NCBI RefSeq assembly: GCF_900100255.1
Contig: NZ_FMTS01000003.1
Coordinates: 186,001-250,000 of the forward strand
DNA: 64,000 nucleotides
From: Asticcacaulis taihuensis
GTDB lineage: Bacteria > Pseudomonadota > Alphaproteobacteria > Caulobacterales > Caulobacteraceae
Direction: 5' to 3'
Shown here: positions 1-64,000 of the stretch, in pieces
Position numbering within the stretch: the first letter of the stretch is position 1
Layout of the letters: each line of letters starts with the position of its first letter
Notes under the pieces: model-generated
Database searches by the model: none
Seen by the model: the letters and a program-made list of their open reading frames with translations, nothing else
What the model was told of the DNA's origin: nothing
Made by a program: the position numbers and the translations under genes

Positions 1-264
1 AGCCGCAAGGTGCATGAGGTGGTGCAGCTCTATATTCACGACAAGGTGGCCTCGATGACCCAGCCGATCCGGGCGCTGAAAGGCTTCCAGCATTTCGATC
101 TGGAGCCGGGCCAGAACACGACGGTTGAATTTACCCTGACGGCCGCCGACCTCGCCTTTGTTCATCCCAACCTGAGAGCCTCGGCCGAAGCCGGCCGGTT
201 CGATGTCTGGATCGCGCCGTCTTCGACCGGCGGCACGCCGGCTTCGTTTGATTTGATAGCTTAA
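1..264 (+). CDS. C-terminal end of a GH3 beta-glucosidase (cut by window edge)
   Basis: Only the last 87 codons lie in the window; the frame is open from base 1, so the gene starts outside. The fragment is a fibronectin-III-like domain of the kind that closes GH3 beta-glucosidases and beta-xylosidases. The run HEVVQLYIHD is nearly the same as HEVAQLYIHD in the complete GH3 protein at 6445-8712, and by eye about 60% of positions match along the fragment. It is therefore a paralogue of that enzyme and probably belongs to the same polysaccharide locus. The catalytic domain is not visible, so substrate cannot be judged. Confidence 0.85.
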   Translation, partial: SRKVHEVVQLYIHDKVASMTQPIRALKGFQHFDLEPGQNTTVEFTLTAADLAFVHPNLRASAEAGRFDVWIAPSSTGGTPASFDLIA

Positions 265-280
265 TCAAGGAAAGGGTTTA

Positions 281-424
281 TCCACAGATTGCACAGATTA
301 ACACAGATTAAGAGGGCGCCTGCGCCGTTCGGACCAATCTTCAAAGGTATGTTTTCGTGTCCTCTCAGGTGAAGGCGCTGACGCGCTTAAACCTTAATCT
401 GTGCTAATCTGTGCAATCTGTGGA
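281..424. repeat. Dispersed inverted-repeat element, copy 1
   Basis: Two 32-bp arms (281-312 and 393-424) are reverse complements with one mismatch, enclosing 80 bp. Each arm is made of three units close to CACAGATTAA set at a 10-bp period, so the unit recurs once per helical turn. A second copy lies at 61200-61321. It fills the gap between the GH3 end and the halogenase-like gene and ends 27 bp before that gene's start codon. Function unknown; REP/BIME-like behaviour or a structured leader are both possible. Confidence 0.85.
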
Positions 425-451
425 TTCTCTTAAAATTCAGCACGGGGCCAC

Positions 452-1972
452 ATGACCAATCCTCCGATCAAAACCATCACCATTGTCGGCGGCGGCACAG
501 CCGGCTGGATGACGGCCGCCTTGCTCTCCAAGCTCCTGATGGGGCGTTACGATATCACTCTGATAGAATCCGAGGAGATCGGCACGATCGGCGTGGGGGA
601 GGCGACCATCCCGGCCATCAAGGTTTTCAACGAGATGCTGGAGGTCAATGAAGCCGAGTTCCTGAAGGCGACGCAGGGCACCTTCAAGCTGGGGATCGAA
701 TTTGTTGGCTGGCGTGATGGCCCGCACGACCCGGCCGACAGCTATATCCACGGCTTTGGCAAGATCGGCATAGACCGGCTGTGGCTGCATACGCACCAGT
801 TCTGGCTGAAGATGCGCGAAAAAGGCGCGGTCAAACATTTCGATCATTACGCCATCTGCTGCGCCGCCGCCCGCAAAGGGCGCTTCACGCCGCCCGATCC
901 ACGGCGCGGCCCGCCGGTCAGCGATCTCGATTACGCCTATCATTTCGACGCCTCGCTTTATGCCCGTTACCTGCGGACTTTAAGCGAAGGACGGGGCGTG
1001 AAACGGATCGAGGGGCGGATTACGCAAGTGAATCTGCGGCCGGAAGACGGCTTTATCGACACGCTTACCCTGCAAAACGGGCACTCGATCGGCGGCGATT
1101 TATTTATCGACTGTTCCGGTATGCGCGGCCTGCTGATCGGCGAGGCACTCGGTATCGACTATGAAGATTGGAACGAATGGCTGTTGTGCGATCGCGCCTA
1201 TGCCGTTCCCTCGGTCAATCCGGCCCAGATTACCCCTTACGTTACCTGCACGACGCGCGATGCCGGCTGGCAGTGGCGCATCCCCCTGCAACACCGCACC
1301 GGCAATGGCTATGTCCATTCGAGCGGCTATACCGATGATCAAACGGCGGTCGATACCCTGATGTCCACATTGGGCGGGCCCGCCCTGGCCGAGCCGCGCC
1401 TGGTGAAGTTCCGACCCGGCAAGCGGCATAAATCATGGGAAAAGAACTGCGTCGCCATCGGGCTTTCGGGCGGCTTCCTGGAGCCGCTGGAATCGACCAG
1501 CATCCACCTGATCCAGACCGGCATTTTGCGACTGTTGTCACTGTTTCCGGGGCAGGGTTTCAATGCCGCGGATATCAGCGAATACAACACCTATACCGAT
1601 GACGAATACCGCGACATCCGTGACTTCATCATTGCCCACTACAAGGTGACGAACCGCGAGGATACGCCGTTCTGGAAGTACCTCAAACATATGCCGGTGC
1701 CGGAGTCGCTCGCCCGCAAGCTCGACCTGTTCCGCTCGTCGGCGCGATTCTTCAAGCGTGGCGCGTTCGAACTGTTCCGCGAGGAAAGTTGGGTGCAGGT
1801 GCTGTTGGGGCAGGGGATGACTGCCGGCTACGACCCCAATGTCGACCTGCTGAGCGAGGCGGAAATGATCGGTTTCCTGCGCGATATCGAGGCAGTGATC
1901 GACGGCAATGTCAACGCCATGCCGACGCACGACGCCTATATCGCCCGCTATTGCCCGGCGCCGAAAGTGTAA
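452..1972 (+). CDS. FAD-dependent tryptophan halogenase family protein
   Basis: A 506-residue flavoprotein of the tryptophan 7-halogenase family. The N-terminus carries the dinucleotide-binding motif GGGTAGW, followed by GVGEAT; a lysine in GTFKLG (near residue 78) corresponds to the active-site lysine of flavin-dependent halogenases, and the signature WxWxIP is present at residues 273-278 (WQWRIP). In the family, FADH2 and oxygen turn a halide into hypohalous acid that is passed to the lysine. Members coded beside TBDRs and sugar hydrolases in Caulobacter- and Xanthomonas-like bacteria have no proven substrate, so the enzyme may not act on free tryptophan. A reductase partner is not adjacent. 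It is preceded by the inverted repeat at 281-424 and followed by a GC-rich hairpin. Confidence 0.85.
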   Translation: MTNPPIKTITIVGGGTAGWMTAALLSKLLMGRYDITLIESEEIGTIGVGEATIPAIKVFNEMLEVNEAEFLKATQGTFKLGIEFVGWRDGPHDPADSYIHGFGKIGIDRLWLHTHQFWLKMREKGAVKHFDHYAICCAAARKGRFTPPDPRRGPPVSDLDYAYHFDASLYARYLRTLSEGRGVKRIEGRITQVNLRPEDGFIDTLTLQNGHSIGGDLFIDCSGMRGLLIGEALGIDYEDWNEWLLCDRAYAVPSVNPAQITPYVTCTTRDAGWQWRIPLQHRTGNGYVHSSGYTDDQTAVDTLMSTLGGPALAEPRLVKFRPGKRHKSWEKNCVAIGLSGGFLEPLESTSIHLIQTGILRLLSLFPGQGFNAADISEYNTYTDDEYRDIRDFIIAHYKVTNREDTPFWKYLKHMPVPESLARKLDLFRSSARFFKRGAFELFREESWVQVLLGQGMTAGYDPNVDLLSEAEMIGFLRDIEAVIDGNVNAMPTHDAYIARYCPAPKV

Positions 1973-1979
1973 AAAAGAA

Positions 1980-2004
1980 CCCCGCCGGAACAGGAACGGC
2001 GGGG
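1980..2004. terminator. GC-rich hairpin after halogenase gene
   Basis: Perfect 8-bp stem CCCCGCCG/CGGCGGGG with a 9-nt loop, 7 bases after the stop codon. On the plus strand no T-run follows, so termination would be weak; the A-run at 1971-1976 would give a T-run only on the minus strand, where no gene ends. Confidence 0.5.
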
Positions 2005-2258
2005 CTTAGGGCGCATTCGCTGATAGGGCGGCAGCGTCTGCGTGTCTCTGGTTTGGTGTCCCGTTTTGTTACTCTGGCGCAACACTTGCGCGGTGTTTAG
2101 CCGGGATCTGTGGGCGGAACCGGATCGCAAAGGGTAGGGTGTCGGGAGTTGGCCTTGGTTACGCTTTTTATATTCCCTTTAAATTCAGCATATTGATCTG
2201 TTTGTTGAGCGTGACTTCAGGCGATTTTACGCCAAAATTTCGTGATCACAAGCGCCAA

Positions 2259-2305
2259 TGTAAGCGCTTGCATAATCGTTGACAAGCGAAATGTAAGCGT
2301 TTACG
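2259..2305. promoter_or_regulatory. Tandem LacI-type operators
   Basis: TGTAAGCGCTTGCA at 2259-2272 and TGTAAGCGTTTACG at 2292-2305 are near-palindromes with the central CG and flanking AAGCG/CGCTT pattern typical of LacI-family operators. Their centres are 33 bp apart, about three helical turns, which would place two dimers on the same face. A TTGACA (2279-2284) lies between them. They sit 85-130 bp before the LacI-type gene, so autoregulation is the simplest reading; the downstream TBDR may be controlled through the same promoter. Confidence 0.65.
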
Positions 2306-2388
2306 GAGTGGCGTTATACGAGATGCTGCCGCCTTCCTGCCGTGTTTTACCGTGCGGACGGGGAGGCGAAATAACCACCACAGGAGAG

Positions 2389-3411
2389 ATGATGCGGCGC
2401 GCCACGCTGAACGATGTTGCAAAGGAAGCAGACGTGTCGATCGCCTCGGCGTCGCGGGCCATCAACGGCCTCGACAACGTCGCCGAAGGGGTGCGGACGC
2501 GCGTGCTCGAAGCCGCCGCCAAGCTCAAATATATCCCGCATGGCGGCGCGCGCTCACTAGCCCTGGCCAGGACCAATACCATCGGCCTGCTGCTGCCGGA
2601 TATCTATGGCGAATTCTTCTCGGAAATCATTCGCGGCGTCGATGTGGCGGCGCGCGCCAGGGGGCTGCACCTGCTGGTGTCTGGCTCGCATGGCGATGTC
2701 AAGGAAGCCGTGGCGGCGATCCTGGCGATGTCCGGCCGTGTGGATGGCCTGCTAGTGATGTCGCCTTTTGTCGACTCGCAGGATCTCGGCGCCGTGTTCC
2801 CGGTCAGCCTGCCGCTGGTCACCATAGCCAGCCGAATCGGTCAGTCGGGCTACGGCGCCATTACGGTCGATAACTATGCCGGCGGTAAACTGGCGGTCGA
2901 GCACCTGCTGGCGCAGGGCTGCACACGGCTGGCCCATATCAGCGGGCCGGAAAGCAATTTCGAGGCGCAGGAGCGCAAGCGCGGCTTCGCGACAGCGGTG
3001 GCGACGGCCGGTTCAAAGATCGCACCTGTCACCATTCATGAAGGTGATTTCACCGAGGAGAGCGGTTTCCGCTGCGTGAAGGACATTCTGGCGGCGGCCG
3101 ATGGTGGCGCGCCCCTGCCGGACGGGATTTTTGTCGGCAACGACATGATGGCCTTAGGCGCCCTGTTCGCGCTCAAGGAAGGCGGCCTGTCGGTGCCGGA
3201 TGATATCGCCCTGGTCGGCTTCGATGACGTGCCGATCGCGCGCTTCGCCCAGCCAGCCCTGAGCACCCTGCGTGTCGGCGTTTACGAGCTGGGCCGGCGC
3301 GGCCTGGAACTGCTGGCCGACGCGCTGGCGAACCCGGACGCCGAACCGGCCGAGGGCATAGTGATTTCACCGGAACTGGTCATTCGGGAAAGCAGCAAAC
3401 GAACAGGCTGA
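2389..3411 (+). CDS. LacI-family transcriptional regulator
   Basis: A 340-residue LacI/GalR repressor. The helix-turn-helix begins at once (ATLNDVAKEADVSIASASRA, residues 4-23), followed by the hinge region and a periplasmic-binding-protein-like effector domain. Two in-frame ATGs (2389, 2392) follow AGGAG; the second has the better spacing, so the start may be three bases later. Two LacI-type operators lie upstream. The next gene is an Oar-like TBDR, then GH3 and GH43-like enzymes, so the effector is probably a sugar released by them. Effector identity cannot be read from sequence. Confidence 0.9.
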   Translation: MMRRATLNDVAKEADVSIASASRAINGLDNVAEGVRTRVLEAAAKLKYIPHGGARSLALARTNTIGLLLPDIYGEFFSEIIRGVDVAARARGLHLLVSGSHGDVKEAVAAILAMSGRVDGLLVMSPFVDSQDLGAVFPVSLPLVTIASRIGQSGYGAITVDNYAGGKLAVEHLLAQGCTRLAHISGPESNFEAQERKRGFATAVATAGSKIAPVTIHEGDFTEESGFRCVKDILAAADGGAPLPDGIFVGNDMMALGALFALKEGGLSVPDDIALVGFDDVPIARFAQPALSTLRVGVYELGRRGLELLADALANPDAEPAEGIVISPELVIRESSKRTG

Positions 3412-3423
3412 CCACCACACACG

Positions 3424-3458
3424 GGCTGAAACCTCAAGTCAAAGGCGGGGTTTCAGCC
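3424..3458 (+). terminator. Hairpin between lacI-type gene and TBDR
   Basis: Perfect 10-bp stem GGCTGAAACC/GGTTTCAGCC with a 15-nt loop, 12 bases after the regulator stop. No T-run follows. It could be a weak terminator, an mRNA end stabiliser, or leader structure for the TBDR that starts at 3499. Confidence 0.4.
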
Positions 3459-3498
3459 GGCACCAAGCACGACACACATATCTGTGGGAGGAACGATA

Positions 3499-6366
3499 AT
3501 GAAATCTACAACGAAATTCCGGCTGGTCCTGGGGGTGTCGATTCTGGCGCTCACCGCCACGCTTGGCGGCGCTGCCATGGCGGCGGATTTTTCCACGGTG
3601 CAGGGGCATGTGGCCTCGGCTCAGGCGGGCGATACCGTCACAGCCACCGACACCAATACCGGCGCTGTCACCACCGGCAACGTGCGCCCTGACGGCACCT
3701 ATGTCATCGTTGGCCTGCGCCCCGGTAATTACAAGATCGCTGTCGGCGCCACAGTTCAGGAAGTGACCCTGGCGGTGGGTGAAACCACCACGCTCGATCT
3801 CGATGCTGCCGCGGCCGCCGAACCGACCGCGACCATCACCGTCGTCGGCCGCCGCCGCAAGGAAGTGCGAACCTCGGAAGTGGCGACCAGCGTCTCGCAG
3901 ACCCAGATCAACAGCCTGCCGCAGAACGGCCGCAACTTCCTGAACTTCGCCGCCCTGGCCCCCGGCGTGGCGGTGACGCCCGACGCCGAAAACAAGCAGT
4001 TCCGCGCCGGCGCCACCTCGGCCAACCAGGTCAACGTTTTCATCGACGGCCAAAGCCAGAAGAACCAGGTGCTGCAGGGCGGCACGATGGGGCAGGATTC
4101 GTCGCGCGGCAATCCGTTCCCGCAACTGGCCATCCAGGAGTTCAAGGTCTCGACCCAGAACTTCAAGGCTGAATACGAACAGGCGGGCACGGCCATCATC
4201 TCGGCTGTCACCAAGACCGGCGGCAACGAGTTCCACGGCAGCGCTTTTGCGACCTACCAGTCCAAGGACATGATCGGCCAGCCCTACTATCAGCGCAGCC
4301 AGCCGAAAGGTGACTACCAGAACACTGAATACGGCGTCGATATCGGCGGGCCGATCATCAAGGATGTGCTGCACTTCTACGCGGCTTATGAGCACCGCAA
4401 GGACCAGCGTCCGACGGATGCCGTCAACATCACCCTGCCGGGCTTTGAATCGGAAAATGGCGTTTATGCCAAGAACTTCCAGGAAGATCTCTATTTCGGC
4501 AAGCTGACCTGGACGCCGAACGAAATGAACACGGTCGACGTCTCCTTCCAGGACCGCGAAGAAGACGATGTGCGCGGCTTTGATCAGTTCACCGCCTATT
4601 CGCACGGCAATACGCTCGATCAGTATGTTCGCCAGGGGCTGATTTCGTGGAAGTATCGTGAGGAAAATATCCTCAATGAAATGACATTGGAATACCAGAC
4701 CTATCACTGGCTCCAGACCCCTCTGACCGACGCGCCGGGCCAGACCATCATCAACAGCGCGACTGATTTCGGTGTACGGGCCACCATCGGCGGTGCCACC
4801 TACGCCCAGGAAAAGGGCCAGGACAACACTACTTTCCGTGACACCATGACCTTCACCGGTCTGGACTGGCATGGCCAGCATGTCATCAAGGCGGGCGTCA
4901 AGCTGGCGCTATATGAATACATTGCCACTGAGGCCGATCACTTCAATCCGGAGTTTTTCTACCCGGCCGATACCTATACCTATGGCGCATCGAACAATGT
5001 GCCCGTGCGCGCCATCATCGCCGATGGCAATCCGGTCGTCACGGGCAAGAACAACCAGTGGGGCCTGTTCATTCAGGACGACTGGACGGTTGATGATCAC
5101 CTGACGCTGAATCTCGGCGTGCGCTGGGATTATGAAACCAACATGCTGAACGACAAGTTCGTCACCGATCCGGGCGTGGCGGCGACCCTGCGCGGCTGGG
5201 CCAATTTCAAGGCGGCTGGTTTCGATCCGGAAGACTATATCAGCGACGGGCATAACCGTAAGCCGTTCGGAGGCGCTCTGGCGCCGCGCCTTGGCTTCTC
5301 CTATGACGTGCATGGCGATCGTGATCTGGTGATCTTCGGTGGTTACGGCCGCTACTACGACCGTACCATCTATGACGACGCCCAACTGGAAACGCGCCGC
5401 ACCCAGATTCATGTCGTGACGCTGAACATCAATCCGGAAGGCACCGTCGATACCAATCCGAATGACAACAACATCACCTGGGATCCCGCCTACTTCACGG
5501 ATAAAAACGCGCTGATCGCCGCCGCCAAGGCCACCGGCCAGAAGGGGGAAATTTTCGCCCTCAACAACAACACCAAAGTGCCCTATTCGGACCAGTTCAA
5601 TCTGGGGGTCCGCAAGCAGTTTGGTGATATCGCCACCAGCCTGACCCTGGCCGATATCGAGAGCAAGGATATGTTCAGCTTCGTGCTGGGCAATCGTAAT
5701 CCGGATGGCTCCTGGTGTACCTACGGACCGCAATATGCCTGCCAGCCCTGGGGCTATGGCCTGCCGGGCTACGGCAACTTCATTATCTCAACCAATGACC
5801 AGCAGGCCAAGTACCAGGCGCTCTACCTGACGATGGACAAACCCTATACCCGTGCCTCGCACTATGGCTACAGCGGCACCCTGACCCTGACCAATGCCAA
5901 GGCCACCGGCCATAACGACCGCTTCATCTTCGACTATGCCATGCCGCACGATTCCGGCTGGCACGGCGCCGAGGGCGTCGACAAGTGGCGCTTCGTCGGT
6001 ACCGGCATTGTTGACGGGCCGTGGGATACGCAGGTTTCGGCCTTCGTTACCCTGGCTTCGGGTGGCCCCTTCGATTACATCGATGCGACTGGACCGGCGG
6101 TGCGCATCATTCCGGGCGGCATCTATCCGAAGGACAAGATCGCCTATCAGAATGTCGATCTGCGCGTCTCCAAGGACTTCGACCTGCCAGGCGGCCAGAC
6201 CATCACGCTGGAAGGGCAGGTCTACAACCTGTTCGATTCCGTCAACCGCACCTATTCCGGCTGGAGCGGCGGCTTTAACGGTGGCTCTGGCGCGACCGGC
6301 GCGGGTGACAATAACACGGTCGGCTCCGCCCGATCCTATCAGGTCGGCCTGCGTTACAAGTGGTAA
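3499..6366 (+). CDS. TonB-dependent receptor, Oar-like, with N-terminal carboxypeptidase-regulatory domain
   Basis: A 955-residue outer-membrane receptor. A signal peptide (about residues 1-30, ending near AAMAAD) is followed by a carboxypeptidase-regulatory-like beta-sandwich (about 33-90; PDGTYVIVGLRPGNYKI), a plug domain (about 120-260; NGRNFLNFAALAPGV) and a long beta-barrel ending in an aromatic-rich strand (GLRYKW at the C-terminus). This architecture is typical of Oar-like and SusC-like TBDRs that take up oligosaccharides using TonB/ExbBD energy. ATG 3499 is chosen because GGAGG lies 7 bases upstream; an in-frame GTG at 3484 lacks one. It is framed by a LacI regulator and by exported hydrolases, separated from the latter by a terminator. 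Substrate is probably an oligosaccharide, by context only. Confidence 0.9.
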   Translation: MKSTTKFRLVLGVSILALTATLGGAAMAADFSTVQGHVASAQAGDTVTATDTNTGAVTTGNVRPDGTYVIVGLRPGNYKIAVGATVQEVTLAVGETTTLDLDAAAAAEPTATITVVGRRRKEVRTSEVATSVSQTQINSLPQNGRNFLNFAALAPGVAVTPDAENKQFRAGATSANQVNVFIDGQSQKNQVLQGGTMGQDSSRGNPFPQLAIQEFKVSTQNFKAEYEQAGTAIISAVTKTGGNEFHGSAFATYQSKDMIGQPYYQRSQPKGDYQNTEYGVDIGGPIIKDVLHFYAAYEHRKDQRPTDAVNITLPGFESENGVYAKNFQEDLYFGKLTWTPNEMNTVDVSFQDREEDDVRGFDQFTAYSHGNTLDQYVRQGLISWKYREENILNEMTLEYQTYHWLQTPLTDAPGQTIINSATDFGVRATIGGATYAQEKGQDNTTFRDTMTFTGLDWHGQHVIKAGVKLALYEYIATEADHFNPEFFYPADTYTYGASNNVPVRAIIADGNPVVTGKNNQWGLFIQDDWTVDDHLTLNLGVRWDYETNMLNDKFVTDPGVAATLRGWANFKAAGFDPEDYISDGHNRKPFGGALAPRLGFSYDVHGDRDLVIFGGYGRYYDRTIYDDAQLETRRTQIHVVTLNINPEGTVDTNPNDNNITWDPAYFTDKNALIAAAKATGQKGEIFALNNNTKVPYSDQFNLGVRKQFGDIATSLTLADIESKDMFSFVLGNRNPDGSWCTYGPQYACQPWGYGLPGYGNFIISTNDQQAKYQALYLTMDKPYTRASHYGYSGTLTLTNAKATGHNDRFIFDYAMPHDSGWHGAEGVDKWRFVGTGIVDGPWDTQVSAFVTLASGGPFDYIDATGPAVRIIPGGIYPKDKIAYQNVDLRVSKDFDLPGGQTITLEGQVYNLFDSVNRTYSGWSGGFNGGSGATGAGDNNTVGSARSYQVGLRYKW

Positions 6367-6393
6367 ACGCTTCCTGATGAGTGCGTAAACTGG

Positions 6394-6427
6394 AGAGGGG
6401 AGAGCCTTGGTTTTCCCCTCTTTTTTA
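6394..6427 (+). terminator. Rho-independent terminator after TBDR
   Basis: 8-bp stem AGAGGGGA/TCCCCTCT (6394-6401 with 6414-6421), 12-nt loop, then TTTTTATT. It ends the TBDR transcript 18 bases before the GH3 gene, so GH3 either depends on read-through or on a promoter inside the TBDR. Confidence 0.8.
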
Positions 6428-6444
6428 TTCTGAAAGCCTGAAAC

Positions 6445-8712
6445 ATGTCCCAGTCCCTTTCCCGGCGTGCCTTTTTCAAGGGCGCGGCCTCGACCTTCGC
6501 GGTGGCGGGCGCCGCATCGGCCTATTTGCCGGCGATCGCCGCGCCGAAGGATGCCTTTATCGAAGGGCTGATCGCCAGGATGTCGCTGGAGGAAAAGGCC
6601 GGACAACTCAGCCTTTACTCAGACTCCGTGCGCACCGAGGCGGCGTTTTTCAACCCGGCCATTGCCAGTCAGTCGAAGGACCAGGTGCTGGCCGATATCG
6701 CTGCCGGCAGAATCACTGGCCTGTTTAATGGCCGCGGCGTGGCGTTAAGCCGCGAATTGCAGAAGGTGGCGGTGGAAAAATCGCCGCACGGCATTCCGCT
6801 GATCTTCGCCGCCGACATCATCCACGGCATGACGACCATCTTCCCGATCCCCATGGCTGAAGCCGCCAGTTTCGATCCGGAACTCTCGCGCCGCACCAAC
6901 CGCGCGGCGGCGGTGGAAGCGACAGCCAATGCCATCCACTGGACCTTTTCCCCGGCGGTCGATGTGGTGCGCGACCAGCGCTGGGGCCGTTCGGCGGAAG
7001 CGGCGGGGGAAGATACCTGGCTGGCCTGCCGGTTCGCCGCCGCCCGCGTGCAGGGCTTCCAGGGGGCTGACCTCAAGGCGCCGGATTCAATGCTGGCCTG
7101 CCTGAAGCATTTCGCGGCCTATGGCGCAGTTGAAGCCGGCATGGATTACAACACGGTCGAGATCACCGAACCGACGCTGCGCCAGACGCACTTGCCGTCC
7201 TTTAAGGCGGGCATCGACGCCGGCGCCTTGACGGTGATGAGCGCCTTTAACGATATTGGCGGCGTGCCCTCGACGGGTAACCGCAAGCTGCTGACCGATA
7301 TTCTGCGGGGAGAGATGGGCTTCAAGGGCTTTGTCGTCTCTGACTTTACCTCGGAAGAGGAACTGATCGCCCACGGTTTCGCCGCCGATGGCCGTGACGC
7401 CGCGAAAAAGGCGATCCTGGCCGGATGCGATATGTCGATGCAGTCGGGTATCTACATGAAATATCTGCCGGATCTGGTGCGTTCAGGCGAGGTGCCGAAG
7501 ACCGTGCTGGATGAGGCCGTGCGCCGGGTGCTGCGCATCAAGAAGGCCATAGGTCTGTTCGATGATCCGTATAAATCGATGGACGCGGCACGCGAGCGCA
7601 GTGATATGCGCCGGCCGGAAACCATTGCCCTGGCGCGTGAAGCGGCACGTCGGGCCTGCGTGCTGTTGAAGAATGACAATGACGTGTTGCCGCTGAAAAA
7701 GTCCGGCCAGAAGGTGGCACTGATCGGTCCGCTGGCGTCGGACCAGAACCAGCTCAATGGCTATTGGGTCGTCTTCCCGGATACGAAAGACAGCGTGACA
7801 GTCGAGATGGCCATGCGCGGCGTGATCGGGGATAACCTGACCGTGGTGCGCGGTTGCGACATCGACGCACCGATCGCCGGCGGCATAGACGCGGCGGTCA
7901 AGGCGGCGAAAGCGGCCGATGTCGTGGTGCTGTGTATCGGCGAAGGGCAGGAAATGTCCGGCGAGGCGCAGTCACGCACCGAGATCACCGTACCGGATGC
8001 GCAAATGGCGCTGGCGGAAGCGGTGAAAGCGACCGGTAAGCCGGTGGTGGTTTTGCTCAGTCATGGCCGCGCCATCGCTTTGGAAGGGGCGGTGAGGGAC
8101 GCGGATGCCATTCTCTGTACCTGGTTCCTCGGTTCAGAAGCCGGCAATGGTATCGCTGACCTGTTGTTTGGCGATTACAGCCCGTCCGGCCGCCTTCCGT
8201 GCAGTTTTCCGCTGAAATCGGGGCAGGAACCCTTCTATTACAACCACCGCACCACCGGGCGGCCGCAAATCGGCGATGACGCCAGCTACCGCGCCCGCTG
8301 GAGGGATGCGCCCTTCGCGCCGCTCTATCCCTTTGGCCACGGACTAGGCTATGGTAAGGTTCATTATGGCGCCACACAACTGAGCGCGGAGACACTGCCA
8401 TGGTCCGGCAAGGTGACCGTCTCGGTTGAGTTGACCAATGCCGGCAGCCGTCCGCTGCATGAGGTGGCGCAGTTATATATTCATGATCGCGTGGCTTCCA
8501 TCACCCAGCCGGTACGATCGCTGAAGGGCATCCGGCACATCGATTTGAAAGCCGGTGAGACGCAGACCGTCAGTTTTGAACTGTCCCACGCCGATCTCGC
8601 CTTTGTCGGGCTTGACATGAAATGGCAGGCTGAACCCGGTGAGTTCAATATCTGGATTGCCCCGTCTTCTGCGGCCGGCATCCCGGCAAAACTGACACTT
8701 CTCAAGGCCTGA
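6445..8712 (+). CDS. GH3 beta-glucosidase / beta-xylosidase, Tat-exported
   Basis: A 755-residue glycoside hydrolase of family 3. It starts with a twin-arginine signal (SRRAFFKG, residues 6-13, hydrophobic run to about 34), pointing to export of the folded enzyme to the periplasm. The N-terminal (beta/alpha)8 domain carries KHFAAYG and the nucleophile region GFVVSDF with its aspartate; the alpha/beta sandwich domain follows (about 400-620), and an Fn3-like domain closes the protein (about 660-755; HEVAQLYIHD). Family members release terminal beta-linked glucose or xylose by a retaining mechanism. The ribosome site is weak (GAAAG). It is followed two bases later by the GH43-like gene, so the two are co-transcribed. 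A paralogue ends at base 264. Confidence 0.92.
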   Translation: MSQSLSRRAFFKGAASTFAVAGAASAYLPAIAAPKDAFIEGLIARMSLEEKAGQLSLYSDSVRTEAAFFNPAIASQSKDQVLADIAAGRITGLFNGRGVALSRELQKVAVEKSPHGIPLIFAADIIHGMTTIFPIPMAEAASFDPELSRRTNRAAAVEATANAIHWTFSPAVDVVRDQRWGRSAEAAGEDTWLACRFAAARVQGFQGADLKAPDSMLACLKHFAAYGAVEAGMDYNTVEITEPTLRQTHLPSFKAGIDAGALTVMSAFNDIGGVPSTGNRKLLTDILRGEMGFKGFVVSDFTSEEELIAHGFAADGRDAAKKAILAGCDMSMQSGIYMKYLPDLVRSGEVPKTVLDEAVRRVLRIKKAIGLFDDPYKSMDAARERSDMRRPETIALAREAARRACVLLKNDNDVLPLKKSGQKVALIGPLASDQNQLNGYWVVFPDTKDSVTVEMAMRGVIGDNLTVVRGCDIDAPIAGGIDAAVKAAKAADVVVLCIGEGQEMSGEAQSRTEITVPDAQMALAEAVKATGKPVVVLLSHGRAIALEGAVRDADAILCTWFLGSEAGNGIADLLFGDYSPSGRLPCSFPLKSGQEPFYYNHRTTGRPQIGDDASYRARWRDAPFAPLYPFGHGLGYGKVHYGATQLSAETLPWSGKVTVSVELTNAGSRPLHEVAQLYIHDRVASITQPVRSLKGIRHIDLKAGETQTVSFELSHADLAFVGLDMKWQAEPGEFNIWIAPSSAAGIPAKLTLLKA

Positions 8713-8714
8713 CC

Positions 8715-10559
8715 ATGAAAACCCTCGTATTCACCGCTTCGCTTCTGGCTCTGACCACGACCGCTCATGCCGAACAGACCACCTATGCCAATCCGGTCGA
8801 TATCGATTACCGCTATAATTTCGAACAGCAGAACGAGGGCATTTCCTATCGTACCGGCGCCGACCCGGCGGTGGTACTGCATCAGGGCGCCTATTACCTG
8901 TTCCAGACCCTGGCCGATGGTTATTGGCGTTCGGAAGACCTGATCCACTGGACTTTCATTACGCCCAGCCGCTGGCCGTTCGAGAGCATCGTTGCGCCGG
9001 CGCTCGTTTCCGACGGCAAGACGCTCTACATCATGCAGTCGCATACGCGCCAGACCGCCCTGCTGAAAAGCGACGATCCGGCCTCTGGCAAGCTCGACTT
9101 CTGGGTGCGCCGCACGCCGCCGGTGCCGACCGCCGTGGGGGAGGGAACGGACGACAGCCATCTGGGGCCGGATCAGGTCCAGCCCAGTCCGTGGGACCCT
9201 GGCCTGTTTATCGACGATGACGGCAAGTGGTACATGTACTGGGGCTCGTCCAACATCTATCCGATCTACGGCATCGAAATGACGCCGGAGCCTTTTGCCT
9301 ATAAGGGCAAGCCGAACCGTTTCATCTGGCTCCAGCCGAAAAAGCACGGCTGGGAGCGTTTCGGCCAGGATCATTCCGGCAAGCTGCCTAACGGCACACC
9401 GATCAGGCCCTTCACCGAAGGCGCCTGGATGACCAAGGTCAATGGCAAATACTACCTGCAATACGGCGCCCCGGGCACGGAATATAATGTCTATGCCAAT
9501 GGCACCTATGTGGCCGATAAGCCACTCGGCCCCTTCACCTATGCCGATTACAACCCGGTGGCCTACAAGCCTGGCGGTTTTGTCGAAGGGGCGGGGCATG
9601 GCTCGACCTTCCAGGACAAATACGGCAATTACTGGAATACCGGCACGCCGTGGCTGGGCTATAACTGGACCTTCGAGCGTCGCATCGACATGCTGCCGGC
9701 GAAATTTTACGCGGATGGCCAGATGATGGTGTCGGCGCGCTTCGGCGATTTCCCGCACTATGTGCCCACATCCAAGATCGATGATCCGGAAAAACTGTTC
9801 ACCGGCTGGATGCTGCTGTCCTACCGCAAACCGGTCAGCGTCTCGTCGCAGCACACGCCGGTCGAGGGCCAGAATTTCGACGCGAAGAACGCCACCGATG
9901 AGAACCCGCGCAGCTTCTGGCTGGCGGCGGATAACAAACCGGGCCAGACCCTGACGGTCGATCTGGGCGCCGAAAAGACGGTGCGCGCCATCCAGGTCAA
10001 CTATGCCGACTATAAGTCCGGCCTCTATGCCGACAGCCCGGACATCTATACCGAATTTACGCTGGAGGCCTCGTCCGATGGCCAGACATGGCAGAAAATC
10101 GCCGAAACAGAAGCCCCGCGCCGCGATCATCCCAATGCCTATTTCGAACTGCCTCAGCCGGTGAAGGCCCGCTATATTCGTTATGTCCATGGCCATATCG
10201 GCGCACCCAATCTGGCTATTGCCGATCTGCGCGTCTTTGGTAATGCTGATGGCAAGGCCCCGGCAAAACCCGTTAACGTGGCGGCGAAGCGTGACAGCGA
10301 CCCGCGCAATGCCCGCATCAGTTGGAAACCGGTGCCGGGCGCAGTGGGCTATAATGTCCGCTGGGGCATCCGACCGGATCGTCTGACGCTGACCTATCAG
10401 TTGTTCGCCGAGGACGATGATAAGGAGTTTGGCGGCCGCCAGCATGGCCATCAGCTGAATCTGCGCGCGCTCAATGTCGGCGTCGGCTATTATGTGGCGG
10501 TCGAGGCGTTCAACGAAACCGGCGTCTCGAAACTCAGCCAGGTCATCCGCATACGCTAA
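8715..10559 (+). CDS. GH43-like glycosidase with F5/8-type C and Fn3 domains
   Basis: A 614-residue exported protein. A classical signal peptide (1-19, cleavage near AHA-EQ) is followed by a five-bladed beta-propeller of the GH43 type (about 20-350): TGADPAV carries the candidate general base, PSPWDPGLFIDDDGKW the modulating aspartate and FVEGAGHGS the candidate acid. A discoidin/F5/8 type C (CBM32-like) domain spans about 370-510 and an Fn3 domain about 520-614. Family enzymes remove arabinose, xylose or galactose side groups by inversion; which one here cannot be decided. It is the second gene of the GH3 operon, and its stop overlaps by 4 bases the stop of the convergent DUF6445 gene. Confidence 0.85.
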   Translation: MKTLVFTASLLALTTTAHAEQTTYANPVDIDYRYNFEQQNEGISYRTGADPAVVLHQGAYYLFQTLADGYWRSEDLIHWTFITPSRWPFESIVAPALVSDGKTLYIMQSHTRQTALLKSDDPASGKLDFWVRRTPPVPTAVGEGTDDSHLGPDQVQPSPWDPGLFIDDDGKWYMYWGSSNIYPIYGIEMTPEPFAYKGKPNRFIWLQPKKHGWERFGQDHSGKLPNGTPIRPFTEGAWMTKVNGKYYLQYGAPGTEYNVYANGTYVADKPLGPFTYADYNPVAYKPGGFVEGAGHGSTFQDKYGNYWNTGTPWLGYNWTFERRIDMLPAKFYADGQMMVSARFGDFPHYVPTSKIDDPEKLFTGWMLLSYRKPVSVSSQHTPVEGQNFDAKNATDENPRSFWLAADNKPGQTLTVDLGAEKTVRAIQVNYADYKSGLYADSPDIYTEFTLEASSDGQTWQKIAETEAPRRDHPNAYFELPQPVKARYIRYVHGHIGAPNLAIADLRVFGNADGKAPAKPVNVAAKRDSDPRNARISWKPVPGAVGYNVRWGIRPDRLTLTYQLFAEDDDKEFGGRQHGHQLNLRALNVGVGYYVAVEAFNETGVSKLSQVIRIR

Positions 10560-11230
10560 TAGCCGCGCACAAACAGATTGGCAGTCAGACGACCGACCAG
10601 CGGATCGTCGCTCAGTGGCATATCCGGCGGAATAAGGCCGGAGTGCAGCAGGCAACCCTCATAGATGACCAGACGGTCCGGTTTGGCTTCAACCCAGCCG
10701 ATTTCCTCGAACCACGCATTCGATCCGGTGATATAACCGTGGGCGTCAGTATTTTCGGCTTCCGCGGCGGCGACATAGCGATCGAAACTTTCCGCTGTCA
10801 CGCGCTCAATGCCGGTTGAGCGCTGGCGGAAAAAAGCCGTGCCGGTGCCGGGCGTGTCGCTGAGATAATGCAGGATCGCCAGATATTTGGCTTCAACCGT
10901 GTCTATGTGTGGCGCGCGCTGGCGGGGCGTGAGTGTTTCCGGCTGTTGTGTCACCATCGAAAAGCTGCCCTCTACCCAGTCGAAACCGTCGATATCGAAG
11001 GCGCCACCGATATAGGGAGAGGCTTCGAGCAGCAGCCGTTGCATATAGTCATGCGCCGGCTGATCCGTTTCGGTGATCATCCGGCGCAGGCCGGGATAAT
11101 ATTGTAACTGAGGCGGGAAAGGCGCCAGATCGGCGGCCATGCGGCGAATCTGGTCATACGCGCTGGTAAAACCATCCGCGACCACCACGCGGCTTTGGCT
11201 GTTTCCCAGGATTAGCAGTTCCGGTTTCAA
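10556..11230 (-). CDS. DUF6445 family protein
   Basis: A 224-residue soluble protein matching, from memory, the DUF6445 family that is often coded beside TBDRs, SapC-like proteins and tryptophan-halogenase-like proteins in Caulobacterales and xanthomonads. It has PHIDTVEAKYLAILHYL and, near the C-terminus, YEGCLLHSGLIPP; the spaced H-x-D and later H resemble the iron triad of 2-oxoglutarate oxygenases, which is inference only. No signal peptide. The frame opens right after a TAA with a TTG codon, preceded by a purine run (AGAGAGAAAAA), so TTG is the likely start. It is divergent from the TBDR at 11424 and tail-to-tail with the GH43-like gene. Confidence 0.7.
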   Translation of the reverse strand: MKPELLILGNSQSRVVVADGFTSAYDQIRRMAADLAPFPPQLQYYPGLRRMITETDQPAHDYMQRLLLEASPYIGGAFDIDGFDWVEGSFSMVTQQPETLTPRQRAPHIDTVEAKYLAILHYLSDTPGTGTAFFRQRSTGIERVTAESFDRYVAAAEAENTDAHGYITGSNAWFEEIGWVEAKPDRLVIYEGCLLHSGLIPPDMPLSDDPLVGRLTANLFVRGY

Positions 11231-11387
11231 TTATTTTTCTCTCTTGATTAAATGTAACCTGAAAAGCACATTATTTTTTATAATAAATTCAATACTTTGT
11301 TGGTTGTCATTTAATCGTTTCTTTCCTGACAAGATTGCGTCTTCAAACCTTGGAAAAACCGTCACTGAGCGGCGTTACGGCGCTTTT

Positions 11388-11415
11388 CCCAGAGGGCCAC
11401 TGAGGCCCTGCTGGG
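11388..11415 (+). promoter_or_regulatory. Leader hairpin close to TBDR start
   Basis: The leader folds as CCCAG plus AGGGCC pairing with GGCCCT plus CTGGG, loop ACTGA, with one bulged G. It ends 8 bases before the ATG at 11424 and takes up most of the GGGG that could act as ribosome site, so it may limit translation or protect the mRNA end. Confidence 0.4.
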
Positions 11416-11423
11416 GATATATC

Positions 11424-13748
11424 ATGAAAATTGCACTCTTCACCTCCGTGGCCGCCTTTGCTCTCCTGAGCGCCGGCATGGTTCATGCGCAGGACGCCGC
11501 GCCGGTCGCCGATGCCGCCACAGCGCCGGCCGCTTCCGACCAGGTCACCGAAGTTATTGTCTACGGCCAGGGCCAGAGCCGCCAGACCCAGTCGGTCAAG
11601 GCCGATGACATCACCAAGCTGGCGCCAGGCACCAGCCCGCTGAAGGTGCTCGACAAGCTGCCGGGCGTCACCTTCCAGTCGGCCGATCCGTTCGGTGCCT
11701 ATGAGTGGTCGGCCCGCATCTCGGTGCGTGGCTTCAACCAGAACCAGATGGGCTTCACGCTCGACGGCGTCACCCTCGGCGACATGAGCTACGGCAACTA
11801 TAACGGTCTGCACATCTCGCGCGCCATCATCAACGAAGACATCGCCCGCGCTGACCTCTCGCAAGGCGCCGGCTCGCTCGATTCGGCTACCTCGTCGAAT
11901 ATGGGCGGCACCCTGAAGTTCGTGTCGCGCGATCCGTCCGAAACCCTCGGCGGCGAACTGGCCGGCACGGTGGGTTCCGACAACATGCACCGCGTCTATG
12001 GCCGCTTTGAAACCGGCGCAATCTCCGCGCTGGGTGGCCTGCGCGGCTATATTTCCGCGGTCGACATGAAGACCGACAAGTGGAAGGGCGGCGGCGAGCA
12101 GAAGCAGCAGCAGGTCGACGCCAAGGCGGTGCTGCCGATCGGCGAGGGCGCGCTGTCGGCCTTCGTCAATCACAGCCAGCGCCGCGAGCAGGATTACCAG
12201 GACATGTCGTTCGAGATGATCGACCGCCTGGGTTATGACTGGGACAATTTCCAGCCGAACTGGGCGCTCGCCAACCAGGTGGCGCAGCTTTACCAGACCC
12301 AGGCCACCCCGACCTATCCTGGCAAGATCACCACGGTGGATGATGCCTATTATTATGGCGGCGGCGTGCGCGACGATACCCTGTCGGGCATCAGTCTGAA
12401 CCTGCCGGTTTCCGACACGCTGAAATTCAACGCCACCATCTACAATCACACCAATAAGGGGCAGGGCCTGTGGGTCACGCCGTACCTGCCGTCGCCCGGC
12501 GTCAGCTACTCGCCCTTCTACAATGCCGCCGATCCGTCGTCGGATGACGCCTATCTCTCCATCCGCACCACGGAATATGACATAAATCGCACGGGTGCCA
12601 TCGGCGGCGCCACGCTCGATCTGGGCGCCCACCAGGTATCCGCCGGCTTCTGGATTGAGAACAACGACTTTAACCAGGCCCGTCGCTTCTACGGCGAAAC
12701 CCTTGCCGCCCCGCATCGTGACAGCCTCGGCTTCCAGAGCAACCCCTTCTATACGCAGTGGGAATACGCCTTCAATACCAAGACGACCCAGCTCTATCTC
12801 CAGGATGTCTGGACGGTTACTGACGCCCTGAAGATCAATTACGGCTTCAAGTCGCTGGAAACCACCAACAAGGTCAATCAACTGGTCGGCGGCACCATCA
12901 ATGCCGAACTGAAGTCTAAGGATACTTTCCTGCCGCAGGTCGGCGCGGTCTATAAGGTCAACACCCATTACGAAGTCTTCGGCTCCTATGCCGAAAACAT
13001 GGATGCCTATGTGTCCGCCGCCACCTCGGGCCCGTTCAGCTCGCAAAGCCAGGCTAATATCGATTACGTCAAGACCAGCCTGAAACCGGAATCCTCCAAG
13101 ACCCTCGAAGGCGGCCTGCGCATCCGCTTCCCGCAGTTCTCCGGCGTTGCCGCGCTGTATAACGTCAAGTTCGACAACCGTATCCTGGCCGTCACCCAAG
13201 GCGCCGGCATCCAGGGCAATGCCCCGGTTCTGTCGAACGTCGGCGGCGTTACCAGCCAGGGCGTCGAACTGGCCGGCACTTACCGCTTCACCCCGCAGTG
13301 GAAGCTGTATGCCTCCTACAGCTACAACGACTCCAAGTATGAAGACGATGTGCATTCGTTCGATGGCGCCGGCAATCCGGTGGTCACCCCGACGAAGGAC
13401 AAGACTGTCGTCAACACACCGAAAAACCTGCTGAAGACCGAACTGGGTTACGACAACGGCGCGCTTTTCGGCAGCCTGGGCGTCAATTTCACCGGCAAGC
13501 GCTACTACACCTACACCAATATCGGCGGTGAAGTGCCTTCGAGCACGGTTTCCGATCTGACTGTTGGGTATCGGTTCGAGACTATCGGCACCACGGTCCA
13601 GCTCAACGTCACCAACCTGACGGACGAGCAGTACATCTCGACCATCGGCTCCAACGGTTTCGTCAATTCCGACGCTTCCGGCACGACCCAGACCATCCTG
13701 CCGGGCGCCCCCCGTCAGGTCTTCCTGAACGTGCGTAAAACATTCTAA
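11424..13748 (+). CDS. TonB-dependent receptor
   Basis: A 774-residue TBDR. Signal peptide 1-22 (ends VHAQ), a short alanine-rich linker, the TonB-box-like stretch VTEVIVYGQ near 40, plug domain (about 50-180; KVLDKLPGVTFQSAD and SVRGFNQNQMGFTLDGV) and a 22-strand barrel ending in FLNVRKTF, whose terminal phenylalanine is typical of outer-membrane barrels. ATG 11424 is preferred over earlier in-frame codons because it begins the signal peptide; the ribosome site is poor and lies beside a hairpin. It is followed by a strong terminator and then a glycerophosphodiester phosphodiesterase, so the ligand may be phosphorylated (for example a glycerophosphodiester), but this is inference. Confidence 0.9.
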   Translation: MKIALFTSVAAFALLSAGMVHAQDAAPVADAATAPAASDQVTEVIVYGQGQSRQTQSVKADDITKLAPGTSPLKVLDKLPGVTFQSADPFGAYEWSARISVRGFNQNQMGFTLDGVTLGDMSYGNYNGLHISRAIINEDIARADLSQGAGSLDSATSSNMGGTLKFVSRDPSETLGGELAGTVGSDNMHRVYGRFETGAISALGGLRGYISAVDMKTDKWKGGGEQKQQQVDAKAVLPIGEGALSAFVNHSQRREQDYQDMSFEMIDRLGYDWDNFQPNWALANQVAQLYQTQATPTYPGKITTVDDAYYYGGGVRDDTLSGISLNLPVSDTLKFNATIYNHTNKGQGLWVTPYLPSPGVSYSPFYNAADPSSDDAYLSIRTTEYDINRTGAIGGATLDLGAHQVSAGFWIENNDFNQARRFYGETLAAPHRDSLGFQSNPFYTQWEYAFNTKTTQLYLQDVWTVTDALKINYGFKSLETTNKVNQLVGGTINAELKSKDTFLPQVGAVYKVNTHYEVFGSYAENMDAYVSAATSGPFSSQSQANIDYVKTSLKPESSKTLEGGLRIRFPQFSGVAALYNVKFDNRILAVTQGAGIQGNAPVLSNVGGVTSQGVELAGTYRFTPQWKLYASYSYNDSKYEDDVHSFDGAGNPVVTPTKDKTVVNTPKNLLKTELGYDNGALFGSLGVNFTGKRYYTYTNIGGEVPSSTVSDLTVGYRFETIGTTVQLNVTNLTDEQYISTIGSNGFVNSDASGTTQTILPGAPRQVFLNVRKTF

Positions 13749-13845
13749 GTGCTCATGCGCCGCAGGGCTCCTCGCATCAGCTCGGGCGCACGCTTGTGCT
13801 TGCCAAATCCCTTTCGGGACTTGGAGAGTTTATAACTTTCCCTTG

Positions 13846-13884
13846 GGCCAGCCGTTTCACCACAACGGCTGGCCTTTCTTTTTC
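13846..13884 (+). terminator. Strong rho-independent terminator after TBDR
   Basis: Perfect 11-bp stem GGCCAGCCGTT/AACGGCTGGCC (13846-13856 with 13864-13874), 7-nt loop, then TTTCTTTTT. It lies 12 bases before the start codon of the GDPD gene. Confidence 0.9.
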
Positions 13885-13896
13885 TGCGGAGCTACC

Positions 13897-15003
13897 ATGA
13901 TGCATCTGAACCGCCGCCGCGTGATCGGCGCAGGACTTGCCACCATGGCCGCCGCTACCGTCGCCTATGCCGCCACACCGAAACGCCCCCTGATTGTGGG
14001 GCATCGCGGCGCGCCGGGCTATCTGCCCGAACACACGATTCCCGGCTATGAACTGGCCATAAAAATGGGCGCCGATTTCATAGAGCCCGATGTTGTTTCC
14101 ACGTCTGACGGTCATCTGATCGTGCGGCACGAACCGCTCCTTTCCGTCACCACTGATGTAGCAGACCGCCCCGAATTTGCCGGCCGCAAGCGCACCCGCA
14201 AGCTGGACGGCATAGACACCACCGACTTTTTCACCTGCGATTTCACCCTGGCTGAGATTAAACGCTTGCGTGCCCGCCAGGCTTTCGCAAGCCGCGATCA
14301 TAGTCATGACGGACTCTATCAGGTGCAGACGCTTCAGGAGGTCATTGACCTGGCACAGACGAAGAGCCGTGAAACCGGCCTCGTCATCGGTCTCTATCCG
14401 GAAATCAAGCATCCGACCTTCCACCAGCAACTTGGGCTGGCCATCGAGGACAAGCTGCTCGATACGCTGAACCGTGCCGGGCTGGACGAGGCATCCTCGC
14501 CGGTGATCATCCAGTCGTTCGAAACTGCCAATCTGAAATATCTGCGCCGGAAAACCACCATTCGCCTGATGCAACTGATTGATGGCTCCGACACCGATCC
14601 GGATACCGGCGCCATGATCCTGAAGGCCCCCTCCGACAAACCGTATGATTGGGTGGTGGCGGGCCGGGCAGGGGATAACCGCGAACAACTCTCCGCCGCT
14701 GGCCTGAAGGAAATCGCCACCTATGCAGATATCGTGGCGCCGTGGAAGCGGCACCTGCTGAGCTTCGCCAAGGGACAGCCCGTGCGCCGTAAGGACATCA
14801 TCGATAATGCCCATGCCTGCGGCCTGCAAGTCCATACCTGGACCATGCGCAGTGACCAGCTTGATCCGTATTACAATGGCGATGCCCAGAAAGAGTATTT
14901 CGACCTGTTTGATCTGGGCGTGGATGGTCTCTTTACCGATTTCGCCGATGCGGGCGTAAAGGCGCGCGATACTTGGATGAGAGACGGAACGCCATCTGTT
15001 TAA
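13897..15003 (+). CDS. glpQ: Glycerophosphodiester phosphodiesterase, exported
   Basis: A 368-residue GDPD-family enzyme that splits glycerophosphodiesters into glycerol 3-phosphate and an alcohol. A twin-arginine-like signal (NRRRVIGAG, residues 4-12) sends it to the periplasm. The TIM-barrel motifs are clear: HRGAPGYLPEHTIPGY (catalytic His and Glu), EPDVVSTSDGHLIVRHE (metal-binding Glu/Asp and second His) and LYPEIKHP. The ending DLGVDGLFTDFAD is also typical. Length fits GlpQ of the periplasmic type. ATG 13897 (or 13900) follows a weak GGAG. It lies directly after a strong terminator that ends the TBDR transcript, so expression needs read-through or its own promoter. Confidence 0.88.
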   Translation: MMHLNRRRVIGAGLATMAAATVAYAATPKRPLIVGHRGAPGYLPEHTIPGYELAIKMGADFIEPDVVSTSDGHLIVRHEPLLSVTTDVADRPEFAGRKRTRKLDGIDTTDFFTCDFTLAEIKRLRARQAFASRDHSHDGLYQVQTLQEVIDLAQTKSRETGLVIGLYPEIKHPTFHQQLGLAIEDKLLDTLNRAGLDEASSPVIIQSFETANLKYLRRKTTIRLMQLIDGSDTDPDTGAMILKAPSDKPYDWVVAGRAGDNREQLSAAGLKEIATYADIVAPWKRHLLSFAKGQPVRRKDIIDNAHACGLQVHTWTMRSDQLDPYYNGDAQKEYFDLFDLGVDGLFTDFADAGVKARDTWMRDGTPSV

Positions 15004-15030
15004 AAACTTTGGAAAAAGCAAATTTAGCGC

Positions 15031-15058
15031 TTGTCATGGCAAAATAATTGGCTATGTT
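15031..15058 (+). promoter_or_regulatory. Promoter of the tRNA-Lys gene
   Basis: TTGTCA (15031-15036), 16-bp spacer, TATGTT (15053-15058), followed by a GC-rich discriminator (CCGCGCC). Transcription would start near 15065, about 47 bases before the mature tRNA. The position between the GDPD stop and the tRNA supports it. Confidence 0.6.
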
Positions 15059-15111
15059 CCGCGCCTCACCGCCGGGGTCACCAAGCCCGGCTGGTTCCGA
15101 AGAATTGGTTC

Positions 15112-15187
<76 letters not shown>

Positions 15188-15279
15188 ATTTTCTAATTTT
15201 AAAGCAAAATTATCTGTATCTCACAAAAAGGTTTCGCTCCAGGCAAGGCGCCCGTCTGCTCATGTAATGCTGGCGGAAA

Positions 15280-15310
15280 GGAATGCCGGTGGCCTGACGA
15301 CCGGCATTCC
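15280..15310. terminator. Hairpin between tRNA and EF-hand gene
   Basis: Perfect 11-bp stem GGAATGCCGGT/ACCGGCATTCC with a 9-nt loop. It lies between the tRNA and the convergent EF-hand gene and has no T-run on either side, so it is a possible weak bidirectional terminator. Confidence 0.45.
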
Positions 15311-15355
15311 TCCTCGTCAACCCTCCGAAGGGGCCGGCGGGCTATTGACCCTTAT

Positions 15356-15685
15356 CTATTTGCCGCCTTGAGAGGCGGCGTAGCCGCGCAAAGATGTCAT
15401 CAGGCCGGTCATGGTCGAGACAAAGGCGTCCTTCGACACGCTGCCGCTTTGGTTCGGATCGAGCGCGGACCAGGTCTTGTCTACCCCATAGGCTTTAAAG
15501 TTCACCGGCGGGCTGAGCGTCTGGAAAGCGGTCTGCAACTGCGGCTTGGTGATGCTGCCGCTGTTCTGGCTGTCGATCTTGCCGAACAGGTCGGACATGC
15601 GTTTGGCCGGCGGCATGGGCGCGCTGGCGCCGGTCATGGCCCAGGCCGAAGACAGGCCGGCGGGACCGGAAACAGGAGACGTCAT
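15356..15685 (-). CDS. EF-hand domain protein
   Basis: A 109-residue protein with two EF-hand-like calcium loops, DSQNSGSITKPQ (about 39-50) and DPNQSGSVSKDA (about 77-88), separated by a helix. Both keep D at position 1, S or Q at 3-5, G at 6 and a hydrophobic residue at 8, but the 12th position is Q or A rather than E, so calcium affinity may be low. No signal peptide. ATG 15685 follows AAGGA by 7 bases; an in-frame GTG three bases earlier is less likely. It is divergent from the ECF sigma factor at 15893. Another small Asp-rich protein (20102) lies on the far side of the same FecIRA locus. Confidence 0.8.
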   Translation of the reverse strand: MTSPVSGPAGLSSAWAMTGASAPMPPAKRMSDLFGKIDSQNSGSITKPQLQTAFQTLSPPVNFKAYGVDKTWSALDPNQSGSVSKDAFVSTMTGLMTSLRGYAASQGGK

Positions 15686-15892
15686 CACTATCCTTTTTAA
15701 GTCTGAAATCAGGGATGGTCACAGCCGGTATCAACGGCCCTGATGTATCGACACCGGCCGCGCCATCAGGTCGTAAAGCGTGTGGCGCTTTTTTTTCAAA
15801 GCCTGTGGCGGGGCCGGGGGCGAGCCACATTTTGACCCTTTTTAAAGGCCAAGCGATACCCTTGTAATCTGTCTTATGGTTCGCCGGGCTCG

Positions 15893-16417
15893 ATGACTTC
15901 GCCTTTACTCAGCGCCTATCTGGAAAAGCGGACCCTGCTGGTGCGTTATTTCACGGCGCGTACCCGCGATGCCGGCGTGGCGGAGGATATCGTGCAGGAA
16001 CTTTATCTGAAGATCGCCGCCCAGTCGGATGACTATACGGTCGATAACCCTTCCGCCTTCCTGTTTCGCGCCGCCAATAATATCTGGCTGAACCGCCTGC
16101 GCGGCGAAGGCCGCGACCGACGCCGCAATGGCGAATGGCACGACTCTGTGCGGCAATCCGTCGGCGAGGACGTGATTGTCGATGAACCCGATGCCGAAAC
16201 CCGCCTGGCGGCGCGCCAGCAACTGGCACTGGTCATGAAGGGGGTCGAGGCCCTGCCTGAACGGACGCGCGATATTTTCCGCCTCCACAAGTTCGACGAG
16301 CTTAATCAGGCCCAGGTGGCGCAAAAGCTTGGCGTGTCGAAAAGCACGGTCGAAAAGCACCTGTGCGCAGCGCTGAAATCCCTGATGGCCCTGGCACGCG
16401 CTGGGCCTGGCCCCTGA
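15893..16417 (+). CDS. ECF sigma factor, FecI-like
   Basis: A 174-residue extracytoplasmic-function sigma factor. Region 2 covers about 10-75 (DAGVAEDIVQELYLKIA, then FLFRAANNIWLNRLR), and region 4 about 110-165 (LPERTRDIFRLHKFDELNQA, with the helix-turn-helix VAQKLGVSKSTVEKHL). The order sigma factor, FecR, receptor with STN domain is the classic cell-surface signalling set, in which ligand binding by the outer-membrane receptor frees the sigma factor through FecR to transcribe the receptor gene. No clear ribosome site precedes the ATG. The spacing to fecR is 130 bases, which may contain a separate promoter. Confidence 0.92.
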   Translation: MTSPLLSAYLEKRTLLVRYFTARTRDAGVAEDIVQELYLKIAAQSDDYTVDNPSAFLFRAANNIWLNRLRGEGRDRRRNGEWHDSVRQSVGEDVIVDEPDAETRLAARQQLALVMKGVEALPERTRDIFRLHKFDELNQAQVAQKLGVSKSTVEKHLCAALKSLMALARAGPGP

Positions 16418-16547
16418 AGGCGCCCCAAAATCGCCATTATGATGCAAATATTTCGCAGAAAATCACCTTGGCCTGTACGACCATCCCCTCCCGGTGGTGT
16501 CGTTATGATAGGCACAAACAAAACCGAAGCCGGAACCAGACTAAACC

Positions 16548-17537
16548 ATGTCGAACGACGCCATCAGGACGCAGACGCTTCAGGACCAGGCCATTGCCTG
16601 GGTCGTGCGCGCGCACGCCTCCAATATGTCGGACGACGATATTATCGCTCTGAGCGAATGGCTGGAGGCGGACCCGGCGCATCTGGCGGCCTATGACGCG
16701 GTCGAGCGCGTGTGGATCGGCGAGACGCCGGTGGCCGAAACGGCCGAAGTGGTCGATCTGGCGGTGGCGCGCGCCGGAAAAATCAATAAGTCGTCCGCGC
16801 CGTCGCGCCGCCTGTGGCTGATCGCCGGCAGCCTGGCGGCGGGTCTGGCAGCTCTGGTCCTGCTGCCCGGCCTGTGGACGGCGCAGGCGCCGCTGATCTA
16901 CGAGACGGCGACCGGCCAGACGCGCGAAGTGGCCCTGGCCGATGGCACCAAACTGCATCTCAACACGGCCACGCGGCTTGAGGTGCGCTATTCTGGTAAG
17001 CGCCGGGATATCGTGCTCGACAGGGGCGAGGTCGCGCTCGATGTTGTGCATGACGCGGATCGGCCGCTGAACGTTCATGCCGGCGATGCGGTGCTGCGCG
17101 ATGTCGGCACGGTCTTTGATGTGCTGCGGCATGATGGCGCGGTCACGGTGACCGTCAGAAGCGGGGCTGTGGCAATGCTCCGGGCGGGCGAAACAGCGAA
17201 AGTCCCTGCGGCGGACAGGGTTTTACACGCGGGCGACCAGGCCGTCATCGATGAGGCAACCGGACAGGCACAAAGATCAAGGGTGATGGTGGGGCCGGGC
17301 TTCGACTGGCAGCGCGGGCAGGCGGTTTACCGCAACCGCTCTTTGGCCTATGTGGTCAGTGACCTCAATCGCTATTTCGACAAACCGATTGAGGTTGACG
17401 CCGAAACAGGCAAACTGAACGTCACGGCAGTACTCACCCTCGATTCGGAGGCTTCGGTTGTTCGTCACCTGCAAGACTTCCTGCCGGTCGAGGCTGCCGA
17501 AAGCGACAAGGCGATCATCCTGCGCCGGAAGCCTTAG
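16548..17537 (+). CDS. FecR-family anti-sigma / signal transducer
   Basis: A 329-residue single-pass inner-membrane protein. The cytoplasmic N-terminal domain (about 10-55) has the FecR-type stretch ALSEWLEADPAHLAAYDAVE; a membrane segment follows at about 87-106 (LWLIAGSLAAGLAALVLL); the periplasmic FecR domain covers about 115-215 (VALADGTKLHLNTATRLEV), and a C-terminal STN-like segment (YVVSDLNRYFDKPIEVD) is the usual contact site for the receptor. It relays receptor occupancy to the ECF sigma factor coded just upstream. The following receptor starts immediately after, or overlaps it. Confidence 0.92.
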   Translation: MSNDAIRTQTLQDQAIAWVVRAHASNMSDDDIIALSEWLEADPAHLAAYDAVERVWIGETPVAETAEVVDLAVARAGKINKSSAPSRRLWLIAGSLAAGLAALVLLPGLWTAQAPLIYETATGQTREVALADGTKLHLNTATRLEVRYSGKRRDIVLDRGEVALDVVHDADRPLNVHAGDAVLRDVGTVFDVLRHDGAVTVTVRSGAVAMLRAGETAKVPAADRVLHAGDQAVIDEATGQAQRSRVMVGPGFDWQRGQAVYRNRSLAYVVSDLNRYFDKPIEVDAETGKLNVTAVLTLDSEASVVRHLQDFLPVEAAESDKAIILRRKP

Positions 17538-17541
17538 CCTT

Positions 17542-19899
17542 GTGAGCTTTGCCACATTGATGCTGGCGGCGCCGGCTCTGGCCGCGCAGACAGTCCCCAT
17601 AGATATTCCCGCCGAGCCCCTGGCGCAGGCCGTGGTCGATCTGGCCCGACAGACCGGCAGCAATATCGGCGGCGTTGATCCCGCCCGGTGTGCCGCGCCG
17701 TCGCGGGCTATTCGCGGTGCCATGACCGCTCGGGCAGCGCTGGACCGGCTGCTGCGTGGCAGTCATTGCCGGTTCGATCAGCCGGACGCCGATACCTTTG
17801 TGCTGAAACTGCGTCTGCCACCGCTTCTGCGCCTGCCTGCGCCGCACCACGAAGAGATCCCAGCGGACGCGCCGACCGAGGTTATGGTGACCGCCAATCG
17901 CCGGCTCCAGAACGCCGCCACGGCCGCCTCGGCGATCAGCGTCATCAACGCCGATACACTGGCCCGGCGTGGTGGCGACCTGTCCGATGTCGCCGCCCAG
18001 GAGGCCGGGCTGACCCTGACCAATCTCGGCGCCGGCCGGAACAAGATCCTGCTGCGCGGCCTGTCGGACGGCGTGTTCACCGGACGCACCCAGTCCAGCG
18101 TCGGGCTTTATCTCGATGAGGCGCCCATCACCTATAATGCGCCCGATCCTGACCTCCTGCTGGTCGATATGGCGCGGATCGAGGTGCTGAAAGGACCGCA
18201 AGGCGCGCTCTACGGCGAAGGCTCGATCTCCGGCGTCGTGCGTCTGGTGACGCGCGCGCCCGATCTGAGCCGGTTCGGCGGCAGTCTGAACGCTGGTGTG
18301 GGTTTGAGCGACCAGGCCGCCGCTTCTTCGCGCTGGGATGGCGTTCTCAACCTGCCGGTCATCAAGGACCGTCTGGGTTTGCGTGTCGTGGCCTACAGCG
18401 ACGAGGCGGGCGGTTATATCCGCGATGTCTCGTCCGGGCAAACCCACATCAACAATGTGCAGCGCTTCGGATCGCGGGTTTCGGCGCTCTGGCGCGTCAA
18501 TGCCGACTGGTCGGTGTCCGCATCGCAGGCCACCCAGCATATCAATGCGAAGGACAGCCAATATGTCTCCGGCAATCTCGGTGCCTATGCGCGTGACCTG
18601 ATTGTCCGGGAACCCCACGACAACGATTTCAACCAGGCGTCATTCGATGTGCAGGGCCGCACCGGACTGGGCACGCTGAAGCTGTCGCTCAATCATCTCC
18701 ATCATCATCTCGACAGCCGCTATGACGCCTCGCCACTGTCGGGGCAATATGGCCTGCCGGCGACCACGGAGCTCATCTATGACCAGGGTCAGGCGGTGGA
18801 ACTGACGACGCGCGAACTGACCCTGGTGTCGCCATCGGACCAGCGCCTGCGCTGGCTGGCCGGGGTGTTCTCCGCCCAGAGTACCGAGCGCCTGACGCCG
18901 CGCCTGACCGAACTCACTACCCGGCGTCCGCTTTATAGCGAGCAGCGACATGACCGCATCACCACCCTGGCGGCTTTTGGTGAGTTGAGTTACGACCTGA
19001 CGCCGCACTGGACGGCCGTAATGGGCCTGCGCCAGACCGATACCCGGCACGATCTTGACAGCCATATCGAGACCGAAACCATCGGCGGCGATCATGACGA
19101 ACAGATAAGCGATCGCGCCTCAACGGTGCGCCTGTCGCATCAGGTGACCCTGCGCTACCGGCCGAACGATACGGCGACCTATTATCTTCAGTCGGGCGAA
19201 GGCTATCGCGGTGGTGGCTTCAATACCACCCACCTCTACGGCACGCCGGCTGTACCCGTCCGCTACGCCGGTGATGAGTTAAACTCCTATGAGGCGGGCG
19301 CCAAGCTGCGGTTTCCGGCGGCGAATCTGCAGCTCGACCTGGCGGTATTCAAGGCCTATTGGCGCGATCTGCAAAGCGATCAGTTGCAGGCGGATGGCCT
19401 GCCGGTCACCGTCAATATCGGCAACGGCGTCAATACCGGCCTTGAGGTCGAAGCGACATGGCGGCCGGTGCCTGCCCTGACGCTGAAGGCGGCCGGCCTG
19501 ATCAACGAGCCCCGCCTGACCCGCCCGAATCCGGACTTTGTCACCAGCGAGGATTCTGGCCTGCCCTATATCGCGCGGCAGAGTTTCAATCTGTCTGCGG
19601 ACTGGCAGCGACCGCAGGGCCAGGCGGCATGGCGCGCCGGCGCCGATCTGATCTGGCGCGGACGCTCGCACCTCAATTTCGGGCCGCTGCAAAATATAGA
19701 AATGGGCGGCTATGCCGAACTGGGCTTTTATACCAGCCTGGAATCGGACACGATGCGCGTAAACCTGCGGCTGGAGAACGCGCTGGGCGCCGATGGCAAC
19801 AGCTTCGCATATGGCAATCCGTTCAGCCTCGGTCTGACGCCGCAACAGACGCCGCCACGTCCGGGCACCCTGTGGATCAGTCTTTCGCGGGATTTCTGA
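17542..19899 (+). CDS. FecA-like TonB-dependent receptor with STN signalling domain
   Basis: A receptor of about 785 residues. After a signal sequence ending ALAAQ comes a secretin/TonB short N-terminal domain (PIDIPAEPLAQAVVDLARQT through FDQPDADTFVLKL), which contacts FecR, then the plug (TEVMVTANRRLQNAA, later RIEVLKGPQGALYGEGSI) and a barrel ending GTLWISLSRDF. Such receptors import a ligand and report its presence; Sphingomonad- and Caulobacter-type members often take siderophores or sugars, and the ligand here is unknown. The start is uncertain: GTG 17542 gives a signal peptide without positive charge, while an in-frame TTG at 17458 gives a charged one (ATRR) but overlaps fecR by 80 bases. 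Confidence 0.85.
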   Translation: MSFATLMLAAPALAAQTVPIDIPAEPLAQAVVDLARQTGSNIGGVDPARCAAPSRAIRGAMTARAALDRLLRGSHCRFDQPDADTFVLKLRLPPLLRLPAPHHEEIPADAPTEVMVTANRRLQNAATAASAISVINADTLARRGGDLSDVAAQEAGLTLTNLGAGRNKILLRGLSDGVFTGRTQSSVGLYLDEAPITYNAPDPDLLLVDMARIEVLKGPQGALYGEGSISGVVRLVTRAPDLSRFGGSLNAGVGLSDQAAASSRWDGVLNLPVIKDRLGLRVVAYSDEAGGYIRDVSSGQTHINNVQRFGSRVSALWRVNADWSVSASQATQHINAKDSQYVSGNLGAYARDLIVREPHDNDFNQASFDVQGRTGLGTLKLSLNHLHHHLDSRYDASPLSGQYGLPATTELIYDQGQAVELTTRELTLVSPSDQRLRWLAGVFSAQSTERLTPRLTELTTRRPLYSEQRHDRITTLAAFGELSYDLTPHWTAVMGLRQTDTRHDLDSHIETETIGGDHDEQISDRASTVRLSHQVTLRYRPNDTATYYLQSGEGYRGGGFNTTHLYGTPAVPVRYAGDELNSYEAGAKLRFPAANLQLDLAVFKAYWRDLQSDQLQADGLPVTVNIGNGVNTGLEVEATWRPVPALTLKAAGLINEPRLTRPNPDFVTSEDSGLPYIARQSFNLSADWQRPQGQAAWRAGADLIWRGRSHLNFGPLQNIEMGGYAELGFYTSLESDTMRVNLRLENALGADGNSFAYGNPFSLGLTPQQTPPRPGTLWISLSRDF

Positions 19900-20101
19900 C
19901 AGAGTCTTCTTAATCCCATGACACCGCCGCCGGCCTGACCTCGTAATGTGCACGTTTAAGTGATGCCGATTTTCTGGCAACCTATTGAAATTTAAATGGT
20001 TGTTAAGGGTGCTCGGCGCATCCTTAATGTGCGGTAAATCCGTTTGCCGCAGGGCTTTGGCCCTTGTTTCAGGGTAAAGAACTTACCGAAAGGATATCCA
20101 G

Positions 20102-20299
20102 ATGACCTCTATCAGTGCGGTTGGCGCCTATAGCCAGACACCCGCGTCGCAACCCGTCGCCCGTGTGGACCCCGATCATGACGGCGACAATGACGCCGGC
20201 AAGTCGAAAGCCTCCGAAGCTGCCGAGACCTCGCGCGGCCCGGCCACGACCGTGACCCTATCGCCCCAGGCGAAGGCCATGATGGCCAGCCAGGGCTAA
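20102..20299 (+). CDS. Small Asp-rich protein, unknown function
   Basis: A 65-residue protein preceded by a good ribosome site (GAAAGGAT). It has an acidic stretch DPDHDGDNDAG (about 24-34) that resembles a single calcium-binding loop, and a C-terminal TVTLSPQAKAMMASQG segment that looks helical. No signal peptide or membrane segment. I do not recognise a named family. It lies after the FecIRA locus, on the opposite flank from the EF-hand protein at 15356, and is convergent with the DsbD gene. Confidence 0.65.
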   Translation: MTSISAVGAYSQTPASQPVARVDPDHDGDNDAGKSKASEAAETSRGPATTVTLSPQAKAMMASQG

Positions 20300-20338
20300 G
20301 CTGTAAGCGTCAGTATATAGTAAGCGTAGCGTACTCCG

Positions 20339-20365
20339 TATCGAGGGCGGCCTGACCCCTCGATA
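20339..20365. terminator. Hairpin between convergent genes
   Basis: 9-bp stem TATCGAGGG/CCCTCGATA with a 9-nt loop between the small Asp-rich gene (+) and the DsbD gene (-). No T-run, so only a likely terminator by position. Confidence 0.45.
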
Positions 20366-20374
20366 TTGGCGCTT

Positions 20375-22423
20375 TTAGCGACCGGCCTGCAGGGCCTTCA
20401 GCACCACGCCTGGCGTCAGCAGTTGCGGCAGGATCACCGGCTGGGCCTGGCCCGGCCCGTAATAGACGTAAAGCGGCACACCTGACCGGCCATTCTGCGT
20501 CAGATAGCGCGTAATCTCCGCATCACGGTGCGTCCAGTTCCCCACCATATAGACCACATTCTGCGCCTTCAGCGCCGATCTGACACGCGTGTCCGCCAGG
20601 GCGACGCGCTCATTCACCTTGCAGGTCAGGCACCAGGCCGCGGTCATATCGACCAGAACCGGCTGCCCCTGGGTGCGCAGGGCGTCGAGCCGGGCTTGCG
20701 AGAAGGCGACCTGACCGTTTGTGGTGGCTATAACCGGTGCGGCGGGCGTCTGCATCGCCGAACCGATGCCCAGGGCCAGGCCGATGATGACCGCCACGGC
20801 GCGCCACCCGTTCGGCAGTTTGCGGGCGATGATGGCGGCGGCGACCAGCGCCATGCCGAGCACCAGAAGCCCTAGTCCGGCGGGGCCGGCCTGTTGCCAG
20901 AAAACCCATGCCATCCAGGCGGCGGCCAGATACATGGGGATGGCCAGAAACTGGCGCAGCCGGTCCATCCACGGACCGGGACGCGGCATGAGGCGCGCCA
21001 GTGACGGCATCCAGGTCAGGGTGAAGGTCAGGGCCACGAAGGGCGCGGCGAAGCCCAGGCCCAGGGCCGTGAAAATAGCTATGGAGGCAAAGCCGCCGCG
21101 CGCCAGCGCCACGCCGGTGGCCGTGGCCATGAAGGGCGCGCTGCATGGCGCGGCGACCATCACTGCCAGCACACCGGTCATGAAGGCCGCCAGATAGGGA
21201 TGCCGGCCGATCGGCTGAGCCCCGGCAGCGGCTTGCAATGAGCCGCCGATTTCAAACAGGCCGGAGAGGTTGAGGCCGACCATCAGCATCAGCAGGCTTA
21301 AGGCCGCCGTGACATAGGGCGACTGTAACTGAAAACCCCAGCCGACCATGCCCCCGAGCGCGCGCGCCACATCGAGCAGGACCGACAAGGCGACAAAACT
21401 CAGGATGGCGCCCAGACCATAGATCAGGGCTTCGCGCCGCGCCAGCCGGTGATCATGGCCGGTGCGCGTCAGGGCCAGCAGCTTCATCGACAATACGGGA
21501 AAAACACAGGGCATCAGATTAAGCACAAGCCCGCCAAGAAAGGCCAGGAGGGCCGCCAGGGCTATGCCATTATGTGCCGACGCAACCGGTTTCGCGGGCG
21601 GCGATGCCGCCTCATGCGCGAGAACGCGCACCGCCGCGCCATCGGCAAAGCGCACCACCAGTGGCGCCAGGGCGGGCAGGTCGGTGCCGCTGGCCATCGG
21701 CAGGTTGACACTGAAGCCTTGCGGGTCGGTTGTCAGGGTTTGCGGGGCCGAAGGCGGGATCAGGTCTGCGATTTCGCTGAAAATGAAAGCGCCATCGGGA
21801 TGCGTGAAGCGTGCACGCAGGGCCGGATTGCCCGGCAGTGAAAAGCGGATACGCAGCACGCCGCCCTCTCGGCTATAAGTGGCGGGGCGCTGGAGATCGA
21901 CCGGCAGGGCGGCGGATGTGACGATTGGCGCCATTTGGGCGGACACACTCAGCCGTCCAGACAGATCGAAGCTGACGGGCTCGCAGCTATCTCGGCAGAC
22001 CAGGGAGTCGATATGCAGCGTGTACGGGATCTGGCTGCCGATTTTCAGATCCGGCGCCGCGCGCACATGCACATAGGCGGTGACCGGCTGGTCATAGCCA
22101 TAGGTGACGACCCCGTCATAGGTCAGTTTTTGCGGGGTCGGCCATTCAGTCCGTGTGAGGCTGAGTCCTGGTACGCCGGCCAGGCTGATGTCGGTCGGCA
22201 GGCCCGTATCGCCGGGATTGATCCAGTAGGTATGCCAGTCCCTGTCGGGCGTCAGAGTCACGGGCAGCGCGGCCTCGCCGCCGGGCGTGATGGTGGCGGG
22301 CGCGGGCCCAAGCGCGGCGGTCATATGGCCGGAACGCACTGCGGCCCATGACGGCGAAACCGGCATCAGGGCGACCAGCACCAGACTGAGCAGGATATGT
22401 TTGAAACGGATCAACGAACGCAC
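20375..22423 (-). CDS. dsbD: Thiol:disulfide interchange protein DsbD-like
   Basis: A protein of about 682 residues that carries electrons from cytoplasmic thioredoxin across the inner membrane. A signal peptide (ends SPSWAAV) is followed by a periplasmic DsbD-alpha-like domain (about 30-270), a membrane domain of about eight helices with the conserved cysteines in NLMPCVFPVLSMK and APCSAPFM, and a C-terminal thioredoxin-like domain with the active site WCLTC. The start is GTG 22423 (or 22426), preceded by AGGAAGG; the open frame upstream of this is the shadow of apbE, whose end overlaps the start by 13 bases. It is the last gene of the TlpA-DUF4266-DUF3570-ApbE operon and probably supplies reducing power for it. 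Confidence 0.88.
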   Translation of the reverse strand: MRSLIRFKHILLSLVLVALMPVSPSWAAVRSGHMTAALGPAPATITPGGEAALPVTLTPDRDWHTYWINPGDTGLPTDISLAGVPGLSLTRTEWPTPQKLTYDGVVTYGYDQPVTAYVHVRAAPDLKIGSQIPYTLHIDSLVCRDSCEPVSFDLSGRLSVSAQMAPIVTSAALPVDLQRPATYSREGGVLRIRFSLPGNPALRARFTHPDGAFIFSEIADLIPPSAPQTLTTDPQGFSVNLPMASGTDLPALAPLVVRFADGAAVRVLAHEAASPPAKPVASAHNGIALAALLAFLGGLVLNLMPCVFPVLSMKLLALTRTGHDHRLARREALIYGLGAILSFVALSVLLDVARALGGMVGWGFQLQSPYVTAALSLLMLMVGLNLSGLFEIGGSLQAAAGAQPIGRHPYLAAFMTGVLAVMVAAPCSAPFMATATGVALARGGFASIAIFTALGLGFAAPFVALTFTLTWMPSLARLMPRPGPWMDRLRQFLAIPMYLAAAWMAWVFWQQAGPAGLGLLVLGMALVAAAIIARKLPNGWRAVAVIIGLALGIGSAMQTPAAPVIATTNGQVAFSQARLDALRTQGQPVLVDMTAAWCLTCKVNERVALADTRVRSALKAQNVVYMVGNWTHRDAEITRYLTQNGRSGVPLYVYYGPGQAQPVILPQLLTPGVVLKALQAGR

Positions 22424-23316
22424 CACGAAGCTATGCCTTCCTGTTTGAGAAATCTTTCCGCCCGACGGCCGTGCAGCATGGCCAGGGTGGAGATAAAGCC
22501 GGCCTCGATGCAGGTCGGGGCCGCCACGGTCACCGAGCGCGGCGGGTCTTTGACCGGCCTGGCCGTGCGTGGATCGAGAATATGCGAATAGCGGATGCCG
22601 TCCCTGAGCAGGAAACGGCGGGCGTCGCCGCTGGTGGTGAGGGCCCCGTCGTTCAGTTCCAGCCGGCCAGCCATTTCGCCCGGCCGGTCGGTGTCCTCTA
22701 TGCCGACGCGCCAGCGCTGGCCATCCTGGCGCGGGCCGGTGACCCGCAGATCGCCGCCGAAATTGACCAGGCAGGCCCGGTCGGTCAGGCCGCGCAGGCG
22801 GTTGACCGCGCAATCGACGGCATATTCCTTGCCGAAGCCGCCGAAGTCGATCTCCTGGCCTTCGCCAAGGGTAATTTCGCCGGACAGCCACCGCACCTTG
22901 CCCCAGCCGATCAGCGGCCGACAGGCGGCGATATCGGCGCGCGACGGCACCTTGTCCGAACCGTCAAACCGCCAGATGCGCCTGAGCACGCCTGAGGTGA
23001 TGTCAAAGCGTCCGCCACTGAGCCGCCAGGCCCGATCGGCGAAATCGATCAGGCTGCGTGTCTCGTTATCGACCCTGACCGGTGTTCCGGCCGCGGCATT
23101 GATCCGGCCGATGACGCTGTCCGGGCGATAGCGGCTGTAAGTCTTCTCAATGCGCAGGGCCTCGGCCGCGACCGCCCGGCCAGCCTCTTCGGCCAGCCGG
23201 GGATCGTCGGTTTCAATACGCAGTTCGCAGGGCGAATGCATGGCGGCAAAGCGATAGACAAAGCCGTCATCCAATTGTTCTGGCAGTTGCTCCAGCTCGC
23301 AAACGGTTTCCGTCAT
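22411..23316 (-). CDS. apbE: FAD:protein FMN transferase (ApbE)
   Basis: A 301-residue ApbE-family flavin transferase. The enzyme attaches FMN from FAD to a threonine or serine of periplasmic or membrane target proteins. Family motifs are present: YRPDSVIGRIN near residue 65, DFGGFGKEYAVD (about 150-161), NFGGDLRV (about 178) and the late ALTTSGDARRF with SHILDPRTARP. No signal peptide or lipobox is evident, so it may act in the cytoplasm or use another export route. The ATG overlaps the DUF3570 stop (ATGA), and the end overlaps dsbD. The target flavoprotein is not obvious in this window. Confidence 0.9.
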   Translation of the reverse strand: MTETVCELEQLPEQLDDGFVYRFAAMHSPCELRIETDDPRLAEEAGRAVAAEALRIEKTYSRYRPDSVIGRINAAAGTPVRVDNETRSLIDFADRAWRLSGGRFDITSGVLRRIWRFDGSDKVPSRADIAACRPLIGWGKVRWLSGEITLGEGQEIDFGGFGKEYAVDCAVNRLRGLTDRACLVNFGGDLRVTGPRQDGQRWRVGIEDTDRPGEMAGRLELNDGALTTSGDARRFLLRDGIRYSHILDPRTARPVKDPPRSVTVAAPTCIEAGFISTLAMLHGRRAERFLKQEGIASWCVR

Positions 23317-24695
23317 CAGTAGAAGGCGAAACTGTAGCCAAGGATCACGCTGGTCGCCTTGACGCCGGTGAACAGGTTTTCCTGCCTGAGGTCGCCGACC
23401 GCATAGGATGGATGGCTGGTGCCGGTCTGCTGATAGCTGGCCGCGCGCAGGTAAAGCTCGTCATTACCGCGCACCCGCATCCCGAGTTTCAGGCCGATCG
23501 TCGAGGCGTCGAAACTGGCCAGCCGGCTGTCCGAAGAGGCATTTTCGGGCAGGGCCTGACCATCGATCAGATAGTCGCGGAAGAAGTTGGCCCTGGTCTG
23601 GTGGTAGTAGCGATAACTTGGCTCGACATAGAGGAAGGAGGTCAGCGGGATACGCTCGGCCACTTCCAGGGTCTCGGCATTAATCCCCCAGCTATCGTGA
23701 TAAAGCCGGGCAGAAACATCCGCGACTGTGCCCCAAAGCGCCAGCTTGTTGCCGATATAGAGGCTCTGGCGCAGGCGTGAAGCCGGCCGGCTTTCGTAGA
23801 GATATCTCACTGGCGCGCCACTCTCGCCATCGACCACCGAGATGATGCGGTAGGGATCGGTCTGGTAACCGGAGGTGTCGCCCAGCGAATAGTTGACCTG
23901 CATCAGCCAGTAGCGGTTCATCACCTGGCTGACCCCGGCGACCAGATCAACGACCGTTTTCTGCCGGTTACCGCCCTTTAGGGTGCCGCTCATCTGGGTC
24001 AGTGGTTCAGGCGTGCCGAAATAGGGTTTTGAAGTATCTGACTCAAAATTCAGGGCCACTGAGGCCGTGGTATTCTTGTCATTGAAGTCGCGGGCATAAC
24101 CGACATTGGCCGACATCGAGCTGTAGTCGTGCTCGCTGGAATAGCTGCCCCCGAAACTCAGGCGGTCGCCGTTGTCGCGCGTGCCGGTATAGCCGAGATC
24201 AATCGCATATCTCTGGTCCCGAAAGCCGCTGTCCACCGGCAGGGTGTTGGCGGCGACGGTATATTGCCGCGCCGTGACATCGGTGCCGGGAATGGTGACC
24301 AGCGTGCTGTTGCCCGATGCGCTGGTGACCGTCGTCTTTTGTCCCTGGGTTTTGGATGGGGTAATGAAGGTCTGGTCATGGGTCCAGGGCGCGGCGCCAT
24401 TTGGGGTGGCTCCGGTCAGGGTGTCGGCGGTCAGCTTGACATGCAGGACATCGCCGCTGTCGTCATTGAGCGTGAAGCTGGCGACGGGCTCCGTCGCCTT
24501 CACCCGCCCGCCGGCTTCCTGATAGAACAGGATCGCCGTATCGACGCGCGTCAGGCCGGAGTCGGTGGAGGTGTCGTCATTGATATTCTGGCTGGCCTGC
24601 TGGGCATGGGCGCCCGCACCGGCGAACAGGCCCGCGGTCATCAGGCCGAGTGCAGCCGTCAGGCGGCCTTTGCGTTTACTCAGTTGCATCCGCAT
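23316..24695 (-). CDS. DUF3570 family outer-membrane-like protein
   Basis: A 459-residue exported protein matching the DUF3570 family as I know it. A signal peptide (1-31, ends AHAQQ) is followed by alternating amphipathic beta-strands and a C-terminus VILGYSFAFY ending in an aromatic residue, which suggests a beta-barrel in the outer membrane. Function is unknown; the family is typically coded with a DUF4266 lipoprotein, a TlpA-like thioredoxin and ApbE, exactly as here. The start may be ATG 24695 or 24689; the first overlaps the DUF4266 stop by 16 bases, so translation is coupled. Confidence 0.82.
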   Translation of the reverse strand: MRMQLSKRKGRLTAALGLMTAGLFAGAGAHAQQASQNINDDTSTDSGLTRVDTAILFYQEAGGRVKATEPVASFTLNDDSGDVLHVKLTADTLTGATPNGAAPWTHDQTFITPSKTQGQKTTVTSASGNSTLVTIPGTDVTARQYTVAANTLPVDSGFRDQRYAIDLGYTGTRDNGDRLSFGGSYSSEHDYSSMSANVGYARDFNDKNTTASVALNFESDTSKPYFGTPEPLTQMSGTLKGGNRQKTVVDLVAGVSQVMNRYWLMQVNYSLGDTSGYQTDPYRIISVVDGESGAPVRYLYESRPASRLRQSLYIGNKLALWGTVADVSARLYHDSWGINAETLEVAERIPLTSFLYVEPSYRYYHQTRANFFRDYLIDGQALPENASSDSRLASFDASTIGLKLGMRVRGNDELYLRAASYQQTGTSHPSYAVGDLRQENLFTGVKATSVILGYSFAFY

Positions 24696-24913
24696 CCCCC
24701 GCCATCAAAGGAGCGGCCGCCGGAAGCGCCTTCCTTGGAAAAATAGATATGATCGTCGGCGCCGGCGATCAGTGGATGGGTGACGGGCTGCATGGAACGC
24801 CGCGCCATCAGGTCGCGGTCCCAGGATTTGGCCCCCAGGGATGAGCAGCCGCCCAGCAACAGACACGCGGCGGACGTGGCCAGTGCGGCCATGTGCAAAG
24901 TCTTAATTTTCAT
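24680..24913 (-). CDS. DUF4266 lipoprotein
   Basis: A 77-residue lipoprotein. The signal ends with the lipobox LLGGC (cysteine near residue 23), so the mature part is a short anchored peptide with WDRDLMARRSMQP and a glycine/cysteine-rich tail (GGGCGC). This matches the DUF4266 family, whose tail keeps these cysteines. It overlaps the upstream thioredoxin-like gene by 11 bases and the downstream DUF3570 gene by 16, so the operon is tightly coupled. The tail cysteines may be handled by the TlpA-like protein or bind metal; this is inference. Confidence 0.82.
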   Translation of the reverse strand: MKIKTLHMAALATSAACLLLGGCSSLGAKSWDRDLMARRSMQPVTHPLIAGADDHIYFSKEGASGGRSFDGGGCGCN

Positions 24914-25379
24914 GGACAAGCTCCGCGACCTGATTGTTGTAATTGGCAGCCTGTTCAGGGTGGAAACCCAGATGGGTATAGCGGATACGGCCGTCGCGCC
25001 CGATCAGCAGGCTGGTCGGCATGTCGTGGACCTTGTAGCGCTGCGCCAGGGTGCCTTCGGAATCGTAGACCACGGTCAGGTCGCTGCCGACACGCTTTAG
25101 GAAGCTGTTGGCGCGGTCGCGGCTGTGATCGACATTGACCGCGATGATCACCAGGCCGTCTGGCCCGTAGCGCGATTTAAGCTGTTCCATATAGGGGAAG
25201 GACTGTTCGCAGGGATGGCACCACGAGGCCCAGAAGTCGAGATAGACGACCTTGCCCTTGTAGGCGGACAGATCGAGGGGCGCACCCGCCATGACCGGTG
25301 GGGCGCTGGCCAGCAGGGTGGCGCTGGCGAAGAGGGACAGGCCGGCGAGCAGGCGCGGCAACAGACGTTTAATGACCAC
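24903..25379 (-). CDS. TlpA-like periplasmic thioredoxin
   Basis: A 158-residue thioredoxin-fold protein of the TlpA/ResA type. Signal peptide 1-31 (ends PVMAG), then KVVYLDFWASWCHPCEQSFP with active-site CHPC (about 57-60), and the cis-proline region VHDMPTSLLIGRDG. It likely keeps periplasmic cysteines reduced, drawing electrons from the DsbD coded at the end of the same operon. GTG 25379 is chosen as start because GGAG lies 8 bases upstream; longer starts would add residues before the signal peptide. First gene of the operon. Confidence 0.87.
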   Translation of the reverse strand: MVIKRLLPRLLAGLSLFASATLLASAPPVMAGAPLDLSAYKGKVVYLDFWASWCHPCEQSFPYMEQLKSRYGPDGLVIIAVNVDHSRDRANSFLKRVGSDLTVVYDSEGTLAQRYKVHDMPTSLLIGRDGRIRYTHLGFHPEQAANYNNQVAELVHEN

Positions 25380-25554
25380 AATAGGTTCTCCGTGGGGTGG
25401 ATCATCCAAACGACACCGCCGTGCCGGACAGGTCGTACTTGCGCGGGAAAATTTTTTGAGGGGCGGGATTACGGCTGCTTTCCTTGGGCGGTGTCACTCA
25501 GGCGAAGGGGCATCTGGCCGTCGGTGCCCGAACCGCTGATGGAGGATCATGGTC

Positions 25555-26094
25555 ATGAACCGTCGCACTCTGTTCATCTCTGCCTTTTCCGCCGCGTTCC
25601 TGCCCGATATTGCCAGGGCGAGCGCGCCTTTGACCTTCGTGCCGCAGCCGGGTCTGGTGGGTTCGGGTCGACTGAACATCCTGACGGTCCCGGTGCTGGA
25701 TGTATCGCTCTTTGCGCCGCTGTCACACTGGCGGCCTGACAAGCCCTACGCCTTGCAGGTCACTTTCCTGCGTGATTTGGAGGCGCGCAGGATGGCCGGT
25801 CACATCCGGGATGAGATGCGGCACACCGGCGCCGGAGATGCCGGGCATCTGGAGCTCTGGACGCGGGAACTGGAAGCGGTCCTGCCCGACATGCGGCGCG
25901 GAGACGTGCTGACCGGCGTGCGGGACCAGGGGGGCGCGGTCCTCTTTTTTCACGGTGACAGATCTTTGGGACATATCGCGGAAAATGGATTTTCCGAGGC
26001 CTTTTTCGGGATTTGCCTGGGCCCTCGGACATCTCAGCCGAAGTTGCGGCAGGCGGTACTTGGACTTGCCTCTCCAGAATACCAAGGGATGTGA
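25555..26094 (+). CDS. Chalcone isomerase-like exported protein
   Basis: A 179-residue protein with a Tat-like or Sec signal (MNRRTLFISAFSAAFLPDIARA). The mature part looks like the bacterial chalcone-isomerase-like family (PF16036 type): KPYALQVTFLRDLEARRMAG, then a final AENGFSEAFFGICLGPRT. In bacteria this family has no established enzyme activity and is often found beside redox or ApbE-linked genes. ATG 25555 is favoured over 25549 because GGAGG is 9 bases away. It is divergent from the TlpA-DsbD operon and may share its promoter region. Confidence 0.72.
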   Translation: MNRRTLFISAFSAAFLPDIARASAPLTFVPQPGLVGSGRLNILTVPVLDVSLFAPLSHWRPDKPYALQVTFLRDLEARRMAGHIRDEMRHTGAGDAGHLELWTRELEAVLPDMRRGDVLTGVRDQGGAVLFFHGDRSLGHIAENGFSEAFFGICLGPRTSQPKLRQAVLGLASPEYQGM

Positions 26095-26769
26095 TCAGGA
26101 TGGAAGGTCCAGGGCGGCAATCGTCCGGCCGTGGATGATATAGGGCCGCAGGGGATCACCGGCGCCAAGTTCGGCAAAAACAGGACCGCGCATCTCCAGG
26201 CCCCCGGTAAAGGCGCCGAAGGCCGGCATGATTAACAGGCTCTGATTCACGGCGAAACATTTACCGGTCAGGCGATGCCCATGCAGCGAGGTACGCAGCT
26301 TGGGATGAAAATGGCCGATAATCTGCGGCTCCGGACTGACTGCCGGCTCGTGGCGGAAGGTTAGGCCATCCAGTTCGATGCTGTCAGTAAAATTGAGGCC
26401 GCCTTCGCTCAGCAGGCCGATATCGTGATTACCTTCCACCAGATGACAGTATTTCACGGCGCTGCAGATGGTCCTGAATTGCTGGCGGACAGTCGCCTCC
26501 AGTCGTTCCCAGGCGTGGCGGTCGTGGAAACTGTCGCCCAGCATGACCAGGGATTGCGGGCGGTATTTTGAGACCAAAGCTTCCAGTCGGTTCAGGGTGT
26601 CCAGCGTGTCATAGGGTGCCAGCGGGGCGCCGAACTGTGCGAGAAACGTCGCCTTTTCCAGGTGCAGATCGGAGACCACCAGCATGTGCCGTGCCGGCCA
26701 GTAGAGCCCCAGGGCGGCGTCGAGCACGAGACGCTGGCCGGCGAAATCGATCTCAAGACTTGAGCGCAT
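26095..26769 (-). CDS. pdeM: Ligase-associated DNA damage response phosphoesterase
   Basis: A 224-residue calcineurin-like metallophosphoesterase. The metal motifs are all visible: SDLHLEKA (D-x-H), LGDSFHDRHAW (GD), VEGNHD (GNHD) and GHFHPKL (GHxH). It matches the ligase-associated phosphoesterase subfamily (TIGR04123 type) and is coded with the helicase, exonuclease and ligase of the same set. ATG 26769 follows GAGG by 6 bases and overlaps the helicase stop by 17 bases, so translation is coupled. The substrate in vivo is not established. Confidence 0.88.
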   Translation of the reverse strand: MRSSLEIDFAGQRLVLDAALGLYWPARHMLVVSDLHLEKATFLAQFGAPLAPYDTLDTLNRLEALVSKYRPQSLVMLGDSFHDRHAWERLEATVRQQFRTICSAVKYCHLVEGNHDIGLLSEGGLNFTDSIELDGLTFRHEPAVSPEPQIIGHFHPKLRTSLHGHRLTGKCFAVNQSLLIMPAFGAFTGGLEMRGPVFAELGAGDPLRPYIIHGRTIAALDLPS

Positions 26770-29209
26770 CTTCGACCTCATGCATCAGGCTTTCGGCGGT
26801 CTCGGCCAGGTTTTGCTGGGCCAGCAGGGCCTCCATGCCGCCACCGGGCAGACGCTCGGTGCGGACATCGAGAATGACCGGCAGGGAGAGCGGCGAGGGG
26901 CGCGGCAGGTCGCTGAACTCGATATGGCGCTGGAATTTCACGATCATGTCGGTCAGGCGGTCGAGGTCGAGCAGTTCGCGTTCGGCGTCGGAGCGGGCGA
27001 GAGACAACAGGACATGGCCGGGCTCATACTTGCGCAGCACATCATAGATCAGATCGGTGGAAAAGGTGACCTGTTTCAGCGTCTTGCGGGCGGAATTGTT
27101 GTTCTGCTCGACAATGCCGGCGATCGTGGCCACGCGGCGGAACGAGCGCTTGAGCATGGGTGATTCCGCCAGCCATTCCTCCAGTTCGTCGGCCAGGATA
27201 TCCGGCGACAGCAGGTCGTAAACGCTCTCTTCGGTCACCGGCTGGAGGCTGTTGATGGCCAGGCCGTAGTCGGTGACGGTGAAGCTCAACGGATGGAGGC
27301 CGATGCGCTCCATGCGGCGGCTGATCAGCATGCCCAGGGTCTGGTTGGCGCGGCGGCCCTCAAAAGTATAGAAGATGACGCAATAAAGCTTGCCGCGCGG
27401 AAAGCTCTCGACCAGCAGGCTTTTGCGATCGGGGAGGACGGAAAAGCGCGATTGCAGTTGCAGCCAGTTGCGCACCACTTTCGGCAGCTTCTCGAAGCCT
27501 TCTTCATCCTGCAAAAAGGCCCGCACCCCTTCGGCCAGGAAGGTGGAGAGCGGCATCTGCCCCCCGGCATAGGTCGGGATCATTGGCTCCTTGGCAGCAG
27601 AGGCGCGGGCTTCCAGGGTCATGTCATGAATACGCTCGAAGGCCAGGACTTCGCCGGCAAAGTAGAAGGTGTCGCCTGGCCGCAAGCTTTGGCCGAAGGA
27701 TTCCTCGATCTCGCCGAGATACTTCCCGCCGCGGCCATGGCGGCGCTTGACCTTCAGCTTGCCGGCCTCGATGATGACGCCGATATTCTGGCGGTGGCGC
27801 TGGATGACGGCCTTGTTGGCCGGAACCCAAAAGCCTTTAGTGTCGCCGTCATCCTGTTTGATTAACCGCTGCCAGCGGTCGTAATTGCGCAGCACATATC
27901 CGCCGTCGATGACGAACTGGAATAGTTCCTCGAATTGCTCATAGGTAAGGCTGCGATAGGACCAGGACTGGATGATCAGGTCATGCAACTGGTGCGGCGT
28001 TACCGGCGCCGAACAGGCGGCATTGAGAATAAACTGAATGGCGACATCCTGTGAACCGGGCAGGGGATGATCGCCGTCAAGCTGGCGGGCCTTGATGGCC
28101 AGCATAGCGGCCTCGCACTCCAGCACCTCGAAGCGATTGGCGGGCACCAGAAAGGCCTTCGACGGCACATCGACCTGGTGATTGGAACGGCCGATGCGTT
28201 GCAGCAGGCGCGACACGCCCTTCGGCGCCCCGACCTGAATGACGACATCGACATCGCCCCAGTCGATGCCCAGTTCGATGGCCGAGGTGGCGACCAGCCC
28301 GCGAAGCCTGCCCTCGGCCATCATTTTCATGGTTTTGGCGCGTAATTCGCGGGTCAGCGACGCATGGAAGATGGCGATCGGCAGGGCATTTTCGTTGACC
28401 TCCCACAGGAACTGGAACAGCAGTTCGGCCTGGAAGCGCGTATTGACGAAGACGATGGTCGAGCCGGCCTTCTCGATTTCGGCCATGATCTCACTGACGG
28501 CATATTGCGCCACGAAGCCTGTGAAGGGCACCGGTTCCTTCGTCTTCAGGATCGAGACCTGCGGCGGCTTGCCGGTGGACGGGCTGTTGAAATGATCGAC
28601 CGGGGCGCCGGTCTTTCCCAGCCACAGGCAGAACAGGTCGGGCTCCGCCACTGTCGCCGATAGCCCGATACGGCGGAAGCCTGGCCGGTAGGCTTCCAAC
28701 TGCGCCAGGGCGAGCGTGATCAGGTCGCCGCGCTTGCTGGCCGCCACCTGGTGGATTTCATCGATCACCACGGCCTCGATGCTGCCGAACATCTGCGCCG
28801 CTTCTGGGTAACTCAGCAATAGCATGAGCGATTCCGGCGTGGTCATCAGAATATGGGGCGGCCTGGCGCGCTGGCGCTTGCGGCGGTAGGCCGAGGTGTC
28901 GCCGGTGCGGCTCTCGACGCGCACCGGCAGATCCAAAGCGTCTATGATCGCCGTAACATTGCGTTCGATATCGTAATTTAATGCCTTGAGCGGCGATATG
29001 TAGAGAGTGTGAAGGCCTTTCGGCTGCGTTTCGCTGATCTCGATCAACGATCCCAGGAAACCGGACAGGGTTTTGCCGGTGCCGGTGGGCGCCGTCAGCA
29101 GGGTCGACTGGCCTTTCTGGTAACGGTCCACCATCTCGCGCTGGTGCGGCAATATGGTCCAGCCCTGCTGGTCGAACCACTGCCGGAACCGGGGAGGAAT
29201 CTTCACCAT
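26753..29209 (-). CDS. Ligase-associated DNA damage response DEXH helicase (Lhr-like)
   Basis: An 818-residue superfamily 2 helicase. Walker A is APTGTGKT (about 40-47), the DEXH box VVIDEIHQV (about 145), and later motifs SATVAEPD, FVNTRF and the QRIGRSNH arginine finger region are all present, followed by the winged-helix and large Lhr-type C-terminal domain. It corresponds to the TIGR04121-type helicases that travel with an ATP-dependent ligase and an MBL-fold nuclease. It faces away from the exonuclease-ligase pair, with a 43-base gap between starts, so the four genes form one divergent module. Confidence 0.9.
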   Translation of the reverse strand: MVKIPPRFRQWFDQQGWTILPHQREMVDRYQKGQSTLLTAPTGTGKTLSGFLGSLIEISETQPKGLHTLYISPLKALNYDIERNVTAIIDALDLPVRVESRTGDTSAYRRKRQRARPPHILMTTPESLMLLLSYPEAAQMFGSIEAVVIDEIHQVAASKRGDLITLALAQLEAYRPGFRRIGLSATVAEPDLFCLWLGKTGAPVDHFNSPSTGKPPQVSILKTKEPVPFTGFVAQYAVSEIMAEIEKAGSTIVFVNTRFQAELLFQFLWEVNENALPIAIFHASLTRELRAKTMKMMAEGRLRGLVATSAIELGIDWGDVDVVIQVGAPKGVSRLLQRIGRSNHQVDVPSKAFLVPANRFEVLECEAAMLAIKARQLDGDHPLPGSQDVAIQFILNAACSAPVTPHQLHDLIIQSWSYRSLTYEQFEELFQFVIDGGYVLRNYDRWQRLIKQDDGDTKGFWVPANKAVIQRHRQNIGVIIEAGKLKVKRRHGRGGKYLGEIEESFGQSLRPGDTFYFAGEVLAFERIHDMTLEARASAAKEPMIPTYAGGQMPLSTFLAEGVRAFLQDEEGFEKLPKVVRNWLQLQSRFSVLPDRKSLLVESFPRGKLYCVIFYTFEGRRANQTLGMLISRRMERIGLHPLSFTVTDYGLAINSLQPVTEESVYDLLSPDILADELEEWLAESPMLKRSFRRVATIAGIVEQNNNSARKTLKQVTFSTDLIYDVLRKYEPGHVLLSLARSDAERELLDLDRLTDMIVKFQRHIEFSDLPRPSPLSLPVILDVRTERLPGGGMEALLAQQNLAETAESLMHEVEDALKS

Positions 29210-29252
29210 GATCGAACTGTAACGTGGTCGGAAATAAAGACGAAAGGTGGAA

Positions 29253-30260
29253 ATGCACCCCAGGGACTGGATAGAGGTGAGACCGCACGGCGTCTATTGC
29301 AAGGTGGGTGATTTTTACATCGACCCGATGCAGCCGGTAGAGCGCGCGGTAGTGACGCATGGCCATGCCGACCACGCCCGCGCCGGCCATGGCCATGTCT
29401 GGGCCACGGAGGCGACCCTGGCCATCATGCGGGCGCGCTACGGCGAGACGCATTACCTGATGACCGAAAACCCGCTGGCCTATGGCGAGGCGATCGAAAT
29501 CGGCGGCGTGCGGGTGAGCCTGCATCCGGCGGGGCATATTCTCGGCTCGGCGCAGGCGCGGCTGGAACATGCCGGTGCGAGTATCGTTTTTTCCGGTGAT
29601 TACAAGCGCCGGCCGGACCCAACCTGCGCGCCCTTCGAGCCGGTGCCTTGCGATGTCTTCGTTACCGAGGCGACCTTCGCCCTGCCGGTGTTCCGCCATC
29701 CGCCGCTGGAGGACGAGATCGCGCGGCTGCTGATATCCCTCGCGCAGTTTCCCGAACGCTGCCACCTGATCGGTGTCTACGCGCTCGGTAAGTGCCAGGG
29801 GATGATCCGCGCACTGCGCGCAGCGGGCTATGGCGAGACCATCTATCTGCACGGCGCCATGCAGAAGCTGTGCGAACTCTATGAAAGCTTCGGCATCGCG
29901 CTCGGCACGCTGGAACTGGTGACGCCGGAAAATGCCAGAACGCTTGCCGGAAAGATCGTCCTGTGCCCGCCCTCGGCGCTGCAGGATCGCTGGTCGCGCA
30001 AGCTGCCCGATGTGCTGACCGCCGCCGCTTCCGGCTGGATGCGCATTCGCGCCCGCGCCAGGCAGAAGGGCGTCGAACTGCCGCTGGTGGTTTCCGATCA
30101 TGCCGATTGGGACGAACTGACCCAGACGCTCGTCGATGTCGGCGCGCCGGAGGTTTGGGTAACGCACGGCCGCGACGACGCCCTGGTCTATTACGCTCAG
30201 CAGCACGGCTTCAAGGCGCAGGCCCTGCACTTGCTGGGCTATGAGGATGACAGCGAATGA
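29253..30260 (+). CDS. Ligase-associated DNA exonuclease, metallo-beta-lactamase fold
   Basis: A 335-residue SNM1/CPSF-type nuclease. The metal-binding signature THGHADHARAGH (H-x-H-A-D-H) lies near residue 37, with later GDYKRRPDPT and the terminal SDHADWDEL. The subfamily (TIGR04122 type) is coded with the ligase and helicase in a damage-response set; the biochemical role is probably 3' or 5' end processing before ligation. ATG 29253 is chosen because AAGGTGGA precedes it; a GTG at 29247 is an alternative. The stop overlaps the ligase start (ATGA). Confidence 0.9.
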   Translation: MHPRDWIEVRPHGVYCKVGDFYIDPMQPVERAVVTHGHADHARAGHGHVWATEATLAIMRARYGETHYLMTENPLAYGEAIEIGGVRVSLHPAGHILGSAQARLEHAGASIVFSGDYKRRPDPTCAPFEPVPCDVFVTEATFALPVFRHPPLEDEIARLLISLAQFPERCHLIGVYALGKCQGMIRALRAAGYGETIYLHGAMQKLCELYESFGIALGTLELVTPENARTLAGKIVLCPPSALQDRWSRKLPDVLTAAASGWMRIRARARQKGVELPLVVSDHADWDELTQTLVDVGAPEVWVTHGRDDALVYYAQQHGFKAQALHLLGYEDDSE

Positions 30261-31834
30261 AGGCATTCTCGCAACTGCTGGAAAAGCTCTATTACGAGCC
30301 GGCGACCTCGGCCAAGGAACGGCTGCTGCTCGACTATTTCGCCACCACGCCCGATCCGGACCGCGGTTTTGCCGTGGCGATCATCGGCGGATCTCTGAGT
30401 CTGCCCAATTTCAAGCGCGGCATGGTGCTCGACCTGATCCGGGCGCGCGTTGATCCGCAACTGCTGGCCATGAGCCACGACTATGTCGGCGAACTGTCGG
30501 AAACGGTGGCGCACCTTTGGCCGACCCCGGCTATTCCGCCGAACGACCCGGAACTGCCGCCGCTGCATGAGGTGGTGGCTGGCCTGCGCCATACCCCCAA
30601 GGCGCGGTTACCTGATTATGTGGCGGGCCTGCTTGACCGCATGACCTCGCCGGAGCGCTGGGCTCTGCTGAAGATCGGCGCCGGCGCCTTGCGCATTGGT
30701 GTGTCGGCGCGGCTGTTGAAACAGGTGCTGGCGAAATACGGCAACCAGCCGATCGAACGTATCGAGACCCTGTGGCATGGCGTCGATCCGCCCTATGAGG
30801 CGTTGTTCGCTTGGCTGGAACGCCGTGCCGAAGCGCCGGTTGTCCACGAGCGGCTGACCTTTACGCCGGTCATGCTGGCCCATCCGCTGGAGGAGAAGGA
30901 CTACGGCCTGATTGTGCCCGAAACCTATGTCGCCGAATGGAAATACGATGGTATCCGCGTCCAATGCGTCAAAAGCGCTATCGGCCGCGCCCTGTTTACT
31001 CGCACCGGCGACGATATCAGCGGCAGCTTCCCCGATGCCCTGGAGCACCTGAATTTCCATGCGGTGCTTGATGGCGAACTGCTGGTCCAACGCGGGATAG
31101 AGCTGGGGTCGTTCAACGATCTGCAACAACGGCTCGGTCGCAAGAGCCCATCAGGCAAGCTTATGGCTGATTACCCCGCCACCATGACTGTCTATGATGT
31201 GCTGATGCTGGAAGGAGAGGATGTGCGGCCGCTGCCCTATGAAAGCCGCCGCGAACTGCTTCAGGGCGCTTTACACAAATACCAGCCGGTCGGGATCAGC
31301 CTGTCACCGCAGATTCCCTGGCATGAATTCAGCCAACTGGAAGAGGCGCGGGCCAGCGTCGATAATTTGTCGGTCATAGAAGGGCTGATGCTCAAGCGGC
31401 GTGACAGCGCCTATGTCGCCGGCCGACCCACCGGCCCGTGGTACAAGTGGAAGATCAATCCCAAGCTAGTCGATGCCGTGCTGATGTACGCCCAGCGCGG
31501 CTCCGGGCGGCGGTCGAGCTTCTATTCCGATTTCACCTTTGGCCTGTGGCGAGACGGGGAACTGCTGCCGATCGGCAAGGCCTATTTCGGCTTCACCGAC
31601 GCCGAACTTGTGGAACTCGACAAATGGGTGCGCCACCATACGCTCAAGACCTTTGGTCCCGTGCGTGAGGTCAGGAAAGAACTGGTGTTTGAGGTCGCCT
31701 TCGATGCCGTGCATCGCTCAACACGCCACAAGTCCGGCTACGCCCTGCGTTTCCCGCGCATCAGCCGCATCCGTTGGGACAAGCCGGCGTCCGAAGCGGA
31801 TCACCTGACGGCGCTGGAGCGGTTAATGGGGTAG
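30257..31834 (+). CDS. ATP-dependent DNA ligase, ligase-associated damage response type
   Basis: A 525-residue ATP-dependent DNA ligase. The N-terminal DNA-binding domain spans about 1-190. The adenylation motif EWKYDGIRVQ places the nucleophile lysine at residue 229; LDGELLVQ, EGLMLKRRDSAY and WYKWK are the later nucleotidyltransferase motifs; an OB-fold with RHKSGYALRFPRI ends the protein. It belongs to the TIGR04120-type ligases found with the exonuclease, helicase and phosphoesterase on either side. No Ku or LigD polymerase is coded nearby, so this is separate from classical bacterial end joining. Confidence 0.92.
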   Translation: MKAFSQLLEKLYYEPATSAKERLLLDYFATTPDPDRGFAVAIIGGSLSLPNFKRGMVLDLIRARVDPQLLAMSHDYVGELSETVAHLWPTPAIPPNDPELPPLHEVVAGLRHTPKARLPDYVAGLLDRMTSPERWALLKIGAGALRIGVSARLLKQVLAKYGNQPIERIETLWHGVDPPYEALFAWLERRAEAPVVHERLTFTPVMLAHPLEEKDYGLIVPETYVAEWKYDGIRVQCVKSAIGRALFTRTGDDISGSFPDALEHLNFHAVLDGELLVQRGIELGSFNDLQQRLGRKSPSGKLMADYPATMTVYDVLMLEGEDVRPLPYESRRELLQGALHKYQPVGISLSPQIPWHEFSQLEEARASVDNLSVIEGLMLKRRDSAYVAGRPTGPWYKWKINPKLVDAVLMYAQRGSGRRSSFYSDFTFGLWRDGELLPIGKAYFGFTDAELVELDKWVRHHTLKTFGPVREVRKELVFEVAFDAVHRSTRHKSGYALRFPRISRIRWDKPASEADHLTALERLMG

Positions 31835-31852
31835 CCCGGATTTCCGGAGCCA

Positions 31853-34800
31853 CTACGCGATACGAAAGCGGTAATCGCCTGAACCGATCTCAAACCTGAC
31901 CTTGCCATTCTCCCGGTGCAGGTTGCGAATATCGGCATGGCCTTCGAGGGGTTTGCCGCCCTCGCGCCAGGTGTCTTCGGGCAGGATGACCTCGGCTGTG
32001 GCGTTAGGCGGCACGGTGAGGTCATAGCGTTTCAGGCTGGTGGCATCGCCTTCACAGCGTCCGGCCATCCGGCCCAGGCACGAGTCATAGGTGGCGCTGA
32101 CCGTACCGGCTTTCGGCAGGAAGATGGGCTCGGCGTGCAGGATGCGGAAGCCGGCGGAGGCAGGGGAGAGGCCGGCCAGGCGGCGATACATGAAGCCGCA
32201 GACCGCGCCGTAGGCATAGTGGTTGTAGCTGTTCATCGCCAGGTCGCCGGTGTCGCCATCCCAGCGTTCCCACATGGTGGTGGCGCCGTGCAGGGGCATA
32301 TAGCCCCATGACGGCTTCTGCGTTTGCAACAGCAGACCGGAGACAACTTCCAGTTGGCCGGTATCGGCCAGCGCATCGAGCAGATAGGGCGTGCCGAGGA
32401 AGCCGGTAGAAAGCTTCATGCCACGTCCGCGTATCTCATCGGCCAACACCTTGGACGCGCCGGCAATGCGATCAGTGGGCACCAGGTTGAAATGCAGTGA
32501 CAGCACCTGCGAGGTCTGGCTGCCATTGCCGGCCTTGCCATTGGCGTCGATAAACTCTTTTGCGTAGGCCATGCCGATTTTGGCGCGCAGGTCAGCATAT
32601 TTTGCCGCCAGTTCGCTGCGGCCTGTGGCGCGCGCCATGTCGGTCATCAGGTCGGCGCAATAGGCCCAATAGGCGGTGGCGCAGAGGATGCGCGGCGTCG
32701 TTTCGTCGTCGGGCTTGACGGCATCAACCGACAGCCAGTCACCGAGATCGAGCCCGCGTTCGTGACGCCAGATGAAGTCCGGATTGTGTTTCAGAAGGTA
32801 ATCCATCCACGCTGTCATGGCGTTCCAGTTCTCATTGACCACTGCCGTATCGCCATAGCGCTTCCACAGGGTCCAGGGCAGGATGACGCCGGCTTCCGAC
32901 CAGCCGGCCGTGACGATATCGGGGAAGGACAGGGGCTGCGGCACGACGATGGGGTAAGTGCCTTCGGATGTTTGCGCAGCGCGGACTTCGGTGAGGAAGC
33001 GGCGGATGAACGGATCGACCTCCATATTGAAGGCGGCGGCATCAAGGAAGACCTGGATATCGCCCATCCATCCCATGCGCTCGTCGCGCTGCGGGCAGTC
33101 GGTCGGCACGGCGAAGAAGTTGGAGCGCTGGCTCCACATAGCGTTGTTCCAGAACTGCTGGATCAGGGGAGAATCAAATTTCATATCCCCCGTCACCTGG
33201 CAGGCTGAGGTAACTACAATGCCTTCGATATCGGCCGTTTTCGGCACACCGGGATAGTTCTCGACCTGAACATAGCGGAAGCCGTGATAGGTAAAGCTCG
33301 GTTCATAGGTTTCGCCCTTTGTATCGCCGCGCAAGGTGTAGTGGTCCTGGCATCTGGCCATGCGCAGATTGGCCTGATCGACCTCGCCATCAGCCTTGAG
33401 GTATTCGGCGAATTTCAGCGTGATGGTCTGGCCGGCCTTGCCCCTGGCCATCAGGCGCGCCCAGCCGGCGAAGTTCTGGCCGAAATCGAAGACGTATATG
33501 CCCGGTTTAGGCTGTGTAATCCTGGCGGCGCGGCGTTTGCCGGCTGGCACCAGCAAGGGGCTGGTTTGCGCTATGATGCGTGTTTTCGGCGTTTCACCAG
33601 GTTTGACGCCAGGCCAGTCCGGCTTGAAACCGGGCATATCCCAGCCCGGCGTTTCAAGGCGCGCATCATAGACTTCACCATTATAGATTTCCGAGGTGAC
33701 GATGGGGGAAGGCCCGATTTGCCAGGTCTCATCGGTCACGATCCACTCCGAGGTGCCATCGGCATAGTCTAGCCGGAGTTGCGCCAGCAGGCGGCGCGGG
33801 GCGGGGCCAAAGCCGTAACGTTCCAGTCGCCAACCAAAGGCGCCGGCGTACCAGCCATCACCAACCGTGACGCCAAAAGCGTTCTCGCCGACATGGATCA
33901 GTTGGGTGACATCGTAGGTCTGGTAGAAGATATGATCGCGCGCCACGCTGATTTCAGGAGATAGTCGAGCCGGCGAGACGCGCTCACCGTTCAGGCGGGC
34001 GTCATAGGCGCCCAGTGCCGTGGCATAGAGGCGAGCATTGACCACTTGGTCTTTCGGGGTGAAACCTGTGCGCAGGTGCAGGGCGGGTTCGGCCGGACGC
34101 GGATCGTTTTGAGCGTCGGAGCCGGATTTCTGTGCATTAGCCCAGCCGCTGGCATCGAAATCGGCCTTGGTCCATTCCTCCGGGGGCAGGGGGCGGACCT
34201 TCCAGTTCGGCCCACTGACAAGGCGCTTTATGCTGCCATCGGCCAGATGCAGCCGGATCAGCGCCGCGAAGGCGCCACCATCGACCGGAAAGAAGCCGGT
34301 CGTTTCGGCCTGCACCAGCACGCAGACGCTGTTGCGGCCGGGCTTGAGTCTGGCCGGCACCGGCACCAGCGTACCCCAGTTGGGCACGGGCTGATCGGGC
34401 AGGGGCAGGGTTTCACCGTTGGCCCACACACCCCTGATCCAGTCCTTGCCGGCGATCAATACCTCGGCGGACGCTAGATTGGCCGGCGCATCGAAATCGA
34501 GCCTGAAAGCGTGGAGACGGTCATCGAGCGCCTTGGGTGACCAGATCCATTGCAGGGCAGCGGCGCGATCACCGGCGGCCAGGTTGTCCTCGGCGATGAT
34601 CCATTTTGCCCGCCAGTCGGCCGGATCGAGCAGGCCAGTCTCGAACCAGGTGGCGGAGGTAGCTTTGCGGCCTTTATTGTCGGTGATCTCGACCGACCAC
34701 CAGACGCGCTGCATCGATTTGAGCGCCGCGCCCTTGTAAGGAATGTCGAAACAGTCGCTGCTGGTAATGACGCCGGAATCCCAAAGATCTGCCCTTGTCA

Positions 34801-35041
34801 TATCTGGCATCGAGGCCGCGCGGATGCGGTAACTGGTCTGCATCAGGCTGCGTTCCGAACCGGTCAGCCGCCAGGAGAGGCGCGGCTCACGGACCTGCGT
34901 GCCAAGTAGCTCGGTCGTCTGTTCGGCGCGCAGGTCAGTGACGCCGAAAGAAACAGCCGTAGCCATAGCGGTCGATGCCTGGGTAGTCGCCGCCGCCAGT
35001 CCGGTAGCGGCAAGGAAATGGCGTCGGTTGAGTTTCGGCAT
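31853..35041 (-). CDS. GH78 alpha-L-rhamnosidase, Tat-exported
   Basis: A 1062-residue alpha-L-rhamnosidase that removes terminal L-rhamnose from pectin side chains or glycosides by inversion. A twin-arginine signal (LNRRHFLAATG, residues 4-14) precedes an Fn3-like domain (about 28-140), two beta-sandwich domains with carbohydrate-binding features (about 150-500), the (alpha/alpha)6 barrel with the GH78 hallmark DCPQRDERMGWMGD, and a C-terminal beta-sandwich. Length is normal for family 78 bacterial enzymes. AGGAAA precedes the start. A TATGATG box overlapping an AT-rich promoter (35067-35081) links it to the sugar-acid genes at 44-62 kb. Confidence 0.92.
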   Translation of the reverse strand: MPKLNRRHFLAATGLAAATTQASTAMATAVSFGVTDLRAEQTTELLGTQVREPRLSWRLTGSERSLMQTSYRIRAASMPDMTRADLWDSGVITSSDCFDIPYKGAALKSMQRVWWSVEITDNKGRKATSATWFETGLLDPADWRAKWIIAEDNLAAGDRAAALQWIWSPKALDDRLHAFRLDFDAPANLASAEVLIAGKDWIRGVWANGETLPLPDQPVPNWGTLVPVPARLKPGRNSVCVLVQAETTGFFPVDGGAFAALIRLHLADGSIKRLVSGPNWKVRPLPPEEWTKADFDASGWANAQKSGSDAQNDPRPAEPALHLRTGFTPKDQVVNARLYATALGAYDARLNGERVSPARLSPEISVARDHIFYQTYDVTQLIHVGENAFGVTVGDGWYAGAFGWRLERYGFGPAPRRLLAQLRLDYADGTSEWIVTDETWQIGPSPIVTSEIYNGEVYDARLETPGWDMPGFKPDWPGVKPGETPKTRIIAQTSPLLVPAGKRRAARITQPKPGIYVFDFGQNFAGWARLMARGKAGQTITLKFAEYLKADGEVDQANLRMARCQDHYTLRGDTKGETYEPSFTYHGFRYVQVENYPGVPKTADIEGIVVTSACQVTGDMKFDSPLIQQFWNNAMWSQRSNFFAVPTDCPQRDERMGWMGDIQVFLDAAAFNMEVDPFIRRFLTEVRAAQTSEGTYPIVVPQPLSFPDIVTAGWSEAGVILPWTLWKRYGDTAVVNENWNAMTAWMDYLLKHNPDFIWRHERGLDLGDWLSVDAVKPDDETTPRILCATAYWAYCADLMTDMARATGRSELAAKYADLRAKIGMAYAKEFIDANGKAGNGSQTSQVLSLHFNLVPTDRIAGASKVLADEIRGRGMKLSTGFLGTPYLLDALADTGQLEVVSGLLLQTQKPSWGYMPLHGATTMWERWDGDTGDLAMNSYNHYAYGAVCGFMYRRLAGLSPASAGFRILHAEPIFLPKAGTVSATYDSCLGRMAGRCEGDATSLKRYDLTVPPNATAEVILPEDTWREGGKPLEGHADIRNLHRENGKVRFEIGSGDYRFRIA

Positions 35042-35066
35042 CTGAGCGTTTCCTGTTTATATATAA

Positions 35067-35081
35067 TACATCATACCTATT
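35067..35081 (-). promoter_or_regulatory. TATGATG regulatory box before GH78 gene
   Basis: Read on the minus strand the site is GGTATGATGTATTATAT, combining the TATGATG core shared with 44667, 54467, 57507 and 62523 with an AT-rich -10-like TATTAT. It lies 26-40 bases before the start codon. Confidence 0.5.
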
Positions 35082-35103
35082 CTATGGTTTGATTTTGGGC
35101 AAC

Positions 35104-35141
35104 AAAAAAGCCGAGACCGGATGTTTCCATCCGGGCCCGGC
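35104..35141 (-). terminator. Terminator of the small membrane-protein operon
   Basis: Minus-strand stem of 14 pairs with two mismatches (35110-35123 with 35128-35141), 4-nt loop, then six T. It follows the membrane protein gene by about 20 bases and separates it from the GH78 gene. Confidence 0.85.
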
Positions 35142-35161
35142 CGTATTGAAGTGGGTTGTGG

Positions 35162-36007
35162 TTAGTAGTTGTCGCGTAGCCTGCCGCCCAGTGCTGCCGC
35201 GACGGAGGCGATGAAGGCGCCGACCAGCAGGGAAATGCACAGGGCCGTATGGAAGGCAATCATGGCCTTGCGGGCCTCTTCTGCCGCCTGTGTGGCTTTC
35301 GCCTTGGCGGAATCGATCTGGGCCAGCGTGTTGTTGACCCGTGCTTCGGCCTCGGATTGGGACAGTCCGGTACGGGCGGCGACCTGGGCGGCCAGATAGG
35401 CGCGATCGGCGGGCGGAATGACGCCGGTTTTCGCACCATTGGCCAGGATGCGCGTGGTTTCCGCACTGACATCCGCCGCCGTTGCGGCCGTTGTCGGTGT
35501 CGTCGTGCGGTAGAGGCTATCGGCATAGTAGCCCAGGTCGTCGGCATTGCCTGCGGCGCCGGCGGCGGCGCCAGACGCCACGGTCGCACCTGCCTGGACG
35601 CCGGCATTGACCGCGCCCATCGCCACGCAGGCAGCAAAGGCGAAGGTGAACAGAGTGGCCACCGCCCAGGCGAGGAAGCCGTGCGCCGTATCGCGGAAGA
35701 AGACCTCGTCGCTGTGGGTGTCGGCCCATTTGACGCGCAGACGGCCGGCAATATAGCCGCCGACACCGGAAGAGGCCCACTGCATGACCACCAGCCAGAT
35801 GGCCATGCCGGCGGTAAAGGTCACCAGGCTTTCGCCGGGATTATAGGCTGAGGTCGACGCGAAGCCGAGTGCCGAACCGAGCGGCAGGAGGATAGCTGAA
35901 ATTGAAGCGGCCGCCGCTGCGCCGCCAAGGATAGACGCCCAGTGAATGGCGGATTTTGACGATTCCAGATTGGGACCGTCGGTCGCTATAGGATCGGGGA
36001 GTGCCAT
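35162..36007 (-). CDS. Membrane protein, unknown function
   Basis: A 281-residue inner-membrane protein. Hydrophobic segments occur near 22-50 (ILGGAAAAASISAILLPLGSALGFA), 58-80 (TFTAGMAIWLVVMQWASSGVGGYIAG), 108-135 (GFLAWAVATLFTFAFAACVAMGAVN) and 254-275 (LCISLLVGAFIASVAAALGG); between the third and fourth lies a soluble, alanine-rich domain likely to be helical (LSQSEAEARVNNTLAQIDSA). I do not know a functional assignment. ATG 36007 follows GGAGG. A 25-residue membrane peptide gene ends 15 bases upstream and is probably co-transcribed. Confidence 0.75.
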   Translation of the reverse strand: MALPDPIATDGPNLESSKSAIHWASILGGAAAAASISAILLPLGSALGFASTSAYNPGESLVTFTAGMAIWLVVMQWASSGVGGYIAGRLRVKWADTHSDEVFFRDTAHGFLAWAVATLFTFAFAACVAMGAVNAGVQAGATVASGAAAGAAGNADDLGYYADSLYRTTTPTTAATAADVSAETTRILANGAKTGVIPPADRAYLAAQVAARTGLSQSEAEARVNNTLAQIDSAKAKATQAAEEARKAMIAFHTALCISLLVGAFIASVAAALGGRLRDNY

Positions 36008-36021
36008 TCTGTGCCCTCCGA

Positions 36022-36099
36022 TCAATGAAACAGAAGGGCCAGGATGATGATAACGGGGATCGGCACCCCCAGCAGCCACAACAAAATACCTTTACCCAT
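36022..36099 (-). CDS. 25-residue membrane peptide
   Basis: A very short gene: ATG 36099 to TGA 36022, preceded by GGGAGG with 5-base spacing, a strong ribosome site. The product starts MGKGILLWLLGVPIPV and continues as one hydrophobic span with three consecutive isoleucines, ending LFH. It fits a single transmembrane helix with a lysine at the start and a Pro-x-Pro kink. It lies 14 bases before the membrane protein at 35162-36007 in the same direction, and both are closed by the terminator at 35104. I believe similar short hydrophobic peptides occur in other alphaproteobacteria, but cannot verify this here. Confidence 0.75.
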   Translation of the reverse strand: MGKGILLWLLGVPIPVIIILALLFH

Positions 36100-36228
36100 A
36101 AAAACCTCCCATGATTTGAAACGATTATTCAGGGATAAGGCAGGGTGTATCGGGTCTAAATGCCGGATGAGCGTGTAAACTGTAATGAAGTCATAAGCTT
36201 GGCGGCGACTTCTGGATTGCCACCTGTT

Positions 36229-36771
36229 TTATTTCGCCAGTTCGCGCTCAATGGCCGCCAGCAGGCGCGGATCATCGGCGGTCACGTCCGGGGCGAACCG
36301 TTCGATCACCTGGCCGTCCTTGCTGATCAGAAACTTCTCGAAATTCCAAAGAACCTCGCCTTCTGGGCTGACCGGGATGCCGAACTTTTCCAGCCGTTCG
36401 CGCATTGGTCCTGCGCTGACCGCCTCAGGCTTTGCTTCGGTGAAAACATCATAGAGCGGATGCTTGTCTGCGCCCACCACGCTGATCTTGGCGAACATCG
36501 GGAACGTAACATTGTAGCTGGTGGCGCAGAAATCAGCGATTTCGGCGTCGCTGCCGGGTTCCTGGCCGAGGAAATTATTGGCTGGAAAGCCGAGGATTTC
36601 CAGGCCATCAGCTGATTTCTGGCGATAGAGGGCTTCCAGGCTCTCATATTGCGGGGTCAGTCCGCATTTCGAGGCCACATTGACGGCCAGCAGCACCTTG
36701 CCCCTGTAGTCGCCAAGGGTTGCCGGCGTGCCGTCGATGCGCTTCAGCGGGATAGAGTAGAGATCGGTCAT
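36229..36771 (-). CDS. Glutathione peroxidase, cysteine type
   Basis: A 180-residue thiol peroxidase that reduces hydroperoxides. The family signature NVASKCGLTPQY carries the catalytic cysteine (TGC codon, not selenocysteine); LEILGFPANNFLGQEPG supplies the conserved Gln region and WNFEKFLISKDGQV the conserved Trp-Asn. Length fits bacterial members; no signal peptide, so cytoplasmic. ATG 36771 follows AAGGAG by 6 bases. It is divergent from the DUF1304 gene. Confidence 0.92.
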   Translation of the reverse strand: MTDLYSIPLKRIDGTPATLGDYRGKVLLAVNVASKCGLTPQYESLEALYRQKSADGLEILGFPANNFLGQEPGSDAEIADFCATSYNVTFPMFAKISVVGADKHPLYDVFTEAKPEAVSAGPMRERLEKFGIPVSPEGEVLWNFEKFLISKDGQVIERFAPDVTADDPRLLAAIERELAK

Positions 36772-36864
36772 GGGGTACTCCTTGGCAATGACGCCGAGAG
36801 TGCTTTTTTCATTGCGCTTTGGCAAGGGCTGGCCCACCCTGTTGTCAACAGCAGGGAGCCGATC

Positions 36865-37218
36865 ATGCACATCATCGCCAATATTATCACCGGCCTTGTC
36901 GCCGCCCTGCATATCGGTTTCCTGATTCTGGAGATGTTCCTGTGGCAGACGCCGTTTGGACGGCGCATCTTCGGACTGACGCCGGAGTTTGCGGCGCAAT
37001 CGGCAAAACTGGCCGCCAATCAGGGGCTTTATAACGGCTTTCTGGCCGCCGGCCTGATCTGGGGATTTCTGGCGCCGCACGACGGGTTTTATATCAAGAT
37101 CTTCTTCCTGACCTGCGTGATCGTGGCCGGGCTGTATGGCGGCTTCACTGTCAAAAAGTCGATCTTGTTCATTCAGGGCTTGCCCGCGCTAATCGCATTG
37201 GTATTGCTCCATCTATGA
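36865..37218 (+). CDS. DUF1304 membrane protein
   Basis: A 117-residue membrane protein with four hydrophobic helices (about 4-22, 50-68, 75-92, 97-115), matching the DUF1304 family of unknown function. The first helix has HIIANIITGLVAALHIGFL and the loop EMFLWQTPFGRRIFGL is typical. ATG 36865 follows GGGAG. The stop overlaps the next gene's ATG (ATGA), so the acetyltransferase is translationally coupled. Confidence 0.85.
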   Translation: MHIIANIITGLVAALHIGFLILEMFLWQTPFGRRIFGLTPEFAAQSAKLAANQGLYNGFLAAGLIWGFLAPHDGFYIKIFFLTCVIVAGLYGGFTVKKSILFIQGLPALIALVLLHL

Positions 37219-37751
37219 GCTTTATCCTGCGTACCGCCGAACTGGCGGATATCCCAACCCTGAAAGACCTGATTACCGAATCCGTCATAGCCCTCCAGGC
37301 GGATGACTACAGCGAAGCCCAGCGCCGGGCCGCGCTCGGCACGGTGTTCGGCGTCGATACGCAACTGATCATGGACCAGACTTATTTCGTGGTCGAGACA
37401 TCGGGCGAGATCGTTGCCTGTGGCGGCTGGAGCTTTCGCAAGACACTTTATGGCGCTGATGCCCTGGCGGGCCGTGAGGATAACCGGCTTGATCCGGCCG
37501 TGGACGCCGCCCGTATCCGTGCCTTCTTCGTCAAACCCGGCTGGACAAGGCGTGGCCTGGGCGGCCAAATTCTCAAGGCTTGCGAAGCGGCGGCGACGAC
37601 TGCCGGTTTCCGGCGCTTCGAACTGGGCGCGACCCTGACCGGCATTCCGCTGTATCGCGCCTATGGCTACGAGCCGATCGAGACCACTGAGGCGCAGATG
37701 GCGGGCGGCCTGTCATTGGCCATCGTGCGCATGGGCAAGAACGGTGGCTGA
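37215..37751 (+). CDS. GNAT-family N-acetyltransferase
   Basis: A 178-residue acetyltransferase of the GNAT superfamily. The acetyl-CoA pyrophosphate-binding motif appears as VKPGWTRRGLGGQIL (about 96-110), preceded by the core strand with AARIRAFFV. The acceptor is unknown. It overlaps DUF1304 upstream by 4 bases and the pseudouridine synthase downstream by 8, so the three form one operon. Confidence 0.85.
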   Translation: MSFILRTAELADIPTLKDLITESVIALQADDYSEAQRRAALGTVFGVDTQLIMDQTYFVVETSGEIVACGGWSFRKTLYGADALAGREDNRLDPAVDAARIRAFFVKPGWTRRGLGGQILKACEAAATTAGFRRFELGATLTGIPLYRAYGYEPIETTEAQMAGGLSLAIVRMGKNGG

Positions 37752-38364
37752 GACCGTCATTTATATCGATGACCACATGCTGGTGGCCGAAAAGCCGGCC
37801 GGTCTGCTGAGTGTGCCCGGCCGCCTGCCGGAAAACAAGGACTGCCTGATTACCCGTTTGCAGGCAGACTATCCAGATGCCCTGACCGTTCACCGGCTCG
37901 ACATGGCGACCTCCGGGCTGATGATCTTCGCGCGTGGCGCCGAGGCGCAACGGACCCTGTCGAAAGCCTTTGCCGATCGGCAAGTGTCCAAGCGCTATAT
38001 CGCCGTGGTGGCTGGCCGGCTGGAGGGGCAGGGCGAGGTCGATCTGCCGCTGATCACCGATTGGCCCAATCGGCCGCGTCAGAAGATTGATCATGAGATC
38101 GGCAAACCGTCGCTGACGCGCTGGCGGGCTCTGGCGCAAGATGGGGCCACGACGCGTGTTGAACTGGAGCCGGTGACCGGGCGGTCGCACCAGTTGCGCG
38201 TCCATATGATGGCGATCGGCCATCCGATCCTGGGCGATGTTTTCTATGCGCCGGCGGACATCGAGGCGTTAAGTCCGCGTTTGCTGCTCCATGCCGAATG
38301 CCTGACCCTGCCGCACCCGGTCAGTGGTGAAAGGCTGAATTTCCGCTCTCCGGCGCCGTTCTGA
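37744..38364 (+). CDS. RluA-family pseudouridine synthase
   Basis: A 206-residue pseudouridine synthase. The catalytic motif HRLDMATSGLMIFA carries the active aspartate (about residue 46), and ILGDVFY with GRSHQLRVHM are the later family motifs. The small size without an S4 domain matches RluA, which modifies 23S rRNA and some tRNAs, but the exact target is not certain. GTG 37744 is the start; it overlaps the acetyltransferase by 8 bases. The stop abuts the stop of the convergent SDR gene with no gap. Confidence 0.87.
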   Translation: MAETVIYIDDHMLVAEKPAGLLSVPGRLPENKDCLITRLQADYPDALTVHRLDMATSGLMIFARGAEAQRTLSKAFADRQVSKRYIAVVAGRLEGQGEVDLPLITDWPNRPRQKIDHEIGKPSLTRWRALAQDGATTRVELEPVTGRSHQLRVHMMAIGHPILGDVFYAPADIEALSPRLLLHAECLTLPHPVSGERLNFRSPAPF

Positions 38365-39063
38365 TCACCAGGGCAGGGGCTGGCCCGTATAGTCATAAAA
38401 GCCGCCGCTCTGATCGGGTTGCAATCCGTTGATGATGCTCAACAGGGCCTGGGCGGCTTCGGCCGGCGGCCGCACCGCCAGGCCGCTCTTGTGAAAGGGG
38501 GATGACAGGGCCGTTTCGACCGTTCCGGGATGCAGGGAGACGCAGATCGCTTGCGGGGCGCGACGGCGTAATTCAATTGAAGCGGTCCTGACGAACTGAT
38601 TGAGCGCCGCTTTCGACGCCCGGTAACTGTACCAGCCGCCCAGTGCATTATCTCCGATGCTGCCGACCTTTGCCGACAGGGTGGCGAAGACGGAGCGGCC
38701 TTGGCGCGGAAGCAAGGGTAGAAAATGTTTCATCAGCAAAGCCGGGCCGGCGGCATTAATGGCAAAGGCCCTGGCCATGTGTGCCGGATCGAGCTGTTTC
38801 CAGCTCTTTTCCGGTTGAAATTGCGCGTCATGCAGGAAGCCGGTGGCGTCGATCACCAGGCGTATATCGCCCTGTGAGGCCGCCCAATCCGCGGCAGAGG
38901 CTATGCTGGCTTCATCGAGCAGGTCCAGCGGCGGCGCGGATGACCGCGACAGGGGAAGCACTTGGTCATAGCCGTTATGGGAGATCAGAGTGGTCAGCAG
39001 GGCGCCGCCTATTCCGCCACTGGCGCCGATAAGGATGGCGTTGCCTTTTGAGGATGTGGTCAT
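38365..39063 (-). CDS. SDR oxidoreductase, C-factor-like
   Basis: A 232-residue short-chain dehydrogenase. The cofactor motif is GASGGIG (about 13-19), the catalytic region keeps Ser (LSAKVGS) and Y-x-x-x-K as YRASK, and the end SGGFYDYTGQPLPW resembles CsgA/C-factor-like SDRs. Substrate unknown. It is divergent from the GH2 gene, with a perfect 12-bp inverted repeat in between that could control either gene. Confidence 0.85.
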   Translation of the reverse strand: MTTSSKGNAILIGASGGIGGALLTTLISHNGYDQVLPLSRSSAPPLDLLDEASIASAADWAASQGDIRLVIDATGFLHDAQFQPEKSWKQLDPAHMARAFAINAAGPALLMKHFLPLLPRQGRSVFATLSAKVGSIGDNALGGWYSYRASKAALNQFVRTASIELRRRAPQAICVSLHPGTVETALSSPFHKSGLAVRPPAEAAQALLSIINGLQPDQSGGFYDYTGQPLPW

Positions 39064-39098
39064 GCCGATGTTACGCCGGTACGGCGTTTCCGGATTGC

Positions 39099-39125
39099 GT
39101 TAAAATTCATCATATGAATTTTAAC
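39099..39125. promoter_or_regulatory. Perfect palindromic operator before GH2 gene
   Basis: Arms GTTAAAATTCAT and ATGAATTTTAAC are exact reverse complements separated by CAT, making a 27-bp site in the 116-bp gap between the SDR and GH2 starts. Its centre contains TTCATCATA, similar to the core of the boxes at 54467 and 62523, so it may belong to the same regulator or a related one. Confidence 0.65.
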
Positions 39126-39179
39126 TTGTCATGATACCGGTGTCAGAATAGGGTGAGGCCATAAACAGGAAACGCCATC

Positions 39180-41231
39180 ATGAAACATATTGCCCGCCTG
39201 CTGCTGGCGCTTGCCGTCATTTTCGCCACGCCGGCCCTGGCGCGTGAGCAGATATCGCTGAACGATAACTGGCTGTTTATAAGGGCCGATGTGCCCGAAG
39301 CGAAGAACGCCGATTATCGCGCCGAAAGCTGGCAAGCCATCACACTGCCGCATACCTTCAACGCCGGCGACGCCAATCAGGGCGGCGACACCTCGCGCGG
39401 CGAAAAGGAAGGCGTCTATTACCGCGGGCCGGGCTGGTATCGCCGCCAACTGGAGATAACCCCGGTCGCCGGCCAGCGCTATGTGCTGCAATTCGATGGT
39501 GCGGCCCTGGTGACGGATGCGTGGGTCAATGGGAAAAGCGTGGGCCATCATGAAGGCGGCTATGCGGCCTTCCGCTTCGATATCACCGACGCCCTGAGGG
39601 CGGGCGACAATCTGATCACCGTGCGTGTCGATAATACGCGCGTGCCCCAGGTGGCGCCGCTGACCGGTGATTTCAACGTCTTTGGCGGGCTTTATCGCAC
39701 TGTCTCGCTGATCACCACCGGCGACGTTCATGTCGATCTGATGGATCATGGCGGCTCCGGTGTTTATATGACCACAAAGGCGATCAGTGCTCAGAAGGCG
39801 GAGATCGGTGCACGCATTCTGCTGAAGAACGACAGCGCGCAGGCGGCGAAGATCGCTGTGAAAACGCGCATACTCGATGCCGATGGCAAGGTGGTGGCTG
39901 CGGCGAAAACGATGGCTTCTCTTACCGCCGGGCAGGCCCTGCCGGTCGAGCAGGCGCTGACCGTCCGCCGTCCGCATCTGTGGGCCGGCCGCAAGGACGC
40001 CTATCTCTACAAAGTGGTGGTCGAGGCGGGGAGCGACCGCGTGACCGTGCCGCTGGGCATCCGTACCGTGACGATCGATCCGGACAAGGGCTTCCTGCTC
40101 AATGGCCAGCCCTATCGCATCTATGGCGCCAATATGCAGCAGCCGGGCCGCAAGGGCAAAGGCACGGCGGTCAGCGACGCGGAAATCGACGAGGATATGC
40201 AGATCATGGACGACATGGGCGTTACCGCCCTGCGTCTGGCCCATATGCAGCACCCGCAGCGCGTCTATGACGATGCCGACCACATGGGTATCCTGCTCAC
40301 CACCGAGGTGCCGCTGGTTGACGCGATCACAGCCGGCTCTGCCTTTCAGGATAATGCCGTCGAACAGATGCGTGAATTGATCGCGCAGAACTACAATCAT
40401 CCCTCCGTTGCCCTGTGGGGGCTGGGCAATGAGATTCGCTCGACTGTGCCAGACGCCAATCCGGTGCTGGCCGCCTTGCAGACGACGGCCAAGGCGATGG
40501 ACCCGACGCGGCCGACCGTATATGCCCATTGCTGTCTGGCCGACGATGATGCGATTGCCGGCCACAGCGATGTCATTTCTTATAACCGCTATTTCGGCTG
40601 GTATGGCGACACCTTCGCCGACATGGGCAAATGGGCTGACGCGCTCCATGCCAAGTACCCGAAGCGCATTTTCGGCGTGTCGGAATATGGCGCCGGCGCC
40701 AGCATCCGGCATCAGGAAGACGCGCCCAAGGCCGTGGTGCCGCAAGCCTTCTGGCACCCGGAGCAGTATCAGGCGCTTTACCATGAGGCGAACTGGCGGG
40801 AATTAAAGGCGCGGCCTTACCTGTGGTCGGAGTTCATCTGGGTGGCATTCGATTTTCCATCCTTCCGACGTAATGAAGGTGACCGCCCGGCCATCAATGA
40901 TAAGGGCCTTGTGACCGAAGACCGGCAGACGAAGAAGGACGCGTACTACTGGTATCAGGCCAACTGGTCGGACCGGCTGATGGTTCATATCACCAGCCCG
41001 CGCGATATTCACAAGCGCATCCGCCATGTGAAGGCGAAGGTCTATTCTAACATGGATGAGGTGCGGCTGTCGCTGAACGGCCAGGCTTTAGGGGCGCAGA
41101 AAGTGGTCGATCATATCGCCACCTGGGAGGTCGATCTACGAGACGGCGAAAATGTCGTCGAGGCCTTCGCCGGCAAGGACCTGCACGACCGCGTGGTGTG
41201 GAACTACGAAGGGCCGATAGAAGGGAAGTAA
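39180..41231 (+). CDS. GH2 beta-galactosidase / beta-glucuronidase family
   Basis: A 683-residue exported glycoside hydrolase of family 2. Signal peptide 1-21 (ends PALAR), then the sugar-binding domain (NDNWLFIRADVPEA; the arm YYRGPGWYRRQLEI), an immunoglobulin-like domain (about 195-300) and the TIM barrel with the acid/base glutamate in WGLGNEIRS and the candidate nucleophile in FGVSEYGAGAS. A Big-type beta domain closes the protein. The linkage cut (galactoside, glucuronide or mannoside) cannot be told from sequence. It is preceded by the palindrome at 39099 and followed by a dispersed repeat. Confidence 0.9.
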   Translation: MKHIARLLLALAVIFATPALAREQISLNDNWLFIRADVPEAKNADYRAESWQAITLPHTFNAGDANQGGDTSRGEKEGVYYRGPGWYRRQLEITPVAGQRYVLQFDGAALVTDAWVNGKSVGHHEGGYAAFRFDITDALRAGDNLITVRVDNTRVPQVAPLTGDFNVFGGLYRTVSLITTGDVHVDLMDHGGSGVYMTTKAISAQKAEIGARILLKNDSAQAAKIAVKTRILDADGKVVAAAKTMASLTAGQALPVEQALTVRRPHLWAGRKDAYLYKVVVEAGSDRVTVPLGIRTVTIDPDKGFLLNGQPYRIYGANMQQPGRKGKGTAVSDAEIDEDMQIMDDMGVTALRLAHMQHPQRVYDDADHMGILLTTEVPLVDAITAGSAFQDNAVEQMRELIAQNYNHPSVALWGLGNEIRSTVPDANPVLAALQTTAKAMDPTRPTVYAHCCLADDDAIAGHSDVISYNRYFGWYGDTFADMGKWADALHAKYPKRIFGVSEYGAGASIRHQEDAPKAVVPQAFWHPEQYQALYHEANWRELKARPYLWSEFIWVAFDFPSFRRNEGDRPAINDKGLVTEDRQTKKDAYYWYQANWSDRLMVHITSPRDIHKRIRHVKAKVYSNMDEVRLSLNGQALGAQKVVDHIATWEVDLRDGENVVEAFAGKDLHDRVVWNYEGPIEGK

Positions 41232-41240
41232 GCCAAGTCT

Positions 41241-41300
41241 TGTACCTCCCCATCTCTGATGGGGAGGGGGCCGCGCCCGCAGGGCGTGGTGGTGGGGTTT
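41241..41300. repeat. Dispersed hairpin repeat, copy A
   Basis: A 60-bp element between the convergent GH2 and PhoD genes. It starts TGTACCTCCCCA, forms the stem CCTCCCCA/TGGGGAGG with a 7-nt loop, and ends GTGGTGGTGGGGTTT. An inverted copy at 53620-53680 keeps both ends and the stem but has a different loop and middle. It may also serve as a terminator here. Confidence 0.8.
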
Positions 41301-41305
41301 CTTAC

Positions 41306-42982
41306 TTAAATCCCCACCTTCAGCATCATCTCATCCGCCTTTGCCGAGAACTTCCGCAACGGGAAACAGGTGAACCGGCGCGAGGTAATGGTGCTGACCG
41401 ACATCCATTCGCCGGTCATCTCTTCCGGCGTCAGGGTCAGACGGACAAAACCGTTATAGGCGTCATCCGCGGCCAGCACTTCGTCATTCTGATCGGCCAG
41501 GGTGGCGGCCAGTTGCAGGTCGGGCAGCCACGAATCGAGCCAGCGCGTCGGGCTGGAAATGGCGGTGACGCCCAGTTCGACGGCGACCGGCTGGCCCACG
41601 CCGTCGCGCAACTGGTTGGCCCAGGCGCAGTGACTGTCGCCGGAGACAACTACGGTGCGCGCGCCGGTCGTCTTAAACATAGTGTAGAGACGTTCGCGCT
41701 CGGCGGGATAACCATCCCAGGCGTCAAGATTGAACGGCAGGGGATCGGCGCTGTCGAACAGGGCAGCAAAGGTGTCTAGCTGTTTGCGCACACCTTCCGG
41801 CGAAACGGCGCGTAAGGTATTCACAGTATCCGCCCCCAGGCGCTTGACGATATCGGGGCCATTGACCCGTGCCATGACGATCTGGTTGCCCAGTACCTGC
41901 CAGGTGACGCCATCGCGTACCGTGGCGGTCAGGGTGTTCTCAAGCCACTGGCGCTGTTCGGCGCCCAGCAGTTCGCGGTTTTCGGCGTTTAGCTTTGTGC
42001 GGAAGGCCGCCTTGTCGGGCTTGCCATCGAGATAGCTCAGGTCTTCGGCATAGTCGAGCTGTTTGGTGCGCGCCAGCAGGCGGCTTTCCAGCATGACCAG
42101 TTCAGCCAGTTTGCCGAAGCGGAAACTGCGGTAGATAGCCTCGCGCAATTTACCAGGCGCCGGATCGCGGATCGGCATCCACTCGCTGTAAGCCTTGAGC
42201 GCCGCCGCCTTGCGCATGCCCCAGTCGCCTTCATCCGGTTGGTGATTCTCGGCACCGTCGCGCCACGGGTTGTTGCAGATTTCATGATCATCGAAGACGC
42301 AGATCCACGGGGCGCGGGCATGGGCGGCCTGGAGGTCTGCGTCGCGCTTGTACTGGGCGTGACGCATCCGGTAATCGGCCAGTGACACGATCTCGTGCGC
42401 CGGTTCGGGGATGCGCATCAGCATCCGGCCATTGCCCATGCCGTAATCGGTCAGGCCGGCGCCATATTCATAAATGTAGTCGCCGAGGTGGACGACGGCA
42501 TCGACGCGGTCGAGGTCGGCGATGGCGCGATAGGCATTGAAATAGCCATTCGGATGCAGCGAACAGGAAACGACCGCCAGCACCACCTTGTCGGTTTGCA
42601 GCGGCAGGGTGCGCGTTCGGCCGATGGGCGAGATGATCGGGCCAGCCAGGAAGCGATAGTGGTATTCGGTATCCGGCGTCAGGCCGCGGACATCGACCTT
42701 GACCGTATAGTCGCGCCCGGCATCGGTGAAGACCTTGCCCTCAGCGATGACGTTGGAAAAGCTGTCGTCTTTAGATACCTGCCAGGCAATCTCGGCGCCG
42801 CGCTCAAGCCCACTGATCCGGGTCCACAGTATCACCGCGTCTGGCAATGGATCACCGGAGGCGACGCCGTGCTCAAAACGAACGGCGGAAGGTGTTTCAG
42901 GAAGCGCGGAGGCGCCGAGTGCGGGCGCGGCGGCGATTGTGCCTGCGGCAAACAGGACTTTCCGGCGGCTGACCATCCCCAT
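41306..42982 (-). CDS. phoD: PhoD-family alkaline phosphatase, Tat-exported
   Basis: A 558-residue phosphatase or phosphodiesterase of the PhoD family, active in the periplasm with iron and calcium. The twin-arginine signal is SRRKVLFAAG (residues 5-14). An N-terminal Fn3-like domain (FEHGVASGDPLPDAVILWTR) is followed by the metallophosphatase core with VHLGDYIYEYG, FDDHEICNNPW and SGDSHCAW. The N-terminal domain plus core gives normal family length. Two ATGs (42982, 42976) are possible; GGGAG precedes the first. A GTGACAG half-site at 43027-43033 might be part of a PhoB box. Confidence 0.92.
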   Translation of the reverse strand: MGMVSRRKVLFAAGTIAAAPALGASALPETPSAVRFEHGVASGDPLPDAVILWTRISGLERGAEIAWQVSKDDSFSNVIAEGKVFTDAGRDYTVKVDVRGLTPDTEYHYRFLAGPIISPIGRTRTLPLQTDKVVLAVVSCSLHPNGYFNAYRAIADLDRVDAVVHLGDYIYEYGAGLTDYGMGNGRMLMRIPEPAHEIVSLADYRMRHAQYKRDADLQAAHARAPWICVFDDHEICNNPWRDGAENHQPDEGDWGMRKAAALKAYSEWMPIRDPAPGKLREAIYRSFRFGKLAELVMLESRLLARTKQLDYAEDLSYLDGKPDKAAFRTKLNAENRELLGAEQRQWLENTLTATVRDGVTWQVLGNQIVMARVNGPDIVKRLGADTVNTLRAVSPEGVRKQLDTFAALFDSADPLPFNLDAWDGYPAERERLYTMFKTTGARTVVVSGDSHCAWANQLRDGVGQPVAVELGVTAISSPTRWLDSWLPDLQLAATLADQNDEVLAADDAYNGFVRLTLTPEEMTGEWMSVSTITSRRFTCFPLRKFSAKADEMMLKVGI

Positions 42983-43084
42983 AAGGCTCCCGCTGTTTCC
43001 GATAAGCGAGCCAATAGGTTGATTTGGTGACAGTCATTTTGCGATTAAGTGATGGTTTTTCTTCAAAAACCTTAACGGCAAAAA

Positions 43085-43435
43085 TCAGGGCTGTTCCGAC
43101 AGGCTGTAGATGCGCGCCATTTCCAGCCAGGTCGAGCCTTCCGGCCCGAAGGGCAGGGGCTTCTGAAAGGTGCGCATCAGGGCATCCCACGCCTGGACAT
43201 CGGGATTATTGGTATCTCGCTGGGCCTTGGTCGCCGGGTCGAAATTGGGCCCTTGCTCCATAATCAGCATCATGCGATCGCCAACCAGCCAGATTTCCAG
43301 GTCGCGGATATCATCGGCGCGGATGGAGTCGGTCACGGCCTGCGGCGGCCCACCCGCGCGGTGCCAGGCTTTATAAGCCTCTATGCCCTCTGAATGGATG
43401 TCGACGGCGAAAACCTTGCGGATCGTGGCGCTCAT
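43085..43435 (-). CDS. RhaM-like L-rhamnose/L-fucose mutarotase
   Basis: A 116-residue protein of the RhaM/YiiL family (COG3254 type), a dimeric ferredoxin-like fold that interconverts alpha and beta anomers of 6-deoxy-L-sugars. Features are FAVDIHSEGIEAYKAWHRAGG, with the early histidine, and LEIWLVGDRMMLIMEQ, the family core strand. The start overlaps the stop of the LacI gene (ATGA), so both are co-transcribed, and the operon is divergent from the epimerase-led operon at 44756. Context with an L-fucose-type pathway suggests L-fucose or L-rhamnose. Confidence 0.85.
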   Translation of the reverse strand: MSATIRKVFAVDIHSEGIEAYKAWHRAGGPPQAVTDSIRADDIRDLEIWLVGDRMMLIMEQGPNFDPATKAQRDTNNPDVQAWDALMRTFQKPLPFGPEGSTWLEMARIYSLSEQP

Positions 43436-44454
43436 TCTGGAATATTCTCCTTGAAGATCGCCTGGACACGGATCGGCATATAGGATTTCACGGTTTCGCC
43501 GCGCACTGTGCGGGCCAGTTGATCGATCGCCTCGCGCGCTTCGACGTGAGGGTTCTGGTCGATTACCGCGTCCATCACCCCATCCAGCAGGAACCTGCGC
43601 GTGTGGTCGGTCAGTTCGTGGCCGATAAAGACAATTTTCTGGTCGCGGCCGGAATCTTCCAGCGCCCTGGCAATGCCGCGATTACCGGCGCCGATATTAT
43701 AGATGCCGGCCAGGTCGGGATATTGCTGGAGCAGGGTACGGGCCTCGCGGTAAGCGGCCTCGTCATCGTCATGCACTTCGCGCAGTTCGACGACCGACAG
43801 GTTCGGATAAGATTCACGCAGAATATGGCGGAAGCCCATTTCGCGTTCCTCATGGCCACGATAGGACAGTGAGCCGGCGAACAGGGCCAGCTTGGCTGGC
43901 GCCTTGGGCAGCAAACGACCGAGCAGATAACCGCTCAGTCGGCCCGCGGCGCGGTTGTCGATGCCGATATAGCCTTCGCGCGGCACATTGGAAATATCGG
44001 AAATCAGGGTGAAGACGAGGGTGCCGGAATTGCGTAACTGGCGCAGGGCTTCACGCACCACCGGATGATCGAGCGCGATGACGCCGACCGCTTTTGAATG
44101 GCCGGAAAGCTTCAGCAGGGCATCGGCCAGGGCGTAAGGATCGAAGCCTTCGGTCATGTGCAGGCGCAACTCGATATCGCCACGATCGGCGCTGATTTCC
44201 TCCAGCGATTTTGCCAGGTTGCGGATGAAGGTGTTGGCGCCATTCGGCAGGATGAAATCGAGCACTACGGGTGCGCGGCTGATCGAGACCTCTCCCGGCA
44301 AAGCGATATAGCCCAGACGCGAGGCCGTCTGGAAAACGATCTCGCGTGTGCGTTCACGCACGCCGGGGCGCTTGTTGAGCACCCGGTCCACGGTGGCGGT
44401 GGAGACGCCCGATTGTCTGGCGATGTCGATCAGGGTGGCGCGGGTGACGGCCAT
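43432..44454 (-). CDS. LacI-family regulator of the sugar operon
   Basis: A 340-residue LacI/GalR regulator. The helix-turn-helix is TLIDIARQSGVSTATVDRVL, followed by the hinge and a type I periplasmic-binding-like effector domain (GYIGIDNRAAGRLSGYLLG; GIYNIGAGNRGIARAL). ATG 44454 is chosen because GGAGG lies about 10 bases upstream and it precedes the helix-turn-helix by only a few residues; a frame to 44520 is leader. It is divergent from the operon at 44756 and coupled with the mutarotase, so it is the local regulator candidate. No classical CG-centred LacI operator is evident in the gap. Confidence 0.9.
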   Translation of the reverse strand: MAVTRATLIDIARQSGVSTATVDRVLNKRPGVRERTREIVFQTASRLGYIALPGEVSISRAPVVLDFILPNGANTFIRNLAKSLEEISADRGDIELRLHMTEGFDPYALADALLKLSGHSKAVGVIALDHPVVREALRQLRNSGTLVFTLISDISNVPREGYIGIDNRAAGRLSGYLLGRLLPKAPAKLALFAGSLSYRGHEEREMGFRHILRESYPNLSVVELREVHDDDEAAYREARTLLQQYPDLAGIYNIGAGNRGIARALEDSGRDQKIVFIGHELTDHTRRFLLDGVMDAVIDQNPHVEAREAIDQLARTVRGETVKSYMPIRVQAIFKENIPE

Positions 44455-44755
44455 GGGATGCGCTCCTCCTTGGGATTCGCAACCCGGCGCAGGGGTGCGG
44501 TCTTTGACATCAAAATACATCGAATGCAGTCGGTAGAGTCAAGCTCTTTATGAGGCTGATGCATCCGTCTCATTAGGCGGTCAAATGTCACGCGACGCTA
44601 ATCATATGATATTTAACAATTAAAATTTAAATAGCCCGCGCAACGTTAAAAATTACACATATGATGTATGATGATGCATTGACATCAAGTCTGATCAGTA
44701 TATGACTGGTCAACAGCAAAAAAATATATCGCGTACAGGGATATGGAACTGGCTC
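44455..44755. other. Divergent intergenic region with promoter and operator
   Basis: 301 bases between the LacI gene and the epimerase-like gene. Notable items are the 10-bp palindrome ATCATATGAT (44601-44610), an AT-rich stretch 44612-44640, the TATGATGAT box (44667-44675) and a promoter (44679-44706). Near the LacI end AATACATCGAATGCA (44514-44528) is a partial match to the box. An open frame starting at 44702 would begin inside the -10 and is rejected. Confidence 0.6.
44667..44706 (+). promoter_or_regulatory. Promoter with overlapping TATGATGAT box
   Basis: TATGATGAT (44667-44675), three bases, then TTGACA (44679-44684), 16-bp spacer and TATGAC (44701-44706). Transcription would begin near 44713, leaving a leader of about 43 bases before ATG 44756. 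The same box-3 bases-TTGACA layout occurs on the minus strand before the TBDR at 57429. Confidence 0.65.
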
Positions 44756-45931
44756 ATGGCTGAACTTTTCAAGCAGACCTATTCGCGTCGTGATCTGGCG
44801 GCGCATACCGGTCAGTTGTCGCAATTCGCCGGTGTGCGTCTGATGACACTGGGAGATGGTGTCGAGCGCGGTGTACGGATGCTGGAATTCCGCACCGGTT
44901 CAGGCCTGCGCTTCACGGTGCTGCTTGATCGCGCTATGGATATTGCCGATTGTGAACATAACGGCCGGGCGGTCGGTTGGCATTCCCCTTCGGGTTTCAA
45001 ACATCCGGGTTTGCATGAGTATGAGGGCGAGGGCGGCCTCGGCTGGTTCCGCTCCTTTTCCGGCCTGATGGTGACCTGCGGCCTCGATCATATCCTTTTC
45101 ATGGATGACGATGCCGCCGATCAGTATCACTACGGCGCCCGCAAGACCGTCTCTTCGTCCCTGCATGGCCGCATCGGCACCATACCGGCGCGTCTGACCG
45201 GCTATGGCGAGCGCTGGAATGGCGATGAATGCACGCTGTGGGCAGAAGGCGTGGTCCAGCAATCGACCGTTTTCGGCGAGGATCTGCACCTGATCCGGCG
45301 GATCGAGGCGAAGCTCGGCTCTAACGACATCCATCTGCATGACCGCGTGGTCAATCATGGATTCTATCGCACGCCGCATATGTATTGCTACCATATCAAT
45401 GTCGGCCATCCGGTTCTGGCTGAAGGTTCGCGTTATGTGGCGCCGATCCGTGATGTCATCTGGGCTGCCCACGCTGATGATTACCGGAAGCAGGGCGTCG
45501 GCTATCATACCCTGTCCGAACCAAAACTGAACTTCCACGAACAGGTCTGGCAGCATGATATGCAGGCCGATGCGGCGGGCAGGGTCAATGTCGCTTTGGT
45601 CAATGAAAACATTGGCTTCGGTTTTGAAGTTGAGGTTCTGAAAGAACAGTTTCCGGCCATGTACGAATGGCAGAATCTCCAGGCCGGTCACTACGCGCTA
45701 GGGATTGAACCATCCACCAATCATGTTTTTGGCAAGCCATTTGCGAAAGAGCGCGGCGAACTCATCTGGCTCGAACATGGCGATGAACGCCACTACGACA
45801 GTGTCTTCCGTATCTTGCCGGATAGTGGGACTGTGGCGGATGCGGTTCGCCGTATCGAAGCGGTAAGCCATCAGCCAGCCGAGGAATACCCCGCGCCATC
45901 GGGCAGTTTTCCGCCGATCGGGGGCCGCTGA
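44756..45931 (+). CDS. DUF4432 aldose-1-epimerase-like protein
   Basis: A 391-residue protein of the galactose-mutarotase-like beta-sandwich superfamily (DUF4432 type). Supporting stretches are MLEFRTGSGLRFTVLLDRAMDIADCEHNG split over the first 90 residues, SFSGLMVTCGLDH, the two-histidine region SSSLHGRIGT and PHMYCYHINVGHPVL, and LGIEPSTNHVFG near the end. Family members probably equilibrate sugar anomers, but some may act on other sugar forms. ATG 44756 is chosen because the promoter's start site lies upstream of it. It leads a long operon with 1-base TGATG overlap to the SDR. Cytoplasmic, no signal peptide. Confidence 0.82.
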   Translation: MAELFKQTYSRRDLAAHTGQLSQFAGVRLMTLGDGVERGVRMLEFRTGSGLRFTVLLDRAMDIADCEHNGRAVGWHSPSGFKHPGLHEYEGEGGLGWFRSFSGLMVTCGLDHILFMDDDAADQYHYGARKTVSSSLHGRIGTIPARLTGYGERWNGDECTLWAEGVVQQSTVFGEDLHLIRRIEAKLGSNDIHLHDRVVNHGFYRTPHMYCYHINVGHPVLAEGSRYVAPIRDVIWAAHADDYRKQGVGYHTLSEPKLNFHEQVWQHDMQADAAGRVNVALVNENIGFGFEVEVLKEQFPAMYEWQNLQAGHYALGIEPSTNHVFGKPFAKERGELIWLEHGDERHYDSVFRILPDSGTVADAVRRIEAVSHQPAEEYPAPSGSFPPIGGR

Positions 45932-46677
45932 TGCAGGGCCGGACGATCCTCTATACCGGCGCGGCTGGCGGTCTGGGGCTGCAAACCACGCTGAACTTTC
46001 TGTCGCGCGGCGCCACCGTAGTGGCCGTCGATCATGACGACACGAAGATTGCGGCCCTGACTTCAGCGGCTTCGGCTGTCACCAGTGGCCGCTTGCTGGT
46101 GACACGTTCGGACATGTCTGATCTCGAAGGGTTTCGCACCGCTATCCGGGCGCGCCGGGAAGAGACGGGCGGCTTCGATGTGGTCATCAATAATGCCGCC
46201 ATCTATCCCTCGAAATCTTTTGAGGAATTTACCGTCGAAGAGCATCAGACGGTCCAGCGCATCAATGTTGATGCCGGCATTGTCGCCGTGCAGGAAGCCT
46301 TGCCGGGCATGAAGGCGAAGGGGTTCGGCCGCATCATCAATATTGCCTCGATCACGCTTTCGGGCGGCTGGCCGAATATCTACCCTTACGTCGCCTCAAA
46401 GGGTGCTCTGATCGGCCTGACCCACGCCTGGGCGCGCGAATTTGGCCCCTATGGCATCACCGTCAATGCCATTTCGCCCGGTGCCTTCCCGACCGATGCC
46501 GAGGCCATCAATCCCGATCCCGAAGGTTATAACCGCCACGTCCTGGCCCAGCAGGCGATCAAGCGCCGTGGCCATGTCGGCGATATCGCCAACGCCATCG
46601 CCTTCCTGAGCTCCGAAGACACAGGTTTCATCACTGGCCAGACGCTGAACGTCAATGGCGGCTGGGTGATGGATTAA
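45931..46677 (+). CDS. SDR dehydrogenase of the CoA-type sugar operon
   Basis: A 248-residue classical short-chain dehydrogenase. Cofactor motif TGAAGGLG (about 9-16), NNAA (about 89-92), catalytic Ser in NIASITLSGG and Y-x-x-x-K as YVASK; DHDD after the second strand suggests NAD rather than NADP. It probably oxidises a sugar or sugar acid in this operon; a 6-deoxy-L-sugar 1-dehydrogenase is one option, but the substrate is not proven. Overlaps the epimerase stop by one base, and lies 27 bases before the CoA-transferase. Confidence 0.87.
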   Translation: MQGRTILYTGAAGGLGLQTTLNFLSRGATVVAVDHDDTKIAALTSAASAVTSGRLLVTRSDMSDLEGFRTAIRARREETGGFDVVINNAAIYPSKSFEEFTVEEHQTVQRINVDAGIVAVQEALPGMKAKGFGRIINIASITLSGGWPNIYPYVASKGALIGLTHAWAREFGPYGITVNAISPGAFPTDAEAINPDPEGYNRHVLAQQAIKRRGHVGDIANAIAFLSSEDTGFITGQTLNVNGGWVMD

Positions 46678-46704
46678 AACAGATTCATAAGGACTTGATT
46701 TCAC

Positions 46705-47898
46705 ATGGGTATCTTAAGCGGCATTCGCGTTCTCGATTGCTCCATCGCCATGGCCGGGCCGTTCGCGGCGCAGCGCATGGGCGATATGGGGGCGGACGTT
46801 ATCAAGGTGGAACCGACCACGGGGGAATGGCAGCGCCATGCCCCGGCCGGGGGCGCCTCGGGCAACGAGATCAATGTCTCCTTCCTGTCGCTGAACCGCA
46901 ACAAGCGGTCACTGGCGGTCGATCTCAAATTACCGGAAGGCAAGGCTCTGCTGCTCGATCTCGTCAAATCGGCCGATGTTTTTCTACAGAATTATCGTCC
47001 TGGCGTGGCGGCGCGATTAGGTGTCGATTACGAGACGCTTTCGGCCATCAATCCGAAGCTGATCTATGTCTCGATGTCGGGCTATGGCGAGGACGGTCCC
47101 TACAAGAACTATCCCGGCCAGGATTTGCTGCTGCAATCCATGTCGGGCGCCATGATGTCGGCCGGATCGAAGGATACGCCGCCATCGCCGGCCGGCCAGT
47201 ATCTCGTCGACGCAATCACCGCCTATACCGCCTTTGAAGGCGCGCTGGCGGCGCTGTTCCACCGTGAACGCACGGGTGAGGGGCAAAAGGTGGAAGTCAA
47301 TATGTTAGATGCCATCACCACCATCCAGATGCAGGAACTGTCGGTCTTCACCGTTGGCAAAAAGCCACAGACGCGTTCGGTCGAGCCGCACGCCCATAGC
47401 TATATCCGCGCCCCCTATGGTGTCTTCAAGACGAAGGACAGCTATATCACCATCGCCATGGCCAATCTGAAAAAGCTGGGTGAACTGATCAATGAGCCCT
47501 TCTTCGCCGATCTGGAGGACCAGACGGATTCGTGGACCTACCGAGATGAAATCTACGCCATGACGCGCATCAAGCTGGAGGAAAGGACGACCCAGGAATG
47601 GCTCGATCTGTTCCGTCCGGTCGATATCTGGTGCGGCCCGGTCTATGGCTATGAAGATGTCGTCAATGATCCGCAGATCAAGCATAACGGCACCTTTGTC
47701 GAATATGACCATCCGACCGAAGGCCGTGTGAAGACGCCTGGCTTCCCGATCAAGTTTTCCAAGACGCCTTCAACCGTTGATCGCGGCGCCCCGCGCGTGG
47801 GTGAGCACACACGCGAAATCCTGTCCGCGGCGGGTAAATCCGATGCCGAGATCGAGGCCTTGTTGGCCAGCGGTGCAGTGAAGCAGGCAAATGTCTAA
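46705..47898 (+). CDS. Class III CoA-transferase (CaiB/BaiF family)
   Basis: A 397-residue family III CoA-transferase, which moves CoA between carboxylic acids through an enzyme-bound anhydride and thioester. N-terminal GIRVLDCSIAMAGPFAAQ, then NRNKRSLAVDLK, QNYRPGVAARLG and the catalytic-aspartate region YPGQDLLLQSMSG, with EGQKVEVNMLDA later. Length is as expected. CoA-transferases are unusual in sugar operons; here it stands between an SDR and an enoyl-CoA hydratase, suggesting that a sugar-derived acid is activated as a CoA thioester. The stop overlaps the next gene by 8 bases. The CoA donor is unknown. Confidence 0.9.
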   Translation: MGILSGIRVLDCSIAMAGPFAAQRMGDMGADVIKVEPTTGEWQRHAPAGGASGNEINVSFLSLNRNKRSLAVDLKLPEGKALLLDLVKSADVFLQNYRPGVAARLGVDYETLSAINPKLIYVSMSGYGEDGPYKNYPGQDLLLQSMSGAMMSAGSKDTPPSPAGQYLVDAITAYTAFEGALAALFHRERTGEGQKVEVNMLDAITTIQMQELSVFTVGKKPQTRSVEPHAHSYIRAPYGVFKTKDSYITIAMANLKKLGELINEPFFADLEDQTDSWTYRDEIYAMTRIKLEERTTQEWLDLFRPVDIWCGPVYGYEDVVNDPQIKHNGTFVEYDHPTEGRVKTPGFPIKFSKTPSTVDRGAPRVGEHTREILSAAGKSDAEIEALLASGAVKQANV

Positions 47899-48994
47899 AG
47901 TCAAATACAGGGGCCTGACCTGGGATCATCCGCGCGGGTTCAATGCGCTGGATGCGGCAGCGAAGGCTACGCCTGAACTGGGCCTGTCCTGGGATAAGCA
48001 TTCCCTGGAGGGTTTTGAGACGCATCCCATCGCCGATCTTTGCGAACAGTATGACCTGGTAGTGCTCGATCATCCGCATATCGGCGAGGCGGTGGCGGGT
48101 GATTGCCTGCGGCCGCTGGAGGATACCTTCACGCCGGAAGAGATCGTTGCCTGGCCGCGGGATTGCATCGGACCATCGCTGAAAAGCTACCAATTCGCCG
48201 GCAAGCATTGGGCGCTGCCGCTTGATGCCGCCACACAGGTCATGGCCTGCCGGGGCGGCATCGTTCCCCCTCAGACCTGGGATGAGGTGCTGGCTTTCGA
48301 TGGGCCGGTGGCCTTGTCATTGGCCGGGCCCCACGCGGCGCTCAGTTTTCAGTCGATCTGCGCGGCTCTGGGCGAACGTCCGGCGATGAAAGATCCGGAC
48401 GTGCTGATCAGCGAGGCGGTGGGCCTGACCGCGCTCGATATCATGCAGCGCCTGACCGATACATCGCCTTTGAGTGTGCGCGAAAAGAACCCGATCGGCA
48501 TTCTTCAGCATATGGTCGATCATGAGGATGTGGCTCTTTGCCCGCTGATCTATGGCTATGTGAACTATGCTAATGATCTGACCTTCGCCAATGCGCCCTG
48601 TAGCGCCGGAGGCATAGGTTCGACGCTTGGCGGTACGGGTATCGGTATCTCGAAGCGGTGCGAAATCACGCCCGCATTGCTTGATCACCTGCGCTGGCTG
48701 ATGTCTCCGCAGACACAGATCGGCTTCATTCCGGCTCATGATGGCCAGCCGTCGCTGCGGGCCGCCTGGCTGGATGCCGTGGTCAATGCGCGCTGGGGCG
48801 ATTTTTATCGAAACACGTATCAAACGCTGGAAACCGCCTATGTCCGGCCGCGTCATAATCGCGCCATCGCCTTCCAGACGGCCGCGTCAGAAGCCATCCG
48901 CGACACGCTTTATAAGCAGCGGTCACACGATCAACTATTGACTCAATTGCAAACCCTCTATGCCGGGACACGGGTTCCGGGTTCGGAGCGCTAA
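47891..48994 (+). CDS. Cytoplasmic solute-binding-protein-like protein
   Basis: A 367-residue protein resembling family 1 extracellular solute-binding proteins: DLVVLDHPHIGEAV, the hinge-like AGKHWALPLDAATQVMACR, then WDEVLAFDGPVALSL and GGIGSTLGGTGIGIS. It has no signal peptide, no lipobox and no membrane segment, and no ABC permease or ATPase is coded in the window. It overlaps the CoA-transferase by 8 bases and the enoyl-CoA hydratase by one (TAATG), so it is made in step with two CoA enzymes. A transport role is therefore unlikely; a cytoplasmic ligand-binding, chaperone or enzyme role is possible but unproven. Confidence 0.75.
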   Translation: MSKVKYRGLTWDHPRGFNALDAAAKATPELGLSWDKHSLEGFETHPIADLCEQYDLVVLDHPHIGEAVAGDCLRPLEDTFTPEEIVAWPRDCIGPSLKSYQFAGKHWALPLDAATQVMACRGGIVPPQTWDEVLAFDGPVALSLAGPHAALSFQSICAALGERPAMKDPDVLISEAVGLTALDIMQRLTDTSPLSVREKNPIGILQHMVDHEDVALCPLIYGYVNYANDLTFANAPCSAGGIGSTLGGTGIGISKRCEITPALLDHLRWLMSPQTQIGFIPAHDGQPSLRAAWLDAVVNARWGDFYRNTYQTLETAYVRPRHNRAIAFQTAASEAIRDTLYKQRSHDQLLTQLQTLYAGTRVPGSER

Positions 48995-49764
48995 TGTCTG
49001 AAGAACTGTTATTCGAGGTGGATGGCCATGTCGCCGTCATCACCATCAACCGTCCGGCGAAGCTCAACTCGATGACGCCGGAAATGGCCTATGCCCTCGA
49101 AGCCGCCGTGGCCGAGTGCAACAAGAGCAATACCATCCGCTGCGTAATCGTCACCGGCGCCGGCGAACGCGCCTTCTGCGCCGGGTCTGATATCCGCACG
49201 CTCGACGACTACGCCACGCCGTGGGAGTTCCGTAATCGCGGCGATTATTGCGACGCCATCCGCCTGTGCCTGAAGCCGACCATAGCCGCGGTCAATGGCT
49301 ATGCCTTCGGCGGCGGTCTGGAAACGGCCATGAGCTGCGATATCCGCATCGCCTCGTCAAATGCGCAGTTTGCCGCCCCGGAAATCAAGCTCGGCTGGAT
49401 CGGCGGCGGCGGCATGGCGGCGGGGCTGGTCCATTCGATCGGCGCCTCCAATGCCTCGCTGATGATCCTGACGGGCGATGCCATCACCGCGCAGAAGGCC
49501 GAGCAATGGGGGCTGGTCAGCGAGGTCTGCGAACCGGCGGACCTGATGCCCCGCGCCCGCGCCATCGCCGAAACCATCGCCAGCCGCGCCCCCATCGCCG
49601 CAGAGACCGGCAAGCTCAATCTGCGCGCTGCCCATACCATGCCCTATGAAAAGGCTGTGGAATATGAGCGCGATCTGCAAACCATCTGCTTTGCCACCGA
49701 AGATGCCCAGGAAGGCCGCGCCGCCTTCAAGGAAAAACGTGCGCCGGTATTCAACAGGCGTTAG
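48994..49764 (+). CDS. Enoyl-CoA hydratase/isomerase family protein
   Basis: A 256-residue crotonase-fold enzyme. The CoA-binding and oxyanion-hole region is visible as AGERAFCAGSDIR (about 55-67) and YAFGGGLETAMSCDIRIA (about 102-119); GWIGGGGMAAGLVHSIG follows, where the usual PxxGGxxxL pattern and a catalytic glutamate are changed (APEIKLGWIGGGG). The product may be a hydratase, dehydratase (carnitinyl-CoA type) or isomerase. It sits after the CoA-transferase and solute-binding-like gene in one tightly coupled block, so it probably acts on the CoA thioester made there. Confidence 0.88.
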   Translation: MSEELLFEVDGHVAVITINRPAKLNSMTPEMAYALEAAVAECNKSNTIRCVIVTGAGERAFCAGSDIRTLDDYATPWEFRNRGDYCDAIRLCLKPTIAAVNGYAFGGGLETAMSCDIRIASSNAQFAAPEIKLGWIGGGGMAAGLVHSIGASNASLMILTGDAITAQKAEQWGLVSEVCEPADLMPRARAIAETIASRAPIAAETGKLNLRAAHTMPYEKAVEYERDLQTICFATEDAQEGRAAFKEKRAPVFNRR

Positions 49765-49791
49765 AAGAAGAAAAACCGAGAGATTCCCTGT

Positions 49792-50763
49792 ATGACCCGT
49801 CCCAAAGTTCTGCTCACCCGCCCATGGCCCGAAGCCGCCCAAGCCTATATGCAGGCGCATTACGATACGACGGTCAACGACAGCGGCAAGCCGCTGACAC
49901 CCGAGCAGCTCAAGGCGGCGATGACGGAATACGACGCCCTGTGCCCGACCGTCACTGACAAGCTGACGGCGGAAATCTTCGCCACGCCGAATGCGCGGGT
50001 AAGGATGATCGGTAATTTCGGCGCCGGCTACGAGCATATCGATATCGAGGCGGCGAAAAAGGCCGGGATCGTTGTGTCCAACACGCCCGATGTGCTGACC
50101 GAGGCCACCGCCGACATCGCCCTGATGCTGATGCTGATGGCGTCTCGCCGCGCCTCCGAAGGCGAGCGCCAGTTGCGCGAAGGCGGCTGGAAGGGCTGGG
50201 GCACCACAGCGCTTATGGGGCAATCCCTCGAAGACAAGACCCTGGGCCTGGTCGGTTTCGGCCGCATTGCCCAGGTGACGGCGCACAAGGCACGGACGGC
50301 GCTCGGCATGAAAATCGCCTATTTCAGCCGCCGTCAAACCACAGCCGATATCGAAACAGCGCATGAAGCGCGCTATGTTGGTAGCCTCGAAGACCTGGCG
50401 GCACAGTCTGATGTGTTGTCGCTGCATACGCCGGGCGGACCGGAAACCTATCATATGGTCAATGCGCGTCTGCTGGGGCTGATGAAGCCGACCGCGATCC
50501 TGATCAATACGGCGCGCGGCTCGGTGGTCAATGAGGAGGATCTGGCGGCGGCGCTGAAAGCCGGCACCATCTGGTCGGCAGGGCTTGACGTCTATGAACG
50601 CGAACCGGTGGTCAATCCGGCCCTGCTGCCGCTCAATAATGTCGTCCTGTTGCCGCATCTCGGCAGCGCCACCATCGAGACGCGCAACGCCATGGGGATG
50701 CGCGCGGCGAAAAATGTCGATCAGTTCTTCGCGGGGGAGCCCGTCGGTGACCGGGTCGCTTGA
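49792..50763 (+). CDS. D-2-hydroxyacid dehydrogenase (glyoxylate/hydroxypyruvate reductase type)
   Basis: A 323-residue NAD(P)-dependent D-isomer hydroxyacid dehydrogenase. FGAGYEHIDIEAAKK and TPDVLTEATADIALML belong to the substrate domain, GLVGFGRIAQ is the cofactor motif, and the catalytic trio is seen as NTARGSVV (Arg), YEREPVVN (Glu) and LPHLGSAT (His). Close to GyaR/GhrB-type glyoxylate and hydroxypyruvate reductases. The next gene is a glycerate kinase, so hydroxypyruvate to D-glycerate is a sensible step. Its stop lies inside the start of that kinase gene. Confidence 0.9.
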   Translation: MTRPKVLLTRPWPEAAQAYMQAHYDTTVNDSGKPLTPEQLKAAMTEYDALCPTVTDKLTAEIFATPNARVRMIGNFGAGYEHIDIEAAKKAGIVVSNTPDVLTEATADIALMLMLMASRRASEGERQLREGGWKGWGTTALMGQSLEDKTLGLVGFGRIAQVTAHKARTALGMKIAYFSRRQTTADIETAHEARYVGSLEDLAAQSDVLSLHTPGGPETYHMVNARLLGLMKPTAILINTARGSVVNEEDLAAALKAGTIWSAGLDVYEREPVVNPALLPLNNVVLLPHLGSATIETRNAMGMRAAKNVDQFFAGEPVGDRVA

Positions 50764-51547
50764 AGCGGTTGAAGTGTGCGTTCAGGGCTGGCTAAAGTCA
50801 GCCCGAAAACCTTTTGTTTTGGGCATCTGCGGCGCGCAGGGCTCCGGCAAATCAACCTTGAGCGACAGACTGGCCGCGCATCTGGAAGGCGAGGGGCTGA
50901 AGGTTGCGCTCCTGTCGCTGGATGATCTCTATCTGGCGCCGGAAGCCCGGCCGGTCGATATCTCACCTTTGTTCGCCACGCGCGGTGTACCGGGCACGCA
51001 TGATGTCGCCTTGGGAGAACGCATATTCGCCAGTCTGAAAGCCGGACAACCGACACGCCTGCCGCGTTTCGACAAGGCCAGTGACCGGCCTTTCACGGAA
51101 GAGAACTGGCCGGAAATCGCCGCGCCGGACGTGGTTATATTTGAAGGCTGGTGCGTCGGGGCGAGGGCGCAATCTGACACAGAGCTGACTGAGCCGGTCA
51201 ATGATCTGGAACGCGAGGACGACGGCGCCTGGCGGCGGGCGGTGAATGACTCGCTGAAAGGGCCTTACGCTGATCTGTTCCGTCATATCGACCGGCTGAT
51301 CCTGCTGGCCGCCCCCGGTTTCGAAATCGTGCGCGACTGGCGGATCGAGCAGGAAAATGCCTTGCGCGCGCGCCTGTCAGCCGAAGGGCGTACTGGCGCG
51401 AAGGTGATGAGTGATGAAGAAGTCGGTCGGTTTATCCAGTATTACGAGCGCCTGACCCGCCATATCCTGCAAACCATGCCCGCCTATGCCGACCTGACCT
51501 TGCAACTTGATTCATCTCGGAATATGAAACCAAGTCCGAAATACTGA
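50747..51547 (+). CDS. D-glycerate kinase, GLYK/P-loop type
   Basis: A 266-residue P-loop kinase of the plant/yeast-type D-glycerate 3-kinase group. Walker A is GAQGSGKST (residues 29-37 of the product), followed by LLSLDDLYL, the DDxY signature, and TRGVPGTHD; VIFEGWCVGARA is the usual second motif. GTG 50747 is chosen because GGGGGAG is about 8 bases upstream and the frame before it overlaps the dehydrogenase gene. It overlaps that gene by 17 bases. Family members make 3-phosphoglycerate from D-glycerate, linking this operon to central metabolism. Confidence 0.85.
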   Translation: MTGSLEAVEVCVQGWLKSARKPFVLGICGAQGSGKSTLSDRLAAHLEGEGLKVALLSLDDLYLAPEARPVDISPLFATRGVPGTHDVALGERIFASLKAGQPTRLPRFDKASDRPFTEENWPEIAAPDVVIFEGWCVGARAQSDTELTEPVNDLEREDDGAWRRAVNDSLKGPYADLFRHIDRLILLAAPGFEIVRDWRIEQENALRARLSAEGRTGAKVMSDEEVGRFIQYYERLTRHILQTMPAYADLTLQLDSSRNMKPSPKY

Positions 51548-51568
51548 CCAGACTGCGTTGAGACACAC

Positions 51569-52699
51569 ATGATCATTTCCGCCGCCACCGATTATCGCGA
51601 AGCCGCCAAACGCAAGCTGCCGCGCTTCCTGTTCGATTATCTCGACGGCGGCTCCTATGCCGAAATGACCCTGCGCAACAATGTGTCGGACCTATCGTCC
51701 CTGGCCCTGCGCCAGCGCATCCTGAAGAACGTCGCCGACCTGTCGCTGGAAACCGAACTGTTCGGCGAGAAGATGGCCATGCCTGTGGGGCTGGCGCCGG
51801 TGGGCTTAGGCGGCATGTATGCCCGCCGCGGTGAGGTGCAGGTAGCTAGAGCCGCGAAGAAGGCGCGCATTCCCTACATTATTTCAACGGTTTCGTTGTG
51901 CCCTCTTGAGGAAATCGTTGAGAAGTCCGGCTGTGATATCTGGTTCCAGCTTTATGTGCTGAAGGATCGTGGCTTCATGAAGCACGCGCTCGAACGGGCG
52001 CAGGCACTCGGCGTCACCAAGCTGGTCTTCACCGTCGATATGCCGGTGCCAGGGGCGCGCTACCGCGACAAGCATTCCGGCATGAGCGGCGATTTTGGTC
52101 CGATCCGCCGCATCATCCAGGCGATGATGAAGCCGGAATGGGCCTATGATGTCGGCCTGCGCGGCACGCCGCACGATCTGGGGAATGTGTCGAAATATCT
52201 CGGCAAGGCCACGGGGCTGGAGGACTATATCGGCTGGCTGGGCGCCAATTTCGACCCCAGCATCAACTGGTCCGATCTCGAATGGATCCGCGACATGTGG
52301 AAAGGGCCGATGATCATCAAGGGCATCCTCGATCCAGAAGACGCGAAGGACGCGGTGAAATTCGGCGCTGACGGCATCGTGGTCTCCAACCACGGCGGCC
52401 GTCAGCTCGATGGCGCGCTCTCGACCTGCAAGGCCTTGCCGGCCATCGCCGATGCGGTGGGCGACGACCTGACCATACTGGCGGATTCCGGTATCCGTAC
52501 AGGTCTGGACGTGGTGCGGATGCTGGCATTGGGGGCGAAAGGCGTGCTGCTGGGGAGGGCCTATATCTACGCCCTGGCAACGCATGGCGAGGCGGGCGTC
52601 ACCAATCTGCTGGGCCTGATCGAAAAGGAAATGCGCACGGCCATGGCGCTCACCGGCGTGAAAACCATCGCCGAAATCGATCGCAACCTGCTGGCCTGA
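51569..52699 (+). CDS. lldD: FMN-dependent L-lactate dehydrogenase
   Basis: A 376-residue FMN alpha-hydroxyacid oxidoreductase of the LldD type, giving pyruvate and passing electrons to the quinone pool. The N-terminus has [16 protein letters not shown], typical of Lld[17 protein letters not shown] and the catalytic histidine in [10 protein letters not shown] follow. Length fits. L-lactate is the expected product of FAH-type cleavage of 2,4-diketo-3-deoxy-L-fuconate, so this enzyme would complete the neighbouring 6-deoxysugar pathway, although glycolate-type substrates are possible. It is the last gene of the operon and ends at a hairpin shared with the convergent FAH gene. Confidence 0.9.
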
Positions 52700-52709
52700 T
52701 ATGAAAAGG

Positions 52710-52731
52710 GCCTCCGGATTGATCCGGAGGC
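52710..52731. terminator. Terminator hairpin between lldD and the FAH gene
   Basis: Perfect 10-bp stem GCCTCCGGAT/ATCCGGAGGC with almost no loop; TTTTTT follows at 52738-52743 on the plus strand. Mainly ends the rightward operon, and possibly also the leftward FAH transcript. Confidence 0.75.
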
Positions 52732-52740
52732 ACTTGGTTT

Positions 52741-53586
52741 TTATGCAGCGCCTACGGTCTGCTTCTGGGTGCCCAAACCTTCGATGCCCAGTTCCATGAC
52801 ATCGCCGACATTGAGGTAGATCGGGTCCGGCTTCTGGCCAAGGCCGACGCCCGGCGGGGTGCCGGTCGAGATCACGTCGCCCGGATGCAGCGACATGAAC
52901 TGCGAGAGGTAATGGACCAGGAAGGCAGGCTTGAAGACCATGGTCGACGTCGAGCCATTCTGGAAGCGCTTGCCGTTGACGTCCAGCCACATGTGCAGGT
53001 TATTGACATCGCCGGCCTCGTCCTTGGTCACCAGCCAGGGCCCGATCGGGCCGAAGGTGTCGCAGCCCTTGCCCTTGTCCCAGGTGCCGCCGCGCTCGAT
53101 CTGGAAGTTGCGTTCCGAAACGTCATTGATGGTGCAGTAACCGGCCACATAGTCCAGCGCTTCGGCTTCGGACACATAGGACGCCTTCTTGCCGATAACG
53201 AGGCCCAGTTCGACCTCCCAGTCGAGCTTGGTCGAGCCGCGCGGCTTCAGCACCTCGTCATTGGGGCCGACGATGGCTGAGGTCGCCTTCATGAACAGGA
53301 CAGGCTCGTCCGGCACCGGCAGGTTGCTCTCGGCGGCGTGGTCGGCATAGTTGAGGCCGATGCAGATGAACTTGCCGACGCGACCGACGCAGGGGCCATA
53401 GCGCGAACCGGCCGGGGCGAGGGGAAGCGTTGACGGATCGATGGCGGCGATCTTCACCAGGCCCTCGGCGGAGAGCACGTCGCCGGCGATATCATCGACC
53501 ACGCCTGAGAGGTCGCGGATCTGGCCTTCGGCATCGAGGATACCGGGTTTTTCAGAGCCCGACGGGCCGAAGCGGAGCAGTTTCAT
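52741..53586 (-). CDS. FAH-family 2,4-diketo-3-deoxy-L-fuconate hydrolase (probable)
   Basis: A 281-residue fumarylacetoacetate-hydrolase-family enzyme. The core has ICIGLNYADHAAES and the metal site DWEVELGLVIGK with NDVSERNFQ, then DVISTGTPPGVGLG. It is close to enzymes splitting 2,4-diketo-3-deoxy-L-fuconate or -rhamnonate into pyruvate and L-lactate. Next to it are the SDR expected to form the diketo acid and the L-lactate dehydrogenase. ATG 53586 gives the normal N-terminus (MKLLRFG); an open frame to 53634 runs into the repeat and is rejected. Ureidoglycolate lyase or acylpyruvase activity remains possible. Confidence 0.85.
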   Translation of the reverse strand: MKLLRFGPSGSEKPGILDAEGQIRDLSGVVDDIAGDVLSAEGLVKIAAIDPSTLPLAPAGSRYGPCVGRVGKFICIGLNYADHAAESNLPVPDEPVLFMKATSAIVGPNDEVLKPRGSTKLDWEVELGLVIGKKASYVSEAEALDYVAGYCTINDVSERNFQIERGGTWDKGKGCDTFGPIGPWLVTKDEAGDVNNLHMWLDVNGKRFQNGSTSTMVFKPAFLVHYLSQFMSLHPGDVISTGTPPGVGLGQKPDPIYLNVGDVMELGIEGLGTQKQTVGAA

Positions 53587-53619
53587 TGGGGAGGAATCCT
53601 TCAAGTATATTAAAGCAAG

Positions 53620-53680
53620 ATACCCCACCACCACTCGCTTCGCTCATGGTCCCCCTCCCCAGTAAACTGGGGAGGTACAA
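53620..53680. repeat. Dispersed hairpin repeat, copy B (inverted)
   Basis: Reverse-strand copy of the element at 41241-41300, lying between the FAH gene and the upstream SDR, that is inside a probable operon. On the minus strand it starts TGTACCTCCCCAG, forms CCTCCCCAG/CTGGGGAGG with a 4-nt loop and ends GTGGTGGTGGGGTAT. The stem is kept while the loop and the middle differ from copy A. Confidence 0.8.
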
Positions 53681-53725
53681 AGGTGCGGCTTGCGCTGTCG
53701 AGTTTATGGTCCCAGGGGCTTGCCC

Positions 53726-54451
53726 CTAGTTTAACCAGCCGCCATCGATAATGTGTGCCTGGCCGGTCGTAAAGCTGGATTCGTCGGAAGCGAGATAAAC
53801 GGCGAAGGCGGCCAGTTCTTCTGGTGTGCCGAGGCGGCCGGTGGGCTGGCGTGACAGGAACATGGCGCGGCCCTTTTCATAGTCGCCGGTGTCGCGCATC
53901 CGCTGCTGAAGCGAGGGCGTGTCAATGGTGCCGGGGCAGAGGGCGTTGCAGCGGATACCCTGCGCCACAAAATCGGCGGCGACCGATTTGGTGAGGCCCA
54001 CCACGGCGGCCTTGGAGGCGCCATAGGCCAGACGATTGGCCACGCCCTTGAAGGCGGCGACGCTTGCCATATTGATGATCGAGCCGCATTTGCGTTCCAG
54101 CATCTTGGGCAGGAAAGCCTGGATGGTGTGGAACATGGCGGTCACATTGATCGAGAAGCTGAAGTTCCACGCGGCTTCGTCGGTGGTCAGCACCGTGCCG
54201 GCATGAACATAGCCGGCGCAGTTATAGAGCACGTCGACCTGCGGGAATTCGGCGGCCAGGGTCTTGATGGCGGCCGGATCGGTGGCATCGAGCTGGCGGC
54301 AGATCGCCCCTTCCAGACCCTCCAGAAATTCAAGCTTTACGTCGGTGGCGATAACGGTGGCACCCTCGGCGATAAAGGCTTCCGCGGCGGCCCGGCCCAT
54401 GCCCTGGCCGGCGGCGGTTATAAAGGCAGTCTTGCCGGTAAGGCGTCCCAT
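53726..54451 (-). CDS. SDR, probable 2-keto-3-deoxy-L-fuconate dehydrogenase
   Basis: A 241-residue short-chain dehydrogenase. TAAGQGMGRAAAEAF is the cofactor motif, ATDVKLE points to NAD, then NCAGYVHAGTVL, Ser in NMASVAAF and YGASK as the Y-x-x-x-K. The pattern is close to 2-keto-3-deoxy-L-fuconate dehydrogenase of Xanthomonas and the related BDH2/DHRS6 group. It would supply the 2,4-diketo acid for the FAH protein coded next. ATG 54451 is preferred to 54463 because GGAG lies 6 bases upstream; the TATGATG box overlaps its promoter. Confidence 0.85.
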   Translation of the reverse strand: MGRLTGKTAFITAAGQGMGRAAAEAFIAEGATVIATDVKLEFLEGLEGAICRQLDATDPAAIKTLAAEFPQVDVLYNCAGYVHAGTVLTTDEAAWNFSFSINVTAMFHTIQAFLPKMLERKCGSIINMASVAAFKGVANRLAYGASKAAVVGLTKSVAADFVAQGIRCNALCPGTIDTPSLQQRMRDTGDYEKGRAMFLSRQPTGRLGTPEELAAFAVYLASDESSFTTGQAHIIDGGWLN

Positions 54452-54466
54452 AAATGGCTCCATTAC

Positions 54467-54483
54467 ATAATATGTATGATGAA
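54467..54483 (-). promoter_or_regulatory. TATGATG regulatory box before SDR gene
   Basis: The 17-mer ATAATATGTATGATGAA (plus strand) is identical to the one at 62523-62539. On the minus strand its TATTAT could be the -10 element of the SDR promoter, so binding would block transcription. It ends 16 bases before ATG 54451. Confidence 0.65.
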
Positions 54484-54584
54484 TTATTTTAGAAAAGACC
54501 TGTCTCTAAGTCAACCCCCAAACCCGCAAGTGATATTTAATCTCCTGCGGCGCCAAAGCTTACGGGTGAAGGGACGCGTCCCTT

Positions 54585-54620
54585 CAAAAAAGACCCGCCG
54601 CTTCCGGAGAAGGGCGGGTT
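54585..54620 (-). terminator. Terminator of the TBDR gene
   Basis: On the minus strand ACCCGCC pairs with GGCGGGT (54613-54619 with 54593-54599), followed by C and six T (54591-54586). A palindrome GAAGGGACG/CGTCCCTTC lies just beyond (54568-54585). Confidence 0.75.
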
Positions 54621-54635
54621 AAGGGGCCTCTGTCA

Positions 54636-54668
54636 CCGGACCTGTAAAACGGGTGAATACAGGTCCGG
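54636..54668 (-). terminator. Second hairpin downstream of the TBDR gene
   Basis: Perfect 11-bp stem CCGGACCTGTA/TACAGGTCCGG with an 11-nt loop, between the TBDR stop and its terminator. No T-run; it may protect the 3' end of the mRNA. Confidence 0.55.
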
Positions 54669-54705
54669 ACAATTACGCAACAGACAGCAGGTCGGGGGAG
54701 AAAGC

Positions 54706-57429
54706 TTAGTAACGGAAGCGGATGCCAGCGGAGATACGCTTGCCGGTGGTGCGGTATTCCTTGGTCCGATCGGGCGTCACCGAGTAGATGAACTCGTTCT
54801 CGTCCGTCAGGTTCAGGCCGTCGAGATAGACGGTGAAGTGGTCGTTGATGTCGTAGGAGACGCCGGCATCGAGCTGGCCATAGGCGTCGAAATATTCCGG
54901 CTCGCCGTTGCGACCTGAAGCGACCTGCAGGAATTTGTCGCGCCAGGTGTAGGCGAGGCGGGCCTGGAAGCCATACTTTTCATAGAAGCCCACCAGGGTG
55001 TAGCTGTCCTTGGAGAGCCCTTCGAGGCCGTAGGAGACATTGGCCACGGCATTGACGTAGTTGGCGTCGCTTTCGGCATAGGTGTAGCTGACCTGGGCGC
55101 CCAGACCGTCAAACGGCGAGGGCAGGTCGGAGAACACCTGGCGGTACCCCAGTTCGAAGCCCTTGACCACGGCGCCATTGCCATTGGTCGGCACGGTGAC
55201 CTGGAAGGTGACCTGATCCACCTTCTGCGGGGTGGTGGTCAGGGTCACGAACGAGTCGATGTTCTTGTAAAAGGCGTTGAACGACAGCAGGGAGGTGCGA
55301 TCGAAATACCATTCCAGGCCGCCTTCGATCTGCGAGGCGCGGAAGGGTTGCAGGTCCGGATTGCCGCGCTTGATCGTCTCATTGCCGGGGTTGGTCTGGA
55401 TCGACTGCTTCGGCGACAGGTCCGACAGGGTCGGCCGGGTCAGGACGCGCGAGGCGGAGAAGCGGGCGATCAGTTCGTCGGTCAGGTTCAGCTTGGCGTT
55501 CAGCGACGGCAGGATATCGGTGTAGTGACCATCGAAGCTGACCGGCACAACGTCCGATACGGTGATGATGTTCTGGCCGGCGCCGTTCGGCACAGCGGAA
55601 AGAACCGTGCGCGAGGCGCCGGACGAGGTGTAGTTGGTATCCTCGACGCGGACCCCGGCATTGATCGACAGCGGCATACCGCCGATTTCGGTGCGGATAT
55701 CGCTCATCAGGTAGCCGATGGTAACCTTTTCATCCACGACCGACGAGCCGGAGGGGTCGAAGACGCCGGGGGCGAACGCCTTGCCGTCCGCGTCGGCGAA
55801 CTGCTTGACCTGATTGATCAGGGCGATCGGATCATAGGCCACCCAGTCGCGGATGATATTGCCGCTGTGGCTGGAGAAGAAGTTCATATTGGTGTTCGAG
55901 AACAGCGATTCCGGCAGGACGCGATCGGAACCGCAATAGGCGCATTGCTGACCGAAAGGCATGGAATTGGTGGTGATCGTCTTGGTGCGCTGTTCGCTGG
56001 CCAGGCCGGCATAGAGGGTGACTGCGCCTTCGGGCGCCCACTTGGCGTCGAGCTTGAACTCGTTGGTCTTGTCATCGATATCCGAACCGCCACCCCAGAT
56101 ATAATAGTGGGCGGTGATGCCCTGCGGGTTGGTCGAGGCGTTATCGTAGTTCGGCGACGAGAAGCCATAATCATAGATCGGGCTGCCGCTGCGGCGGTCG
56201 AACCACAGGTCCATGTTCTTGCGGCGGATAGTGGTGAAGTCGCTGTCTTCCTTGCCGCGGCGCTGGGCTTTCGAGGTCGAGGCGTCGAAGCTGAGGGTCA
56301 GGGTGTCGGTGGCCTTCCAGGCGGCGTTGAAGCCGACCATGGTGGTGGTCACGTCGCGCGTATCATGCTGCAAAATCTGGTCGACCGTGCCGCCGGTATA
56401 GCGCTGGTAGACCGCTTCATTGCCCTGCACAACCTGCTCGACCAGCGTGCCGCCGGAGAAGTCATAGGCCAGGCCGGTCTGATCCTCGGTGATATCCGCC
56501 TTGGAATAGAGGGTATCGAGGGTCAGGGTCAGGTTTTCGGCCGGCTTCCACTGTAACGAACCGTTGAGGCCGGTCATCTTCTTCTTACGGACGAAGAAGA
56601 AGGGCGACAGGTTCGACGGCATGGAAATGTGCGTGAAGGGTGCCACATCCGGACCGATGCGGGCACCGGCGACGCCGCCGGCATTGTAGTAGCTGTCGGT
56701 CGAGGAGCGGTAGACGTGGCCGGCGCCGATGGTGAACTCATCATCGCGGACTTCCTGGTCCATATAGGAGGCGGAGAGGGCGACGCCGAAGGTGCGGGCG
56801 TCGTTGCGCCAGCTCATGACGCCGGAGGCTTCCGGGTTCTGCGTATCGGCCAGTTCGGCCCACTGGCTGCCGATCGAGCCGGCGGCGGTGAAGCTTTTGG
56901 ATTGATCGAGCGGACGCAGGGTGCGGACATCGACCGTGGCGCCGATCGAGGCGCCGTTGATATTGGCCTGGGGCGACTTGTAGACATCGGCGCCGGCGAT
57001 CAGTTCGGAGGGCAGGACGTCGAAGGAAAATTCGCGGCCGTTATTGTCGGTGGCCAGCGTTCGACCGTTGACGGTGACGGCGTTGAACTTCGGACCGAAG
57101 CCGCGCACCGAAACATAGCGGCCTTCGCCACGGTTGCGCTCGATGGTCACGCCGGGAATACGTTGCAGCGATTCGGCGACGTTCTGGTCGGGCAGCTTGC
57201 CGAGATCCTCGGCGGCGATCGAATCGACCGTATTGATGGCGGCTTTCTTGATATCAATGGCGGCCTTCATGGAGCGGCGGATACCGCGAACAATGACGAC
57301 CTGGGATTCATCTGGCGAGGCGGCGGCCGGCGCGTCGGTTTGCGGGGCGGCATCCTGAGCAAAGGCCGGCGCGACGATCACGGCGGCGGACAGGGCTGTG
57401 GCGGCCAATAATACGAGTTTCCTGGACAT
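54706..57429 (-). CDS. TonB-dependent receptor, Xanthomonas/Caulobacter type
   Basis: A 907-residue TBDR of the TIGR01782 type. Signal peptide 1-24 (ends PAFAQ), a short linker, the TonB-box-like VVIVRGIRRSMKAAID, the plug (AAEDLGKLPDQNVAESLQRI then RGEGRYVSVRGFGP) and a barrel ending ISAGIRFRY. These receptors are typically linked to plant oligosaccharide uptake. It lies between the SDR/FAH pair and the transporter-lactonase-dehydratase operon, so the natural guess is an L-fucose- or rhamnose-containing oligosaccharide. Its own promoter with a TATGATGAT box lies at 57475-57515, and terminators follow it. Confidence 0.92.
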   Translation of the reverse strand: MSRKLVLLAATALSAAVIVAPAFAQDAAPQTDAPAAASPDESQVVIVRGIRRSMKAAIDIKKAAINTVDSIAAEDLGKLPDQNVAESLQRIPGVTIERNRGEGRYVSVRGFGPKFNAVTVNGRTLATDNNGREFSFDVLPSELIAGADVYKSPQANINGASIGATVDVRTLRPLDQSKSFTAAGSIGSQWAELADTQNPEASGVMSWRNDARTFGVALSASYMDQEVRDDEFTIGAGHVYRSSTDSYYNAGGVAGARIGPDVAPFTHISMPSNLSPFFFVRKKKMTGLNGSLQWKPAENLTLTLDTLYSKADITEDQTGLAYDFSGGTLVEQVVQGNEAVYQRYTGGTVDQILQHDTRDVTTTMVGFNAAWKATDTLTLSFDASTSKAQRRGKEDSDFTTIRRKNMDLWFDRRSGSPIYDYGFSSPNYDNASTNPQGITAHYYIWGGGSDIDDKTNEFKLDAKWAPEGAVTLYAGLASEQRTKTITTNSMPFGQQCAYCGSDRVLPESLFSNTNMNFFSSHSGNIIRDWVAYDPIALINQVKQFADADGKAFAPGVFDPSGSSVVDEKVTIGYLMSDIRTEIGGMPLSINAGVRVEDTNYTSSGASRTVLSAVPNGAGQNIITVSDVVPVSFDGHYTDILPSLNAKLNLTDELIARFSASRVLTRPTLSDLSPKQSIQTNPGNETIKRGNPDLQPFRASQIEGGLEWYFDRTSLLSFNAFYKNIDSFVTLTTTPQKVDQVTFQVTVPTNGNGAVVKGFELGYRQVFSDLPSPFDGLGAQVSYTYAESDANYVNAVANVSYGLEGLSKDSYTLVGFYEKYGFQARLAYTWRDKFLQVASGRNGEPEYFDAYGQLDAGVSYDINDHFTVYLDGLNLTDENEFIYSVTPDRTKEYRTTGKRISAGIRFRY

Positions 57430-58001
57430 GATTTCCTTCCTTGGTCGCCCCCTTATGCGAGGGCTGATGTCCTGACACTATTTCATGGTAATATGTGTGT
57501 CAAATGATCATCATATGTCCGACAATATGGCGTTTTGGGAAATTTAACCCAGGAAGAGTGGAAATAAGACAATGCAGGGCAGGCCCTGCCGGAGGCAAGG
57601 GCGGACTCACCCTTTGAAAGATGTCCTGAGTGCGTTTTCAACTCTCTGTATTCAATTGCTTTTTATGTTACGATTTTAAAAGGCCGCAGGTCGGGATCAT
57701 GATTTCAAATACGAAAATCGGCTGTCCGATGCGGCTTTTATATATTTTAGCGCATTTGCCTCATGTCGGCGACTAAAAAAGAGGTGTATGTCGATGACGC
57801 CAAAACCCTCTGCAAGGGCGTGTTTTTAAGGGGAATTATCATTTCTATGAATTCCCGCCAGGATTTATCCTCGAAATGTAAATGACAGAAAATTTGTGAC
57901 CAAATGATCACATCTGTGATTTTAACATATATAAATACATCATTTTTTGATTGAATTTGATTTATTATCAAATATATTGTCTGAGTTATGTTGTCGGTTT
58001 A
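57430..58001. other. Long AT-rich intergenic region before the TBDR gene
   Basis: About 570 bases between the TBDR start and the MFS terminator. It contains the TBDR promoter and box (57475-57515) and two similar sites, CAAATGATCATCATATGT at 57501 and CAAATGATCACATCTGT at 57901, exactly 400 bp apart. The second lies in a GTGACCA/TGATCAC near-palindrome. The only open frame (57747-57971, minus) has an AT-driven composition and no ribosome site, so I do not call it. A small RNA is possible but not supported. Confidence 0.55.
57475..57515 (-). promoter_or_regulatory. TBDR promoter with TATGATGAT box
   Basis: On the minus strand TATGATGAT (57515-57507) is followed after three bases by TTGACA (57503-57498), a 17-bp spacer and TAGTGT (57480-57475). 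The spacing of box to -35 is the same as at 44667-44684. Confidence 0.6.
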
Positions 58002-58038
58002 ATAAAAAAGCCGCCTCTGCGAAATGGCAGAAGCGGCT
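58002..58038 (-). terminator. Terminator of the MFS-lactonase-AKR-dehydratase operon
   Basis: 12-bp stem with one mismatch (58027-58038 with 58009-58020, AGCCGCTTCTGC/GCAGAGGCGGCT on the minus strand), 6-nt loop, then a run of T. It lies 28 bases after the MFS stop. Confidence 0.88.
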
Positions 58039-58065
58039 GAAATGGTCAAAGGAGACAAGAGCAGG

Positions 58066-59349
58066 TTATTTCACCGAGCGGATCGGCAGGACAAAGAACG
58101 AGCCGGCGAAGACGAAGACCAGGGCGGCGATGAACAGCATCCGGTAGTCGGTATTAAAATATTTCAGTAGTTGCGCGGCCATGACTGGCGAGATGATCTG
58201 GGGGATATTGACCGCGGTGGTCAGCAGGCCGAGGTCCTTTCCCGCTTCGCCGGTGTCCTTCGGCAGCACCTGGGTCATCAGCGCCATGTCGATCGACATG
58301 AAGGCGCCATAGCCAATACCGATCAGGGCGGCATAACCATACATGCCTTCGAGGTTCGGCATGAACAGAGGCACCACCAGGGCCGCGCCCATAATGAGGC
58401 TGGCGGCGAAGACGAAAGGCTTGCGGCGTTTGATCCAGTCCGACAGCACACCCGACAGGAAGGACGAGGTCATGACGCAGACAAAGGTGATGGCCGAGAC
58501 CGTGCCGATGACGATATTGGCGCGATCGGTGCCGAGGCCGATATAGTCCTGCAGGATATAGAGCAGGTAGGTGACGATGGCCTGGTAGCCCATATAGATG
58601 GTGAAGCGGCCGGCAAAGGCCCACCAGAAATCCGGATAGGCTTTCGGATCGATCCAGAACCCTTTCAGGAAATCGCCGGCCCGGAATTTGGCCAGCGGTT
58701 CGCCCTTGGATGATGTGTCGTGGTTGAGGATCACGAAGGCGATGCAGCAGAGAGCTATGGCGCCGGCAAAAACGGCATAGGCCAACGGCATGTTGTTGGC
58801 CAGGCGACCGGCGACGATCATCCCCACCGTGCCCCCGGCGGTCATGCCGGCGCCGACAAAGCCGGAGGCTGTGCCGCGGGCATGTTCAGGGAAGCGGTCG
58901 GCGACCACGGTGGTCAGGGCCGGCTGCATCGAATTGAGTGCGATGGCCGCGATGACCCACATGGCGGTGATGCTCCAGAAGGTCGGCATATAGGCGACGC
59001 TGGCAAGCGTTATGGCACCGATCACCGAACCGGCGACGATCCACGGCGTACGGCGCCCCCATTTCGAGCGGGTACGATCAGAGAAGGCGCCGGCGATCGG
59101 TGTCGTCAATGTTGAAAAGATTGAGGTGACGAAGAACATCAGGCCGAGATTTTCCACCTTGTGCGCCGGGTCGAGCGTGGCGATCTGGTTGGGCAGCAGC
59201 ACGGCCAGCACGCCGCAATAGAGCGCCAGCAACGTGAAGAAGCACACGAACAGAGAGCACAGCAGCAACCAGCGGCGGCCGCCTTCGACATGAGGGATGC
59301 CGGACAAGGCGACGGCGGGCGCTTCTGTCAGGGTGGGTTGCTGGTCCAT
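58066..59349 (-). CDS. MFS transporter, GPH/sugar-cation type
   Basis: A 427-residue inner-membrane transporter with about twelve hydrophobic helices. The loop motif SDRTRSKWGRRTPWIVAG between helices 2 and 3 is typical of the GPH and related sugar symporter groups; a second half-motif DWIKRRKPFV follows helix 8. The expected cargo is a monosaccharide released in the periplasm, likely L-fucose or a similar 6-deoxysugar given its operon partners. ATG 59349 has GAGGAAA before it; the longer frame to 59616 runs into the lactonase gene and is rejected. Last gene of its operon. Confidence 0.87.
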   Translation of the reverse strand: MDQQPTLTEAPAVALSGIPHVEGGRRWLLLCSLFVCFFTLLALYCGVLAVLLPNQIATLDPAHKVENLGLMFFVTSIFSTLTTPIAGAFSDRTRSKWGRRTPWIVAGSVIGAITLASVAYMPTFWSITAMWVIAAIALNSMQPALTTVVADRFPEHARGTASGFVGAGMTAGGTVGMIVAGRLANNMPLAYAVFAGAIALCCIAFVILNHDTSSKGEPLAKFRAGDFLKGFWIDPKAYPDFWWAFAGRFTIYMGYQAIVTYLLYILQDYIGLGTDRANIVIGTVSAITFVCVMTSSFLSGVLSDWIKRRKPFVFAASLIMGAALVVPLFMPNLEGMYGYAALIGIGYGAFMSIDMALMTQVLPKDTGEAGKDLGLLTTAVNIPQIISPVMAAQLLKYFNTDYRMLFIAALVFVFAGSFFVLPIRSVK

Positions 59350-59360
59350 TATTTCCTCTT

Positions 59361-60188
59361 TTATACTTGATAGACGGTCCGGGCCGTACCTGACCAGACC
59401 TCTGTTTGCTGATCCTCCGGCAAGTGACTCACGGCCGAGGCCACGACCGCCTGCCAGCGCGAATACCCCCCGGCGAGATTGACCACCGGCCAGTCGCCGC
59501 CGAACAGGCAGCGTGAGGGGCCAAACAGGTTCAGGGCATGGTCGAGCCAGGGGCGGAGTTGTTCGGGGGGGCAGTGGTCCCAGTCGGCTTCGGTCGGCAG
59601 CCCGGAGAGTTTGCAAAAGACATTAGGCATCTCTGACAGGGTCTTGATTTCATTCGCCCAATCGTCACCGGAAATGTCCGCGCCATGTGTCCTTATATCC
59701 GGCTTACCGAGATGATCGAGAACGATGCGCGCCTCCGGTACGGCCTCGAGCAGGCGCGCCAATGCCTGACGTAGTTCCGGTAACTGTCTGGCGCGGATGC
59801 ACATATCCAGGCTGAAACCGGCGCGGGCGGTGGCAATCATCCCCGCGATATAGCCTTCGGACGTCATAAAGCCATCGGGCTCATTCTGGGCATTGCGGCG
59901 GATGCCGACGACCTTCTGTTTGGCTTTCAGGGCCTGGATATGCGGTGTATCGCCAAGCTCAAGCGGCGCATAGGCGACAATGCCGAGGATGGGAAAGCTA
60001 AGGCTATTCACCCAGTCCACCTCTTCCAGGGCCTCTTCGCAATCGGCCTGGACGAAGATCGCGCCTTCCAAATCCGCCACGCCTGCAAACTCTTCCGGCC
60101 CCATGCGACCGCTGATCGCCGGCACATATTGCAGCCAGTCATAGGTCAGGTGTTCCGGGTTCCAGAAATGCAGGTGGGAATCGATCAT
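59361..60188 (-). CDS. L-fuconolactonase-like amidohydrolase
   Basis: A 275-residue amidohydrolase_2-family (COG3618 type) lactonase. The metal-binding D-x-H-x-H start is MIDSHLHFWNP, with FVQADCEEALEE, IVLDHLGKPDI, and CLFGGDWPVVNLAGGY near the end, all typical of L-fuconolactone and L-rhamnono-lactone hydrolases. It opens the lactone made by the aldose dehydrogenase to the acid. It lies 3 bases after the aldo/keto reductase stop and 11 before the MFS start, so the three genes are one operon. Confidence 0.88.
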   Translation of the reverse strand: MIDSHLHFWNPEHLTYDWLQYVPAISGRMGPEEFAGVADLEGAIFVQADCEEALEEVDWVNSLSFPILGIVAYAPLELGDTPHIQALKAKQKVVGIRRNAQNEPDGFMTSEGYIAGMIATARAGFSLDMCIRARQLPELRQALARLLEAVPEARIVLDHLGKPDIRTHGADISGDDWANEIKTLSEMPNVFCKLSGLPTEADWDHCPPEQLRPWLDHALNLFGPSRCLFGGDWPVVNLAGGYSRWQAVVASAVSHLPEDQQTEVWSGTARTVYQV

Positions 60189-60191
60189 TGA

Positions 60192-61142
60192 TTATTTCCC
60201 GGCCTTACCGCCATTGCCGGGCAGAACATCCCAGCCCTGGTTCAGTACCGGCGCCAGAATGGCCTCGACCCGCGCCAGCAAATCCGGGTCGATCGGTTCG
60301 GAAAGCGCCGCCATATTGTCGCGCATATTGGCGGGGCTGGAGGAACCGATCACGGTTGTCGCCATACCGTTTTTTACCGCACCCTGCAGGGCGAATTGCA
60401 GGGCCAGTTTCGAGATGTCGCTGCCGGCTTCCGTGCATATCTGCGCGGCCTCGGCGGCGGCGGCATGAACGCTGGGATGGCCAGGATGCCAGTCAGGCGG
60501 CCCGCGCCGGGTCAGCAGACCCATGCCGAGTGGCGAGGCATTGAAAACGCTGATGCCATGACCTTGCAGGCGTCTGGCTACCGGCGCCAGACGCTGATCC
60601 TGGAGCGTATAGGTGCAGTAGGCCATGACCGTATCGACACGCTGCTCGACCGCGACCTTTTCCAGCAGGGCGAGATCATAGCCGGTGATGCCGACAAAAT
60701 TGATGACGCCCTGGCGCTTGAGGTCGTGCAGGGTGGGGAGGGCTTCATCGATCAATTGTTGATAATCGCCCATCTCGATGTCGTGGCATTGCAGGATATC
60801 GATATGGCCACATTTGAGGCGGCCAAGGCTGGCATCAAGACTGCGCAGCGTGGCCTCGCGCGAAAAATCCCAGTCCTTGTCCCCATAGCGGCCGATCTTG
60901 GTGGCCAGCGCGTAAGCCTCACGCTGTACACCCTGTAAGGCATGACCAAGCGCGGTCTCCGCCCTGGTCAGGCCGTAATAGGGGGCGACATCGATGAAAT
61001 TGACGCCCAATTCCAGCGCCGTGCGCACGGTCTCATTGGCGTTTTGCTGCGAAACCTCGGAATAGACACTGCCCAGCGATGCCGCGCCAAGGGCGAGAGC
61101 GGATATGGCCGGGTCTTTGATTCCGAGTGAAGTCGTTTGCAT
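60192..61142 (-). CDS. Aldo/keto reductase, probable L-fucose dehydrogenase
   Basis: A 316-residue aldo/keto reductase. The catalytic tetrad is visible: Asp and Tyr in FIDVAPYYGLTRAE, Lys in ALATKIGRYG and His in ILQCHDIEMG; the C-terminal SSSPANMRDN binds the cofactor. It resembles the D-threo-aldose 1-dehydrogenases that oxidise L-fucose to L-fuconolactone. Operon partners (lactonase, dehydratase) fit that role. The start is separated from the upstream dehydratase gene by the inverted repeat at 61200-61321, which is therefore within the transcript. Confidence 0.87.
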   Translation of the reverse strand: MQTTSLGIKDPAISALALGAASLGSVYSEVSQQNANETVRTALELGVNFIDVAPYYGLTRAETALGHALQGVQREAYALATKIGRYGDKDWDFSREATLRSLDASLGRLKCGHIDILQCHDIEMGDYQQLIDEALPTLHDLKRQGVINFVGITGYDLALLEKVAVEQRVDTVMAYCTYTLQDQRLAPVARRLQGHGISVFNASPLGMGLLTRRGPPDWHPGHPSVHAAAAEAAQICTEAGSDISKLALQFALQGAVKNGMATTVIGSSSPANMRDNMAALSEPIDPDLLARVEAILAPVLNQGWDVLPGNGGKAGK

Positions 61143-61199
61143 CCCTGCTTTACTTTCTTAGACGCCACTTCTGGGTGGCTTTAGCTGAAGAAAAGGGAA

Positions 61200-61321
61200 T
61201 CCACAGATTGCACAGATTAACACAGATTAAGCGGCGCTTCGCGCCCGATACGTGGAAGTCTGCCCTGAACCTCGACGCTCAAAGCCCTGAAAAATCTGTG
61301 TTAATCTGTGCAATCTGTGGA
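61200..61321. repeat. Dispersed inverted-repeat element, copy 2
   Basis: Left arm 61200-61231 is identical over 32 bp to the arm at 281-312; right arm 61293-61321 is its perfect reverse complement over 29 bp. The inside (61 bp) is shorter than in copy 1 and not obviously related, apart from a small GC-rich hairpin (GGCGCTTCGCGCC) next to the left arm. It lies between the dehydratase stop and the AKR start and ends 7 bases from the dehydratase stop. Confidence 0.87.
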
Positions 61322-61327
61322 TTCTCT

Positions 61328-62467
61328 CTAATTTTCCGGCACCAGCCTCAGACCCGCACGGCTTGGCCGCACATGCGGGCCGCCGGTGACATTCCACTGC
61401 CCGGACTGGCGCTTGGCGGCAATCGCCGCCTCGTCGATCTCGATACCGAGGCCAGGCGCATTGCCCAAAACAACACCGCCGTCGGCAATCTCCTGGTCGA
61501 TTGTCAGGCCGTAGGGCACCTTCCAGTCCTGCACCTCTACCGTCAGCAGATTGGGAACAGCCGCCGCGGCATGGGCCACCGGATTGCCGTTATAACCTAC
61601 CGGCGAGACCGGCAGGTTATGGGCATGAGCGGCCACGGCAACACGGTTGAAATGCGTGATGCCCCACACCATGCCGGCCTGGACGACATCCACTGCACCG
61701 GCCGTGAAAAGCGGCAGATATTGATCAAGCCCCGTGAGGTTCTCGCCAGTCGCCACCGCGCACTTTGAAGCACGGGTAATGACGGCGTGACCCTCGGCAT
61801 CCCAGCGGCGAACCGGTTCCTCGATCCAGGTCAGGTCAAGATGGTGTTCGATCTCGGCGATATGACGTACGGCCTGCTTACGCGACCAGGATTCATTGAC
61901 ATCCAACATAATAGCCGGGCGCGGGCTGTTACGCTTCAGGACTTCACGGACCCCCAACATCCGGCGGATATCGCGCTCGATGTCGCGGCCGCCCTTGATC
62001 TTGGCGGAGGTGTAGCCGCGATCAGCCCATTCGCCATAAAGGGCGTAAAGCGCATCGTCTTCCAGACCCATGCACAGGCCGGAGGCATAGCCCGGCACGA
62101 AGCGGTCGCGTGCGCCCAGCGTCCGCCACAGCGGTTCATTGGCCATCTTGGCCTTCAAGTCCCACAGCGCCATATCGACTGCACCGATGGCGCCATAGGT
62201 GGCACCGGCGTGGCCGCTCTTGAACACATGAGCGAGCATCCGGTCATAAAGCGTTGTAACGGCTCGCGGATCTTCACCTTCCACGGCCGGGAAAACACGT
62301 GCGATATCGCCATGGGCACCGAGCCCGACACCGGTCAGCCCACTGTCGGTTTCCAGCAGCAGGATCGGCACATCGGTAATGCCGGACCGCACCAGTCCGT
62401 TGACATCACCAATCGGCCGGCCCCAGTCATGGACCGTGGTGAGGCTGCGATAGCCGGTAATCTTCAT
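61328..62467 (-). CDS. Enolase-superfamily sugar-acid dehydratase
   Basis: A 379-residue mandelate-racemase-group enolase-superfamily protein. The base motif K-x-K is K156-I-K158, and metal ligands are D189 (MLDVNES), E216 (WIEEP) and E242 (ATGENLT). By position it is the L-fuconate dehydratase of this pathway. However the Asp-His dyad normally found on barrel strands 6 and 7 is not visible: the usual Gln-Pro-Asp is Q263-A-G265 and the usual Pro-His is P289-V290. Known L-fuconate dehydratases are also longer (about 440). So the reaction may be another sugar-acid dehydration. The box at 62523 overlaps its promoter. Confidence 0.83.
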   Translation of the reverse strand: MKITGYRSLTTVHDWGRPIGDVNGLVRSGITDVPILLLETDSGLTGVGLGAHGDIARVFPAVEGEDPRAVTTLYDRMLAHVFKSGHAGATYGAIGAVDMALWDLKAKMANEPLWRTLGARDRFVPGYASGLCMGLEDDALYALYGEWADRGYTSAKIKGGRDIERDIRRMLGVREVLKRNSPRPAIMLDVNESWSRKQAVRHIAEIEHHLDLTWIEEPVRRWDAEGHAVITRASKCAVATGENLTGLDQYLPLFTAGAVDVVQAGMVWGITHFNRVAVAAHAHNLPVSPVGYNGNPVAHAAAAVPNLLTVEVQDWKVPYGLTIDQEIADGGVVLGNAPGLGIEIDEAAIAAKRQSGQWNVTGGPHVRPSRAGLRLVPEN

Positions 62468-62522
62468 CTGTGGTCTTTCTCGTCAACGCCGCCACAGACG
62501 GTAAATCCCGCGATGTGGAGTT

Positions 62523-62539
62523 ATAATATGTATGATGAA
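62523..62539 (-). promoter_or_regulatory. TATGATG regulatory box before dehydratase operon
   Basis: ATAATATGTATGATGAA, identical over 17 bases to 54467-54483. On the minus strand the -10-like TATTAT lies inside it. It is in the gap between the dehydratase gene and the divergent FadR-family regulator, which makes that regulator the best candidate for binding. Confidence 0.65.
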
Positions 62540-62755
62540 AATTAGCATTGGCGGTTAAGCTTGGCAAGGGCTGAATTGGGCGGCTCTTGGGTTTGTAATA
62601 ATAAGCCTTTGAATTGCCTTGCAATAAGACTTGCAAGGCTTTGAAAAATATATGACATATGCTGAATGCGCGTGGTGAAGGCATCGGGCGAAATCCCTGC
62701 GAATTTGCGCGATCCGTGTTACGCTGACCAAGAATCGACTTTTGAGGTAAGACGC

Positions 62756-63490
62756 TTGAATACCACTGCTGCCTTTTCCGCCCGTAATGCCCGCCGCCGT
62801 CCGCGCCTGGCCGTCGCTGTCGTTGAAGACCTGGTGACCGCCATCGTGACCGAGGTCTATCCGGCCGGTTCGGCCCTGCCGCCGGAAAACGTGCTGTGCG
62901 ACATGTTCGAGGTCAGCCGCACCGTCATCCGCGAGGCGACCACGGCCATGACCGAAAAGGGGCTGGTGGTGTCGCAGCAGGGACGCGGCACGATTGTGCA
63001 GGATTCCTCGCACTGGAGCCTGCTCGATCCGATGGTGCTGAGCGCGCTTTTCCAGCGTGACGACGGCCTGTCCTATCTTGATAATCTGGTCGAGATCCGC
63101 GTCACGCTCGAATCGTCCATGGCGTCCAAGGCGGCGCAGAAGGCGACGAATGAGGATATAGCCGAGCTCACCGCCCAGATGGAAAAGCTGGAAAGCCTGA
63201 TCCAGACCCCGGCGGCCTATGTTCATGAGGATGTGAAATTCCATGATATCATCATGCGGATTTCGGGCGATAAGCTCAGTGAAGCCATCATCAACAGTAT
63301 TCAGGGCAAGGCTCTGAAAAACCTAAACTATTCAGGTAAACTAAATGTTGAGCACATCCGCGAAACCCATGCCGCTCACACCGAGGTCTATCAGGCAATC
63401 CTGAAGCATGACGGCGAGGCGGCGGCCAGGGCCATGCGTGACCATATCGAAGGGTCGTGGAAAAAGCGCCGGCCAACTAGTCTTAGGTAA
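62756..63490 (+). CDS. GntR/FadR-family regulator
   Basis: A 244-residue regulator. N-terminal winged helix with AVAVVEDLVTAIV, PAGSALPPENVLCDMFEVSR and the wing GLVVSQQGRGTIV; then the C-terminal all-helical FCD domain with LVEIRVTLESSMASKAAQ, FHDIIMRISGD and the metal-binding-type HAAHTEVYQAI and AMRDHIEG. Sugar-acid-responsive members (UxuR, ExuR, LgoR types) have this layout. TTG 62756 is chosen as start because GAGGT lies 8 bases upstream; an ATG at 62666 lacks a ribosome site. It is divergent from the dehydratase operon. Confidence 0.87.
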   Translation: MNTTAAFSARNARRRPRLAVAVVEDLVTAIVTEVYPAGSALPPENVLCDMFEVSRTVIREATTAMTEKGLVVSQQGRGTIVQDSSHWSLLDPMVLSALFQRDDGLSYLDNLVEIRVTLESSMASKAAQKATNEDIAELTAQMEKLESLIQTPAAYVHEDVKFHDIIMRISGDKLSEAIINSIQGKALKNLNYSGKLNVEHIRETHAAHTEVYQAILKHDGEAAARAMRDHIEGSWKKRRPTSLR

Positions 63491-63529
63491 ATTCCCATCC
63501 TTGGGCATTTAGTACGCAGTCTGCGCTTG

Positions 63530-63547
63530 CAGGTACTTTAGTACCTG
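63530..63547. terminator. Palindrome between convergent genes
   Basis: CAGGTACTTTAGTACCTG is an 18-bp palindrome (8-bp stem, 2-base centre) in the 109-base gap between the regulator and the GH28 gene. No T-run, so only a possible terminator. Confidence 0.45.
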
Positions 63548-63599
63548 CGGCGCTTGCCGGCTACTATCTGCCTTAAGGCTGGAAATTTCCCGCGTCGGT

Positions 63600-64000
63600 T
63601 CAGGAAGACGTAAAAACGTCCGAACTATTCCTCCGAACAACCTGACTAGCGCCAAATCCTTCAATCCGCCCGCCTTTGACATCATCCAGCATGATCGCTG
63701 GACGGGCGTCGGGTGTCTCAACGTCGAAGGTGCAGTCCCTGATATTCAGGCCCCGCACATTCCGCCCATAGAAACCATAGGCGGGCAAGGTGCCCATGAA
63801 GCTCACCTCCAGGCTGGCCTCGCGCTTTTCCTTCGGCGTCCGCGCCGCGTCTTCCGCCGTGCCGCCGCCCGAACTGACGACATGCACGTTCGAGAAACTC
63901 ACATCCATGACCGGAGCATCGGGAATGCCCTGAACGCCGCACGGATAGCGGCCATCGGCGTCGGACACCTGGATATTATCGAAACGCACCCGCCGGCAGG
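63600..64000 (-). CDS. C-terminal end of a GH28 polygalacturonase-like protein (cut by window edge)
   Basis: The reading frame is open to the window edge, so only the last 133 codons are seen. Repeated strand patterns such as VRFDNIQVSD, VSFSNVHVVSSGGG and LNIRDCTFDVE describe a right-handed parallel beta-helix, as in GH28 polygalacturonases and rhamnogalacturonases. The catalytic aspartates are not in this part. A pectin-backbone enzyme at this place agrees with the rhamnosidase and 6-deoxysugar pathway in the same window. Confidence 0.7.
   Translation of the reverse strand, partial: CRRVRFDNIQVSDADGRYPCGVQGIPDAPVMDVSFSNVHVVSSGGGTAEDAARTPKEKREASLEVSFMGTLPAYGFYGRNVRGLNIRDCTFDVETPDARPAIMLDDVKGGRIEGFGASQVVRRNSSDVFTSS

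Follow-up and report, generated by a model that had tools for sequence, protein, structure and literature searches.

The window, a 64,000-nucleotide stretch of Asticcacaulis taihuensis DNA, contains all eight open reading frames reported in the initial annotation, co-directional on the plus strand between positions 44756 and 52699 (Table 1). The genes overlap by 1, 8, 1 and 17 bases, exactly as first described, and the remaining gaps measure 27, 27 and 21 bases rather than the 21-28 originally given; the divergent LacI-family and RhaM-family genes were also found beside the operon, as claimed. Two starts lie inside their mechanically called frames: the DUF4432 frame opens at 44702, with the start set at 44756 from aligned homologues beginning at this position (identity of 70-82% in 9 relatives), and the kinase frame opens at 50585, with the start taken as 50747. 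The mechanical frame of the minus-strand hydrolase extends to 53634. A hairpin occupies the 41-base gap between LldD and the convergent gene; such terminator-like sites show no enrichment as a class (7 observed versus 8.8 expected in shuffles).

Table 1 Features of the operon and of the adjoining minus-strand genes, with the matches on which their assignments are based.
Feature	Position	Strand	Match or basis
RhaM-family mutarotase	43085..43435	-	PF05336 61.5 bits, cut-off 23.4
LacI-family regulator, divergent	43432..44520	-	PF00356, PF13407
DUF4432 (PF14486), aldose-1-epimerase-like	44756..45931	+	PF14486 330.8 bits, cut-off 32.5
SDR1, short-chain dehydrogenase	45931..46677	+	PF13561 174.8 bits; PF13561/PF00106 over cut-offs
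CaiB-type class III CoA-transferase	46705..47898	+	PF02515 363.8 bits, cut-off 23.3
SBP-like protein, CUT1-type solute-binding fold	47891..48994	+	Predicted fold; sub-threshold SBP_bac_8
ECH, crotonase-fold enoyl-CoA hydratase relative	48994..49764	+	PF00378 204.7 bits, over cut-off
HADH, D-2-hydroxyacid dehydrogenase (glyoxylate/hydroxypyruvate reductase-like)	49792..50763	+	PF02826/PF00389 over cut-offs
P-loop kinase, PRK-like type	50747..51547	+	Weak family matches only
LldD, FMN L-lactate dehydrogenase	51569..52699	+	PF01070 over cut-off; NF033901 685.3 bits, cut-off 550
9-pair hairpin, possible terminator for both strands	52710..52731		Between convergent operons
2,4-diketo-3-deoxy-L-rhamnonate hydrolase relative, neighbouring route	52741..53595	-	NF053535 448.8 bits, E 7.3e-135, cut-off 500
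SDR2, candidate 2-keto-3-deoxy acid 4-dehydrogenase, neighbouring route	53726..54463	-	SDR family matches, none named for the step
MFS transporter, neighbouring route	58069..59373	-	PF07690 150.1 bits
Amidohydrolase, L-fuconolactonase-like, neighbouring route	59361..60188	-	PF04909; NF052480 154.1 bits, cut-off 400
Aldo/keto reductase, candidate sugar 1-dehydrogenase, neighbouring route	60192..61142	-	PF00248 176.4 bits
Enolase-superfamily sugar-acid dehydratase relative, neighbouring route	61328..62467	-	PF13378 156.1 bits; talarate/galactarate dehydratase model 170.6 bits, cut-off 500

The first five genes, DUF4432-SDR-CaiB-SBP-ECH, are a conserved module and no local oddity. Across 80 named loci, retrieved with the SBP-like protein as the best 80 of its 337 relatives, all five are consecutive in 44, and CaiB-SBP-ECH is kept in order in 75; pairwise, CaiB is consecutive with the SBP-like gene in 76 loci, the latter with ECH in 79, DUF4432 with SDR1 in 53 and HADH with the kinase in 23. 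Within the genus, the CaiB, SBP and ECH trio is all-or-none, occurring in the identical 6 of 25 genomes. With the full eight-gene order recurring in 5 of the 24 other genus genomes, and the run of the first five genes in those 44 loci, the grouping exceeds chance. Hosts of the module, soil and plant-associated bacteria among them, comprise Caulobacterales, sphingomonads, rhizobia, Azospirillum, a gammaproteobacterium and actinobacteria, and the module is present in several orders and two phyla, so that the refuting outcome named in the initial annotation, an order not conserved elsewhere, did not occur. CaiB is missing at four of the 80 loci (L108, L119, L122 and L127) and from the fetched stretches of three distant SBP relatives of the class sample (L013, L015 and L016); in a phylum-wide sample, it lies inside the roughly 4 kb SBP-like locus in 19 of 22 matches, own copy included. 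A distant version of the module (SBP at about 33%) keeps SDR, a DUF6786 protein, two CaiB proteins, ECH, an aldehyde dehydrogenase and GH2. Distance correlations within the trio (0.80-0.83) are unexceptional, all 21 gene pairs falling between 0.51 and 0.87.

Judged by their sequences, CaiB and ECH retain the residues expected for CoA transfer and hydration/dehydration. CaiB scores far above the PF02515 threshold for class III (CaiB/FRC) CoA-transferases, and its Asp169, which we take to be the catalytic aspartate of FRC/CaiB, is found in 75 of 77 aligned rows, the other 2 being gaps, and in all 12 distant CaiB matches checked from 9 loci. Glu110 and Glu130 of ECH, presumably the counterparts of the rat E144 and E164 catalytic glutamates, occur in 80 of 80 rows and in the distant copies checked, and in alignments with solved (de)hydratases, 5zai among them, both fall on glutamates. 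L104 lacks ECH and has a MaoC-type hydratase beside CaiB; at L106, MaoC is present alongside ECH. ECH passes no named equivalog cut-off among the 25 NCBIfam matches shown of 73 (best 223.1 bits, cut-off 400), and none of the 7 NCBIfam transferase models matched by CaiB reaches its own.

Among named models, those nearest to CaiB are for succinate-glutarate, formyl-CoA and mesaconate transferases, as might be anticipated if CaiB, the SBP-like protein and ECH processed a non-sugar acid (carnitine-like, aromatic or short-chain) arriving together with the sugar. Against this stand the sub-threshold scores just given, including 160.2 bits versus a cut-off of 413 for L-carnitine CoA-transferase, the sugar-binding-protein fold of the SBP-like protein, and the neighbours of the module across lineages, which are sugar dehydrogenases, sugar transporters, sugar-acid dehydratases and sugar-type regulators; we consider a non-sugar substrate very improbable.

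The crotonase had initially been proposed to eliminate water or to cleave its substrate, and elimination is the better supported of the two, both glutamates of the water-adding type being invariant. Crotonase-fold enzymes are capable of retro-Claisen and retro-aldol cleavage, and ECH might in this manner split the CoA ester of a 3-keto or 3-hydroxy sugar acid into glycolyl-CoA and a shorter acid to be used by HADH, the kinase and LldD. The occurrence of HADH in 24 and of the kinase in 25 of the 80 loci would suit such a scheme, as would a Gfo/Idh protein and TIM-barrel isomerase (23/80 loci) that could make keto sugars. However, HADH is absent from the other 56 loci, and neither the invariant glutamates, nor the MaoC hydratase standing where ECH is absent, nor a XylX-like enzyme (37/80 loci), which would require a 2-keto-3-deoxy acid, fits C-C cleavage, making it distinctly unlikely. 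Of the explanations weighed here, it is the closest to the model of the initial annotation.

The predicted model of the SBP-like protein (pLDDT 94.3, pTM 0.93) gave 1028 structural matches at E 0.001 or better; the best PDB match was 5iai (TM 0.80 by query length, 19% identity), and the 50 listed matches ranged over TM 0.67-0.80 by query length at 14-19% identity. By Pfam, SBP_bac_8 reaches 20.3 bits, under its cut-off of 27. The fold is that of CUT1 ABC sugar-binding proteins (MalE, SmoF, 5iai), but, unlike these, the protein has no recognisable signal peptide at its N-terminus, where few residues precede strand 1 of the predicted model, and it is encoded with CaiB instead of permeases. A crude hydropathy scan, covering the 35 residues that follow from where the match begins, gave its relatives a median of 0.95 (highest 2.03, at L078) against 2.2 for two exported controls. 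From these sequence features, the protein seems to stay inside the cell. Among 15 polar or aromatic positions, picked for checking since they were conserved in an earlier alignment, 12 do not vary in any of the 81 rows. This is much for a mere binder and, along with the lack of a recognisable signal peptide, argues for the SBP-like protein itself catalysing an extra step, with ECH and CaiB merely finishing its product. MqnA is an SBP-fold enzyme, yet no such enzyme appears among the 50 listed structural matches, which by their titles are binding proteins or maltose-binding-protein fusions; a catalytic role, compatible with the other readings, is in our estimate unlikely.

On the sugar side, the DUF4432 protein is probably a mutarotase for a sugar dehydrogenase, and SDR1 is the proposed sugar 1-dehydrogenase: its NCBIfam matches include glucose and xylose 1-dehydrogenases, none over cut-off among the 25 shown of 224. 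LacI-type regulators occur in 30 of the 80 loci, and relatives of the window's LacI (58-61%) are divergent from the module in L045, L047 and L048. The single LacI-type copy tested has gluconate/idonate regulators as its best match (326.6 bits, cut-off 400); no gluconate-type match came from the LacI of the window. No lactonase conserved with the core was found in the module loci. RhaM (23/80), beta-helix glycosidase/lyase-like genes (17/80) and GH2 (12/80) fit complex, pectin-like glycans, and the CoA steps might prepare an unusual plant-wall sugar for ordinary sugar-acid enzymes by removing or reworking one of its substituents, such as an O-methyl or branched group. This would explain the need for CoA; however, none of the 23 Gfo/Idh loci, which are mostly rhizobial, contains a beta-helix or GH2 gene, and we regard substituent removal as quite improbable.

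Our preferred reading, to which we assign a probability of about 0.45 from sequence, structural modelling and analogy, is that the module degrades a sugar via CoA thioesters, with CaiB and ECH, together with the SBP-like protein, forming a CoA-cycling sugar-acid dehydratase. The DUF4432 protein would supply the correct anomer, SDR1 would oxidise the sugar to a lactone, and a lactonase differing by lineage would open it to the aldonate. CaiB would then shift CoA from the product thioester onto the incoming aldonate, ECH would remove water across C2-C3 to give the enol of a 2-keto-3-deoxyacyl-CoA, and CaiB would retrieve the CoA, freeing the 2-keto-3-deoxy acid. The SBP-like protein may be a cytoplasmic partner of both, holding the sugar acid for transfer, or may itself be an enzyme. 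The families, residues and conserved module agree with the earlier suggestion of a sugar operon whose acid is plausibly activated by CoA and passed to a crotonase. In Escherichia coli, the class III CoA-transferase and crotonase of carnitine dehydration, CaiB and CaiD, are encoded together, and the cycle proposed here (acid plus product-CoA, then dehydration) is identical; by contrast, the module stands in a sugar-operon context, has an SBP-like gene between CaiB and ECH, and includes a CaiB far below the carnitine cut-off. Deoxyribose/deoxyribonate oxidation is reportedly another sugar-acid route via CoA esters and is said to differ in using a beta-keto acid cleavage enzyme.

CaiB and ECH would fill the slot of the Fe-S dehydratase XylD in a Weimberg-type route (XylB-XylC-XylD-XylX-XylA), with which the module shares an SDR sugar dehydrogenase. 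In many relatives, the freed acid may pass to the XylX-like dehydratase and in some also to an aldehyde dehydrogenase, the Weimberg-type end being 2-oxoglutarate. The XylX-like copy at L046 matches PDB 9kkt at E 6.9e-125 and the KDA dehydratase 2q18 at E 1.1e-16, and that at L077 shares 52% identity with the XylX encoded in the xyl operon of this genome. Unlike the Weimberg pathway, none of the 37 XylX-like loci has IlvD/EDD in the fetched flanks (at most 10 kb), and CaiB, SBP and ECH occupy its place; within the same flanks, 31 of the 37 lack both IlvD/EDD and an enolase-type dehydratase. The enolase-type dehydratase in the other 6 counts against the dehydratase reading of CaiB and ECH. Nine of the 37 also have HADH, and 15 have an aldehyde dehydrogenase in the flanks. 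The one aldehyde dehydrogenase with many matches bears only a weak likeness to 2,5-dioxovalerate dehydrogenase (120.8 bits, cut-off 750). The operon in the window contains neither a XylX-like gene nor, by Pfam, IlvD/EDD; the genome's only XylX-like match is XylX (53%), and a separate xyl operon with IlvD/EDD lies elsewhere (L174). A free-acid dehydratase could act from elsewhere, because an altronate/galactarate-dehydratase-family gene (PF20629) is present outside the locus in all 12 genomes tested, at 17 places, none inside the fetched stretch by coordinates. In a passage of PMC11199699, the branch from 2-keto-3-deoxypentonate to 2-oxoglutarate is termed pentose-specific.

Our searches of open-access literature yielded no description of a sugar route with this gene set, in agreement with the initial annotation. 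Known non-phosphorylating sugar routes dehydrate free aldonates with Fe-S (IlvD/EDD), altronate-type or enolase-type enzymes. As these known aldonate dehydratases, to our knowledge, need no CoA, its use by the module is left without a reason. If true, a CoA-cycling dehydratase would solve aldonate dehydration differently, joining sugar and fatty-acid-like chemistry: binding a sugar acid to CoA before its breakdown resembles how cells treat fatty acids. Genes whose current annotations read CoA transferase, solute-binding protein and enoyl-CoA hydratase would gain a function, and the solute-binding fold a new role. More tentatively, CoA-thioester sugar catabolism could be a bacterial class in which CaiB, a crotonase and a cytoplasmic sugar-binding-fold protein work as an aldonate dehydratase, a periplasmic binding-protein fold having been recruited as enzyme subunit, and in which distant versions, some with two CaiB proteins (L150, L151, L155 and L156), serve different sugars across Pseudomonadota and Actinomycetota; we hold this broader view to be possible, if somewhat doubtful.

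HADH, the kinase and LldD (7/80 loci) are lineage add-ons, since each is present in a minority of the 80 loci, and these counts do not uphold the initial view of the last three enzymes as the outlet of the CoA steps. HADH and the kinase, which the CoA-cycling dehydratase scheme does not account for, would salvage C2/C3 acids. HADH scores 281.5 bits on the glyoxylate reductase model, below its cut-off of 455. For the kinase, which we presume, as a guess, to be a glycerate 3-kinase, MeaB exceeds its Pfam cut-off (27.2 versus 23.1 bits) and PRK falls just under; further weak matches are PRK-, pantothenate-kinase- and uridine-kinase-like, and no glycerate kinase model is among its 5 Pfam and 12 NCBIfam matches. 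Chemistry and position tie LldD more plausibly to the rhamnose/fucose-type route on the adjoining minus strand: this route should yield L-lactate, for which LldD would be the sink that burns it. According to a passage of PMC11199699, the non-phosphorylated L-rhamnose/L-fucose diketo pathway (LRA5/LRA6, FucF/FucG) leads to pyruvate and L-lactate. Relatives of its hydrolase, SDR, lactonase and dehydratase adjoin the operon on the other strand, beyond the hairpin, and, unlike the module, the pathway uses no CoA. Of the 7 LldD loci, the 6 checked (all except L064) have the hydrolase either at the locus itself or elsewhere in the genome; its presence alone cannot discriminate the role of LldD, because five module loci that lack LldD also have it in their genomes. 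SDR2 is consecutive with the hydrolase in 5 of the 80 loci.

All eight genes of the operon lie where the initial annotation had placed them, with the overlaps and gaps that it gave, as judged from the open reading frames of the window; the first start, 44756, is set by homologues. Pfam confirms the DUF4432 protein, the SDR, the class III CoA-transferase (CaiB), the crotonase (ECH), the 2-hydroxyacid dehydrogenase (HADH) and the FMN dehydrogenase (LldD), and the solute-binding-fold (SBP-like) protein falls under the Pfam cut-off. By the Pfam and NCBIfam libraries the supposed glycerate kinase is no more than a P-loop kinase; LldD excepted, no module enzyme matched an NCBIfam equivalog over its cut-off. 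HADH and the kinase fit the salvage of C2/C3 acids, the identity of the kinase being a guess. The operon probably ends at LldD, because a hairpin precedes the convergent gene (see table); terminator-like sites as a class were not enriched in the scan.

The conserved gene set itself is real. Within Asticcacaulis, a close CaiB (81-100%) occurs in 6 of 25 genomes, our own included, and the same six carry the SBP-like protein and ECH, the latter likewise close (82-100%, E 1e-60 or better). Of the other 19 genomes, 17 hold only CaiB paralogues at no more than 42% and two hold none. The order DUF4432-SDR-CaiB-SBP-ECH-HADH-kinase-LldD is identical in the five other genomes. At L039, the locus of the nearest relative, SBP and ECH share a single unbroken frame of some 630 codons, explicable as a natural fusion or as an assembly error.

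Beyond the genus, SBP-like matches occur in 9 of 385 genomes of a class sample (own included); besides our own, five cover nearly the whole length (35-38% identity) and three are weak and partial. A plasmid search returned 145 records, mainly rhizobial, with identity up to 63%. In three annotated loci (L045, L047 and L048), LacI, DUF4432, SDR, CaiB, SBP and ECH are grouped, with genes for Gfo/Idh, a TIM-barrel isomerase and a sugar ABC transporter alongside; a Streptomyces plasmid combines DUF4432, SDR, CaiB, SBP and ECH with a FAH-family gene. A genome scan gave 337 SBP-like relatives, and we mapped the loci of the best 80; among their hosts are Caulobacterales, sphingomonads, rhizobia, Azospirillum, Peristeroidobacter (Gammaproteobacteria) and Pseudonocardia. 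SBP is present in all of these loci by construction. CaiB-SBP-ECH is ordered in 75 of the 80 and the five core genes (DUF4432 to ECH) are consecutive, that is, neighbours among mapped genes, in 44; CaiB is missing at L108, L119, L122 and L127. Other members are patchier in the same best 80: a XylX-like FAH-family gene in 37, the kinase in 25, HADH in 24, RhaM, Gfo and the isomerase in 23 each, and LldD in 7, all counts coming from tblastn maps with identity cut-offs that we set. The module order recurs across lineages, more widely than could be known from the window. The remark that no described sugar route has this set agrees with the open-access literature, in which the titles and abstract openings of the papers listed yielded no description of the module; the passages checked of PMC9007349 make no mention of it. 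As far as found, this is an uncharacterised, conserved, CoA-linked sugar-acid module.

Coordinates of features in the window, elsewhere in the genome and at loci of other genomes
Feature	Location	Strand	Content
Operon	window 44756-52699	+	DUF4432, SDR, CaiB, SBP-like, ECH, HADH, kinase, LldD
Hairpin	window 52710-52731		9 pairs, between LldD and the convergent gene
Minus-strand route	window 52741-62467	-	Close relative of 2,4-diketo-3-deoxy-L-rhamnonate hydrolase, SDR, TonB-receptor-like (by eye), MFS transporter, L-fuconolactonase-like amidohydrolase, aldo/keto reductase, enolase-type dehydratase
GH78 alpha-L-rhamnosidase	window 31853-35041		
Glycosidase genes	window 6445-10559 and 31853-41231		GH3, GH43, GH78, GH2
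Helicase/ligase pair	window 26753-31834		Lhr-type helicase, about 1 kb from ATP-dependent DNA ligase
xyl operon	L174 (G000 C17:72000-90000), own genome		IlvD/EDD, SMP-30 lactonase, XylX, LacI, D-xylose 1-dehydrogenase (over cut-off); XylE-like transporter (601.1 bits, cut-off 608)
SBP/ECH single frame	L039:9281-11173		
MaoC-type hydratase	L104:8230-8706		ECH absent
MaoC-type hydratase	L106:8201-8659		ECH present
Hybrid module	L169:8287-12629		Distant-type SBP (38%), close ECH (78%), CaiB (74%), XylX-like gene (59%)

The FAH-family partner points to dehydration. Its L077 copy shares 52% identity with the XylX encoded in our genome's own xyl operon. In the PDB, the L046 copy matches 9kkt, an entry described no further than as a FAH-family protein, and a 2-keto-3-deoxy-D-arabinonate dehydratase. 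Within flanks of up to 10 kb, IlvD/EDD is absent from all 37 XylX-like loci. An enolase-type dehydratase occurs at 6 of them, which leaves 31 with neither type, and an aldehyde dehydrogenase is present at 15. The altronate/galactarate dehydratase family is represented in all 12 whole genomes searched from these loci, at 17 places, none within the fetched stretch as judged by contig coordinates; the one place with in-range coordinates, in the L070 genome, must lie on another contig, since the stretch there encodes an ABC ATPase. With altronate-type genes elsewhere in these genomes, the dehydratase gap of the cluster is real, yet could be filled from outside. On the simplest reading, CaiB and ECH would occupy the dehydratase position: together with the SBP-like protein they would form a CoA-cycling sugar-acid dehydratase, replacing XylD in a Weimberg-type route. 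CaiB and CaiD dehydrate carnitine, and the proposed reaction would work likewise. At two loci a MaoC-type hydratase gene lies 5' of CaiB (see table). PMC11199699 describes the branch from 2-keto-3-deoxypentonate to 2-oxoglutarate as pentose-specific, so a pentose would be the best guess for the sugar at XylX-like loci.

Conserved residues are consistent with this chemistry. Both ECH glutamates are kept in 80 of 80 aligned rows; CaiB retains its aspartate in 75 of 77, the other two being gaps. These residues also persist in the distant copies checked, and the ECH residues align to those of solved (de)hydratases. We take these residues to be catalytic. Retro-Claisen cleavage, the first mechanism considered, lost weight once the glutamates proved invariant and the partner XylX-like. 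Dehydration is the best supported mechanism, though not a proven one. The predicted structure of the SBP-like protein (pLDDT 94.3) matches CUT1 sugar-binding proteins; only this fold search was informative, a sequence search of the PDB giving nothing significant. Inspection and a crude hydropathy scan found no export signal. Twelve of 15 positions, picked for prior conservation, do not vary across the 81 rows, and H322 is kept in 73. Our preferred guess is that the protein holds the acid for transfer, the main alternative being that it is itself an SBP-fold enzyme. Correlations of pairwise distances among CaiB, SBP and ECH are 0.80-0.83; because all 21 gene pairs fall at 0.51-0.87, this reflects common descent of the clusters rather than a special bond.

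Among candidate sugars, D-xylose is unlikely in our own genome because a separate xyl operon is present. Hamamelose was dropped, the ten titles listed of 44 papers revealing no catabolic pathway for it; the data favour none of inositol, apiose, aceric acid and O-methyl sugars. Modelling the ABC solute-binding protein encoded 3' of ECH in rhizobia did not name a ligand, its best PDB match being 25% identical and none of the 50 listed matches exceeding 27%. The TIM-barrel isomerase had no PDB match at E 0.001.

Convergent with the operon lies a complete-looking set of genes that, by its apparent composition, fits a non-phosphorylated route of the L-rhamnose/L-fucose type, though no model reaches its cut-off. 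Such routes yield pyruvate and L-lactate according to PMC11199699, and on chemistry and position we assign LldD to this route. The diketo hydrolase is present in all seven module-bearing genomes tested. By coordinates, and assuming the same contig, it lies no more than about 10 kb from the fetched locus in six and is distant in L126. LldD is absent at the module in five of the seven, so presence of the hydrolase is not by itself a predictor of LldD.

The SBP-like family extends further than the module. A phylum sample of 398 genomes gave 22 matches in 18 genomes (own included), with CaiB within the locus of about 4 kb for 19, the exceptions being L159-L161. In the class sample CaiB is in the locus for two of the five near-full-length matches (L004 and L006, already counted as L153 and L154), which brings the total to 19 of 25 distinct SBP-like genes. 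At L013, L015 and L016, SBP-like relatives at 35-36% lie near sugar-acid enzymes, and no CaiB appears even in longer fetched stretches; the transferase may be dispensable there, or one may be encoded elsewhere. Four loci (L150, L151, L155 and L156) have two CaiB homologues beside a distant SBP-like gene, possibly a two-transferase or heteromeric version. Distant modules adjoin ECH at L165, L166 and L167, with enolase-type dehydratases, lactonase-like proteins, SDRs, a diketo hydrolase and sugar ABC transporters as other neighbours; L166 comprises SDR, DUF6786, SBP, two CaiB, ECH, aldehyde dehydrogenase and GH2. The hybrid at L169 looks as if its SBP had been exchanged. The altronate-type genes, the non-specific correlations, the non-discriminating LldD link and the CaiB-less SBP relatives together slightly lower the weight of the CoA-cycling dehydratase route, which we place slightly below even odds (about 0.45), while two rival readings gain a little. 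That CoA-thioester sugar catabolism forms a bacterial class, with the SBP fold recruited as an enzyme subunit, is a more tentative proposal, weakened in the same way, with the odds leaning against it.

In 13 of the 80 mapped loci (L075, L078, L087, L098 and others), an M24 peptidase-like gene and a split sugar ABC transporter diverge from CaiB-SBP-ECH, and a 7-bladed lactonase gene occurs in 13 of the 80; an M24 protein within a sugar route is puzzling. Glycosidase genes around the operon point to a plant-wall glycan as the source of the sugar. The helicase and ligase genes are likely to form a DNA repair cluster.
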